Assembly: GCA_029964075.1 (NCBI GenBank)
Contig: CM057129.1
Span: forward strand, 17,041,430-17,105,429
Reading direction: 5' to 3'
DNA from: Patiria pectinifera
Lineage: Eukaryota > Echinodermata > Asteroidea > Valvatida > Asterinidae
DNA: 64,000 nt
The notes beneath the pieces were generated by a model. It searched no databases. It had not been told where the DNA came from and saw nothing but the letters and a program-made list of their open reading frames with translations. Below are positions 1 to 64,000 of the stretch, in pieces. Within the stretch, counting starts at the first letter, position 1. Each line of letters begins with the position of its first letter. Both the position numbers and the translations under genes were made by a program.

Positions 1-380
1 CAAATTATCACGGAATACCTTACTGAATTGTTAGGGAATGACAGTCTAAAGCATCCTGTAAAATCGTGGCGCCTGGTGTGCTGACATTTTCAAGAAAATG
101 TGTATTTTTCCAACGCTGGTCGGCCGACCAGCGTTGGAAAAAAATTGGCTTTTTTCAAAAAACTGTACCTAATTTTTCATATCGCATTTTCTTTGCAATT
201 GATTACACACCTGTGAAGGGGTACAAGCCTGCTAGACTGATTCTTTGACCTTACAATATTCCCCAAAGTCTATAAATTGATCCGTTTCATCTTAAATGGG
301 GTCAGCTAACCAGACTGCAAGAACATGATTGGTTGTCTTGGTTTTTCCAGCATCTACAAGCCCAAAACATGAAACAAGTC
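1..380 (-). repeat. dispersed repeat, family P, copy 1, with a 38-bp perfect palindrome
   Basis: On the minus strand this matches the plus strand at about 25740-26200 and 33390-33790. Shared blocks are GCTGGAAAAACCAAGA, 'AGTCTGGTT' and 'GCACCCGTTCATG', a TTTTCTTGAAAATG arm and CAGGATGCTTTAGACTGTCA. Positions 105-142 form a perfect palindrome around GGTCGGCCGACC. No coding potential was seen. The copy is cut by the window edge. Confidence 0.65.
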
Positions 381-2871
381 AGTTTAACAATATTTGCTAT
401 GTCAAGCTAATCCTCCAAATCCATTGTTTTCTGAAAATTGCAGCAAAAGCAACCGACCCAGGTTTTTGTTCTGTGGTCGTTTCCATTAGGCCCATATCTT
501 TACGTTGCATTATTGAAATTATTTCCTGAATTCAAAATGGCAGCCTCAAACAAGGCGTTTGTAGGGAGGATGTTTCCCGAATTAAAGGTGAAATTTCTCT
601 TTTCTTCCAAAAGGTATGTAAACCTAATCACCACCATTTGTATTTCCAATTCCCACTGAAGCCTACAGGGTCGCATAAGGCAGTTTAAAGACTGTTTTGG
701 GGGTGAAATCTGAAGGGGTACGTATGAAAATGGTTTTAAAAAAGTTATTAGTAACGCAATAAGGCTATGTACCTAGGACTCTACTATCCGACTATCGCCC
801 CACCATGTCCAAATGTTAAAAAAAGGCTATTCGTAGAGTCCTAGTTACTCGGACTATAGCATTAGCGTAAAAAAACAACAAGGCACCAAAATATCCTTAA
901 AAATGGCAAAAATTGAAAATCAGGTTCGATGGGACACAAAGGGGATTGCATTAAAATATTACAATGCGTAGGTCCCATAAACATTCTTTAGAAATGGCAA
1001 GACAAAGAATAAAACTGAAGCAAGGAGCAAGTATGACAACTATTCTGCATGGACAACAAAGCGTTCATTTATTGGTTTCAATTACCACAGTCCCCACAGA
1101 GAGTTATAGAATAATATATTATATACTTTTTTATATTTACAAAGTACTTTAAACAATCGAATGCACTGCATGTCCTTGCTAAATGATTTTGTTTCTTCAT
1201 AAAAACAATATAAACCAGTTGCATATCTTTAAACTGAACATTGTTTCTTAAAAAGATTATTACGTGACAGAGAACGTGCACTGTTTTCCAAAAAAGAAAT
1301 ATGTCCAAATTTAGCAAAACCATATTACAAAATGTCAAACAAAAATGCACATGTTTACAAGTTTCCAAATAATCACCCTTAATTTTTATATTTTAATCCA
1401 AACGGTTAATTTTAAATTCAAGCCTCAACATCGAGTGGGATTTATAAGCAGGATCGAGTGGATGATGAGCGGTTATCCATACAAGTAACCATATCATTCA
1501 CGCTTTCTTTAACAAACAATAACTTCCATCCATTTATCAACAGGCCCTGAACGTAAACAATGTTCTGAACATTTTTCATTGCCTCAGACGATTTCATGAA
1601 ATTCAGTTTCTTCCAATAATTTTTCCAAAAAGGTAAGATTCTAGCGCAGAGCGACACATTGTCGATATTTACAACCCGTTATAGGTTGGGATTATGACAT
1701 TTATACAAGACGGCAGTTCCCTATTTGTATTTTTAATTACTGCAGCTGATGATTTTTTTTCTCACTTGACCTTTGACCTTGAAGCTATAACTGCAACACG
1801 GGGACTAAAATGAACCGATACAACATTGTACTGATAGAAACTGGGCAAAGCTCTAACTTTACGATCACAAGGCCAGCTGGACTTCAAAAAATTTCACAAA
1901 TGCCCATAAAATTCCTACTTAAAAATATTAACTCCCTCCGTGGCTCAATAGTTTTTTCAATTTGCTACTAATTCATGACGGCCCGGAACATGCAGCATGG
2001 AGGACGACTTGTAATTAACCTCCACTTGTGTTTTTGTACATGTGCAATACCACAGGAATCCATGTATATATTCCAGGTCCAGCCTTCAATTGTCTGTTAG
2101 TTAATACCTTGCTAAAGATTGGCCTGGCAACGGAAAAAGTACATATCAATACTATCAGAAATAGTTACCTCAAATATGCCATTACGTATAATTACTACTT
2201 TGGGAACATTATGTACTATTTCTCCGCACAACAGGTTAAACTGGATTTGATTTAGAACAGAGGTACATTTATGAATGGCTTTAGGAAAGCTGCAGTGTTG
2301 ACAATGACTGCAGCATCAACTTTTGTTTCAACGTCTTATTAACAGTATTATACACAGAGCACATTATTAGTCAATGCCATACACATGTACATTTATATAC
2401 ACTATCGGTGCTAAAACACATCTATATATAATAAACCTTTGTTTTGTTTTCAATGTATATTTGTCTGTCTTTTTTTTTTTTTACTTGATACGTATTTGCA
2501 CATTTTTTTTTGATGGCATACCAGACGGAACAGCTCAAATGTGTGCCAACAAAATCGAGACATCTAGATGTTGGGTTGTCAAAGGTAATTTTTCTGTATT
2601 TGTGGTATTAATGTTTGAAGCCAGTGTTGTGGTCCTACAAGTATTCCAAATTATGAGTAGGTATAGCATGAATCAAGCCTTCAACTAGATTGTTCGGGAT
2701 GAATGGCCAGGAATTTGTGAAAAATTTTGGAATATCAGTACTTGAACTGGCACTTACAGTGCCAGGCCATGTCCCAACAATTAACATTTCTACTCATCCG
2801 AAGTACTTAGTCAACTTAATACTCCTGATATAGTAAGGCTCGATTCCTTGTGCATCACTTTACATTTCATT

Positions 2872-3241
2872 TTGGAAAGATTTCCATATACGAAGTTCAC
2901 TAATTTTCCTCTGTATTGACTAACAAGCCCCCAGATAGCAATTTCATGTCATCAAAGTCAATTTGAGCAGTGAGAAAATACAAGCATTTTCTTAGAAAAC
3001 ACTAACAATTTTTCAGTCCAATCTCATAGGGTTTGTACACAGGGTGTTGAGTGAACTTCGTATATGGAAATCTTTCCTTCATTTTACATGTTAGAATGAG
3101 CCTCTGTACTGATGACGTCACACTGTGTTTACATGTGCACTTTCCTATAGAGCCAGTGGGGTCCACGGTCCACTGATGAGCACCATAGGAAAGCACACAT
3201 GTAAACAAAGTGTGACGTCATCAGTACAGAGGCTTATTAGA
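2872..3241. repeat. hairpin element with ~50-bp inverted arms
   Basis: Arms 3099-3149 and 3185-3234 are near-perfect inverse copies (AGCCTCTGTACTGATGACGT paired with ACGTCATCAGTACAGAGGCT) around a 35-bp centre. A second inverted pair lies outside it (GATTTCCATATACGAAGTTC at about 2879 and its reverse at about 3053-3072). A diverged piece of the same family is at about 42510-42570. Confidence 0.6.
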
Positions 3242-3404
3242 AAAGGGCTCAACCAAAAATACTGTTTGAAATCGATGAGGAACCCTGTTGGAATCTATTA
3301 CACACTTGCCTACATGTACTGCATAATTGTATGCAGTTTTCTTAATCTAATCAGCCACTATCAAGCATGGTGTGCAAATTTAACATTATTTTAATCCTGA
3401 CATA

Positions 3405-3625
3405 GACATATCTCTATTTTAATACAGATATCTCTATTTCCAGACGTGCCATATTACCAATCAGTCCTGCAATAGAGTATCTCAATTAGAAATTGAGATA
3501 ACATGCATTTCTATTCAACAAGGAGATATCTCGATAAGATATAGAAATATCTCTATTTCGTGAGAAAATGTCAACTGGACACAACTGGAAATAGGGATAT
3601 CTCTATTCAAATAGAGATATCTCTA
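3405..3625. repeat. cluster of GAGATATCTC palindromes
   Basis: At least seven occurrences, some partial, of AGATATCTCTATT or its complement on both strands in about 220 bp. They make an AT-rich patch with repeated self-complementary 10- to 18-mers. Confidence 0.55.
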
Positions 3626-4387
3626 TTTCAGGATTTATATTAAATTTGCAGGCCAAATATTAGATTGGGACAATTATATCACACTCACAGATTGTTTAGT
3701 GAACAGACGACCTGTGTTTTTCAGAACACAACTTGAGAAAGGGTCCTACGTGAAAAGAAAAATGAACTCTTCACATTCTGACCAAACATTTCTGAAATGC
3801 TCGTGTGTGACCAAAAAATCAAAGAAATCCTGCAACTGATAAATATTTGTTTATGTTATACACTGTGTATTTACTTGCAATTACTATTTCTCCCCACATA
3901 ATCTCTAGCACCCAATATTGATGTACCTTGCTCGGCCAATGTACATACTTTGGACTCTGTGCATACAAACCCCTAATTGTCAAGAGAGAGAGAGGCCACA
4001 GACACTTGAGAGAACTCCCCATGGACCTTATTCACGAGAAAGCCATCTTGGTCAGGTTCCCTGAATGTATCTTATTAATTGTGAACTGTTGAATGTGATG
4101 GTGCCAGACTATGTACACCTTCTAGCCTCACTTTCATTTTTTTTTTGTGGCTTAAAACATTAGGGTATGTTTAATCACAAATTCAAAATTATTCATCAGA
4201 GCAGACTGGTATGTGTAATTAACTTTATATTATTATTTTCATTTCTCTTCCCAATTTCCAAAAAAGAAGAGTTTACCTCACTTTAAATTCAATATGGCCG
4301 ACTCGTGAAAAAAACCCATGTGCACCGAGCTTCATGCTCAAACCAGAGCCCACAGTCCATGCACCGTGTCCCACACAATGCAACTCT

Positions 4388-4810
4388 AGGGGTGCATTCC
4401 ACTCATACGAACATGTTCGCATTTGTTAGCTAGGCCCCTGCGAACATAACGACCCCAGGTGGACTGATAATGCCATCGAGAAGCTGTTGTCAAAATGGCA
4501 GTGCCCGGTGCTAATAGTGTCACTGTGTTGATAGCAGCTTTTCAAATCTTCAAGAATTGACTAAACATGAACTTTCGCCAGTAATTATTATGAGGTTCCT
4601 GGAGATTTTTGACGTAGAAAACGGCAAATTTCAGCTCCAAAAGCTCACCGTGTGTGAGTCAGCCATCTTGGAAAACATAGTGATCGACTCGGGAAGACTG
4701 CTAGCCTTTAATCTGTAGCTAACTGAGCTACAAACAGTCAGTCCTACATACGCAAATGTTGCCAACTTGGGCGAACGTTAGCATTCTTCACGTAAGTGGA
4801 ACTCGCCCCT
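4388..4810. mobile_element. inverted-repeat (MITE-like) element
   Basis: The ends AGGGGTGCATTCCACT and AGTGGAACTCGCCCCT are inverse copies with a few mismatches. Resemblance continues inward (GAACATGTTCGCATTTGTTA against GCGAACGTTAGCATTC). There is no ORF of note inside; the element is non-autonomous. Confidence 0.45.
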
Positions 4811-5873
4811 GATATTAGGCCACACAGTGCAACTCCTGTTCCTGCTCAGGGTCTGTAGCTAACTGTCTTGGTAACAACAATAAGGCTTCAATTTTCCCAA
4901 ATGACTAGCAGCAAAAATCGAAGGAATAACAGTTAATACTATGAGGAAAAAAGGTCACACTCAGGGATTATCAACAAATACATGTATAACCCCGACAATT
5001 AACACATAATAATAACGGATGGATTGATAATTGTACAAATAATCTGTATACATACATGTAAAACACAAATGTACAGGTATGTTACGGATGTTTTCAGCAA
5101 CATACAATATTATTCAACATTTTACTTTTCCTATTGACAATTGGATCGATAAACAGCAACATAAAATTTTCTTGTGGGATCACAGGGGACACCAATGTAG
5201 AAACTTATATTCTTGGCATACTGCCATTTTTGAATTTTTTTTTCACATGTATTTTAAATAAATTACAATGAACGCACACAAGGTCTACTCATGCTTTCCT
5301 GAGGAACAGAAGCACACCCCTGAAAGATGGCAGCCATGCAAAGGATCTCAATATGTAGATGGTTACAGACCAGTAAATAAACTTCCATAGACCCCAACGG
5401 TACATGCTCCCACTTCAGAAATTCGGGGAAAATACTCAGAACGCTCCAAGGTGTTCGAGACACACATCAAATTAAAGCTTATGTCATCATCTTTCATTTT
5501 CTTTTCAATTTTCGGGGGGTCAACTGATGACTTTTAGGAGAAATTTCCATCCGAAGATGATCACCCCTGAAAATAGTCCTGAAGCCCATCGCCATTTTGA
5601 AAAACGATGCCTACACTCCATTGCAAAATAGAGCGCTTTAAGGGCCCCAATTTCATCCAAATTGAACGGAACTACAAGCTCACAGTCCTGTGCACGGCTT
5701 CCACCCATATTTTTTACAAACCCTCAAGTTCATGGCCCACAGCATGCTCAAATACTGAAGATTTTGAGGGCATGCAAATCGTGATTTGGCCGGCGTAGGC
5801 AATTTCGGACCGATTTACTGGTCTGCAACCACATACAAACATGTCATACCTGCATGTTTGTTCAATCAGTCTA

Positions 5874-6301
5874 CAGGGTGAGTAAAAAAAAAAACTAAAC
5901 CCAAATGGCAGGACCAATTTTGAATGAAGTTTTGCCTGTAAGCACTTTCAAAATCTAGGATACGAAAGCCCAATCAATGAGCTTTCTTTTAGTCCAATTC
6001 ACATTCATCCCTATGAGAATTTTTTTCGTTTTGCTGGAAGAACACCGACTGTTTTTGTGATCCGTGTACATAACTTTAAATCAAAAAGACTTCTTCAGAG
6101 GCAATACAGAACTTAAAAATGGTGTTTGTGTTCAAAATTCTGTAACTTGGAAAGTTTATGAGTGATTTCAATGATCCTTGTACTAAAAGAAAGCTTAATA
6201 ACTGGGCTTTTATATCCTAGATTTTGAAAGTGCTACAGGCAAGACTTCATTCAAAAAATGGTCCTGCCATTTGTGTTTTGTTTTTTTGTTTACTCACTCT
6301 G
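5874..6301. mobile_element. MITE with ~120-bp terminal inverted repeats and TA target duplication (mariner-like ends)
   Basis: Ends CAGGGTGAGTAAA and TTTACTCACTCTG are flanked by TA on both sides (5872-5873 and 6302-6303). The long arms pair over about 120 bp (for example CACTTTCAAAATCTAGGATA with its reverse near 6217-6235). 428 bp, no coding capacity. The TA duplication and CAGGGTG end fit the Tc1/mariner superfamily. Confidence 0.7.
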
Positions 6302-6491
6302 TACTGTAAAATACTCTGTAAATTTTGCTTTCTTTCTCTCAATTGGTGGAGTTGAAGTGGTCTGAAACACCTCCCAACTTCTGACAACGATGTAGGAATC
6401 ACATAGCTTGATTGAAACAAGCCACAGCAAGCATGGATTGATTGTACTCAGCAGCTAATCTTTGAGGAGTGTTTTGTTATGTTAATTCATG

Positions 6492-6904
6492 AACCCTAAC
6501 TCCCTAGGCATTTTTGCTAGGATGCAACCTCAATTTTGCAAAAACCTCCAACTGCCTCCATGTAAAAATTGCAGACTGCCTCAATCCTGCAAAATCCTCC
6601 GTTATTTCTTGAATGGGGTCCTTGGAGAGGTGACCACTGCCTCAATCCTGCAAACTCCTGCAGCAATCACTGTCGATATGTTGAGGCAGAGCCAGTGACA
6701 TCCTGGAGCAGTGCGGAGGATTTCAAGAATAATCTAGGCCTATTTGTGGACGACTGAGCATAAAACAACACATGGTCCGGCCCAAGACCTTGACACAGTG
6801 CATCCTCCATAATCAGCCACGTCTTTTTGCCATATAGCCTTAATCCTGCAAAATCCTCGATTTTGCAAAGAGGATTTTGGAGGATTTTGGAAGGTTAGGG
6901 TTAA
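6492..6904. mobile_element. dispersed element with AACCCTAAC / GTTAGGGTT ends, copy 1
   Basis: Short terminal inverted repeats enclose repeated CTCAATCCTGCAAAATCCTC words. A second, right-truncated copy lies at about 30498-30830, sharing CCGTTATTTCTTGAAT, GTGACCACTGCCT, GTGCGGAGGATTTCAAG and GGTCCGGCCCAAGACCTT. An element of similar build with the same GGTTAGGGTTAA end is at about 20484-20705. No coding capacity. Confidence 0.5.
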
Positions 6905-7595
6905 CAATGAAAGTACAAGAGGTCTACTGATGTATCCCCATTGAACAAAAGCACAAACCTCAAACATGGCTGCAGTGCAAACAATCTATACTCGGTCCCA
7001 ATGACAATGGTGCTCTGATGTCATGGAGGTGTCTGGAAGAAGACACTGCTTACGACATTTCACCGCTAAGCAAAAAGTTAGCAATGGATCCAGTTTCAAA
7101 CTACACAGGTCACACAAGAATTTGCTGCTGCTCGGGAAGTTTCAACAAAAATTTAGGAAATTGGCAGCTCTGTTTAATTGGCCCCAATAAGATTAACAAT
7201 AATGTTGCAGATGAAAATCCAACATAAACATCCGCAAGTGGACACTGTCCATTGGTGAGGATCAGTCACACATGATTCCAACTGTTGCAGCTTATTTGTG
7301 CCATAGATTAAACAAAACAAAAACACATCCTGTGAGTCTTGGGTGATTGCACATTGGGTCCAGCTTGTCAATATCACAGTGATACCAAGTTACAGAGCGT
7401 GCAAGTCTCGCAAGTTCACGTTCACTTTTCACGTGAAATGTCTGACTATTAGTCACAGACTCCCCGTGTTAGAAATTACCCAATTGTTTTTATTATGGCC
7501 ATCACTTCGCAATATTTTCAATGTGTTGTCTTGACTGGATAAACACTATAAGGAAATACAATAAATGAAAAACAAATAGGATGTTCTACACATTG

Positions 7596-7601
7596 TTTAT
7601 T
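7596..7601 (-). terminator. candidate polyadenylation signal for the SHB-like gene
   Basis: AATAAA on the minus strand, about 1 kb beyond the stop codon. An ATTAAA at 8582-8577 lies only 38 bases after the stop and is a less likely alternative. If the distal site is used, the 3' UTR would include the inverted-repeat element at 7639-8134. Confidence 0.3.
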
Positions 7602-7638
7602 CTATACATGGTGCCTAGATTTACTGTATTCCTGTTGA

Positions 7639-8134
7639 AGCTAGAGTCCATCATTTGCAGCCATCCGAAAAGTAACTGGCATATATTTGTTGAAAAACAC
7701 ACTTGGTTGAAAGATAGTAAGTGGACTAAACTCCCTGTGAAATTAATCTTTCTGACAAGCTGTCAAGTTGAAGTAATCAACGAAAGAAGGCCTTTCCAAC
7801 GGTGCGTCTTAAGACACACCGTAGGAAAATTTAAATTAGTTCGTTTTGTTATTCGGCGCAGTGCGCGCAAGCATTGGCACACAGGTGCGCGCGGTTGCTA
7901 TAATTCGTCAGATCAGTGCGCGACATCGCGTATAGCTGCAATTCAAAACATGATTCAGCAACTTTTGATTTAAAATTGAGATCCTAAAATGCTGTTTTTC
8001 TCGGAATATACAGCTGAAGCTGAGCTGAAACTTCATCAGGTTAGTTGTTCAGTATCCTTCATTAGATTTTGAACACTTTTGTTGCTTCAAACGAACAAAA
8101 TGCACAAATTACAAATGATGGACTATATCTTTAA
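7639..8134. mobile_element. MITE, CTATAGTCCATCATTTG family, copy 1
   Basis: Ends in AGTCCATCATTTG and CAAATGATGGACT in inverted orientation. The interior has an AACGGTG..CACCGT palindrome at about 7798-7825. Related copies or halves lie at 30239-30480, 30832-31110 and 31110-31290. Confidence 0.6.
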
Positions 8135-8619
8135 ATCTCGCAGGTGTTTTTTTTTTTTTATGTCAACTTGCATGCTCTATGCAAGTATGCAACATGCACA
8201 GTACCGGCTACATCCACAGTTAAAAGCTGTTCACATCGGGCCAACCTTAAAATTACAACATCAAGTTAAGCCCAGCCCATTTTCTGGAAACGTTCTCCAG
8301 ACGACTCATTTCTCGTGCGGAACTTCAAGAATTGGATGTCTCCCAAAAAACACTCTTCACTTGAAGCAAGAACAGAAAACATATTCACACTGTCTTATGT
8401 TTGCTGAGGACCATACAAGCGTGGAAATGTGGATTCAATTTATCCTAACACCGTCAAGTGTACGCCAAGATTTCTCAATGCTTCTAAAAGCACTCTACTA
8501 ACAGTTGACTTGAATGTCTAAATTTTCTCTGCTTTTGTGGCATTAACACGAAGCATGAACCAATCGTTGCTTCCATTTTAATGAGCTGACTGGAGGGGTT
8601 GGTGTAGCAATTGCGCCGA

Positions 8620-8803
8620 TCATAGCATCTGGTTCTCCACTGGGTGAAGCAGGGCCATGTGCTCCGCGCCTTTAATGTTGAGCTTGTGTGTGGTGTAGTA
8701 GTGGATCATGTGTGGGATTCCTGCAAACGGTTTACTGAACTCCCCCAGGACGTAGCCCTGGGAATAGCAGACGATCTTCATGTGCATGAAACCTTTTGCA
8801 CTC
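8620..8803 (-). CDS. SHB-like: SHB-like adaptor, last coding exon (C-terminal half of SH2 and stop)
   Basis: Acceptor TTTTTTTGCTACAG; the first base completes the Lys codon split after exon 7; the stop TGA is at 8622-8620. It encodes SAKGFMHMKIVCYSQGYVLG, then IPHMIHYYTTHKLNIKGAEH and MALLHPVENQML. It aligns along its whole length with the vertebrate SHB C-terminus ([39 protein letters not shown]). As in the family, the protein ends directly after the SH2 fold. Confidence 0.9.
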
Positions 8804-11800
8804 CTGTAGCAAAAAAAGTCAAGAACAATCAATAGTTATAGAATGTTAATAATATCGGAGTCTTATATAGCGCACGTATCTACCAACAATTAGGTACTCA
8901 AGGCGCTGGAAATTATGTCTATTATTAAAGAAAGGTAAATAAAGTTTATGAGAAATATGAGACCCATTATGTAGTACCTTATAATGGTTTACAAGGTACT
9001 GCGGCGCATAATGCAGCCACTGCCAGAAACACCAGGGCAAACCCCTTCTCTTAGCGATAAGTGTTACTGGGTTCTTTAACGTGCATTACACAACACACGG
9101 GACCTACGGCTTTACGTCCCATCCGAAGGACGAAGCAATAATGGTAAAGTGCCTTGCTCAAGAGCACAAGCATCATGTTCCCTTGGTCAGGATTCGAACC
9201 CATGTACCACGGCACACGAGTCGAACACCGTAACCATTGGACCACAGCACCCCATGTTGACAGTACTGAGGCCAACAGGGGCATTACTTGTGAGAAGTAT
9301 TACCCCCTGGTTCAGACAGACGTTCCAGAGTCACGCCGAATCAAATTAAACTCAAGATTTGAATTAAATACACAAAAAGTCCGACGTCTCTGAAACAATG
9401 AGGAGTAACTAGACAAGCTAGATGGCAAAGATCGATGGTAGGAGTCGTTCAGAATGACTCAAGAGCGACTTGGTTTCAGATGTCGCTATAGTCATGAGCC
9501 AAACTCATTGTGAATGTTGCAAAAGTATGTAAATATATGTAAATAAGTAGTGACTATACACCATATCCAACAATCCACCAATAGAAACTATTATATAACC
9601 GACATACCGATCCTTGTCATTTGATTGGTGGAACTCACATCACGTGGCATTCGTTATTGCTCCCATTCATGCCGAGCCTCAAAAAGTACTATCCGCCCAT
9701 GGGGAATGGGAAATACTATTCAACAGTTAGGATCATGACGCGCCATTTGTGTGCAAATGCATGCTGCTGGTGTGCGCGTTCAGCATTGCGCGTAGCGCGT
9801 ATTGTTCCAAAGAGCCATTGCTACAGCGTTGGGTTAAAACATTTTCGTGAAGGGGTGGTTTGGAAGAGAGAAATACATTTTCCTCCAGTTTTGTATTGAA
9901 AAAAAGTTCAAATATATCAAATGACAAGGATCTATATAACAGTTATATAAAACAAATATTGAGTGGCTTTAAATTGTGAAATGGGAGGAATATTATCGCT
10001 CGGTAAATCTGGACTTTTCCAGTTCACTCGGCTTCGCCTCGTGAAATGGAAAAGTCCAGATTTTACCTTGCGATAATAATCCTCCCATTCCACACTGAGC
10101 CACTCAATATTTGTATAATATTTGTGGATTTTTAGCGCGTCATTTGTAACACGGTGTGATAGCAGCATGAGGGCGGCCAAGAAGCAGAGATTGAGTTTTC
10201 TTTTCCTCCTTTCGGCCATAATTCAGAATAGGATATGTCTGTTGACCTTTATAGGTCAGAAATTGCTCAGGAAATACAGTGTCAGATACGGTGGTACTGT
10301 TCAAAAACAAAACACAAAAGTGCTCCGCAATGCCGGCCTGTTGCAAAGATTGTGTGTTCTTTGGTTGTACACAATCCCCAGTGTTTTAAGTTCGACTATC
10401 TGAAACCAGAAATCTATTTGGGCTTGACTCAGTTCGCTCCTTATCCATTTGGTTTCGCGCGACTATGGAACACCAGTAGGAACCAGGGGTTACATATGTG
10501 ACATATTTCATATGATCATTGTACAAAAACTGAAAAGACTCTGTAGAGTATATGTATATCACACATTTACATGTACCCTCTTTTATTATTCTCATAGACT
10601 TTCAAATATAAGAGTGCCGTGGCCTCATGGTCTGGAGCATTGAATTCATGGTCTGCAGGTAATTCTGCAGGTTGTGGGTTCGAGTCCAGCCTGCGGCTAT
10701 GGTGCGTGTGCCCTTGGGCAAGGCACTTTGTCACTCATTGCTTCTCCCCACCCAGGAGTAAATGGGTACCTGTGAGGGCAGAGGTGGTTATTATTGTTGA
10801 TTTTGCTTTGCGCCGAAATGGCAGCATCGAGCTGTATACTCCGACGGAGCGGAGATGGTATTTGGAATGTTTCATTGGCCCAATTAGTAGGGTAATAATG
10901 ATGAAGCGAGATGAAACCTTGTAGGTATGAAGCGCTATATAAGCACCACATCTTATTAATATTATTATAATTCCATGGTAACTTGTGTTACATTTAACAG
11001 GTTCATTTTGTGAACTCTGTGCTGTTATTCTCTGAATTCAAAGCATTTAGGGTGGATTTGTCTCACAGAAGATCCCTATAAGGTTATGCATTAAGGTTTT
11101 TATGGTTAACTCACGTTACAAAAAAAGGACATTATTACATTGTAATAATTTTTTTGAAAGTTTCCTCCAACTGTGCACTGTTGGAAAAATCTTTTCAGTG
11201 TCCTTACATCATTAGGATGTAAGTCACTTGCAACCATAACAAGTAAGTTTTCAACTAATTTTGTGTTGAAACAGAAGTACATTTTCATTAAACTAAAAGA
11301 TTAAACTAATCAGTTTATCTCTTAAAATCAAACATAATCTGTGGGGGAGGTGTTATAATACAAATATTGACTGTTCTATCTCAGGGTGTAGTAAAACTAT
11401 CCTCCCTTGGTGATCCATAGACCGTTCCATTTCCCTCGGAAATCAATATTTGTATAATATTTGTTTCCAATAATGACTGATTCTAAAATTATCCTAATTA
11501 TTTCCTCTGATAGACTCAACATTGTTCTTAAAACAATACCATTGTACAACAAAACAATTTTGTGTTGTGATATGGTCCATGGTGTTTTTTTAACATCCTC
11601 TGGGGTACAATGGCAGCCCCAGGTGTGCAAAACACCATGAACCACATCATAACAAATCCTAAAATGGCCTAAATGTACTTAACACAGAATTGTGTACTCA
11701 CTTGAGTGATAGGGAATAATCTTTCTGTGCACTTTCACTCTGCCTGACCAGATAGCTGCATTCCTTGCACGGCTTCAAGAGCTTCTCTGCTTCTATTCTG

Positions 11801-14800
11801 GACAACTTGCCATGGTAGAAACTGTTGGCATTCAAACAAAGGATGTTGGCATTAAAACAAAGGAAACAGGGATGCCAGTGGCTTTTTGCTCCAGGGCCGG
11901 AATACACCATACATAATCACAACACAATAGTATTGATCCTTTTTTTGATTGACAACTAAGCTTGAAATACCAGCTTGCAAAAATGAAAAACTAAAGCCCA
12001 GTGTACCCCTTTCCGATTTTACCGGTTCACCGGACCAGACACCGGACGGTCAGATCGATCCAAATTTTCAGCGCACACCTCTGAACGATGGCCCGATGAT
12101 CCGGTGAACTGGTAAAATCAGAAAGGTGTGCTCCGGGCTTAAGTAGTGTTAAGTACACTGTCTGAGACTCCAGCTTTTCACTAACTCCCTAGCCAAATTT
12201 TTACAGAGCTGCAAAACAGGAGATACTGCTAGGCAAACTTCTATGCTAAGCATGAATCAGCTGGGTACCAGTCATGAACATAATACACTGCATGGGATGT
12301 TGGCCGGTGACCTGTTTTGCAGAGCACATAATTTCTCTACTTAGCAGCCCAACGGAACTGGCCCCTGGTATTCAAGGCATATAGGATCATTTACACTTTA
12401 TGCATTTTGATCGTTTCCGACAATAACACCACTCAAAATCTAAAGAAAAATGTTGGGTAGATACTTATAAGATGGAATTTGCATCGGGGTGATGTAAATC
12501 ATTCTCAGGTTTTGCTCTTCATTGACGTATAGACACTGTATACTCTGTGTGTTACCACCCGAGTGAAAGTTGGAAAAAAAATCACTCGGGTGGGACTCGA
12601 ACCCATGACTGCCTGCTTTCTAGTGCAGACATCTTACCACTCGACCACCGAGCTTGCGGGATCGGTTGGCTGGTTCGAATGGTGGATATTACACTCTTTG
12701 AGAAAGCAGTGAAAAACCATGCATCTTTTGATCATGAAACACGATTTGGTCCGTACCACTTTTTTTTCATTCCTATGATCAGTCAATTGACTGATCGTTG
12801 GAAATCGCCCACATTTCTTGATTTCTTCTTTAATGACAGCGAGACAGATGGAACCATTTCACGGGGTGTTAATCCAAGTAAGCTTTTTGAAAACAATTCA
12901 GTAGGCTGCTTTTGGGATCAAAGTAAATGATCCTATATGCCTTTAACCCACTCCACTCATGATTAACCTTTGCTGATCTAGGCTCATGTTGGGATCGATC
13001 TTCTCTCCCTGCACTTCGTGCTTGCGTCTCAGCTCCAGCTTCAGGTCCTTGGCCATGCCGGAGGGTTTCTTTGGGGAGTTCCTTCTGGAGTTATCGGGCG
13101 TGGATGCTCCTGACCTAGACACAGCGTTCTTCTTCTCTTTCTCTGAGAGAGAGATACCAAAATGAACTACAATGTAAGCTTTACCCTTCATTCTACTTTT
13201 GTAGTTAATCTTCATGCACTTTGAAAAAAAAAATTGGCTAGCATGTTATGGAGATCAGGATAACACACTGAGGCCACGTCCAAACTACTAGACTACGGCT
13301 AGCAATTATACAAGCAGCCTATGGAAGCAGGGATCCTCTACACCAGGATAAATTGCTTCCCCAAATTTCTGGTAAGATGGTATGGCATTTGCACATCGTG
13401 CGTGCGCGTTCGTGAGACTTGGCAGTCTTTCAGTGGTCAAATTTCTGTCAGGACGCCATCTGTGGGCGATCATGGCGTGCGCGCATTGTTCTACATGTTC
13501 TATGCATTGTTCTATGCGCAGACGCGGCATATCACGCATAAACCGGTAGACAAACCGTTCCATACATTTTGTACTCAAGCTCAGATGAGTCGTTTATCCT
13601 TGCGTAGAGGATCCGTGATGGAAGCAACTGAAGCCACCCATAGACATGTGCGTTACTACTGCCAGCAACAGCCAAGGGTGCATTCCAAACCCCGGTCTTG
13701 TGTTGAATGAACACGAAAACGGGGTTTCGAACGATGAGAACCAACACGCGAATGGTGTTTGCGAACAGGATTTTCACTCCCCAGTTATTGGGGAGAAGAT
13801 GAAGAACCTCAAGAAAAAAGATGGCAGACTTAAGCCCCTGCCGCAACTTGCTTTGACATTCTGTGCATAAAACTGAAAGCACTCACTGTGCAGGAGCAGT
13901 TATGATATAAACCAAAAAAAATTTTACGTGATCATAGAGTGGAGTGGAGTGGGCTTGTCTTTGGCAGTTTCTATAGCTGTTCCGGGATTAAATTATTTTT
14001 GCAAGATCATTAGTTTCCCTTCTTTTCATTCGGCATTTTAATAATTATGGTGGCTGCCATCTTGAATTTTCGCCCAGCTCCACTCCACACGCACCACACG
14101 CACTTGGGCGTTCGTAATCGGCGGGTCACTTGAGAACAGGGATTTGAATACGCCTCAGCTTCCACCAACATAAATGGCGACCAGTATTCTACAATCTAGG
14201 CCTTATTTCATGACGCTAGAATCTTAGCTTTAAAACATATGTACAAAAACTAGGTACCTACATCGCATGGGTGAGGAACAACTTTGGGTTGGTGCACATT
14301 CTAGCAGCTACATGTAAGTATTCTGTGGTTTACAGGGTTAGGGCAAAATTTCTCTGTTAGTGCTGTAAGCACAGAATGGTGATAACGGGTAAGAGCAGGA
14401 TTCCACTGTTGGCAAAGCTGTGAAGTTTTCACCCTGATGCACCATATGGATTGAGATGTGAGTGTCTGTCTCACTATTTAGGGGTTTTTCCCCTCAGCAA
14501 TAAAATAGGGTCTTCTGCCCAGCTTTGAGCGACATTTTCCTTCACTAGGTATCTTCTGTTCTTGGTTACATAGTAGTTGTAATGAAATCATCCGCAGAAA
14601 TAAATGAACAGTACCTTTTTTTGAATCAAAATGTAAGGAAATTCAAAGAAATGACTTCTTTGGACAAAGCCTACCGGTATTTTAAAACTGACTTGTTTGA
14701 ATGTAATCAAGTTACATGTATCTCAATACAGATGGTTTGAAAAAGTACATTATCTTAACTGATTGTTACTGTATTGCAATAATTATGATCAGTACATTTA

Positions 14801-17800
14801 TAGCACATGACTTGCCACAAACAAACTCCTAAATGCCTACAGGGATTGTTAGGAAAACTACAGACAAAGTTACACAATGTATGACAGTAGTTTACATTTT
14901 GATGAACCAGCTGTTGATGTCATGCAGCATGCATCCCTTTCTGGTTGTGAACATGCATCTACATGTACCTGTACTTTCCAGACAATTTGTCCAGAGTATA
15001 AGTATTAAACTTTCTCCATGCAATTAAAAAAACTTCCAAAACTTTTGCCCAAGCATCAACATCAATGAGCATTTCCATGGACAGTGGGTAGTACAAAGCA
15101 AACTTTTCCAAATGTCCAGCACCCGCCATACAAACGCCACGCTTTGAGATATCATACGTGCTGCACTAAAACTCAATGACTTTCTGTGATTTTTGTTTGC
15201 ATGCTGCTCGCTGCACGTTATCAACAGAGGGCGCCCTGAATGCAAACCATGGTCACTACGTCTCTCTACCCCCACCTGTCAAGACCTGCGACATTTGCCT
15301 ATTCTTCTGTATCCATTCCCAGGGCTGGTCATAATCGTCCTGTGGCCGGGTATCGCTCTCGGGACTACTCCGGCCAATCCCGCCCAGGTGGGCGACATCC
15401 GACTTACTCCGCGACCGGTTACACTCACCGCCTGGGGACTCTGGCGGTAGCCGGGGCAGACGGTGGGACCGCCACTCCCAGGGGTTGTCATACTCGCCCT
15501 GCGGCCTCATGTCGTTCTGCGGCGTCTGGTCTGGGGCTGGGGACAGCATGGGACCGTCTGTGCCGTTCTCCTCGGGATCCCTGGCGGCGGCTTTCTCCTG
15601 TCCGGTATTGAAGCTCACCTCCTCCCAGTATTGGGCTTCATCAGGAGTCTCACTTGCCGACGTCCTCCGCGTGATCTCACTGACGTCTGGCGGCTCCTCG
15701 TACTGGTGCTGGAGCTGTTTCTTGGAGTTGGTTGGAGGTTGCTTTTTAATATCTGGAAAAAACAGGGCAGAAACTGCATTAAACATACGATGCAAAGCCT
15801 CAAATTGGCATGATGGAAAACTAAAGTTGATATGGGGTGACACCTACGGTAAGAACTGGTTCTCTAAAAATGACTACTGTACATACATGTACAAGGCGCG
15901 AGGAACATTAATACCATGCATAAAATAAACACAGGGTCCACTTTTCCCCCGTTCCTGTTACATCTCAATGATTGTATAATTCTGCATGCACTCCTAAACG
16001 TATTTTTCCTCCCAACGTTAGTATTATGATGCAAACGACCTACACAACAATTCAAAATTAGTTCAAAGTCTTTTTTAATGACACTTGAAAGGCAAATTAC
16101 AAATTTCAGAGGTCACAAGCACAGGAAAACAAGTCACAATTCTGACCCTAAATTTATAGAATGACGAGAATAGGTCCACCTTTATGCACTATGAACTGTT
16201 GTACTCCATGTTTCTAGGACTAAGTAAACTTTTCTGTGTAACCTTATCTTTCTTCTTCCTTTTTTCCAAATAATTTCTACCTAATTCACTTCTTTGTCTT
16301 CTTGTTTGTACAAAGAGTCATTATTTTTTTAATATCTTGGAATGAAAACAAGTATGGAGATTAACCCCGCTTGAACAATAGGATGTGGCGAATATAAAAG
16401 GACAAGTGAAAGAAGCAGACAGACTCAAGCTGAAACTGAAAGAAACAAAAAAGAAATCATGTGATCACAAAAAAATGAGAAATAACAAATTTGCCATTAT
16501 GAATAGGAATTCCCCGTATGTACTGTACAGTAGTGTACCGATACGTACATGAGAAACTGATACATCCTGTTACAGAAGGCAAGAACTTTTTAACAATCAC
16601 TCAACGGCAACAATAGGGTGTCAAGACCCCAGATATATGGCAGTCTTTTTAATGCCAACAGGAAGTGATGAATTCACACCCTAATAAACTAGAGGATCAA
16701 CAAGTGAGCCGTTTCATGTACATGTGCACACGAACCCTACAAACTGGTATACTTTCAAGACTGTAGTCTGTAATAAACCTTATTAACAGTACATACATGT
16801 GGGTCATTCCACCGGGTTGGGACACAGTGCATGTTACATCCATATATTTGGTCATATTCTTAAAAGTATCAATGCATTCTAAACAATTGCGCAACATAAT
16901 ATTTGTGTCCAAATCACCCAATGGAAGTGTGACATTTGGGGTTGGACACGGTGTCCATGTTACATCCACTAACAAGCTATCATTTCTGCTCCATTTGATA
17001 CCTGACTACCATAACAAAAGCTTTGCTTAGTGTGTTGCATGTAGTGTAATAAGTACATAAAGTGAATTTGGGTCAAGTTTTACAGAAATCAAAAAAAAAT
17101 TGGTACAAATAAAATATTTGGATGTAACATGGACACAGTGTCAATGTTACGTCTGAATGACATTTTTGCTCATATTTTTGGCAATATACATTCAAATGAT
17201 TTAAAACTTTCTGCAGTAGTGAAACACCCAACAGCCAATATTACGTAGAGCAACTGCTAGCAAGGCATTCATGCTTTTCTTAATATGGTCATATGTCACA
17301 CATTGTGTCCCAACCCGGTGGAATGACCCCTGTACATAGGACCATTAGCTTATTGCGCAATTTTTATTTAAAACAACAGTTGCATAAGTTACCAAAAGCA
17401 ATGTTATTAAGTGTTATTGATTTAACCAGATGTATTTTTTTTTCATTATTATCACTGAGAGTGACATATATGTGGGCTAAAAACGATGACGAAAGATTTC
17501 ATAATCTTTTTAAATTTCTCCAGTTGTTCACGATAAATGGGGAATATTTTTTACAAACTGTTTACACTGTGAACACTTTACCAGGGAGAGCAACACATTT
17601 CATGTTATATCCAATGAAAACGTGGGGAAAAAACACTGAAGTAGTGAATAAAACAGACAGTTTCTTGGAAGTTGGATGTGCCGGTGCGACCCCAATTGGG
17701 CACTGATTAAACAGACACACATGCATGCATGCAGTTCATTTACTACGCGATTCTTAACATGCATGTATACAAGTATATGAATTGGAATAAAAACATCTGC

Positions 17801-20800
17801 AAAGCCAATGAAAATTTGATCGCAGGTCAAACATACATTTCCCAAATACGTACGGTGCACAACTGAACTCACAATAATGTACTGATTTTACATTGGGTCA
17901 TTCTACAAATGTTGGGTCCGCTAATCCACTTTATCCTGGGTCCGCTAATCCACTTTATCAAGGGTCCGCTAATCCACTTTATCCAGGGTCCGCTAATCCA
18001 CTTTATCAAGGGTCCGCTAATCCACTTTATCAAGGGTCCGCTAATCCACCTTCTGTGCTACATGTATATCTGAAATACACGTGCATGTATGACTTTTGTA
18101 AATTCTGAATGCACTTCTTACTTAATTCCTATCCAACAAATAACAAATTAGTTTGAAGTCATTTTTGATGAAACTTAAACAGCAACTTAAAAAGTACAGA
18201 AGCAAATGTTCTCAAAGTTTGTACAGACCACTTGCATATTGAGCCACATTCAGTTGCTGCACACACTGCTAAGGTTCTTTGTTTTTATGCAGGAGGGTGC
18301 AATAATGTTTCAGAAACTCTTTTATCTTCATCAATATGTTGGAATTTTGAATTCGAGAAATATCTTGCTTGGCAATGCACTCGGTTGTGTAACAGCATGC
18401 AAATATGCACTTGGTTGTGTAACAGCATGCAAATATGCACACATACAGTGCACGTACATGACAAGGATCTACATATAAATGGGTCTTTCTATAAATTTTG
18501 AGGGTCCCACAATATGTGACATTTTCCAGTCCCTGTTTTCATTGGTACTCTGTGCTTTTCAATTCAAGTGTCATCAAGAATGACTGCAAACACGTTTTAT
18601 CTGTTGAGCAGGTATTTTGCTATTCATAAATCACTCCTGGATCAGACTTATATAAAAAATAAAAAAAGTCAGATGTAACAGGCAAAGGACAAAGTTAGAC
18701 CCAAAATTTATAGAATGATCCAAATATGGCTACATGTACACACCACATGACAATATTTCCAGTACGGCAGATACCGTAGGTGAAGGGATTGTGCCTTTCA
18801 AGCATGGCATTTGACACACAGTCAGAGCATGGAGCTAAAAGTATGTCATGAGACAGATATTTGGTGACAAGGCCTTTGCAGATTTGTCCTTTGAAAAATT
18901 AAAGGTAGAATAATAAGCAATGGCAGCCATTTTGAAAACTTTGAAAATTGCTTGTAATTCTACCTATATTTTTTTCAAAGGACAAATCTACAATGGCCCT
19001 ATAGCCAAATATCTCTCTCATGACATACCCTGACCATGTGCCAAATTCCATCCTTGTATCATCTAAGGCACAATTCCCCCAAATATTTCCCCTATCTGCA
19101 GTGCCTCACTATAAGTTACAGTACATGCGGCATCATGCTCAAAAAAGGACTTGAAAAGTCAATTCTCCTGAACAGCAGACTGGAGCCAAACAGACACAAA
19201 AGCTCCTAAATGAAATGGGAAGCGGATGCCTGTGTGGTTTCCTGTTGACTTGCTTGATGGTTGTATAGTCAACTAAACTACAACCACAATCCAGTACATC
19301 AAGGACACAACGCAAAACATGCAGCAACAACTGACCATTACACTGTGTGATTGGCCAATGCATTATGCTTGGGCAATTCTTAACATTTTTTTTTTATTTT
19401 ATCTATTTGGATTAATCATGAAGTCATGATCCTGTTTAGAGTTGATTGCAAAATCCCTTCCCCCCCCCCCAAAAAAAAGCATTAATGAAGATAAACGTCC
19501 AATATATCTTTGTAAGAAGTGAATCATTAATGATGCATACATGCTTTGTGGTCTGCATGAAAATGACAAGGTTTCAGTTAGCGGGACATATGTAGCACTT
19601 GCTGTTACAACCTGTACAGGTGCCATGAAATGTTATCCTAATGAGTGGTAGCGGTTGGTTTCGACATGACTGTGGAATGCCGACACAGGTCATGAATACA
19701 TGTGAGATTCAGGTTGGGATCTGCAAACCATATTTTCAGTCGTTACTTGGTTTCGTGAGGGCAAAAATGGATTTAAGGCAATATTTGCGATTGAAATCTT
19801 GCAAACATGAAAAAAGTGACAGACTCCTTTGGGCACATGTAATGTATGTTTCATGTCAAGATCATTGTGAAGTGCAGTTTAAATCATATGATAACTGCAA
19901 GCAGTTTGCTGCCACTTGATGACAATGTTGATTGCAAATGTGCTAGGTGCCCCATGTAAATAGCAGAATGAAATATGCATATATGCAATTAAAGTATTAC
20001 ATGTAATTTGGTTACAATGGCATCTGCCATATGCAAAATAAAAATGCATGCATAAATTATGCGACCATCTTGATATGGAATACGCATGATGCAGACTGCT
20101 TGGTACATGTACAAACATGTACAAACATGTACAAGAAATAAGGATCATGCATCATATCCAAGCAATTACCATCCAAACCATTCAGGTGTAAACTGCACGG
20201 CATGCAATATTTCACCTCCATGCTCATTAATATGCATATCACATGCAAATTTTGAAAGTACACGATGCCATATGCCAACCGAAGCCAATTTTAAGAAGCT
20301 GCAGATGGCAGAAAAGCTGTGCTACATTGACAGTGTAACCACGGCAAAAAGTTCAACCTTCATTTTATTTCAAGGCCCCACCTTGCAAAAAACTACACCG
20401 TGCTTCTTTCAGAGGACAATATTTGTTCATTATTCATCATGAGATTCTGCTTCCAGACTTGCATGCTCTTTGTTGTGCCTACTGCTTAACCTTCACTCCC
20501 TTCTGTCTTTTACTAAGTAATGGACCAAGTCCGCCAAAATCCATTAATCACGCTGCTTCCAATGCATGCTTATCTTTTGGCCTCCAGACCCAAGTCCATC
20601 ATAGTCCATCAATATTTAGTCAAACCAGGCCTGCAGGACCAAGTCCCTTAAAATCCACCAAAATGAGGGGGTGGATTTTGATGGAGTTGGGGAGGTTAGG
20701 GTTAATGTCTCCACAAAGTTAGCCCCAGTGCTACTTCAGCAGAACATCCTATGCTCGGTAGCGGGCATGAAATTGTCTTTCTTGCTTTATTCACAATTTG

Positions 20801-23800
20801 AGAAACCTAGCAGCTGCCTATCAAGAGCCTCGGATCATTGAAGTTAAGCTGTTCCTTTCAGGACTGCAGATTACCCATGACCACTTTCATGTTGCAGGCT
20901 AACCAATTTCATGGTGCCACTAAACACAAGATGTTTTTGCAAATTGAAGCAAACTTTGTCTGTTTTTCGTTGGGACCGTAAGCAGTCAGTTCAGCAAAGA
21001 GAACTTTCTTACAACATGAAATTTTACTTTCAAGAAAGAAACACCGATGGCTTTGTCTATGGCTTTGTCTATGGCTTTGGCTTCACCTCTGGCTCCGGAA
21101 TCCTTAGCCAACTGGAATCTTTCAAACAAGTGGCCCTACTCTGAACTTTGACATCATATTACTAATGTGGTGCTAATATAGCACTTTCATACCAAAAGTC
21201 TCAAAGCGCTTCACAATTATTACCCCTTGTTCATCAGGTCATGATGAGACTAGTTTTTGCAGCAGCTTTTTGAGATCAGCGCATCTTGGTCTGTACCTTC
21301 ACAGGTACCCATTTATACTCCTGGGTGGAGAGAGGCAAATGTAGTTAAGTGTCTTGCCCAAGAAAACAAGCCCCATGTTCCCCATCAGGATTCGAACCCA
21401 CGTAACCATGGTACATGAGTCGAACACAACAACCATTGGAGTACAGCACTAAATCAGAAAACTGGCATGACATTTTGAGAAAGAGCCCCCCCATAAGTGA
21501 GGAGCAAAAGACCAGAGGCTGTGAGTCTGAAACCAAAGCCGGAGCCAAATCTGAAGAATGATTGCTATGGGATGTATACATGGGATGCATTTGGGTCATT
21601 CTATAAATCTAGTGTCAGAAGTGTGACATTTTTCCTGTTCCTGTTACCTTGGTACTTTGTAATTTGCCTTTCAACTACATGTATCATTAAGAATGACTTG
21701 AAACATTTTTTTTATTTGTTGTGTAGGGAGTTTGCCATTCACAATCACTCTTGGCGGAAGACTGCATTAAGGAGTGCATGGGACTTATAGATGTCAGATG
21801 TGCATGTAACAGGGACAGGAAAAAGTGGACCCCAAATTTATAAAATGACCCATGTAGCTATGGGGTGAATGTTAATTTACATCCTCACCATGTTGGCATG
21901 CACCTAATATTTTCCAAGAGACATGACATGCAATCCCAGAGCCGGATACTTACGCTTGATCACATCATACGGTAAAGAATAGTCATCCTCCGGGATGGCC
22001 ATTCGATTAGGGTCCCATCCTTCCTCCGTGATGTGATGCTTCGTTTCTACGGCAACGCATTAGTGTGCAAGCAAGGAAGATGAACAACGCAAGAAGTGAG
22101 AAGTTAGATGTCAGTACTGTCAGTTGGGCCACTTAATAAGAAACTGAGCGAATGGGTTAATGATTGGCAGGGCCTCTTCAATCCCGATCTGAATACTTCA
22201 ATCCCGAAGACACCTTTGACTGCCGCATCTGAGACCTCAACCCTTCAAATGGCAGTCAAATTTAAAACCGGTTTGACATGAGGAGGACAAGAGTTGTTCG
22301 CCATCCAAATCCCTTCATCCCTTTTAGGGATCGCATTGGCGTAGCTGTACTTTCCTCGTCTTCCACAGCTGTGACCCGGGTTCAAATCACGCCAGGGCCA
22401 ATACGTGGATTTGGTTTTCAGTCCATACCTGATTTTGTGGGTTTTCCCTAAAATATAATTCTGGGGTTTTCCTCCCACCACTAAAACTGTAAATGAGTAA
22501 TTTCCTTCCACATCTTCCACCGAGGGACCCCACTGGAAATAAGTCAATATTATTTTTCAGAGAAGTCCTTTCATTTTCTTTTATTAACATAGTCATTTGT
22601 TCCATCTAACAAAGAAAACGTCTGCTTTAGTTTTGATCAATCATGTGAGGGAACGTTCCATTTTTTAAAAAATTCCAATAGCTATCAACAGAATCAAGCA
22701 ATAAGATTGGAAATCATATCAGAGCAATATTTGATATGACATGCAGAAAAGAGACACAATTTCAATTCAGAACTTGAGTCTCAAAACTAGACAGTTTCTG
22801 TGTCAGAGTGTCAAACAAGAATTAAGCCTGCTCAAATATTGTTGAGGCTAATCTCAGATCAAAAACATTGAAGTCCCAAGTTGATTGAATCCGGTTTTTT
22901 TAAACCGTCTGGGAATTATTCATCGAACATTCCCAACTTGACTTTATTTTGAGTGTGTGTCTCATGCAACTTACTTTTGACTAGATCATACGGCAAGCTA
23001 TAATCATCGTCTGCGTAGGGCTGGTTTGGGATTGGGCCGTCGTCTGGCAAGAAGCCAGATCGCATCTCTTGAGAAGGCAAGGCAATATCCATGAGGCAAG
23101 GCAAGGTCCACGAGGAAATAGGGAGCAGAGGTTAGTTGGTGAACAGGTCAGTGATGGTTAACAGCAAACAGCATTGATATTAATGGCAAACAAATTAATT
23201 TGGTGTTACATTTACATGTATATAGCGGGGTGCTTTCTAAGCAGAGACAGAATCAAGAGCATCTTGCTTAGCACTAATTTTTTTTAACAATCCAACTAGT
23301 GGAAGAGTAAGGAGGAATTTCAGTGGAAAAATTGCACTGCAGACATTGATAAGTAGCTCTACTGAAATGTTGCATACATAAAAAAAAATGTGAAAGGTGG
23401 AGATGCAGAAGCAGGGCTGTAACTATGGCAAAGATGCTAAGAAAGATTAGTTGCTAAGGACAAGTTGTAATGAAAATGACAAGGAGGATTTCAGCAAGGC
23501 AATAAGGTGTATTAAATTGCTTCAATGTTATAACATGTTAAATGCAAAAGGACAAGAGTAGTCAAAGACGTGCGTTTTGAAGTCTTTTATTGTAAAGCAA
23601 AGAAAATTCCCCAAAATAAAAATGAAGACAATCATCTCCACGTGTGCCTTGTACTTTTTTGCATGTGCACCCTTCACGTGCCAAAAATACGCCACCGGTG
23701 CTCAAAAATAGCAATGGAAACTAGGTAATTGGTTAATCACCAAGAGGGAATCCTTGACACACATGTGGAGCTATATTAACGCACCGGTGGTAAGGGCCCC

Positions 23801-26800
23801 AATAATCAATTTCCTGATCTGGTTGTCGAAACTAAACCGACAAATTGACGGTAAGGTGACAGCGCGCCTGACGCAGAACTGTCAACTTACGTTTGACAAT
23901 TTCGTAGGGGACCGAGTAGTCGTCCTCAGCGAAGGGTCTGTTGGGGTTGGGCCCCTCGGTTCGGGGCGGGAGAATGCCGCTCTCGAGGGCCGCTTTCAGG
24001 ACATCTTTGGGATCACAGTAGTCATCCAAAACAATGGGCTGCAGAAAGGATAAAACACAAAGAAATGGATATACTTTAATTTCACAAACATGGCTTAATC
24101 TTGCTGAGAATTTGAAAGTGACATCTGACAGTGGAATTGTCTGAGTGTTAACTCAGTAACACTCACTACTAAAATAAAATTCATTGTTCATGGACTTTAA
24201 AATGTATTTTGAAATGAAGGGAGGAGCTTCAACAAATACATTGTATTTGAGTGGCCTGAAATTTCAAATTCGCAATGGACATTTTAACTAAGACATTCAT
24301 AATCTATTTAGGCGACAAACATTTGGGTAATTTTTTCTCAATTGCTCCAGGATTTGTCAGTTTTTTCTTTAGAAAAGCCCCTAGAGCTAAATCACCATTA
24401 AAGGCATTCCTTCCTTCTAAGTGAGGGTTTTTTTGGCAAAAAAACTAAAAACGGCGCAATTCAGCAGCACAATTCGGCCTTAAATGTTGTGGATGGTAAC
24501 CCCAAAGCTCACAGTCACAGTTAATATTTGTTCATGCATGTGGAAAGGAGCCCAGCTGATTTCCTTCAATCTCGTTCGCCCAGGACGAATGCAAATTTTT
24601 TAGTTTTTAGTTTGTGCCCCCAAAAACTCACTTAAGCCAGAAAGTAATGCCTATAATGCCGACTTAAGATTTATGGGGCTTGTTTAAAGAAAAAAGTGAC
24701 AAATCTGAGAGAAATTGAGAGAAAATGACCTGAATGTTTGTACCCTGTACCTTTTCAATGGCCCGCTTTCACTTTTTGCAGCCAGGCCCATTTACATGTA
24801 TGTGTATGCATGCATAATTTTGAAAAAAGGCCCATACATGTATGTTTAACTTCATTTACAATAAAAAGTTGTCAATAAAACTTAATATCACGTTGTATAT
24901 TTTCAATGAGCTTATTTCTATGCATTGTTGTACATGTCCTTTGTGTACAAATCAAAGGGTTTGTGGCAGTCACATGTAATACATACAAAGTAATTACTGA
25001 CACCATCAATACTAGAAATAACAGGCCGAGCATTTCCTTGTACAGCTAGCCATAGCCCCAAGCATTTGATTCCATGTGACATCCTGTGCCTGTCTCTTCT
25101 CACTACTGTCTCAGAATGATGCCAATGCAATGATAGAAACCTCCTGAAAATTAAGCCTACATTACTGTACATCCACCTTCCATTATCTTTCAACCGGTAC
25201 AGGACTTTGCCCATCACTACTGGGCCCAATTTCACGGCGCTGCTAAGCACAAAAATTTGCTTAGCACAAAAATAGTCTGGCTTATAAAGCAGGTTGCCAG
25301 TCGAAACTCCACGTGATGTATATTGCTCGTGATTAGTATTCAGCTGTTGTTCACATGGAGTTTTGGCTAGTAACCTGCTTTTATAAGCCAGACTTTTTTT
25401 GTGCTAAGGAAGTGTTTGTGCTTAGCAGCGGGGTGAAATTGGGCCCAGGTCTCAAAATCAGACATCAGGACCAAGAATGATGATTTGTCTCCATAAATGC
25501 TACATGTACATGTGTGCAGTACTTTGAAAGGCGAAAGTGCACACAGCACATATTATGAAAACTGTACATAAAGTATACAGTTAATAAACTCTGTCTATTG
25601 ATCCTCCTGTCTCAAGGTTTGTGTGAATGCAGATATTGTAAGGGAAGGGTTTCCAGTCATGAAATTTCCCTGGACAACAAAACATGATTAATTCTTGATG
25701 TTCATTAAAGGGAATGTACATTGTACATTATTGGCTTTTGCTGTAATTTTCAGAAATGAACTATTTGAGGGGTCTACCTCCATGATATAATAGATCAAAT
25801 ATTGTTACACTGACATGTTTGAAGTTTTGTGTTTGAAAATGCTGGAAAAACCAAGAAAAACAAAAATGTTCAAGTAGTCTGGTTCCCTGACTCCACTAAA
25901 GATGAAATGGATCAATGTATTGATGCCGGAAAATTGTAAGGTAAGGGAACCAGTCTAGCTGACCTGCACCCGTTCATGAACATGTAACCAATAGCAAACA
26001 AAGTTTGGACTGGAAAAAAATGGTAAAGTTGGAGCAGTAGTTGAAGATAATTAGGTTTTTCCAACGGTGGTCGGCCGACCATGTATACAAAAATACCATT
26101 TTCTTGAAAATGACTTCACACCAGGTGCCATAATTTTACAGGATGCTTTAGACTGTCATTTACCAACATCCTAGTAAGGTATTTTGTAAAAACTTAGTAG
26201 CGTTATTTAAAGCAAATGGGGATGGGGAGATGTGTCAACATGTATATTGTGCCCACCCCTTTTTATTGGCAATCGTGTACCGGCTGTTACAGCCTCTCTT
26301 TAGTTGATCAAACTAGAGTCAAGGGTGTTTTTTCATCATTCAAAACTGACCTTTTTAACCTAAAGAAGAACTCTCTCAATTCTAACAACCCCTTTAATTT
26401 TTTTGTAATTTGAACATTTTTGGGGGTAGAAGTTGCAATTTTCGTAAGTGGTTTACGGTTGGTGCCATGCAATTCAGCGTGGTATTAATTGCGCATGAAC
26501 TCAAAGTGCATCGCGGTTATCGCCATCTTTAATTTCTTGTTGCGTTTTGTCGTTAAAGACGAGGCGCGTATGCATCATATTGGTCAAAGGAGCCCAGAGT
26601 GCGTGCGTACTCTCCGAGCGTGCCTCACGCGAGCCTTGTACCACTCAGAAAATGGCAGCCACCGGATCTGTAGATTACACAGTTGAACAAAAGCACACAC
26701 CTCAAAGATGGCTCCAGTGCAAACGGTCTATTATGTGAATATAAATGTGTACACAACTACACGGATGTTTATTTAATTAAAAACTGTTGTGCAAATATGG

Positions 26801-29800
26801 ATAGATCTCTTTATTTGTATGTACGTGAGAACCTCTTTCATACTGAATCCAAAAGGGCAGTATATTGCTCTAGAATTCTGCAGATCCGAACCGTGAACGA
26901 AGTATTTTAATTATCTCAAGTGCACAGCTAATCAATTTTGATGGATTCAGGCTGCCAAGATTAACACATGGCTGTTGTGGGTGTTAAAACAATTCCATGC
27001 ACACGTACATATTTAAGTACATTTAAATCCAAAGGTACGTGTTGGAACAAAATGCTTACATGTACATGTATGTGTTTCATGTACGTGAACATGTACGTAC
27101 ATGTACAGGTACCCGTACATCTTCTTTGTTTTCAACTCAGTCAAATGAACGCACAAAAGGTTTAATCATGTTAATCCAAGCTCTACAAAACTCCACCTTC
27201 AGCTTCACGCGTGAGGTCTAAGACTGTACCAGTGCATTTTACGAAATCTACTGCAGTGCACTTTCCATAACAAAGCCTGCACATACGCAGGCAGCCCTGT
27301 TATATGATCAGCCTGTGTGATGTGTTCCTAATCAACCCACTGGTACAATATGTCCGGGTACATGTACATGTATGCCCACAAGGAAGGATGAGATCATTCA
27401 ATGCTCCCAAAATAGAACACTAGAACACCGCACACAGGGTTTTTGTCTAGAATATGCAGCACGTCACATCGCACTCGCATTGATTCTGTATGTAAAAATG
27501 AGACAAATTGATTTTTTTCTTCTTCTGGGGGCTAATTAAAAGCTAAGATGTCAGTGATTAATCCCATGTGTTGACTGACCAGACTAGTTATGAAAATTTG
27601 TTCTTGCGTTGATTGGCACTAACAATTCATTTAATTAAGAAATATGTTAATCAAAAAAATCTATGTAATGTTTTATTTTTAATGTATTGTATTTCACAAA
27701 GATGTATAATGAAAGCAACTCATTTCTTTTTTCTTAAAACCTATTGGTCGAGAATGCTGTAAGCATATAACACGGAATTAAAAAGCAAGTACTTAGTTAG
27801 AACTGTCAGGCAAAATTGTACGCAGTCTCAGCTGGCCTAGTTTTTTAGCAAGACCCATTTCCTTGTTCTAATTCATTCCACTTGCACTGGGAATTTACTC
27901 CGCAAGTGATGTGTGTCTGGCTTCGTCGCCCCCACAACAAACCGTCGGGGAGAGCACTGAAACTGATGGATGGAGGGATGGAAATAGATGGAACATACAT
28001 GTACAATCTACAAACTGTAGAGTGCAGGCTCATTCTCTGCACCACAGCTTGTAAAAATCCAAACAAGTAAGAAAACAACAGGAACAAACACAACCCAAAC
28101 AAGTTGTAAACACGGAAATAGGCCAACTTACATGTACAAAAAATTGTGCTAACTTGTACACGGCATATCGTCACCAATTTTGTGCCATTAGCGTAATTAA
28201 CGAACGATGGAATGTTGTATCTCGAAATTTGGTAAGCATGTAGAGGACATCATAAAATGTTAGAATAACCACAAATCTCAGATTTGAGAAAATCTCGGTT
28301 TTGGATGGATGTGTCACTTCGTCAAAACGGTGACGATATGTGTGCCCAAAAAGAAACAAAATGTAAATTGTATGGTAAAGTCATTCTAATTAACCCTAAC
28401 CACCCCATTCGTCCTTAAAAATCCCATGTTCTTGTTGAAATCTGTTGGACTTGGAATGAGGACTGCACTAGTAAACTGCTTTACATGGGGTTAGGCATAC
28501 CACCATAATCAGAGTCCAACATAGCCTTTAGTCAAGTCCCACGCGCCTATACCAGGACCATCCGGACACGTAACGCACCCCGGATGCTGGCACGTAAAAA
28601 GACTAGCACGAGCGGCGAAGCCGCGAGGGCCTTTACTATCTCGTGGAACTAATCACTTATTCATTTATTCACGTAATATAAATCAAGCAATATAAACCAA
28701 TCATCTAACGGTGGTTTGCGGTTACCATCAACAGCACGCGCGCCATGGCGCGCGTACTGTCTGGCGCCAGACGATGGCCGATTTACGTTAGTAATTCTGC
28801 ATTTTCATTGGTCAATTCACAACGGGTAATGCATTATGCATGTCTACCAAATTGGTAGACAAATGTAAAGAAAAACGTAAGCGTTCTCCACGAGATGGTA
28901 AAGGCCCTCGCGGCTTCGCCGCTCGTGCTATAGTCTTTCTACGTGCCAGCATCCAGGGTGTGTCACGTGTCCAGGTAAGCGCGTGGGACTTGACTAAAGG
29001 CTAAGTCCAACAGTGAGGAAGGATCCTAGTATAAAATCAAGCTCAATGGTGGTTAGGGTTAGATAAATGGATAAAAACAAATTCTTTCAAATTTCCTAAT
29101 TCATCATCAGAGGATAGTCATCTCTAGCCTACGGTACACATACATGGATGTGTATACATTTGTATGTGTTACAGAATTAACTTTTATTTTGACAGGAAAT
29201 CTGCAAATGTCTGAAGCAGACAGGAGTATCACCATGAAGAATCTCTCACCCAGAGCTTTAAAAACAATCTGAGGAATTTAGTAAACAAACTCGGCACTCG
29301 ATAGGAGTGTCCCTCCTGATAGTACAGATACATGCTTTATGTACAGGAAATTCTCATATCATTCAGGATCCATCCCCTCATTCACAGTGTATACATTTCT
29401 TGTTGGGTCAGGGCTCTCATTTTTACAGTCAATTTACGACTGCTGCATTTCAATGAACCACTTAAAGAAACTACAGTGCGTGCATACATATGTACACGCA
29501 GTAGAAGAACCGTACAGTAGGCCTACATTTACACAGGAACAACAGGAAGCAGAATGTTTATGAGCGAGTCCCATGTGCCTGATGGGCACATAAAACTGTG
29601 GCTTTCTCAAGCTCATTTGAATTTGCCAAACACAGACAAGTTATTACCGGTAATTTAAGATACTAGTACAAACTTACACATAAATTTGTTTGATACTGGC
29701 ATTATAATTGAGGGAAAAGTTTAATCAATTAACGTGCAGCAACACTTTATTTACAATGTGGGGTGATTTTACAAAATTGAAGTCCACTGGCAAATGTTGT

Positions 29801-32800
29801 ACAAAATGTTTGAATTTTGATATTCTAATATCCCCCCTCCCCTCCTGAAAAAAAAATGGTTTTTGTTTAATGAAATATTTTACTCAAGCCCTTAATATGG
29901 CCTTATGAAAGTGCTTGTATGAGATTACTTGACTGTACTGCTGTTTATGAACCTTACCCGGCAGAAAAATTAACCCTGATGACACCGGTACTTCCTCAGA
30001 AAGATACTCCTTACATGCAATTATTCACCATTTTATTTGTTTTTACTGACTCTAGTCCATGTGCATGTAACTAAACAAATGAAACGCTTTGCAGGGAACA
30101 GGGTAATTATTCTTTATTTTTTCAATTCTGTTTTAATATAAACAATGTCACACCCTACCAGGATCTTGGCAAGTACATGTACGTACGATACTTCAAGTAC
30201 ATACTTCTTTATGCAAAAACACAGCTAGTTTGTTGACCCATGGTTGACCAACTGATTAAAGCTATAGTCCATCATTTGTAATTAGTGCATTTTGTTCGTT
30301 TGAAGCAACAAAAGTGTTCAAAATCTAATGAAGGATACTGAGCAACTAACCTGATGAAGTTTCAGCTAAGCTTCAGCTGTACATTCCGAGAAAAGCAGCA
30401 TTCTAAGATCTCAATTTCAAATCAAAAGTTACTGAATCATGTTTTGAATTGTTTTGAATTGCAGCTACGAACTACTAATTTAAATTTTCCGGTGCTTCCT
30501 AACCCCCCTCCCTGGGCCTTTTTGCTAGGATGTAGCCTCTCATCCTGCAAAAATCTCCAATTGGCCCTCATGAAAAATAGCATATAGCCTCAATCCTGCA
30601 AATTCCTCCGTTATTTCTTGAATAATGGTCCATGGAGGGGTGACCACTGCCTGAATCCTGCAAAATCCTCCGGCTATGACTGTCAATAGGCTGAGGCAGA
30701 GGCAGTGACATCTTGGAGCAGTGCGGAGGATTTCAAGTATAATCAAGGACTAAATTTATGTACAGCTGAGCATAAAGAACACAAGGTCCGGCCCAAGACC
30801 TTTTGCCATGTAACCTCAATCCTGCAAATTCGCTATAGTCCATCATTTGCAGCTATCAATTACTGTTGAAAAACAAATGTGAAATTATTCTTTCTGGGAA
30901 GCTGTCATTTGCTGCAATTCAAAACAATTCAAAACATGATTCAGTAACTTGGAATTGATTGAGAAAGAAGATGAATGCTGCTTCTTGATGTACAATGAGC
31001 TGAAGCAGCTAGCTCATCAGGTTAGTTGTCAGGCTCAGTTCATTAGATTATTTGATTTTTTGTTGATTCAAACGAACAAACAAAACTAAATTACAAATGA
31101 TGGACTATAGCTTTTTAAGAATCACCGTTGGAAATGCCTTCTCGTGATTTATTAAAAAATGACAGCTTCCCAGAAAGAATAATTTAACAGGGAGTTTAGT
31201 TCCCTTACTATCTTTCAACCAAGTTTGTTTTTCAACAGTAATTACGCCAGTTACTTTTCGGATGGCTGCAAATGATGGACTATAGCTTTAAACAAAAAAA
31301 ACATGATTATCTTGCCAGCTACACATCCTCTACAGTTCCTTGTATTCTCAGAAAATCCACAATAATTACATCTCAAACAATTTTGCACATTACAAACCGT
31401 GCTCGGTCTTTTAATCGTTACATTTTTGAAGAGGAAAACCTTTGAGCACTCCTATTAAATTGTTTCAGATTGCATTGTACTGTATGTATTTACTCCATAC
31501 ATTGATCAATAAAACCATAGAGTGCTGAGGCGGTCCAGCCAGTGGGGGGTGCACGGTCTGGGGCAGTTTCAAGAGTAAAGGGCAGGGCAGTTGTTGTCGC
31601 TTTGAGGGCTAAGGGGGAGGGGGGTTTGAGGTCTTTGAGGGCTATTAAAAACACTTGTACATGTATTAAGAGCCTTGTTTACCTACAAGAACTTGCACAC
31701 TTTGACTTGGGTTAAACGTTTTATGGACCATGTAATTTATGTGCCACACACACTTTTTCCCTTTTTCAAGTCAAACTGTAGAAGTGCAATTTTAATTTTG
31801 AAGCAAAATGGAAGTGTGCAATTGAGCCTTCTACCACCTCAGATATGAATGAATACTACATGCACATGCACTTGTGGTCACCAGATTAGTGTACACAACT
31901 CTATATTCCTATAGAGTCAAATTTGTGGACATGTAAATTAACGTGTAATGAGTTCTAATTATAATGCCATAAAACCACTGACCCCAATTGTACGCAGCTG
32001 AGTCCCAAGAGCATGTACATAACATTATGTGTACATGTACATGTACATGTACCGGTAGACGTAAAAAGTGCACCACTTGGCAGTAACCCTCCCACTGTTT
32101 GAACATGTCACAGACAGTCAAAAAATCCATCCACTTCCCCTGCCATGCATTTTGCACAGGCTAATCACCAACAGTCAGATCATGTATTTTAGACAATCAC
32201 TCTGACTAGTCAAATTCAGTCAACTGACAAAGCAGGAAACTAGTGCGCACAGCTGGCTTATCAATCACCTACAGTCAAAGCCTATCAAGTTACACAAACA
32301 GTCACAGTCAGTCAATCCTGCTTTATGTAGGCTGGGAGCTCTGAACTGTTGAAAACAGTCACTGATTATTAACAAATTTAAAAAGGAATTCTAGCTAGTG
32401 AAGGAAATTTGCAGGAATAATGACCATTCAAACCATGGGACAAAGGGACAAAAACATAGTACTGATGAAAGTGATGATCGAGATGTCACATTTCGACCTT
32501 TCAAGAAAACAAGCCCTAGACACCAGAAGAGACACCCATCACGTATCTGGGGTTTCGGGGGCTTCCTCCGAGGTGGCTTTAGGCCCCCCCCCCAAAAAGT
32601 CTCCGGTTTCTGGTATGCGCGCACGTCGCCGTAGCCATGCGCGTCGGCAAAATGAAAAAGTTTTTTTTTCAATGAAAGATGATGTCTCAAAACCGCCAAA
32701 CTCACTGGTTTGACTGGAATCCTGCTGCTGCACAATTTTAACGTGTTTTTTAGATGGGGTTATGATCGAGGAATAAGCTTTATGTGGCCTCTCTGGTCTC

Positions 32801-35800
32801 CCATAATATTTGCACTAAGTTTAGTCGGGCACCATTTGCAGTCATCAGCCGACATTTGAAGCAAAAAAAAACAGGTTACTTTTTGGGCAAGCTCCATACC
32901 AGAAACCGGAGACTTTTTTTTTTTGGCCTTATATAGTGCGCTGACAATTCCTTGGTCTTCAGTGCATCTTACCAAAAATTGTGCAATGATTTCCATGTCT
33001 TCTCTGAATGCCTCAAAATTAAATCGCACCATCTATTGTCTCACTCCCTGCTGTACTTTTCAACAATTAGTTAGGTTAATCTGATTAGTGCCTGGCCCAT
33101 GGGCAGTTAATTGGATGGAGATTTGTAATGTTTATCCTTGTTTTATCACAAGCAAAACCACAGGTCGATGCTGTGATAAACAAATAGTGTACAGCAATCA
33201 TGTATCTGGTTGACATCAGTTTCTTATGACACATTGATGTTTTACACAATGAGACACAAAAACTGCTTCAACGACAAAACGAAGGTACCGTAAATATAAA
33301 TCATTTAATTTTTGGCCTGTCATGTGCACTAGTCCATTTTTTCAAGAAGTTAAGGTAATAGGCCTATACAACAATTTTTTTTTTTTTCAGAAATGGGTGA
33401 ATTGTGGATCGTTGCACTGACCTGTTTAAAGTTTTGTGTTCATAGATGCTGGAAAAACCAAGAAAAATAATATTGTTCTTGTAGTCTGGTTCCATGACCC
33501 TACATGTACTTCAGACGACGGAGAATTGTCAGGCTAGGGAACCAGACTAGCTGGCTTGCACCCGTTCATGGGTGTGTAACAGATTGCAAACAAAATGTGG
33601 GCTAACTAAATTTGGTAAATTGGGGGCAGTATTTGAAAAAAAGTTTTAAAAATGTCCCAACGATGGTCAGCCAACCAACCATCGTTGGAAATTGATACAA
33701 CAATTCTATTTTTGTTGAAAATGACTGCACACCAAGTCAGGTGCCAAGATTTCATAGTATGCTTGAGACTATTATTCCATTTCAGTTAATTCCATTACAT
33801 GTATGTATTTCATAATAATTTTGTAGTTTCGTTTTTTAAAGTTTGCAAATGTTGTATATACGGTACCTTGAAATGTATACATACCGAGAACATTCAGTTT
33901 TGTTTTGGCATTTAAGGTGAACAGCCAGAAAATGTTGCACATAATGTATTTCTGACATTATACAACACCTGAATAAATCCCCGTCATCTGATTGGTGGAT
34001 CGTTGATCACATGTCATTGAATTATTCGTACCAATGCACGGCGTGCGCGTGCACTGTGCGTGCACTGTGATTAGAAGTACCATTGCACTGTCACTGCACA
34101 TGTTGCCGATGGTGGCGCTGTGGTGTCCAATTTGCCAATCAGAGTTCTGAACTTATTGTACTGTTTGAGTTATGATAACTCTGAACGTCAAAAACTTGTA
34201 ATTTTTTAACTTGAATAAATTGGCTATTATTAATCACCAATCAGATTGACCAATCAGATGACGGGGATTATATAAAATAAATAAAATATGAAATGTTTCA
34301 ATGTAATAGAAAGAATAATTTCATTCGGTGACAGATGAAATGTTCCATTCCCACCGGCTTCGCCTCGCCTCGTGGGATGGAACACATCATCTCTCTGAAA
34401 AGTATTCTTACCATTGCACTCACAAATATTCATTATTTGTATACTATTACATAAATTTTGCCCTCTTTACATACTTACATTGTACATGTCTACTGTACAT
34501 TTGAAAAATCAAACTTTCCTCCATGCTTACAGAAAAAAAATGTGTCCATCCTAGAGGGGATTGTTACTTGTACTGATGATACTTCTCACCATGGGGTCTT
34601 ACGGGTTGAGGCAATACAGGGGATGCAGCAGTGTTTCCCCTGCCCATTCAAATGTGAGGCGGCCCACCTCGTTCCTTTCAGTGACCACCTCGTTAAATTT
34701 CAGCCAATATTACCACCTCGCTGTGAAGATTTGCAACAAAATACCAATCAAAAGATTTTCATTTGGCGTAATTTATGAACGTTTTCCTTGACCTGTATCA
34801 AGAACTCACAATTTGGATTTGTAGATGGAATCATTGCGCATTTTTGAGAGAGCTGCATTCTTTTCAGTTTGCAGGGTGCGTAAATTTTGTTTCAATCATC
34901 AATTTGAATTTTACGACCTCGCTCGGTTCATTAGCCAGGGGATGCACTGGGATGCAGAGTGGGGTGAAACAAATAAAACGTACACATGTACATGTACACG
35001 CACATGACAATCCAGACTGCCTAGATTTCCTTTCCAGAATAAATATAGCCTCCATAACTAGCAGTAGCCTATACAACACAAAAAGAACCTACGGTACATG
35101 TTAGACACAAAAGAACATTAAAAAGTACACGTGGATGTGATGCCGGATAGGTCCACATGCAATTTACGGCGACTCGGGTTTCAGTTCATGGCATACGTTT
35201 TTCACATCACATTTTGAACAAAGCATTTTTTCCTGGTCAACAGAGATAATAAACTATCAGTGACAAAACAAGATTTGCTTTTTTCTGGTTTCCTTGTCAG
35301 TCCCCCAGCCTCCTGAACCACATGTGCATGCATCAAAACAGACAGCACTGATAATATCCATCCATCTGTTTTGGACATCACCAGCAAGGATTATTAATTT
35401 CAACAGAGCCCCAGTTCATTTCCTTTTATTTTATCATCCCCGTTCACGACCCTGCACAAAGACATTCCTTTCAGGAATAGCTGGAATATCCCGTGCTGGG
35501 ACTGGGATGCCATTGGCGTGAGTGTGTCAGTCAGTCAGTCAGTGTGGCTGGCAGGGTCCTTGGAACTCCCGAGGAAGGAAAGCCCAAGTCCTTGCATATG
35601 ACATTTTACACACTGTAGGGGAGCTGGATATTTACAAGTTCATATTTTTTTCCGTCACGTCTGTGGAGAATACAATAATTAGTTTAGCATTGCTGAATTA
35701 CCCAGTCTGGGTATGCATAGGCTTACAGGAGGACTGCATGTTCATTGCCTCTGCCAAAAAGGTTACGTCTTCATCGGCGTTGGTTAGTTTGTTGGTTGGT

Positions 35801-38800
35801 TGGTTGGTTTGTCTGTTAACGAGATAAAAGGCCATCAGCCTTGGTCCAAAATTTTGGCAACCGGTTATCAAATGAGGGGAATAATCGTCGTAGCGATTTT
35901 TGGCAAGGTATACACCTCCAGAGTTGGAAACTATGTGATAGCATTGCAGCGGTGGCAGCTTTTTAGGTGTTATCACCCTTTTTTCACAATGTCCATGCTT
36001 GTTACCACTCTAGGGGCGGTAGGCCTATACCTTGCGCATGCGCACTATAATCATTTTATGCCCTGATCTGATACTGACCAAACCCCCAAGCTGATGGCCT
36101 ATAACTCAAAAAGATATGGACAGATTTACATGAAAAAAAATTAGGGGAGGTCCTTGGTACAAGTACAAATCAATTAGATTTTGCAGGGTGATCCCGAACT
36201 GGGTCTGGATCCAGGATTTTTTTGAAGGATTCTTCTTCTTTAATGCGAGTATTTCTTTTGGGTGTACTGACAATATGGCAGGGAATGGTTTAGCTTTGGC
36301 GGAGGTTTGCACTCTCTGAGTGCTCTGTACTTGCATTGTGTTGATTGAAGTACAAGTAAATTAGGCAGCAAACGAATGGGGCAAATGAGTCAATCTTATG
36401 GCAAAAGCACTACGGTGTATGTACTAATTTGGGATGAAAAAACTGCAAGGTTAATTATTAAGAGTAAGAATGCATGTGGTTATGCGTATATATATGTACA
36501 TAAAACCTTTTCTATCAGATTGCTTCTGCTGAGTATTTGTACATAATATACATACATGTCCAAGAAGACCTAGTTGTAGAACACGTCATTGGAAACACAA
36601 GTATATCCGTGCAAATAAGTTACTCTACATAATAGTACACATGCCAGTTTCCATTTTAACCACAAATGTAAAACAGACAATTACATGAATGGTTTTCCAT
36701 GAATCCTTGTTATAAACATATAAATTGAGTTTAGTTCATTAATTCTGGGTATTTTTTGCCGGGATACGGGTGCACAAGTAGTCTCGACATACATGTAATA
36801 GCTATTCCTGGAAAACTGATGAGTCAGTCCCACATTTAAAAAAGAACTTGAATTTATTCAATTCTCAAACAAAGGGATCCTGGACCTCAGAAATGAATGT
36901 CCTAAAGCTGCAAATTTTTGATTACACAAAGAGGATACTCAAAAAAAAAGGAATAGAAATCATTTTTAATGTTTTTGTGAGCATATTTTGTTGGCTACTT
37001 ATGTAAAAATGAAGAAAGTCTTAACATTTTGATTATACTTTGGAATTAAAGGCCTTCGGGCAACAGTTTTTAGGTAAACTTTTTCAATTCCTGGTATATG
37101 CCTCTTGCTTTTGGGTTTTTTTTTTGTATTTTGTGATTTTTGTTGTTTGTTTGTTTGTTTGTTTGTATGCCAAATAAATAATAATAAAAATAATAATAAA
37201 ATGATGTCCATTATAAAATATGCATAATAGGCCAGTGAAATCAAGCCTGCGATACATAAAGGATCATGTATTAAATTTCAGTTGCAAATTACACATTGTC
37301 TGTTTTCCTTGCTTCACGATTAAACACAGTAAACACACGTACGCCATAATACATGTATTTCCAACAATTAAACTAAATACCATATACCGTATGTATGATT
37401 CTCACAATATCAAATGAGTAACAAACAAAAGTAGCTTCAAGAGGACATAAACAGCAAATAGGGGTAAACAATGATGACGGATGACTCTGGCTGTAATGAC
37501 AACAGCAATCAGCCCAAAGTGGCCAATGCTTCCAGTAACATGTGAATGTGTGCACGTGACGGTGGCCTAAATTAGTGCCCTTCATTGGACAATCAATGAT
37601 GTGTGTTATTTAGGGATGGATGAGTCACCGCAGGTCTAGTGGCACAGACCTACTGGTACACCTCACATGAGGAGTTGGGGGAATTCTGGCCTACATGTAG
37701 CTGCACATATGTTCTTATCGTCTGCTGAATATTTCTCGTGAGATGTGATTGCCGCTAGCGTTATTCATCATGTTCTACCATAGCTGGCAGGGTTGAGTTA
37801 CACATGTGACTATACATCTTTTTTTTAAATCCTCAATGTGCTCAAAGACAGAGAGACCATGCAACATCACCATCAGTGCATCCCTACTGAAGCTCAGTCG
37901 AGTGTCAGCTCACTGAACTTGCACTTGACTCCTTGACAGATGGTCAGAGCGGACGCGGCAGGGCATAATTGGGACAGAGATGAATTCATACCCCACAAAA
38001 GGCAGTGACACATGCATGAATGGAATTACAGGGATTATCAAAGGATTATCCAGAAAAAAGTGCATACACTGAACAATAGACTTCAGATTTCGCACCTTAG
38101 TTCTGTAAGGCAAAATAAAAAAAAATGTTTAGCGTCCTGCCTTTCTGAAAAAAAAGGAAGCGGGAGGCCCCTTTTTTTTTTACGTCTAAAATGGCCGCCC
38201 GACTGGGCTATATTTAAAAATGGACGCCACTTCTTTTTTTTAAATGGCCGCCATTGGACTCAACAGCTTTATATTGGCTAGATGAGGCCAAAATGATGTC
38301 ACTGTTGAAAATTTAAAACATTTTCGGTTTAAAAAAAGAAGAAGAAAAAAAGGACGCGGCCTCCAAAAAGGAAGCGGGTGGGGACGCTAAACATGGTTTT
38401 TTTTATATCGCCTAATGGTCACTACATAGTTCTTTGGATAATTGGATCAATTGCTCAATGTATGCTATGTACGTGTTTGCCTGCACAATCCAGAATGTCA
38501 AGGCAATATTCATCATCTGAGGTAAACACACTTACAATACACTCAGTCAAACCAAAAGGTCAAACTAAGGTTGCAGTTTCTTCATTGCACAATATAACAT
38601 GTAACATTCACCATCTGTAAACATACACAAATGTACACTGCAATGTACAAATGTACTCTGCAATGATTAAAACCCTCCTATTGTTTGATCATTCACAGAC
38701 AGTCAAAACATTCTTCCACTTTCCTTAATGTCATGCTAGTAAAAAAAAAACAGTCCAAGATCATGATAAACAGCATTTAGTCAAATTCCATCAACAGACA

Positions 38801-41693
38801 AAAGAGGTACATCTAACTGGCAGGTACACCTGGAATATCAATCACCTACAGTCAAATGTCTTTTATCGAATTAACAAGGGAATTTTTAACTGTTAAAAAC
38901 ACTTACTTAGGCCTAATTGATTTGGACTGCTGTGATTTTTAAAGCAATTTTTTTCCCAACAATGTACATTTTCAAGGGGGACTTTAATAGGGAAAATCAT
39001 TTGGGAACAACTACATGTAGTTGTCAAGTCCCTACATTCACAGTGGTTTTGTGAAGAGATGCTATATTTTCCATGTTTAAATAATCAGGATACAAAGGTG
39101 AACACTGAGCTATGGTGCAACATGTATTCTGAATGTCAAGATACATGTATGGAAAATGTAATTTTCAGTGGACACACAAATTTACAACCGATTAAGGGCT
39201 AGGATTAGCGCTGGCGATACTGATTTTTTTTTTTGATGGATAATGGACTGAGCATTCGGTCAAAAAGTCAAAACAAGTCGGGAATTTGTAGATTTCCAAC
39301 GATTTTGTTCAACAATTTTACTTCAGGTTTTGTGAAACTTTCCTCCACATTGGCGCAAGCGCAGCGTGTACTGCGCGACGCATGCTGCGCGATGTGGCGC
39401 AGAATGCAGCGGTGTTTTGTTGGCGGTTTAACAACCCCAGCATGATGGACTCTCGAACAATAAGAATGGGTAAACTGTCTCAGGCATGACTGTTTATTAC
39501 AAGTCTGAATTCCACGTGGCAAACGAATCATTCCCAACATGCCCAAGGCCACAATGTTGGCAAGCAACATTACAAATATTGGAAACCTTGAAAAAAGGCA
39601 GTCGGAGAGGATATGGGTTTTCATTTCTCAATGATCACAAGGGCAAACTTATGTGGTAATTTTTTCCTGTTGAATAAGTACGTGACTGCTTGTTTGAACC
39701 AGAGTTGGGGGAGAGCTAGTCCGAAAATTTGGGACTCTCAGTACTGTGTATGAGAGTCCCAAAACTTAAGGTATTGAAAACATGCACAACAAGAAACTAG
39801 ACTGGCACCTAAAACAACCAGTCCAACACAGCTTCAGTACTGCATCAATCAACCATGCCAAAAGAATTTAAGAAACATGTGGCATGAAGCGGGCACTAGT
39901 CTCAATTCACTACACATTTCTCCATAGTCAAGCCACCAGACTATTGACACTAAATGAAGAGAACAGTCTTTTCAAATAGTTGGACCATGGTTGGACATGT
40001 ACCAGTCTAGTATTTAGCCCCATTTTGAAATCACTTGACTTCCCTCTCATGTGCAAAATATTGAAGAAAAGTCTCCCTTAAAAATTAAAATTCAGTCTGC
40101 AAACTTGGTTGGTGAAATACTGAGGACATTTTCTTTGCTCCAGTGGAATTTTTGGAGAAATTTGCTGGCTAAACTGTGAGTAAAGTGGGCCTGATTTAGT
40201 TTTGCACGTTTCAGAGCACTCCAGAGCCCTGTCTGGGGGAGAGCATACACACACCTCTACCAATGTTGCAGTTGAGTCCATCACAAGTCCGGTCACAAGT
40301 AAATCACAAGTCCTTCCACTAGTGCAGTCACAGGTGACAAAAGATCAACAATAACATAGTTCATGTGGACAGCTTGTCACTGGATAAAACTTGTGATGGA
40401 CTTGTAAGAACTTGTGGACTTGACTATACTTTGCATTGTACATTCCAAATTACAACTGTACCTGGAACTCATCCTTATAATTTATATTGAAGTTCCCAGG
40501 ATTACACAATTTGCTTGTTCTTTTGGAGGAGTCAATGGTAAAATTGTATGTCAGTTTGCACAAATATTTGTTTAGTAATCATTATCTAAGAATACATGTA
40601 TGTATTATGATGATACTAAACTGTTTTTTTTGAAGTACGTTGTTTAGTCCTACTCTTGCATTTACATTTATGTAAAAAAAAAAATCTATACGAGTAGAAC
40701 TTGCAGTTGCATCATCCTGAGGAAACAACGTTCCAACCTGACGCTACTACTTCGGTGGTTTCTCAGTCCTGGATTCATGTCTTATCATCATGTTTGCAAT
40801 GACTGACCTTCATTGAGATGATATATGAGGAACAAAGTGGCATCAGATTGCAACATTCTTTCCCATCCTGAACCTCTTTGTGTTTACCACATTATTTAGG
40901 AAATGGCTGTACTTTTTTTGTCATTATGGCAGCCGTGACATGATTTCCAAAGATCTTCTATAATTGTGGCACTGCAAAAAAACATGGCTAATCTACATCA
41001 CATTTATTGCACACTCTGCAAGAACGCATTGTCAGGTCTGGGAACCAAACGACCGACTGCCATAATTACGAACCTCATTCGCGGGTAATTACAGATTGAA
41101 ATTTATATAATTAAAAAGGCATTTATCTCAGAATCTCAGAAAGTTGACCGGATGGATATCGCCGCTAGGCATCATCATCCAGTTTAAAAGACCATGAAGG
41201 CATGAATGAGAAGAAAAAAAACTGCATTAGAAAAATAGTATTTGCAAATATTCATATTCAATATCAAGGTGTGCATCTCATGATCTGGCATAATTCAACT
41301 TACTGTCTTTGTGTTTGGACTTTTTGGACCCCCTCCGCTGTCATTTCGTCTTCTTGTGTCCAACATCCCTTCACCTCCAACCACATTTCCTCTACTATTT
41401 GTACCAATCTGGACACCTGAGCCCGCACCGCAGCTTTTTAAGTCCACGGTTCCAGTCCCGTAAGAGGTCTGGCTACCGAACCTGAACCTCTCCACATTGC
41501 CGCTGTGTGGAGTAGGCGAGCTTCCCCGCGGTGATGTCTCGTTGGACCCGCGGAACACTCCCCCACCGCTTTCATCTTCGGAGTCGCTCATGGAACTCTT
41601 CGTTCTCCGATCCCCGCTCTGTTTATCGGTGTAATCTCGCTTTGGGGGGTGGGGAGCCTTCTTCCCCTGAATCTTTCGAAATAGTTTTTCCAT
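8620..41693 (-). CDS. SHB-like: SHB-family SH2 adaptor protein, whole spliced gene (8 coding exons, 559 aa)
   Basis: Gene-level entry. Coding exons in order of translation: 41304-41693, 23891-24038, 22975-23067, 21954-22046, 15276-15752, 12968-13142, 11702-11821, 8620-8803. Together they give 1680 bp, or 559 residues plus stop, close to the length of vertebrate SHB. Every junction is GT/AG and phases match (0,1,1,1,1,2,2). Layout seen: basic/proline N-terminus with PPKRDY; seven YxxP motifs at Tyr137, 171, 202, 233, 259, 329 and 382; linker GEKIDPNMSLDQQ; SH2 domain about 459-555 with YLVR and a C-terminal KGAEHMALLHPV. Known for the family: cytoplasmic adaptors downstream of receptor tyrosine kinases; the SH2 domain binds phosphotyrosine and phosphorylated YxxP sites recruit Crk-type adaptors. 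The order and the linker ahead of the SH2 match SHB closely. Which of the vertebrate paralogues SHB/SHD/SHE/SHF it matches best is not decided; it is probably the pre-duplication form. Untranslated exons are not determined. Confidence 0.9.
8850..9258 (-). mobile_element. tRNA-derived SINE
   Basis: Read on the minus strand the head starts near 9258 (GTGGTCCAATGGTTACGG, A-box-like) and carries a B box GGTTCGAATCC at about 9200. The body GAGCAAGGCACTTTACCATT follows, and it ends in GCGCTATATAAGACTCCG. The same head-body-tail order is seen at 10612-10970 (+) and 21163-21452 (-). Confidence 0.7.
9609..10113. mobile_element. two-module inverted-repeat element, copy 1
   Basis: Module 1 (9609-9932) has 17-bp ends GATCCTTGTCATTTGAT / ATCAAATGACAAGGATC and a CpG-rich, GCGCG-containing interior. 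A TATATAA-rich linker follows. Module 2 (9953-10113) is a large hairpin from CAAATATTGAGTGGC to GCCACTCAATATTTG, with CGGCTTCGCCTCG at its tip. The same order recurs at 33976-34440. No coding capacity. Confidence 0.55.
10612..10970 (+). mobile_element. tRNA-derived SINE
   Basis: Head GTGGCCTCATGGTCTGG (A-box region) and GTTGTGGGTTCGAGTCC (B box), then CCCTTGGGCAAGGCACTTTG, ending in GAAGCGCTATATAAGCACCA and a TTATTATT tail. These pol III promoter boxes and the tail are diagnostic for SINEs. Confidence 0.75.
11702..11821 (-). CDS. SHB-like: SHB-like adaptor, coding exon 7 (N-terminal half of SH2)
   Basis: 120 bp; acceptor GCCAACAG, donor AA|GTGAGT (phase 2). It encodes FYHGKLSRIEAEKLLKPC then KECSYLVRQSESAQKDYSLSL. 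This is the first half of an SH2 domain: FYHG replaces the usual WYHG; SR at the start of helix A; the YLVR arginine (residue about 485) is the invariant phosphotyrosine-binding residue. CKECSYLVR is characteristic of the SHB family. All residues needed for phosphotyrosine binding appear present. Confidence 0.9.
11994..12140. mobile_element. short MITE with ~40-bp inverted ends
   Basis: AAGCCC..GATTTTACCGGTTCACCGGA at the left pairs with TCCGGTGAACTGGTAAAATC..GGGCTT at the right. 147 bp, lying in the intron between coding exons 6 and 7 of the SHB-like gene. Confidence 0.6.
12588..12657 (-). pseudogene. tRNA-Ser(AGA)-like sequence
   Basis: On the minus strand: CTCGGTGGTCGAGTGGTAAG (acceptor/D-arm), an anticodon loop CTAGAAA as in tRNA-Ser-AGA, and TGGGTTCGAGTCCCA (perfect T arm), ending CCCGAG. 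The anticodon stem is imperfect and the long variable arm of a true tRNA-Ser is missing, so it is more likely a decayed tRNA copy or SINE head than a working gene. Confidence 0.45.
12968..13142 (-). CDS. SHB-like: SHB-like adaptor, coding exon 6 (linker before SH2)
   Basis: Acceptor TATCTCTCTCTCAG, donor AG|GTTAAT (phase 2). It encodes residues 402-458: a Lys/Arg/Ser stretch KEKKNAVSRSGASTPDNSRR, then RKHEVQGEKIDPNMSLDQQ. The last part matches the vertebrate SHB pre-SH2 segment ILGERVDPAVPLEKQ directly ahead of the SH2 domain, which fixes its place and order in the protein. RRNSPKKP contains SP and basic residues, a plausible Ser/Thr-kinase or nuclear-signal-like patch (inference). Confidence 0.85.
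13143..15275 (-). other. SHB-like intron 5: CpG-rich inverted-repeat remnant, otherwise nothing recognised
   Basis: About 13320-13660 holds an inverted pair (GGATCCTCTAC / GTAGAGGATCC with flanking GGAAGCA / TGGAAGC) around a GCGCG-rich centre, probably another MITE. The remainder to 15275 shows no exon or known repeat. Confidence 0.4.
15276..15752 (-). CDS. SHB-like: SHB-like adaptor, coding exon 5 (YEEP, YDNPWEW, YDQPWEW)
   Basis: Acceptor CTGTTTTTTCCAG; donor G|GTGGGG, chosen over an upstream CAG|GTCTT because only phase 1 joins exon 6. It encodes residues 243-400. Three YxxP sites are visible: QYEEPPD (Tyr259), GEYDNPWEWRS (Tyr329) and DDYDQPWEWIQ (Tyr382). YDQPWEW is a signature of SHB/SHD/SHE/SHF proteins, where it is normally single; here it is doubled about 53 residues apart, each copy preceded by RPQ. 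Between the sites lie acidic, Pro- and Ser-rich, probably unstructured stretches. The antisense strand is also open across this exon because of its composition, not because of a second gene. Confidence 0.85.
15934..16165. mobile_element. MITE, GGGTCATTCTATAAAT family, diverged copy
   Basis: Starts CAGGGTCCACTTTTCC and ends GACCCTAAATTTATAGAATGAC. Interior words (CACTTGAAAGGCAAATTAC) match the reverse of TTTGCCTTTCAACT in the copy at 21593-21851. Confidence 0.5.
16801..17329. mobile_element. MITE with 26-bp perfect inverted ends
   Basis: GGGTCATTCCACCGGGTTGG at 16801 is mirrored by CCAACCCGGTGGAATGACCC ending at 17329, and pairing extends to ACACA/TGTGT. The interior repeats ATGTTACATCC / GATGTAACAT with GGACAC several times. 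529 bp, no transposase. Confidence 0.65.
17895..18200. mobile_element. MITE, GGGTCATTCTATAAAT family, copy carrying a 24-bp tandem repeat
   Basis: Starts GGGTCATTCTACAAAT. The flanks inside (GAATGCACTTCTTAC, AGTTTGAAGTCATTTTTGAT) match other family members, but 17916-18055 is a tandem array of a 24-bp unit GGTCCGCTAATCCACTTTAT plus 4 bases. The right end is eroded. Confidence 0.55.
17916..18055. repeat. 24-bp tandem repeat, 6 units
   Basis: Six consecutive units beginning GGTCCGCTAATCCACTTTAT, differing mainly in the last four bases (CCTG, CAAG, CCAG). The sixth unit is diverged. Confidence 0.8.
18481..18721. mobile_element. MITE, GGGTCATTCTATAAAT family
   Basis: Ends GGGTCTTTCTATAAATTTTG and CAAAATTTATAGAATGATCC are inverse copies. 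241 bp. Confidence 0.6.
21163..21452 (-). mobile_element. tRNA-derived SINE
   Basis: Minus-strand head near 21450 (CCAATGGTTGTTGTGTTCGA), B box GGTTCGAATCC, body GGGCAAGACACTTAACTACA, and tail AGCGCTTTGAGACTTTTGG near 21200. A sister copy of 8850-9258. Confidence 0.65.
21593..21851. mobile_element. MITE, GGGTCATTCTATAAAT family
   Basis: GGGTCATTCTATAAAT at the left and ATTTATAAAATGACCC at the right. The CCTGTTCCTGTTACCTTGG interior is shared with 18481-18721. 259 bp, 103 bp downstream of coding exon 4 of the SHB-like gene in the direction of transcription (minus). Confidence 0.65.
21954..22046 (-). CDS. SHB-like: SHB-like adaptor, coding exon 4 (93-bp cassette, second YSLP motif)
   Basis: 93 bp, phase 1-1, acceptor TTGCCGTAG, donor C|GTAAGT. 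It encodes TKHHITEEGWDPNRMAIP followed by EDDYSLPYDVIK (Tyr233). Its ending is nearly identical to those of exons 2 and 3 (DDYSxPYxxxK), while its first half has diverged. The acceptor has a weaker pyrimidine tract than the other exons, which could make the exon optional. It is too short for ordinary ORF listing; I found it from the repeated motif and matching phases. Confidence 0.75.
22290..22520 (+). mobile_element. SINE-like sequence
   Basis: Contains GTGACCCGGGTTCAAATCAC (B-box-like GGTTCAAATC) followed by GTGGGTTTTCC and GGGGTTTTCCTCCCACC, a body word common in SINEs of marine invertebrates. The A-box region is not clear. Confidence 0.45.
22975..23067 (-). CDS. SHB-like: SHB-like adaptor, coding exon 3 (93-bp cassette, YSLP motif)
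   Basis: 93 bp, phase 1 at both ends, bounded by TCTCAAG and A|GTAAGT. It encodes MRSGFLPDDGPIPNQPY followed by ADDDYSLPYDLVK; Tyr202 is in a YxxP context. It has the same length, phase and C-terminal motif as exon 4 and resembles the second half of exon 2 (SGILPP..NPNRPFAEDDYSVPYEIVK against SGFLPD..IPNQPYADDDYSLPYDLVK). As a symmetric exon it could be skipped or duplicated without breaking the frame. An in-frame ATG-like start further upstream in the intron has no family support. Confidence 0.8.
23891..24038 (-). CDS. SHB-like: SHB-like adaptor, coding exon 2 (YCDP and YSVP motifs)
   Basis: The acceptor is a pyrimidine tract ending CTGCAG, read in phase 0 from CCC ATT GTT; the donor is C|GTAAGT (phase 1). 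It encodes residues 131-179. It opens with VLDDYCDPKD, equivalent to the ADDYSDPFD motif of vertebrate SHB, and ends with AEDDYSVPYEIVK, the first of three similar tyrosine motifs encoded at exon ends. The phases join exactly to exon 1 upstream and exon 3 downstream. The two tyrosines (137 and 171) both fit YxxP, the Crk SH2-type consensus. Confidence 0.85.
25221..25445. mobile_element. MITE with TGGGCCCAATTTCAC ends
   Basis: TGGGCCCAATTTCACGGCGC at the left and GGGTGAAATTGGGCCCA at the right. Arms continue through CTGCTAAGCACAAA and AGTCTGGCTTATAAAGCAGG. 225 bp. The same GCTAAGCAC words occur in a decayed form near 12230-12360. Confidence 0.7.
25740..26200 (+). repeat. dispersed repeat, family P, copy 2
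   Basis: Shares with 33390-33790 the blocks GCTGGAAAAACCAAGAAAAA, TAGTCTGGTTCC and GGGAACCAG, and with 1-380 (reverse) the GTCGGCCGACCA half-palindrome and TTTTCTTGAAAATGACTTCA. Confidence 0.6.
26290..26580 (+). repeat. dispersed repeat, family Q, copy 1
   Basis: Matches 49840-50100 in order: ATCAAACTAGAGTCAAG, AAAACTGACCTTTTT, GGTGCCATGCAATTCAGCGT and GTTATCGCCATCTTTAATTT followed by TTGCGTTTTGTCGT. No coding capacity. Confidence 0.5.
28391..29061. mobile_element. nested inverted-repeat element
   Basis: Outer ends TAACCCTAACCACC and GGTGGTTAGGGTTA. Long inner arms at about 28520-28655 and 28885-29010 pair closely (AGTCAAGTCCCACGCGC, GGATGCTGGCACGT, GCGAAGCCGCGAGGGCCTTT and their reverses). 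The centre is GCGCGCCATGGCGCGCG-rich. No ORF. Confidence 0.65.
30239..31290. mobile_element. nested MITE cluster, CTATAGTCCATCATTTG family plus an inserted AACCCTAAC-type element
   Basis: AGCTATAGTCCATCATTTG at 30242 and 30831 and the reverse at 31084 and 31268 mark several copies or halves. The AACCCTAAC-type element (about 30498-30830) interrupts the first copy, and CTATAGTCC resumes directly at its right edge, so the insertion order can be read. Confidence 0.55.
32030..32055. repeat. (ACATGT)n palindromic simple repeat
   Basis: GTGTACATGTACATGTACAT continued. Shorter runs of the same self-complementary word occur at about 20105-20135 and 27055-27110 and throughout the window. Confidence 0.7.
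32581..32930. mobile_element. MITE-like element with AGTCTCCGGTTTCTGGTATG arms
   Basis: AAAGTCTCCGGTTTCTGGTA near 32597 is mirrored by TACCAGAAACCGGAGACTTT near 32896, each preceded outward by a homopolymer and AGGCC/GGCCT. Opposed reading frames here are artefacts of the repeat. Confidence 0.5.
33390..33790 (+). repeat. dispersed repeat, family P, copy 3
   Basis: GCTGGAAAAACCAAGAAAAA, TAGTCTGGTTCC, GGGAACCAGACTAGCTGGC and CCAACGATGGT..ACCATCGTTGG (imperfect palindrome) in the same order as 25740-26200. Confidence 0.6.
33976..34440. mobile_element. two-module inverted-repeat element, copy 2
   Basis: Module 1 (33976-34269): AATCCCCGTCATCTGATTGG / CCAATCAGATGACGGGGATT ends and a GCGTGCGCGTGCAC-rich centre. 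A TATATAAAATAAATAAAATA linker follows. Module 2 (about 34290-34440): a hairpin with CGGCTTCGCCTCGCCTCG at the tip and ATGTTCCATTCCCAC / GTGGGATGGAACA arms. Same order as 9609-10113. Confidence 0.55.
41304..41693 (-). CDS. SHB-like: SHB-like adaptor, coding exon 1 (residues 1-130)
   Basis: Open from the ATG at 41693 to a consensus donor GTAAGT whose first base is 41303; it ends in phase 0 after NTKT. The start MEKLFRKIQGKKAPHPPKRDY was chosen because it parallels the basic opening and PPxRPDY of vertebrate SHB (MAKWLNKYFS..). An in-frame ATG 23 codons upstream (41762) is possible but gives a stretch without family resemblance. The remainder is Ser/Gly/Arg rich, low complexity, with several SP dipeptides (TSPRGSSP), a likely disordered region. 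The next intron is 17.3 kb, the longest in the gene. No YxxP motif occurs here (the one tyrosine context is YTDK). Confidence 0.85.
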
Positions 41694-41940
41694 TGTGGCT
41701 GAACAGTTGATAGGCTCATAGGAGAATGTTGCGTGTATTTCACATACAGCTGTTGTTTTCACCTCCTCTACTTTTGTGTGGATTTTTGCTTTTACACGGC
41801 TGATTCATTTCCTGGATCCGCGTAGTCTGGTCAACGACCAGACCAGCGCATTATGAAGTGCACACAACCGAAGTCCGAAACCAGATCACTTTACTTGCGG
41901 GGAAAATTTATCGCATGCATGATGGGAAGGCAATGGCGGC
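41694..41940. promoter_or_regulatory. shared divergent promoter, SHB-like / TMEM186-like
   Basis: The two host genes start in opposite directions from this interval. It contains an ATGGCGGC core (41933-41940) resembling the YY1 site often found just downstream of TATA-less starts, and no clear TATA box. The interval is richer in GC and CpG than the AT-rich introns around it (seen by eye, not measured). The transcription start sites themselves cannot be read from the sequence. Confidence 0.45.
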
Positions 41941-42003
41941 GCCCATGATCGAGCTGACGCGAAAAACTGCGGCAAAGTAGTTTTCAGTTTTAGTCAACGG
42001 TTA
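41933..42003 (+). other. probable 5' untranslated first exon of the TMEM186-like gene, with a 15-codon upstream ORF
   Basis: A consensus donor GTAAGT starts at 42004 and pairs with the strong acceptor TTTTTTTTTCTAACAG ending at 43042. This would make a 1039-bp intron in the 5' UTR. Within the exon, an ATG at 41933 opens a 15-codon reading frame (MAAPMIELTRKTAAK) that stops at 41980 before the donor. The 5' boundary is unknown and the exon is inferred from splice signals only. Confidence 0.4.
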
Positions 42004-42265
42004 GTAAGTTTGAAATGTTAATAACCTGATGTTAAATAATACTTTCGAATTAAGTCCATCATGTCCATGCGAATAAGATGCATACCGTGTCGTGAAAGTT
42101 TACGCAACTTGACACATGGAACTGCCTGAGTACTGCAGTGCAGGCTTGACAATGACAGCTTGATATACATCTTAGTACATCTCGTTGTGCGTGGACTGAC
42201 GGAGCAGTTCATATTACGTGTAGAATGCAGTATCATGACACAGTTTTTCACTAGCTTGAGTATTA

Positions 42266-42329
42266 AACTCCAGCTGACATGCTCATATTCATTCACATGT
42301 GAATGAATATGAGCATGTCAGCTGGAGTT
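42266..42329. repeat. perfect 64-bp palindrome without spacer
   Basis: Every base from 42266 to 42329 pairs with its mirror around 42297/42298 (centre CACATGTG, arms of 32 bp). Outside it AGCTTGAGTA and TACTCAAGCT extend the symmetry after a small slip. It lies in the inferred 5' UTR intron of the TMEM186-like gene. Confidence 0.85.
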
Positions 42330-43114
42330 ACTCAAGCTGTTTTTCACCATTTTTCGATCTCACTGGTGGAAAGAACTGGCCTTCAGTGCAATGACCCATA
42401 CATGATCTATCAACCATGTCCAAAAAAGTTAAAGTTTATTTAGCAGGGAAAATATAAAAAATGTTGAAGCATTTACTGAGAAAACAATTAGAACTGTTCA
42501 GACCACTCACATAGGGTTTGTGCACAGGGTGTCAAGTGATGTCCATGTATGGAGTTCTTTCTTCACTGATTGTCATACATAGCAGATACATTGATTTTAA
42601 AAAGGATACTGTTACGACTGCATAATACTATTTGTTCCCAAGTTTTGTTTTTGTTAGAAAACGCATAAAAATTGTAATATGGCCTACTCCTCAAATTTGC
42701 TTTTAAAATTTTACTCTCCTTTTTCTGTATATTCTGGTTTGAATCTGATTTCCATGATGTAGGCCTTCTGTTTTGGTCTCTGAGTACTTAGTGCCTTCTA
42801 ACATTGTCTAATTCAAGAAAAAGTCTCTGAGTCTGTTGATGTCAGCCATGTCTCATTTTCACATTTGTCTTCTGCCATTGAATTTCCTTAACCCTATTCT
42901 GTCAATACTTTGAACATGTTTGACCATCATATTGTTTTAATGAATTTAAAAAAAAAAATAGCTGCTGTACATTTGTTAAATTGATGCTAATACTTCTCAT
43001 TTGCTGAATGTAAACTAAGTTTTTATTTTTTTTTTCTAACAGGAACACAACTGAATGTCCAGATTAAGGTTGAATTCAACGAACTTTATCAAGTTTGTCA
43101 CTCTTTAGTACAAA

Positions 43115-43912
43115 ATGTTTGCAATACTCCGGCGATTAAATACCTCCACCCATCGATTGGCGCTTGGCTTCTTGCACCACCCTGTTGCTTCAGAGACTCC
43201 TCACACAAGAAGATGGGTTCAAATCTGCTTGTTCCATCAACAGAGATTAAGTCATATCTCAACCACTGGAGGCAATGCTGGACTTTTGTCAAGAAACATT
43301 TGTTCAACATTTCCAGCAGTCTTCCAAGCGCAACAGCCAGCAAAGTCCCATTCCAGCTCTGGAGCTCCAGTGGAAAAAACGACCTTGGACGATGGCAAAA
43401 GTAACATCTGTGAAAAGGAGTATACAACTGTCTACTGTTTTCCAGGAATGAGATATCTACGAGTTATTTCCCGCTTTAAACTTGCACAAACGCTCTTTAC
43501 CGTGGGCATAGCGCCACCAATGTGGTACCTGCACACAATAGGACTGATCACCGAATACCAGCTGTTGTACTCACTCTCAGTGGCGACCTTTGCTTTAGTG
43601 ATGCTGTACGGCATGAGTTTTTTCCTTCGTCGCATCATTGGGTTTATCTACCTTCACCGAAACAGGGACAGCATTAAAATAGCCCACATGAACTTCTGGG
43701 GGAGGAGGAGGGACCAGACTATTCCACTGTTTGATGTGATTCCCATTGGGGAGACTGGGGAGAGGACTAGTGAGATCCTCATCAGGTTGAGACGTTACAG
43801 CACTAAAGAAAAGTTGTATTTCAGTCTCAAGTACGGAACGATCACAAACCAAGAGAATTTTTGTGAGATTTTTGGTGACTTTAATTCCCTGACCAAGTCA
43901 TCAAATAAATAG
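43115..43912 (+). CDS. TMEM186: TMEM186-like mitochondrial membrane protein (265 aa)
   Basis: Intact single-exon reading frame. The first ~100 residues are Arg/Ser/Thr/Leu-rich with few acidic residues (MFAILRRLNTSTHRLALGFL), fitting a mitochondrial targeting sequence. The conserved core starts at VYCFPGMRYLRVISRFKLAQ, followed by two hydrophobic segments (about 123-143 and 150-170), FFLRRIIGFIYL, then HMNFWGRRRDQTIPLFDVIP and a C-terminal RLRRYSTKEKLYFSLKYG. This pattern (YxFPGxRYxRxxSRxKLxQT, two membrane spans, FWGxRRD, YSxxEKLYF) is that of TMEM186, known from human work as an inner-membrane component of the MCIA complex that assembles respiratory complex I. It is longer than human TMEM186 (213 aa), mainly at the N-terminus. 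It lies divergent from the SHB-like gene. The identification rests on recalled family sequence, not a search. Confidence 0.8.
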   Translation: MFAILRRLNTSTHRLALGFLHHPVASETPHTRRWVQICLFHQQRLSHISTTGGNAGLLSRNICSTFPAVFQAQQPAKSHSSSGAPVEKTTLDDGKSNICEKEYTTVYCFPGMRYLRVISRFKLAQTLFTVGIAPPMWYLHTIGLITEYQLLYSLSVATFALVMLYGMSFFLRRIIGFIYLHRNRDSIKIAHMNFWGRRRDQTIPLFDVIPIGETGERTSEILIRLRRYSTKEKLYFSLKYGTITNQENFCEIFGDFNSLTKSSNK

Positions 43913-43954
43913 ATACAAATTTCAATTTTTTTTATTGGAGTATGTAAACTTCAC

Positions 43955-43960
43955 AATAAA
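43955..43960 (+). terminator. polyadenylation signal of the TMEM186-like gene
   Basis: AATAAA 43 bases after the stop codon, in AT-rich sequence. An earlier AATAAA overlaps the stop codon region at about 43905. Confidence 0.55.
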
Positions 43961-44290
43961 ATTGCATGCAAAATCTATGCAAAACCAAGATTAAAGTAAG
44001 CATGAGTTATATTTCCAATTTGTCAAATTTAAAATAACCTGATCAATACCCATTGCATGGGTATGCTTTATCAAAAGTAGTTAACTGTCAGATTGAGAGC
44101 TCATCAATTCAAAAAATTTGCAAATCGAAATGAGGCCTGTATGAACAGAGGGAGCATTATATGTCAGATACGAGTGTTTCACTACCACCGTTTTTGGTTT
44201 TGTCTTGATTTCCTCACCCTGTTCTCAATTTACAAACATGAACTTGACTATAATTTGCTGATAATGGCCAATTGCTTTGAAACAAAATAA

Positions 44291-47200
44291 TGTTTAATGG
44301 GAAAAAAATAAAGCACTCATTGTGGAGACGATAACTCCAGAAAAACAAATTGCACGGATTTGAAATTGCGTCCCATACTTGACTGTGATATACGTAACAA
44401 TATATTCGAAATTTGACAGAAACCGTTGAAGACGAAAATTAATACTACAAAAACAAAAGAGCACTGCCGTGCATTTTACCAACATCAAATTCTTCCAACA
44501 GAGGGCGCGCTACACAAATACTGGTCACCACACCGCAAAGACTTCTGTCAAACAAAGTGGATACGATCTGCCCAAACAAAGTTGGCACAAGTGATGGACA
44601 TTGTGGAGACGATGACTCCAGAACAACACAGTACACTGAATTGAAATTTCGTTCAATAATTGTTTGGGATATAGGACACAAATGGTTTGAAAATCGACGG
44701 GGACCAATCAGGAATAATTTGTATATGATTTAAGGAAATACAGTGTACTTATCGCGAAAAATATGATTCAAATTCGAGTCACTTTTAAAGGAACAAAAAT
44801 AAAGCACTCCTTTGGAGACAATAAATCAAGAAAAACACAGTACACTGAATTGAAATTTCGTTCAATAATTATTTGGGATACGGGACACAAATGGACGGGA
44901 ACCATTCAAAAATAAAATTAATATGATGAAAGGAAATACAGTGTACTAATCGCGAAAAATTCAACTCGAATTCGAGTCACTTTTAATGGAACAAAAATAA
45001 AGCACTCATTGTGGAGACGATAACTCCAGAAAAACAAATTGCACGGATTTGAAATTGCGTCCCATACGTGACTGTGATATCCCTAACAATATATTGGAAA
45101 TTCAACAGAAACCGGTGAAGACGAAAATCAATACTACAAAAACAAAAACGACAATACTTAAGAGCACTGCCGTGCATTTTACCAACATCAAATTCTTCCA
45201 ACAGAGGGCGCGCTACACAAATACTGGTCACCACACCGCAAAGAATTCTGTATGTTAACGTGGATACGATCTGCCCAAACTAAGTTGGCATCAAGTGATG
45301 GACATTGTGGAGACAATAACTCAAGAACAACACAGTGCACTGAATTGAAATTTCGTTCAATAATTGTTCGGGGTATAGGACACAAATGGTTTGAAAATCG
45401 ACGGGAACCATTCAAGAATAAATTTAATATGATGTAAGGAAATACAGTGTATGTACTGATCGCGAAAAATTCAACTCGAATTCGAGTCACAAATTGCACG
45501 GATTTGAAATTGCGTCCCATACTTGACTGTGATATGCGTAACAATATATCCGAAATTTGACAGAAACCGTTGAAGACGAAAATTAATACTACAAAAACAA
45601 AAACGACAATACTTAAGAGCACTGCCGTGCATTTTACCAACATCAAATTCTTCCAACAGAGGGCGCGCTACACAAATACTGGTCACCACACCGCAAAGAC
45701 TTCTGTCAACGTGGATACGATCTGCCCAAACTAAGTTGGCACAAGTGATGGACATTGTGGAGACGATAACTCAAGAACAACACAGTGCACTGAATTGAAA
45801 TTTCGTTCAATAATTGTTTGGGATATAGGACACAAATGCTTTGAAAATCGACGGGAACCAATCAGGAATAATTTTTATATGATTTAAGGAAATACAGTTT
45901 ACTCATCGCGAAAAATATAATTCGAATTCGAGTCACTTTTAAAGGAACACAAATAAAGCACTCCTTTGGAGACAATAACTCCAGAACAACACAGTACACT
46001 GAATTGAAATTTCGTTCAATAATTGTTTGGGATATAGGACACAAATGGTTTGAAAATCGACGGGGACCAATCAGGAATAATTTGTATATGATTTAAGGAA
46101 ATACAGTGTACTTATCGCGAAAAATATGATTCAAATTCGAGTCACTTTTAAAGGAACAAAAATAAAGCACTCCTTTGGAGACAATAACTCAAGAAAAACA
46201 CAGTACACTGAATTGAAATTTCGTTCAATAATTATTTGGGATACGGGACACAAATGGACGGGAACCATTCAAAAATAAAATTAATATGATGAAAGGAAAT
46301 ACAGTGTACTAATCGCGAAAAATTCAACTCGAATTCGAAGCACTCATTGTTGAGACCATAACTCCAGAAAACAAATTGCACGGATTTGAAATTGCGTCCC
46401 ATACTTGACTGTGATATCCCTAACAATATATTCGAAATTCAACAGAAACCGGTGAAGAAGAAAATCAATACTACAAAAACAAAAACGACAATACTTAAGA
46501 GCACTGCCGTGCATTTTACCAACATCAAATTCTTCCAACAGAGGGCGCGCTACACAAATACTGGTCACCACACCGCAAAGAATTCTGTATGTTAACGTGG
46601 ATACGATCTGCCCAAACTAAGTTGGCATCAAGTGATGGACATTGTGGAGACAATAACTCAAGAACAACACAGTGCACTGAATTGAAATTTCGTTCAATAA
46701 TTGTTCGGGGTATAGGACACAAATGGTTTGAAAATCGACGGGAACCATTCAAGAATAAATTTAATATGATGTAAGGAAATACAGTGTATGTACTGATCGC
46801 GAAAAATTCAACTCGAATTCGAGTCACAAATTGCACGGATTTGAAATTGCGTCCCATACTTGACTGTGATATGCGTAACAATATATCCGAAATTTGACAG
46901 AAACCGTTGAAGACGAAAATTAATACTACAAAAACAAAAACGACAATACTTAAGAGCACTGCCGTGCATTTTACCAACATCAAATTCTTCCAACAGAGGG
47001 CGCGCTACACAAATACTGGTCACCACACCGCAAAGACCTCTGCCAACGTGGATACGATCTGCCCAAACTAAGTTGGCACAAGTGACGGACATTGTGGAGA
47101 CGATAACTCAAGAACAACACAGTGCACTGAATTGAAATTTCGTTCAATAATTGTTTGGGATATAGGACACAAATGCTTTGAAAATCGACGGGAACCAATC

Positions 47201-47488
47201 AGGAATAATTTTTATATGATTTAAGGAAATACAGTTTACTCATCGCGAAAAATATAATTCGAATTCGAGTCACTTTTAAAGGAACACAAATAAAGCACTC
47301 CTTTGGAGACAATAACTCAAGAAAAACACAGTACACTGAATTGAAATTTCGTTCAATAATTGTTTGGGATATGGGACATAAACCGTTTGAAAATCGACGG
47401 GAACCATTCAAAAATAAATTTAATATGATGTAAGGAAATACAGTGTACTAATCGCGAAAAATTCAACTCGAATTCGAGTTACTTTTAA
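44291..47488. repeat. composite satellite array, higher-order period 1337 bp
   Basis: Two block types alternate. Block A has GCACGGATTTGAAATTGCGT, then ACCAACATCAAATTCTTCC and AACAGAGGGCGCGCTACAC. Block B has ACTGAATTGAAATTTCGTTC, AAGGAAATACAGTGTACT, ATCGCGAAAAAT and CGAATTCGAGTCACTTTT. Block A occurs five times. The stretch from about 45049 repeats at +1337 (46386) almost unchanged across more than 900 bp. Reading frames on both strands are repeated too, which shows they are by-products. Confidence 0.85.
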
Positions 47489-50400
47489 TGTTCAAGTTGC
47501 TGTAGGCAAATGAAACGCCCGTACCTAAAAGAAAAATTAGTGCATATTTAAATGAGTAGAAACTCGACTGAACCTGGCTGGTTTCATTCATTTTTTTTCT
47601 CATTTCGTCGAGGCATTAATTATATTAATGAGGTATGGAGTTACATGTGGTTTCATATCTCATGCAAATCTGAACGACCGTTGAAGTTGTTGACGCTTGT
47701 TGACGCATTTCAGTAGGACCCGTTGACAGAAGTCTTTGCTCGCTCGCTCTAACCCCCGTCTCAAGGGAGTTCCAGACAAGTGTTGGGTAGCAATGTTCAC
47801 TTTGTACAGAAGAAGCTCTGCATTTGTCCCGGACGTGTTCCAGGGAATTTGTCAATACTGGTAACTTAACTGCGGGAAGATTGCGCATCTTGTCTGGAAC
47901 TCGTCCCAGATATGAATTGAGACAGGCGCTTATTTATTGAATTATTTCTTTACATTTACAAATGAAAGCCCTTTTTCAGAGGGTTGCAGATGCCCAAAAC
48001 CAGAAGAAAGTATTTTATTTTATTCAAACAAAGCGTACACATTTCAAATTTCTTAGTAGGAAAAAAATTGACCTTTTTTTTTAGCGCATTGGGCATGATC
48101 TTTAACTGTGGTGGAAAATCTGGGATGTATGATCATAATCAGCACATTTCAATTTGTTTTCCTGTCCAGAAACCTTTTGTTTGTCTGTGTGTTTTCCCGT
48201 CTTGCTCATTTTATGAATACTTCTGTCACTGATTTGCCACATTATGTTACATCTTGTAATTCGGGCACTTTTTCTTCTTATAAATTGAACTACATGTATA
48301 TTGTACAATGGTAAGATCTCACTCTGTGTAGCTCACTTTTAATTGGTTGAAAATAAAACAGCTGATATATAAACAACTAAATCATTTGTGTGTGTCCTGT
48401 TTTCCAGATTTGTCGTTATTGTTTTGAATTTCAATCAGGCTCACTAATTTCCACGGTTTTTATAAACAAAATGCATGAGATTTGTCACATTTGGTTCAAA
48501 CAACTTATATACACCACCCTTTTACACAGGCCGCGCCCACAAAATGGACAGAAAATAATGAGTGTTGAAATGCTAGAATGATTTTTCTCTTGTCTAACTT
48601 TATTTCAAAGCATAAAAAGCAGGACACTGAATGTTTAATATGGTTCTCAGTTTCTTATTCCTTGCATCCCCTTCTCCGCTCCCAAATCGGCAACATGATT
48701 CCAGGTTGGGTGGGCCGGCGCGGTTCTAGAGCCTATAGTTTAGAGGGGCTAGCAGGGATGGATCCAGACATTTTAGCAGGGGGGCGTGCTGAAATGCAGA
48801 CCGTGGTATTTTCTCCAAACACTTTGGCCTCCAAAAATCAATTCCTTTTGGGGGGGGGGGGGGGGGCTAAGCAAAGGTTTAGGGGTGCTAAAGTGTATGG
48901 TAACAAGTTTGTGCCGGTGTCACATGAAAATCCGACTCCTATGAAAATCGCCCTCTTTTTCCCCCTATTTTTGGTTATCCCTCGCATGTGACAGGTCACT
49001 CTCCCATTATGATCCTTAAAATAGCATATAATACGAATGAGTCCATATTTCATGGAGTCGAAAATTCACGCTACACCTGTTACTTTAACAGCGCCCTCTA
49101 AAAAATGGCGTTTCTGAAATTTCGGGCTAGCTTCGGACTCACAGTCATGACTGTAATCATTTCGACAGCTAATTACACGTCCAATCCAAGCATAGCAACT
49201 GTAATATTTGGACTGTCAACAATTATTCAATGTTTTCAAAGCAGAACAAAGACCAATACCAGTATATCACGAAAGTGACAAACAACATCTCTGGAAGTGA
49301 AAGCCCAAATTCAAACGAATCCCTTGTTTGCAAAAAATCCGAAAGTATGCGCATCACACTGTCCACTGCCCACGAACGTGCGCACAGGTGTTGCTGTTTG
49401 ATGAGAGGCATGCGAAATGAATGGGGTCTGTTCTACTCTTCTGCACTGCACGTGTGCTACCAACAGATTACGATTGCAATGGAATGGCTGTCATACTGAA
49501 GCCCGCCATTTTTTAAAAGTTGTCTCGCTGCACTGTTGCCATGTTGATAATGTCATGGAACTGGAGCTGTTGTTATGGTTGTATTTCTGCTGACCTGTGA
49601 GGTGGTTATGTCCGCCGTCAACCCAATGTTATAAAAACCTGAAAAACTGCAAGACGCCCATGGTCCAGTCGTGAGTATTTAGCTGGGAAATAATCGCATA
49701 CCAAGGTTGCGATCATGGTGATGTGTTTTCACAAAGCCCGGTGTTTGCAATCGCATGCAAGGCATTACCAATTCTGTCGCGTAAACCGGGCGATCGTGTA
49801 CTGTAGGGCCCCTGTTTGTTTGGGTTTTTTTTCTATCAAACTAGAATCAAGATTTTTTTATTACTAAAAACTGACATTGTTTATGTCAGCCTAAAGCAGA
49901 CTTCTCTCAATGCAATGACACCATTTTGACATTTTTAAACAGTTTCTTGGAGTAAAAATTATGATTTTCCTACCAAAACCCAGATACCAAGTTTACGGTC
50001 CAGTTGGTGCCGTGCAGCGTGACTGGCGCAATCACAGTAAATCACTCGGTGATCGCCATCTTTATTTTTGTGTTGCATTTTGTCGTCATGGTCATTTTAC
50101 CCCAAAATTTCCCTCGAAAATTCAAACCCTGCCCTCTGCCTGTATATTTTTAATGTCGCCAACTAGTTTGATAGGTCAAACATTTTTAGTGGGTGTGTTC
50201 CCTTATAGGAACTAGGCCCATAGATACGCAATCGCCATTAACCATAGATCTAAGATTTTCAGACTTAAAGGTGTTAAAACATTTTGGATGTTGAGCATGT
50301 TGAGGAAGTGACAAGCAAGTGGTTACTCACGTACATCACAATAAGTGGATTTTATTCATGTTGAATCTCTAACATATTTAATTGGCCTGTTCGAAGATTA

Positions 50401-52000
50401 ATCTAATAATTGAACAATTATTTCAACAAAAATAGGGCTGATGGCTTTCAGGGACCTCATTCAAAACTTGCAACATATTTCTCTCCGTAATGTTAGTCTC
50501 TATAGGGAGGGTGAAATAAGTTTCTCAAGGAAATAATGCTGGTTTTTTTTTTTTTTTTAATAGAGCTCAAAGAAATATTGATTTTGTTTCATTTTAAATC
50601 TCCATTGTTGGGGAATACAGTTTACTTGAAAAAAAATCCTTGGTTTGAATTCTTCTCCACTATCATGAATAACAATCCATGTTAATTTTATGGAAGAAAA
50701 AAAATCATAGTCTCTCAATTGAGGAAAACCTGATTTTGTTTAAGACATTGATTTTTTTATGGCTGTCTCATTATTCTTAAATAAAAAAGAACCATTACAA
50801 AGCTACATTTCTGGATTATTTGATTCGCTTCATGTTTTTACATTGACAAATGTAAAAACATGAAGCAGGCCAACTGCTTCATGTAAAAACATGAAATGTT
50901 GCAGGCCAACTTGGAACCTGTTATCTTTTAAAATAATGAATGCTTCCTAGGTCGTCTGAAGTATTTTTCAGTTGTGGCCATATATTTAATAAGAACTTGA
51001 ATGGAGTGTACATGCAGGAACAAATTCAGGATAAACATTTCCAGGATTCTGGATAAAAATAAACCCACAAATGATTTTAGTGTAAGGTTGATGCAATGGC
51101 CAGTTGTACTGTTACTTGTTAATTTTATCACTTTTAATTTTTACTCCTTTTTTTTCCAATAAATTTGGTCTTGTTTTTTTTTATTGTGCTTTTATATATG
51201 ATCAACTTGGATGGGGTTTGTTGGTTTTAGATATTTTTTTTTTAATATACGTGTATTTTTTAAGTAATTGTCCTTAAGATTACTTTTTTTAACTCTTTTT
51301 TGGCTTGTCTTTATTTACATTTTGTGAGGGCCCCAAATGGTCAGCTTCTGCTGGATGGGTTACCCTCATTAAAGATGGTTTGAAATAAACAATTAATGAA
51401 GTTCTGTTCACTATAGGGTGTCAGTGGGTACATTCAGTTATTGAAAGTAAGCTGAAACAAGAAGCAGAGGGTGAAAATAAACAAAAATCCTCTGACAAAA
51501 GATACTATCATCAATGCAATTTAGCCAGTTAAACTTTGCACACCAATTTCAATAAATATAAAACTCAATAAATATATAAAATCTGATATCAAAAAAGTAA
51601 TTTCATCCTTTGCAGGCTGAGTGTCAACATTAAGCTGAAATCCACAGGCAAAAGGGGAACTATGTATTGGTGGAGTGAAGAAATTATGGATGTGACAAAA
51701 TTTACACTTTTAAATATTTAAAATGATGAAAAATTCTAAATCTATCTGCAAATTTTCCAAAACGGCACCTGATTGCATTCAGGCTACAAATTTATCTTTT
51801 TAATGATTTCAATGACAGCCTTCTGTTTATTATGTTACTCGTTTTTATTTATTGTGTCGATCACGTTGGTCTGCACAATGGGCAGTCGTCAGTCTTTGTG
51901 AAATGACATTGATTGAAGTGGTTCTTAATATTTTGCTAAACATTTAGGAAATAAAATGTCACATCCTTACAAGACATTGGAGGAGGAGGTCTAAGAAATT
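47489..52000. other. intergenic, no gene recognised
   Basis: Contains dispersed repeat Q copy 2 (about 49840-50100), a G-run at about 48848-48866, and a hairpin at 50827-50866 (18-bp arms GCTTCATGTTTTTACATT, 4-bp loop) with partial repeats just after it. No conserved reading frame was seen. Confidence 0.5.
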
Positions 52001-53225
52001 GGAGGCGGAAGGGAATCGGAGGTCTATGGATGTTTGAGCTACTACGTACATGTAGAGGGTAACAGATGTCTCTGATGTTGATGCTGAAGTTTTGTGGAAC
52101 TATCGTCTGTTTGCTGACCTTCATTGCTTGACAGACGGAGCATGGATGTGGCTGCTTGATTCTCATGATGATGGTGTCCCTTTTGGTGAGTGCTGGACCT
52201 TCACTGATTTCCTGTACTTCTCCCCATCTGCCATGTGCTCTGTGTTTGTGCTGTCTGGTGTTGAGTTCTCTTGCTGGTGTACCCAGTGTACACCTTCTGC
52301 ATTCGCAGGGGATGCATCAGGTTCGGTCTTGGAGGCTTGCTTGTCCTGTGGGCTGTTGTGGATCTTGTGGGTATGGAAAGCCCGGATACCTTTGTCATTT
52401 AGGAAGTACTGGATGTGATGAGAACTGCCTGTGTTGGGCTGTGTAATAGGCGGGTTGAGCCTAGTGGGTTCGACCTTGGGTGTAGGGGACCCTTTGGTAG
52501 GTGAACGACTTTGGATCTTGCGTCTTGACTTGATGAGCCTTGAATCTGTTGTGTTGTAGTGCTGTCTTGACATGGTATAGTTGTTGCCGGCCAGGATTGT
52601 GGTTGCTGATGCAGGCTTCCCAGACAAGGTTGCTCTTTGACTGATGTTTGGATTTCTGGGTGCAGGAAGGATTGGTTGTCGATGTTGCCAGTCAGTGTCT
52701 GTCGGTCATCTCTGATAGACCCAGGGGTCGAGAGTGTTGTCAGACTGTTTTGAGACCTTAGCATCCAGGGATGAGATTCACGAGGCGCCTGATCCTCGCT
52801 GCGCCAGATGCTGCTGTAAATCCAGTTGAAGTCTTTCAGGACCTGCTGGAGGTCCTATGCTGTATGATGAAGCGATGAGAGTCTCATCCATGTAGTGAGG
52901 ACAGACTCTTGGTCTCAGATCTACGAAGGCAGTACTCCTATGTGAAGGCATTGACTAAAACTTGGGATAAAGTTGATCCTGTGGAAGTTCCAGAAGGCTG
53001 CTTGGACAACTGTCTGTTCACTGGAAGAAAGACAGCAGGATGTGGGTGGGTCGGAGATCATGAACCTGGTTTGGAGTGTGGGGCTTCATATTTCTGCAGG
53101 GCGTAGTCAAGTCGGAGTCCCCCTTGGCACCGAGGCATGAGTAGCCTGTGGGGATGGCAGTGAATATCTGAGAGCCTTCATCGGGGTTGACCATGGTGTC
53201 ATTGGGAACACTGTGAGGTTGCGAT
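52000..53225 (-). mobile_element. decayed Penelope-like retroelement fragment (RT end and GIY-YIG region)
   Basis: Read on the minus strand. About 52890 has a reverse-transcriptase palm remnant (YMDE region followed by LQLDLQQHLAQRG). About 52690 has NQSFLHPEIQTSVKE, like the YRKPTHTDxYL..S.HHPxIKxSV block that follows the palm in Penelope-like elements. At 52260-52293 KVYTGYTSKRTQH resembles the GIY-YIG nuclease start (VYIGETxRxxxxR). The reading frame is scattered over several frames. The same segments are found in opposite orientation at 53460-54180. Confidence 0.6.
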
Positions 53226-53356
53226 CATCACCCCCACCATCACCATCACCCCCACCACCCCCCCCCCCCCACTGGCGGCCGCCACCACCCCCTCACCCTC
53301 TGCACCATCACCATCACCACCATCACCCTCCTGCTGCTGCTGCTGCCGCTGCCGCC

Positions 53357-53393
<37 letters not shown>

Positions 53394-53460
53394 CCGCCGC
53401 TGCTGCTGCTGCTGCCGCCGCTGCTGCTGCTGCTGCTGCCGCCGCTGCCGCCACTGCTGC
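53225..53460. repeat. triplet and CAC/CTG-rich simple repeat
   Basis: CACCAT/CCACCC runs with a C10 tract near 53260, then (CTG)n and GCCGCCGCTG units to 53460. It gives artificial poly-Ala or poly-Leu reading frames. It sits exactly between two inverted Penelope-like fragments. Confidence 0.85.
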
Positions 53461-54180
53461 GAACACCTTCACTTGTGATCCCAACAAAGCCATGTGCAGC
53501 TTCAGTGGAGACTTCAGGTATTCATCACCAATCCCATGGGGGAGGCATGTCTCACGGTCTCGGTCAGGAAACCTTCATGAAGACAAGCTGCGTGAGTGTG
53601 AAGCCCTCTCTCTGGATTAGGTTTGTGATCTCCTACCCATCTACATCCTGCCGTCCTTCATCCAGTGGACAGGTCAATTTTTCAAGCAGTCAGCTGGAAC
53701 ATCCACAAGATTAACCCCATCTCCAGTTCTGGCCAATATCATCATGTAGTTTGTACTACTTTCGTGGATTTGAGAGCAACAGTTTATCTTCAGTTCGTGG
53801 ATGACACTTTCATCGTCTTATCACACAGCACAGTACCTCCAGCAGTTCCTGAGACACTTCAACTGGTTCACACAGCAGCATCTGGCTCACCTTGGATCGA
53901 ATCTTCATCCTGGATATCAAGGTCTCCAGGCAGTCTGGCAGTACCCTCAGCCTTTTTGTCTATCAGAGATCCACACACATTGATAGGCATCTCCACAATC
54001 AATCTTTCCAGTGCCCTGGGATCTATTCATCAGTCATTGGCACCCTTGTCTGGCAATCCTTCATCGTTGACCATGATCCTTTCCTGCGACAACTTTGCTA
54101 TGTCAAGGTAACACTCCAACACAACCGATTTGGGGCACATCAAGTTGAGACACTTGATCTGAAGTCTTTCACCGACTGAA
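53460..54180 (+). mobile_element. decayed Penelope-like retroelement fragment (reverse transcriptase)
   Basis: QFVDDTFIVLS at about 53791-53823 is the catalytic palm motif of a reverse transcriptase. It is followed by LQQFLRHFNW and, at about 53950-54030, LSLFVYQRSTHIDRHLHNQS, the Penelope-like block YRKPTHTDRYL. The DNA matches the minus strand of 52700-53225 closely enough to follow by eye. The fragment lacks the endonuclease part, and its frame is broken in several places. Confidence 0.6.
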
Positions 54181-54449
54181 GTGTTTCGTATACTCAAGGT
54201 CTACCCATCAGGTTCATCTTGTCCATTACACTTCCCTTCATAGGCAGCTCTTATTGCATTTAGTCCTTCCTGAATGACACTGGCATCTAGGTTTCCCATG
54301 CCTAACATGATCTGCAATAGCCTACAAGGATGAGTAAGACTCTGAGACCTAACCTGATGTAACACCTGTGAATACAGAAAGGTCTGCATTGGGTACATCG
54401 GTGAGGAACTTAGTGCTGGACTCATGAACACAAAGCACATGTTTTTTTT

Positions 54450-54680
54450 TTAGGAGATTACAGGGAATTTGTGATGATTCAGCATTTCACCAATAGGTAT
54501 CACCTCATCATAAGTATTGAGTGCCACAATCCGTGCCGAGTCTGAAAGGCCTTGGATGTCTGGCACAGGATTTTTCTGCAGGACATCAGTTTCATCATCA
54601 GTGATATCTGGAGTCCTTTGCTGTGCTAGCAGCTCAATATTCCATAGGCCTCCAACACTCACTCCACCAATACTTAACAT
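54450..54680 (-). other. unrecognised open stretch (76 codons)
   Basis: Residues include GGLWNIELLAQQRTPDITDD and SARIVALNTYDEVIPIGEML; the composition looks protein-like. No family recognised. A neighbouring minus-strand stretch 54201-54440 is also open. It could be part of a mobile element's coding region or chance; no splice signals support a host gene. Confidence 0.2.
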
Positions 54681-54779
54681 CTAGTTCCCCTCTTAGTTTT
54701 AATGTGGGTGTCATCTGTACTCAAAACTCAGCTCTGTAAGTTACATGTACCCATTTGGCATTCTATAGTGAACAAAAGT

Positions 54780-55680
54780 TGCCCTTTCTTGCCTAAGGTT
54801 AATTGCCCAGTCTTGCCTTTTATGCCTTTCTTGCCTTATGTTAATTGCCCTCTGCCAATATTCTTGCTTAAAGTGCCAATTCTGGAATAAATTGCCAATA
54901 TTCTTGCTTCAAATGCATAAATTCTTGCCTCAAGTGCCAACATTCTTGCTTAGTGCCAATTTTCTTGCTTCCAGTGCCAATTTTCTTGCGTCATTTGCCA
55001 ATTTTCTTATTTTAAGTGCCAACATACTTGCTTCAAATGCCAAAATTCTTGCCTCAAATGCCACAATTCTTGCCTCAAATGCCAAAATTCTTGCTTAGTG
55101 CCATTTTTCTTGCTTCAAGTGCCAATTTTCTTGCTTCCAGCGCCAATTTTCTTGCTTCCAGCGCCAATTTTCTTGCTTCCTGTGCCAATTTTCTTGCTTC
55201 CAGTGCCAATATTCTTGCTTCATTTGCCAATATTCTTGCTTCAAATGCCAAAAGTCTTGTCTCAAATGCCAAAAGTCTTGCCTCAAATGCCATTTTTCTT
55301 GCTTCAAGTGCCAATTTTCTTGCTTAGCGCCATTTTTCTTGCTCAAGTGCCAATTTTCTTGCTTCATTTGCCAATATTCTTGCTTCATTTGCCAATATTC
55401 TTGCTTCAAATGCCAAAAGTCTTGCCTCAAATGCCAAAAGTCTTGCCTCAAATGCCATTTCTCTTGCTTCAAGTGCCAATTTTCTTGCTTAGTGCCAATT
55501 TTCTTGCTTAGTGCCAATTTTCTTGCTTCCAGTGCCAATGTTCTTGCTTCATTTGCCAATATTCTTGCTTCATTTGCCAATTTTCTTGCTTCAAGTGCCA
55601 ATGTTCTTGCTTCAAGTACCAAAATTCTTGCCATATTGTCATTATGTCTATATGCCTGCTGCCATCTCTTGCCATTTACA
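54780..55680. repeat. 21-bp minisatellite, about 40 units
   Basis: Consensus GCTTCAAGTGCCAATTTTCTT with variants (TTGCC for TTGCT, CATTTGCC, AAATGCC, AAAAGTCTT). Some units are 18 bp. A higher-order block (AAAAGTCTT pair, then CATTTTTCTT, then AATTTTCTT, then GCTTAGCGCC) occurs at least twice. As 21 bp is seven codons, all frames stay open for long distances on both strands. Confidence 0.9.
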
Positions 55681-57180
55681 TTCCCCTCCTTACTTATACT
55701 GTCATATGTGAAATATGTTGTTCCAGTCCAATCTGCCATGCATCAACCCTTCTTGCCATACTGTACACTCTCATTCTAGACACACAATGCTACTTTCTTT
55801 CCTAAGTAGTTGCCTTCAAGTCGATGGCTGGATTGAAGGTCTAGTTCAAGAAATTTTTTTAAGTCAAGATGTATTGAAAGTTATCCCTAGCTAATTTTTG
55901 TAGTCATTATAAAGACAATTGGGTAAAAGTTCACACTGAAAGCCACAGCCCTCAATACATTGTTTATTTCAATTAATTGTGCTGGATGCTAGTATTGCTG
56001 TTGCAAGCAGACCATTGGCACCAGTTGCCTTTTATGTGGACGGCCACACAAGTAATGCTCATGCAAGCGTATGGTGAGTAACCACTTAATTTGTAAATTC
56101 CTTTGAAAAACATGTTTACGAGAGATCTTGAAACAGAAATTGTTTGAAACAAAATTTAAAAAAGACTATGAAACATTCCCCCCCCCAACCTGTCCTTACC
56201 AATGACCTTGTGACTCGGCATGGCAAAAAAAATTACTTTATCTTTTAATACATTTAGCATTTTCAATCTTTTCTTTTTATAACTTCAAATTTGTGTTACA
56301 TTCTATTTTTGATAACTTTTTGATAAGCATGTTTTGTTGGTGTCTTTTTTCCAAGTGACATTTCTTGAATGTTTGAGAACTTGGGTCAGAGAAGGCAAAC
56401 CCTACTACATGTAAGAAGGATTATGCGATTTCCCTGGCTTGTTAAGTGAGTGTAAGTGTAATTGCCTCAAGTAGGCTTACTCAATTAGTAAAAGTTGGTC
56501 GAAACTTTGGGCTTGGTCCATGTAGCAATTACAAGGGCATAAATGTAGGGGAAAAAATGAAATGATTTTTTTATTTAAATAAGATCGTTTTGTTTCTCAA
56601 TTTCCATCAATTTTTATACAAAACATTTCTTTTTTTAGAATGACATGATTTTTTCTTATAAATAAATGCTAAGTGAAGCCCAGCTCAGCAGTCAAAATAA
56701 ATCAAGTGACTTTTTCAACAGTTTAGTGTTCCCTGTCTTCATAAGTCCCAGTTGCATTCCTGAAAACAGTGAACATAATGAGCATTTGAATAATAATTAT
56801 TTAGAAAAAAGTTTCCAAATTATATTTTGATAAAACACTGAGGCACACAAATTTTATTCATTTCAAAAGTATTTCAAAGGGGTTTGTTCAACTGTTTAAA
56901 AATGATTCAGTTCAATGTTACAACATTTCAATTGATTACGCCTATTTCACTTGAAAAATATTCCTAAACTAGAAATTTGCTCCCAGTATGCCTCCAGTTA
57001 CATGAATTAGGAAACCATTATTTTTAAGTTGGTCAGTAGTAATTCTTACCGTTTGGAGATATCCCCATCTATAGGCAAGACAATGAGTGAGTGGACAATG
57101 CGATAAAGAGATAGTGACAGCAGTTTCAAGATTCAACACCTTTTAACAAAGTAACGCAAAAAAATCAAGATGAAATCCTT
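55681..57180. other. intergenic, nothing recognised
   Basis: AT-rich sequence without conserved reading frames, splice patterns or inverted-repeat elements that I could see. Confidence 0.4.
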
Positions 57181-57199
57181 AGCAGCCTGGGTAGGAAAT

Positions 57200-57680
57200 G
57201 GACTTGCACACCGATTGCGTGCCTCCAACAGTCGCTACTACCCCAGTTTGAGTCAATGCAGCACTCGCTATGCAGCACATCCAAGCCACACATTAAATAA
57301 TGTTTATGCATACTCACAGGCCTGACCAATAAGCATGCCGGCCCGTCACACTGATATGGCGGTGCAGTCTGGACCTCCAGCTTTACGTAGTAAAGCGTAT
57401 GCCTCATAGCGTACCATATGCTTACCGTCGGGTGAACTGTTCGTGTGCTCTGTGCCCTGGCTAGCAACAGACTGATGTACTGCGCCTCTTCAAACAAATA
57501 TGCCCTCAATGAAAGCGCACTATGCTACTGTTCATATGCTCCGTGCCCTGGCTAGCAATGAAATAAGCGCACTACGCAACTCAGATCATGTACATGATGA
57601 CGTGCATGTGACATGCTTCATTGGAACACTAGCGCACTACGCAACTGATCCAAGACCTGCTTCATAGCAACACTAGTTGC
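57200..57680 (+). repeat. dispersed repeat, family R, copy 1
   Basis: CTAGCAACAGACTGATG, GCCTCTTC and CCCTCAATGA followed by GCGCACTA, repeated twice within the copy, match 61690-61860 (CTAGCAACAGACTGATGCGC and so on). Not coding. Confidence 0.55.
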
Positions 57681-58439
57681 GATGGTATTTGCGTTACAGT
57701 TACCCCTCTTTAAGCCAGGGTGTCCCGACCAGAAAGCTTAAACACAATAACTCACAAATTACATTCATAAAAAAATTACAATTTTGCCAATATACATAGG
57801 TACGTCTTCTTAATTTTGGTACTGGAGGTGTCCTACAATTTTATAGTTTGCTTTACTTATGAGCACATATTAAGGGAATACTTGAAGAACATTTTCAGAA
57901 CAATTTAAGAACCAATTAAGAACTTTTTCCTAACAAGTTAAGAATAATTTAAAAACAATTTAAGACACGTGAATAAATCTTTTAAATTATGGGACGTCTC
58001 TAATGGGAGCAGTACTCAAAAAGAATAATTTGGGACTTAACAGTTTATGTCTTCTTAAGCTTGGCATCAAAGATGACGTCAAACACCCACATCCTCTCCT
58101 GTTCCTTGGTTGCGATGCTGGCCTGAAACTTGCTGACGATGAATGTTTATGTCACCTTGGTAACAGTCCCTCTCAATGTCTCCTCAAGGTCGATGTCTGG
58201 CACCAGCTCACTGCAAGTGGTCCCAGTTGGACATAGTTTTTGATGCTGGACTATTTATCGATAGGCACTCCAGTCTGGTCCCAGTCTGGTTGGCCGCTGC
58301 CCTATTCTCCTTCAGAACGCAGGTTATGGTGTCATTCTTTAGTTAGGCCTCCCGTAGGGCGTCACTTGTTTTGATTGGCTCTGCATGTAGATATCAGGCA
58401 TGCATGGCTTCTTGTACTACTTGGTACTTGGTGGTTATC

Positions 58440-59411
58440 CTCTTCAGAACTCCTCGAGGAAGTCTAACTAAGAGGCTTGGAGAGTGGCATATTCAACTAA
58501 ACCAAGGATTTGAATTGATTGTGGTTTGGGGCATTGATGACATCTTGGGGTAATTTGTTCCATTTTCTGACTGTTCTTGGTAAGAAGGATTGCATGTAGA
58601 CAGTGGTTCTTGCGGTGATTTCATTACATCGGCAGTTGTTCCCCCTCCTTTGTCTGTTACTTTTCGGTTGCAGTGCATCTGGTTGAATGTTTACTGTGTT
58701 GTTGATGACCTTGTACAAAAATACTAGTTGGTTTAATTCCCTCCTCTCTTCAAGTGATGTCCAGCCCTAGGTAGCCAACATCTGAGTTACGCTGCTCCTT
58801 CTTGAAAAATCCTTGCAGACGAAACGTGCAGCTCGCCTCTGGACTCTTTCAAGTGAAGAGATGTTCCAAGCAGTACTCCCATATTCAAGGAGGGGCCTAA
58901 CCAAGGTGAAATATAACTTCTCTTTGACGGACTTTGAGGCTGGGTAGAAGTTTCTCATGATGAAGTTGAGGACACGGGTGGCATTATAGGCTGCATGTTC
59001 AGTCTGGCGGTTCCAACTCAAATTATTCTGGATGATGATACCGAGATAAGTGATCTCAGCTTTTACTTCAAGATTTACCCCTAACATGGTGTATGATGGT
59101 TTTACCAAGTCTCTTTTTCTGGATATTTTCATGATATTGCATTTACTTGGATTGAATTTCATACCCCAGGTATCTGCCCAGTCAGCCAAGGTTTCAAGAT
59201 CTTTCTGGAATGAATGCTCATCGGATGGAGAATGAATTTTGCGGTTCATCAAACAGTCATCAGCAAAAAGTCGTGTTGTTCCACCCTCAGAGTCGTTGAT
59301 GTCATTTATGAAGAGTAGAAACAAGTCCGGTCCCAGGACAGGGGACTCGGATATGGTATCAGCATCTCCGGATATATACCTTCTTCTAAAGCCATTCCAC
59401 ACTGACATCAT
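58440..59411 (-). mobile_element. LINE reverse-transcriptase fragment (Jockey/CR1-like), truncated at 5'
   Basis: 214 codons are open from 59411 to 58767: VLGPDLFLLFINDIND, then RLFADDCLMNRKI with the catalytic FADD, WGMKFNPSKCNIMKISRKR, LGIIIQNNLSWNRQ, and the thumb LVRPLLEYGSTAW followed by VQRRAARFVCKDF. The C-terminal end continues in another frame at about 58718-58493 (LVFLYKVINN-type block and SFLPRTVRKWNKLPQDVINA). The endonuclease and most of the RT fingers are absent. Not functional. Confidence 0.8.
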
Positions 59412-60050
59412 CGTCGGTGAATGATGGTGTAGTCGTAACCATCATGCAAACTGCCCTTCTGGATTACGGAAGTATGTGAGCGATGATAGGAGCCATGATC
59501 CGTCTGGATTATAATCTTACGCCCATAGAGGTATTGCTTGCAATGCTTGAGGAAGTGGACAACAGCCAGCAATTTACGCCTTTTTACTCAGTAATAAGGT
59601 TACAGTTTGGATGGGGTCTACCCGATGTTCCTCAATATCTATGTTCCCCAAAATCCTTAGTGTAAAGGTAGGCTTAGGGTTAGATGGTTAGGGTTAGATG
59701 ATTAGGGTTAGATGATTAGGGTTTATAGATGCTTAGGGTTAGATGATTAGAGTTTGATGATTAGAGTTAGATGCTTAGGGTTAGATGCTTAGGGTTAGAT
59801 GATTAGGGTTAGATGATTAGGGTTAGATGCTTAAGGTTAGATTCTTAGGGTGGGGTGCTTAAGGGTTGGGGTTAGGGAACATGTATTGTGGAACATGGGT
59901 ATGCACCCGGTTTGGACAATGCCAGACTTACATAGGTGATAACTCTTTCTTTTCCATCCTGAACTTGCGAAAGAACTGCACTAATCCCATCCCCGCTGGC
60001 ATCGGTATCGAGTATGTATTGGCCCTCCAGTTAAGAGTGACCCACGACAT
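59410..60050 (-). mobile_element. LTR-retroelement fossil (Gypsy-type RNase H region)
   Basis: Two blocks typical of a Gypsy-type RNase H are recognisable on the minus strand, near 60000-59890 and near 59560-59500. The element is broken and only this part remains. A telomere-like minisatellite (59668-59877) lies between the two blocks. No LTRs are visible. Old, judging by its decay. Confidence 0.55.
59668..59877. repeat. telomere-like minisatellite (TTAGGGTTAGATGA/C)
   Basis: About 14 units of GGTTAGATGATTAG or GGTTAGATGCTTAG, each containing TTAGGGTTAG, the animal telomere word, interrupted by GATG. The unit length is about 14 bp. Confidence 0.8.
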
Positions 60051-60133
60051 TTTCTCCGTTTCTCCCCCCCCCTTTTGCTGATTTCTTAGCCTGGTGTGGA
60101 CCAGTTCTAATTTCACGGCTTTCAAATATTCCT

Positions 60134-60840
60134 CTAGCGTTGCACAAGAGGACGATTTTTAGGGATGGTTTTTGGAAATGCAATTCTTAGTCTTCGATTG
60201 AAGGTATTTATGTCTCTTACAAGTGATTTGTGGTTTGGTTTAGCAGGAGTAGGTACAAAATGTAGGCCTTTTCCTAAAGCAATTATTTCAGTTTGCGATA
60301 ATGTTGCTTTGGATAGGTTGGTTCTGAAGGATTGATATTGTTCTGCTAATGAGCGCAAATGATTGGAGTTGAATTGTTTGGTTTTCGATTTGCATTTGTC
60401 AGAGAAGTTTTTAGATTTCTGTTGACTCTTGGTTTCTTTGTTGAGTTTCCTTCTTGTCATTGTAGTTAACAGGTTTGTGGTTTGAATATAACAGATAAGG
60501 TGGAATGGGTTTTATTCCAGAGGTGGGGTTATTTATTATAATAATCTTATAATAAAAGCTGAACGGCACGATATTTCTTTTGGGAAGATGTGGTGGTCCT
60601 GAAAAGGATCATTTGGTTTTGTGGTCGATATGATCGGTTGGCTTGATGCCTCTCGATGATTGCCGGAGTCTTATGAAGAAATTCAGAAGTTGCTGAGCGG
60701 TGTGATGGTCTTGACCCTGGAAATCTTCAGCAAGTTGTTCTTGAGCTGTGCATCTGGCGTTGGTCAGCTGGTGCTCGTTTTCTTTTAGCGTTACCTTTGT
60801 GAATAGCAACAATGTTCTTTTTTGGAGATTGCTCCAGCGT
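60134..60840 (-). mobile_element. probable Penelope-like element N-terminal fragment
   Basis: The minus-strand reading frame 60460-60134 has LSQTEIIALGKGLHFVPTPA, then SLVRDINTFNRRLRI. This resembles the segment before the RT in Penelope-like and related elements (LSKGLxFxPTPxxxxxxxLxxDIxxFxRRLRL). A Lys/Gln-rich frame at 60812-60609 lies upstream. The RT itself is not present next to it. Confidence 0.45.
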
Positions 60841-61049
60841 TCCTGGAATGATTTCTGAAATTTCAGAGAGAGTGGTGGCCGTAGCTGTACTTCGATGTAC
60901 AGTGGTGGTGTGGTAGTCTCGATTGACCGGGACAGGAGCTGTATTTGGGGGTGATGTGACTTCTGACAGACGTCAAGTTGTTGACGGTTTCTGCTGGGAG
61001 CTTCACCCGTTTGAATTTTTCGTCCGGTAGTCGGTACCTCCCTCTCTCT

Positions 61050-61470
61050 TCAGTCCGATGGCGCAATTTGTGCTGCCGTGGCCATCACTAGCCCACACCA
61101 ACAATCTTGATCCACTGCTGATCTTGATGCAGCTGCAAGTCCCTGTCCGGTCCACTGCTTTATGTCGTTCTTCCATGGTGTTGTTGGACGACCTCTCCAT
61201 CTCTTTCCATCGACTGACCCCTGGATTATTTCTCTGTTGAATCCTCCGCGGCGCATGACATGGCCAAAGAAACGCATCTTCTGCACAGCCATCTGTTGTC
61301 TCCGCATCAACTCATTCCCTATGGTATCCAATACCCAGGGGATTGTCCTCCTCTCCATCCACGACACTCCGAGATCGCGTCTGTACACCCAGATCTCAAA
61401 GGCATCCACTTTATGCTAGTCGGCCCTTGTAATGGCCCAGGACTCACAACCATAGGAAGCTATAGCTATA
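61050..61470 (-). mobile_element. LINE C-terminal fragment (RTE/I-like)
   Basis: DAFEIWVYRRDLGVSWMERR, QQMAVQKMRFFGHVMRRGGF, IIQGSVDGKRWRGRPTTPWK and VDQDCWCGLV match the C-terminal block of many non-LTR retrotransposons (EAFEMWCYRRLLRISW..KxxYFGHxxR..GxxxGxRxRGRPxxxW). Only this end is kept. Confidence 0.7.
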
Positions 61471-61689
61471 AATAGTAAGACATACATGTTACAATAACAA
61501 AAAAATAATATAAAAGACATCAATACAGTAATACAATAAATTATAAGAATTATGCACAGACGATACATGTACCAAAATATTGCACTATGAGACAAAATAA
61601 AACAAGAAAATAAAACATGTTAACATCACACACAAAAAACCACATTCTTAAAAAAGTAAAATATACTTATAGAACAGAACAAGGATAAA

Positions 61690-61860
61690 AATGACGGGCC
61701 AGGTGTGCTATTACCCCAATTTGAGTCTATTCAGCGCTCTGTTCCATGGCTAGCAACAGACTGATGCGCAACGCCTCTTCTTCGCGCAAGTACGCCCTCA
61801 ATGATAGTGCGCTACCAATCTGATCAGGTGACGCGCTTCATAGCAGCACTTCATGCGCTT
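61690..61860 (+). repeat. dispersed repeat, family R, copy 2
   Basis: Shorter copy of 57200-57680: TTTGAGTCTATTCAGCGCTC, CTAGCAACAGACTGATGCGC, GCCCTCAATGATAGTGCGCT. Confidence 0.55.
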
Positions 61861-61865
61861 CATAG

Positions 61866-62530
61866 TTGTCAATTCTAATATGTCGGAATCTATACTGTAT
61901 ACTCACCAGCTGAACTTTGCAAATGGATGTGAACATTTCATTGAAATAAAACCTTTGGCAATGGAGGGTTAATGTTACTGCAAAAATAGATTAAACATTA
62001 ATGCCACCGTACTCTGTGTGCCTCTATGTTTCATCAAAATGCAATTTGGAAACTGCTCTCTAATTAACTTCATTTAAATACGATGTAGGCTTACTTTGAC
62101 AAATAAAAATGGTAATGTAATTCCTGTGTCACATTGATGTTGTGCCAGTTTTCTAACCCTAAATATTTTACTTTTTTCAATGACTATCAAAAACTGGTGA
62201 AAATACTGGTAAAATGTGAAATAATTCTTTTAAATAAAAAACGCTGGAAATGTTTGAATAACATAGTATCCAACTTATTTCAGAACAGTTTTTACTCGTA
62301 CACATATGTTATTGATGATTCATAGCATGTGTTCCGACGGCCTGATATGGTTCATAGTTCTCAACTCGAATATGTCTGAATCAATACTTTATATTCATCA
62401 GCTTAATTTAGAAATTTTAGTTGGATGTGAATATTTCATGCGAATAATACTGAAGGCAATGTTGAAGGATTAATGTTACTTCAAACATTGATTAAACAAT
62501 TAGAACAATATGCCACCATACTCTTTGAAA
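61866..62530 (+). repeat. diverged direct duplication, ~490-bp spacing
   Basis: 61870-62025 and 62360-62525 share ATATGTC, GGATGTGAA, TTTCATTGAAATAA-like words, GGTTAATGTTACT, GATTAAACA and GCCACC in the same order. Confidence 0.45.
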
Positions 62531-64000
62531 AAATATTAAAAATGGCATTTTACTGTACCAGAGTATTGGTATACAGAACAGGTCTTAATATATACATGTA
62601 GGATACTTAAGTTGGGGTTTGCTTTCTCTGACAATCAAATTGCTTGAGAGTCAACAAATTAAAATCAATGTTAACTCCAATGAAACTTCTGCATTGTGCT
62701 AAATTGAATGTCAGTTGGAAGACCACCTTACCACTGGCCAGTTGTTTGGTGATTTGCTATGCTATTTTATACATGCACACTAATCAGTATTCACAGCCTT
62801 TTACAATCCCACAAGGACAAGCAGAACCTGAAGTGCAGACTTGGAGAATCTGCTGCGAATGTGGTGACGTGCAAGAAATCACCTATGAGACCCAAGGACT
62901 CGGCACCCATAGCAATGTGTCCCCACTTTAGCAAGCCTACGGGTCTTCTATACCCATGGCATCTTACTCCTGTCCTGGGCCCAGGGACAATAGACCTGCT
63001 TCATTGACCTTCAGTGGAGGAGCAGTTATGATTGACTGTACTCTGTGAGGAGCATCTCCATAGCCAAGGAGTCAGGAGTCATCCAGCCCTCAAGGATAGC
63101 ACCAGCTTCTCTCGTCTCATTAGCATCTTCTGTCACTGATGATGCACAGAATGAAGACCAGGAGTCATGGAAAACATGAGCTTGTCCCAGTTGCTGGTTT
63201 CACTTTAAAGGTAAGACTGTGCCACACTTTTTAATCGTTTTAAAGAGAAAATATCTCTGAGGAAAAATGTGTAATTACCTTGGTGAAAACTGAATAACAC
63301 AGTGATTGTTGGCCTCTACTTTTGAATCCCTCAAAGTTGTTCTTGTCATGTGGATTAATTGTCTTTGTGACTTGACACATTGAAAATCATAATACGCATC
63401 TAGTCAATGTCTATGTTGGCTCATTTTTCTGCCAACTAAGTTGGCATGTCTTGAAACAGTACAAACACGGGTTATTAACAGTCTAGAGGCTGGCTACCCT
63501 TATATGCTGTACCTCTTTCCTGTTTGAGTAAATCTTTCACCGAGAGCTTGGTCTTCTTTGATTCCTTCAGGCCACTTTTTCCCCTGTGTCCCTTTCTGTT
63601 GCCTTGATGAATTGGCCCTGCTAGTGCATCATTATGTAGGTTGTGTTGCCGGACAAAATGACCAAATGTGGCAACATGACCGAATATGACAATTGATTTC
63701 TCAATTTGTCACCGTTGCTGTTAGGCATACAGAGTGCATACTCCAAGATCAATTTCTTTGAAATACTAATTTCAAACAATCTATGGCTTCCCTCAATGAC
63801 CAAATCCTGGTCGGCAACAAGATTTTCTGTAAGTTACTGGACAAGCATTATCAGATAGTGATTTTGCTGTGGATTATTTCTCTTCTCTTTACAACTGCAA
63901 CTTCTCGAGGAATCTAAGAAAGCCATTGCAAGAATGTAAAAAAAATAGTTGTTAATCTAACCACGTTTTTAACAATTTTGTAACATGGTTCACAACTTAA
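62531..64000. other. no gene recognised
   Basis: A plus-strand open stretch at 62644-62931 has a mixed composition but no family resemblance. A donor-like AAAG|GTAAGA at 63211 follows an open, GC-richer stretch (62940-63210), so an exon of an unknown gene cannot be excluded. Confidence 0.3.

Follow-up and report, generated by a model that had tools for sequence, protein, structure and literature searches.

The 64,000-nucleotide window of the Patiria pectinifera genome contains, on the minus strand, an SHB-like gene model of eight exons with a single open frame of 559 amino acids, starting with the ATG at 41693 and closed by a stop codon that ends at 8620. Its features are as follows.

Exon 1, 41304..41693, minus strand: start codon, MEKLFRKIQGKKAPHPPKRDYTDK..., phase 0 at its end (gene model and sequence)
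Exon 2, 23891..24038, minus strand: 148 bp, entered in phase 0 and left in phase 1; first unit DDYCDPKDVLK, second unit ...EGPNPNRPFAEDDYSVPYEIVK
Exon 3, 22975..23067, minus strand: 93 bp, phase 1-1; MRSGFLPDDGPIPNQPYADDDYSLPYDLVK
Exon 4, 21954..22046, minus strand: 93 bp, phase 1-1; TKHHITEEGWDPNRMAIPEDDYSLPYDVIK
Exon 5, 15276..15752, minus strand: 477 bp; YEEP site and RPQxxYDxPWEW twice (aligned copies start at 15513 and 15354)
Exon 6, 12968..13142, minus strand: linker, ending GEKIDPNMSLDQQ ahead of the SH2 domain (gene model)
Exon 7, 11702..11821, minus strand: first half of the SH2 domain, including the arginine of CSYLVRQSES
Exon 8, 8620..8803, minus strand: remainder of the SH2 domain, then the stop codon
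TGCATG (RBFOX-type hexamer), 22963..22968, minus strand: candidate element in intron 3, starting at nt 7
TGCATG, 21927..21932, minus strand: candidate element in intron 4, starting at nt 22; another starts at nt 52

All seven introns are GT-AG, with lengths from intron 1 to intron 7 of 17265, 823, 928, 6201, 2133, 1146 and 2898 bp; at exons 2, 3 and 4 the acceptor is AG and the donor reads gtaagt. The junction of exons 5 and 6 admits a second placement of donor and acceptor, at phase 0, a choice that leaves exons 3 and 4 unaffected. The predicted exon structure, with its open frame and splice sites, is established at the level of sequence, and the locus is apparently an intact adaptor gene of the SHB/SHD/SHE/SHF type. 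The interval 21954-24038, to which a sequence-only reading had drawn attention, spans exons 2 to 4 exactly. What that reading described there can be seen in the letters: exons 3 and 4 agree in length (93 bp), phase (1-1) and end motif, and the second half of exon 2 ends with DDYSVPYEIVK and leaves the exon in the same phase 1. In the following, the first unit of exon 2 is referred to as E2a, its second half as E2b, and exons 3 and 4 as E3 and E4.

The assignment to the SHB type, also proposed in that reading, is upheld by a C-terminal Pfam SH2 domain and by alignment to printed human SHB peptides. The protein has one SH2 domain, encoded by the last two exons (7 and 8) and matched by Pfam SH2 (PF00017) in a single stretch at residues 460-535 (E 2.2e-15, 56.9 bits, cut-off 21). 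The two SH2 exons show 60.7 and 62.5 percent identity to an SHB-like SH2 sequence, the reference being approximate. Besides the C-terminal SH2 domain, the family traits present are an RPxxxYDQPWEW-type site, in two copies upstream of the SH2 domain, and a DDYxDPxD site. When single open reading frames were searched against Pfam, that of exon 2 gave two matches, both below the cut-off, and the other three gave none. For a PTB-like central region, another trait of the family, Pfam gave no hit in the 559-residue protein up to an E of 0.1; the PTB is reported as likewise not found in SmShb (available text of PMC5026347). A PDB sequence search with the SH2 domain returned no entry named SHB, SHD, SHE or SHF among the best 60 of 107 matches. 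The spliced SH2 sequence found three pattern-matching stretches in viral contigs and 28 in bacterial and archaeal genomes, none of them confirmed as relatives; searches of this scope are uninformative on animals.

The comparison with printed phosphopeptides gave a graded picture. The human SHB peptide LPQDDDRPADEYDQPWEWNR (PMC9136244, as excerpted) aligns to each of the two PWEW units in exon 5, with scores of 78 and 85 that none of 500 shuffles reached in either case. The SHB phosphopeptide DKVTIADDySDPFDAKNDLK, as printed in the available part of PMC6003199, scores 36 against the exon 1/2 unit (0 of 500 shuffles); it also scores 32, 35 and 35 against E2b, E3 and E4 (reached by 1, 3 and 1 of 500 shuffles), so that no one unit is singled out. 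The SHB YMEPYE peptide matches weakly, and best at E2b (score 23, reached by 8 of 500). The SHF YDTPYE peptide, printed with a variant residue in the portion of PMC5707065 available, is at chance level against E2b, E3 and E4 (145, 253 and 121 of 500 shuffles); in this form its best match is to the second PWEW unit (score 36; 6 of 500). Pairing E2b, E3 and E4 with individual human YxxPY sites failed because the printed peptides match too weakly.

The repeated unit is some 31-34 residues long, with a core at or near [ED]Gx(2)PN[RQ]x(3-5)[DE]DDYSxPY[DE]x[VI]K. It is present three times, at the end of exon 2, in exon 3 and in exon 4, where it closes with DDYSVPYEIVK, DDYSLPYDLVK and DDYSLPYDVIK, respectively; a shorter relative, DDYCDPKDVLK, opens exon 2. 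The likeness of each pair was measured as a local alignment score against 2000 shuffles. Among the full units, z was 17.7 for E2b-E3, 12.4 for E2b-E4 and 10.1 for E3-E4, and no shuffle reached any of these scores, while E2a gave 8.6, 4.1 and 5.4 against E2b, E3 and E4, with 0, 3 and 3 of 2000 shuffles reaching the score. When the last 12 residues were removed, a trim of our own choosing, z remained at 8.4 for E2b-E3 (0 of 2000) and stood at 3.2 for E2b-E4 (19 of 2000) and 1.5 for E3-E4 (193 of 2000). The likeness between exons 3 and 4 thus lies largely in the last 12 residues. The trimmed scores are strong for E2b-E3 alone, which suggests that exon 3 is related most closely to E2b, and exon 4 more distantly; on these alignments, homology is strong between E2b and exon 3 and weaker for exon 4.

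The weak trimmed score of E3-E4 is what would be expected if exon 4 were a copy of neither exon 3 nor E2b and its last 12 residues had converged, driven by selection for a common kinase and SH2 target. However, EGxxPNR is common to E2b and E4 at a near-equal distance from the tyrosine, as the trimmed E2b-E4 score reflects, and exon 4 agrees in phase and length with the other units. We consider convergence of this kind quite unlikely. Further copies in intron 1, for which the sequence-only reading had suggested a search, did not come to light: across six frames of the window, an HMM built from the four units recovered those four at 28.7 to 69.0 bits and nothing further above 4.9 bits, where a reversed-sequence control reaches 6.8.

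The gene contains two distinct docking elements, not one, in multiple copies. The second, RPQxxYDxPWEW, is doubled within exon 5: the copies align with a score of 81, the highest of 2000 shuffles being 49, and 32 of 45 bases are identical. Their synonymous difference of 0.67 (17 codons) is below that of the E2b, E3 and E4 units. This doubling had been overlooked in the sequence-only reading. The YxxP sites which that reading had noted are present, seven being counted at the motif level; half of the 14 tyrosines up to residue 455 lie in them, compared with a mean of 1.4 such sites and a highest value of 8 in 20000 shuffles of residues 1-455. Conservation of four YXXP sites is reported for vertebrate SHE and SHD, and zebrafish She in which all four YXXP tyrosines were changed to phenylalanine no longer gave rescue (both from the accessible text of PMC10798624).

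We then consider the age of the copies. Synonymous differences per site were 0.91 for E2b-E3 (30 codons), 0.99 for E2b-E4 (22 codons) and 0.80 for E3-E4 (22 codons), values beyond correction, whilst nonsynonymous differences were 0.30, 0.22 and 0.29. Codons for the same residue were identical in 4 of 14 cases for E2b-E3 (5.5 expected), 2 of 8 for E2b-E4 (3.6 expected) and 5 of 9 for E3-E4 (3.8 expected), the expectation being computed from the codon usage of the gene itself; agreement is thus close to chance level. Between different introns, nothing beyond 13-nt matches was found in the stretches compared, namely 800 nt at the 3' end of intron 1, introns 2 and 3 in full and 800 nt at the 5' end of intron 4. 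The strongest intron matches are inverted repeats within intron 1 and within intron 4. With saturated synonymous sites and only 13-nt matches among the intron stretches compared, the copies appear to be of old, not recent, origin, the few sites giving no more than a rough lower bound on their age, and the low nonsynonymous values speak for purifying selection on the protein sequence of the units since duplication.

These data bear directly on the claim that exon 3 or exon 4 arose by tandem duplication of the other. The part of the claim that holds is that the two are related, phase-symmetric exons; the closest pair, however, is E2b and exon 3, and the copies look old. A recent, lineage-specific duplication between exons 3 and 4 could account for their agreement in length, phase and final motif, and codon agreement is best for these two (5 of 9 against 3.8). 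Yet the synonymous sites of this very pair are saturated (0.80), the introns compared share only 13-nt matches and exon 3 is closer to E2b than to exon 4, all of which make a recent event highly improbable.

At the other extreme, the repeat may be ancient, present in the bilaterian ancestor and reduced in vertebrates. This would be a sub-case of an old repeat rather than an exclusive alternative to it, and we hold it only tentatively, somewhat short of an even chance. It is consistent with the saturated synonymous sites and with the occurrence of YxxPY[DE] in the vertebrate family too, as in the printed peptides with YMEPYE (SHB) and YDTPYE (SHF). In the vertebrate family there are two YxxPY sites per protein, lying between the DPFD and PWEW sites.

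The arrangement of exons 3 and 4 also raises the possibility of alternative splicing. From the exon ends, skipping of exon 3, exon 4 or both keeps the frame and creates no stop at the new junctions. The two exons might therefore be regulated cassettes, skipped singly or together, perhaps through an RBFOX protein, and set the docking valence by tissue. Their size of 93 bp each and 1-1 phase would suit this, and TGCATG lies within 60 nt downstream of both exons and is missing from the 200 nt downstream of exons 1, 2, 5, 6 and 7. In addition, both exons have comparatively low acceptor scores, 6.9 for exon 3 and 3.3 for exon 4, against 9.8 to 11.6 at exons 2, 5, 6 and 8. The hexamer, whose RNA form UGCAUG is bound by Drosophila and vertebrate Rbfox1 (PMC8742874, in the text available), occurs in 5.1 percent of 60-nt intron stretches of the gene, a background at which two named exons would both carry it by chance with a probability of ∼0.003, before allowing for the post hoc choice of motif. 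However, the motif was chosen after looking, and the hexamer AAAATA shows the same downstream pattern (exons 3 and 4, not the other five), so that sharing one is no rarity; TGCATG also occurs upstream of exons 5 and 6, at distances of 168 and 76 nt, respectively. Nor does splice-site strength single out exons 3 and 4, since the weakest acceptor is that of exon 7 and the weakest donor that of exon 6, on scores from approximate frequency tables; exon 7, whose acceptor scores a still weaker 0.8, is required by the SH2 domain. The TGCATG copies downstream of exons 3 and 4 are thus a weak hint of regulation, and regulated skipping of these exons seems rather unlikely. The fuller proposal, in which an RBFOX-type factor acting on UGCAUG would make exons 3 and 4 valence dials, setting five, six or seven YxxP sites by tissue and so tuning Crk recruitment within an old, maintained repeat, is very unlikely.

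Our preferred reading, which we regard as probable, is that the gene encodes an SHB-type adaptor in which an old, repeated docking unit of 31-34 residues raises the YxxP valence and has been kept at the protein level by selection. Each of the three units directly precedes a phase 1 intron, so that copies could be added with the frame intact. By analogy with the family, the YxxP tyrosines would be phosphorylated by an Abl- or Src-type tyrosine kinase, Crk/Crkl-type SH2 proteins would be recruited to the phosphorylated sites, and the complex would be linked to receptors through the SH2 domain of the adaptor itself. With seven YxxP sites, binding valence would be expected to exceed that of vertebrate SHE and SHD, which have four; six sites would remain after skipping of either exon 3 or exon 4, and five after skipping of both. 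With single sites parcelled into frame-neutral exons, the number of sites could be tested in an animal by exon skipping, as both an evolutionary and a regulatory variable.

A literature search combining SHB, exon duplication and SH2 found no paper, and duplicated exons in an SHB gene are not described in the titles and abstract openings among the matches listed in our literature searches. The nearest parallel is offered by vertebrate SHB, SHD, SHE and SHF, which share with the present protein the SH2 domain, the DDYxDPxD site, the YxxPY sites and the RPxxxYDQPWEW site, as far as the excerpted sources describe them. Tyrosine phosphorylation is recorded for the human SHB peptides that contain the DPFD, MEPY and PWEW sites (PMC9136244 and PMC6003199, in part). 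Relative to vertebrate SHE and SHD, the difference is one of number: three YSxPY and two PWEW units with seven YxxP here, as against four YxxP reported there (available text of PMC10798624). SmShb of Schistosoma mansoni likewise has a C-terminal SH2 domain encoded by its last two exons, but it differs in having nine exons and 1159 residues, compared with eight and 559 in the present model (PMC5026347, as excerpted). The repeated YxxP motifs resemble the substrate domain of BCAR1/p130Cas, which is an array for Crk docking, a role that is putative here, and in which the number of repeats is given as 6 to 25 across species; docking proteins such as BCAR1 are described as needing several YxxP sites phosphorylated together (PMC5043372, in the sections available). 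The SHB-like protein gave no Pfam match to an SH3 or FAT-like domain at E up to 0.1, and its array, unlike that of BCAR1/p130Cas, is spread across separate exons. The gene with its repeated docking-site exons can be understood as a variant, albeit an unusual one, within a known adaptor family.

Short tandem repeats lie immediately 5' of two acceptors of the SHB-like gene, an adaptor model on the minus strand: that of exon 3 (93 bp, phase 1-1) and that of exon 7, which encodes the first half of the SH2 domain. Other elements fall inside introns 4 and 6, which precede exons 5 and 7, respectively.

23075-23115, tandem repeat of 19 bp, 2.2 copies, at the exon 3 acceptor
11823-11864, tandem repeat of 21 bp, 2.0 copies, at the exon 7 acceptor
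17914-18049, tandem repeat of 24 bp, 5.7 copies, in intron 4
12582-12654, minus strand, in intron 6, tRNA-like hit to Rfam RF00005 (37.1 bits) that may belong to a short interspersed element

Divergent from the gene (start codon at 41693), an ORF at 43109-43912 on the plus strand matches Pfam TMEM70/TMEM186/TMEM223 (E 2.4e-08). A 209-bp repeat forms arrays at 45758-46257 and 47095-47488, and the ORFs surrounding them are themselves repeated, which hints at a larger duplicated stretch. Also present are a 21-bp tandem repeat of ~38 copies at 54853-55631, with long open stretches in several frames, and a reverse transcriptase fragment at 58767-59441 on the minus strand (Pfam RVT_1, E 1.8e-07).

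Within the SHB-like gene, exon 5 carries two copies of the RPQxxYDxPWEW docking element, at 15513 and 15354 (minus strand); in vertebrate SHB, a single copy of an element of this type is known.
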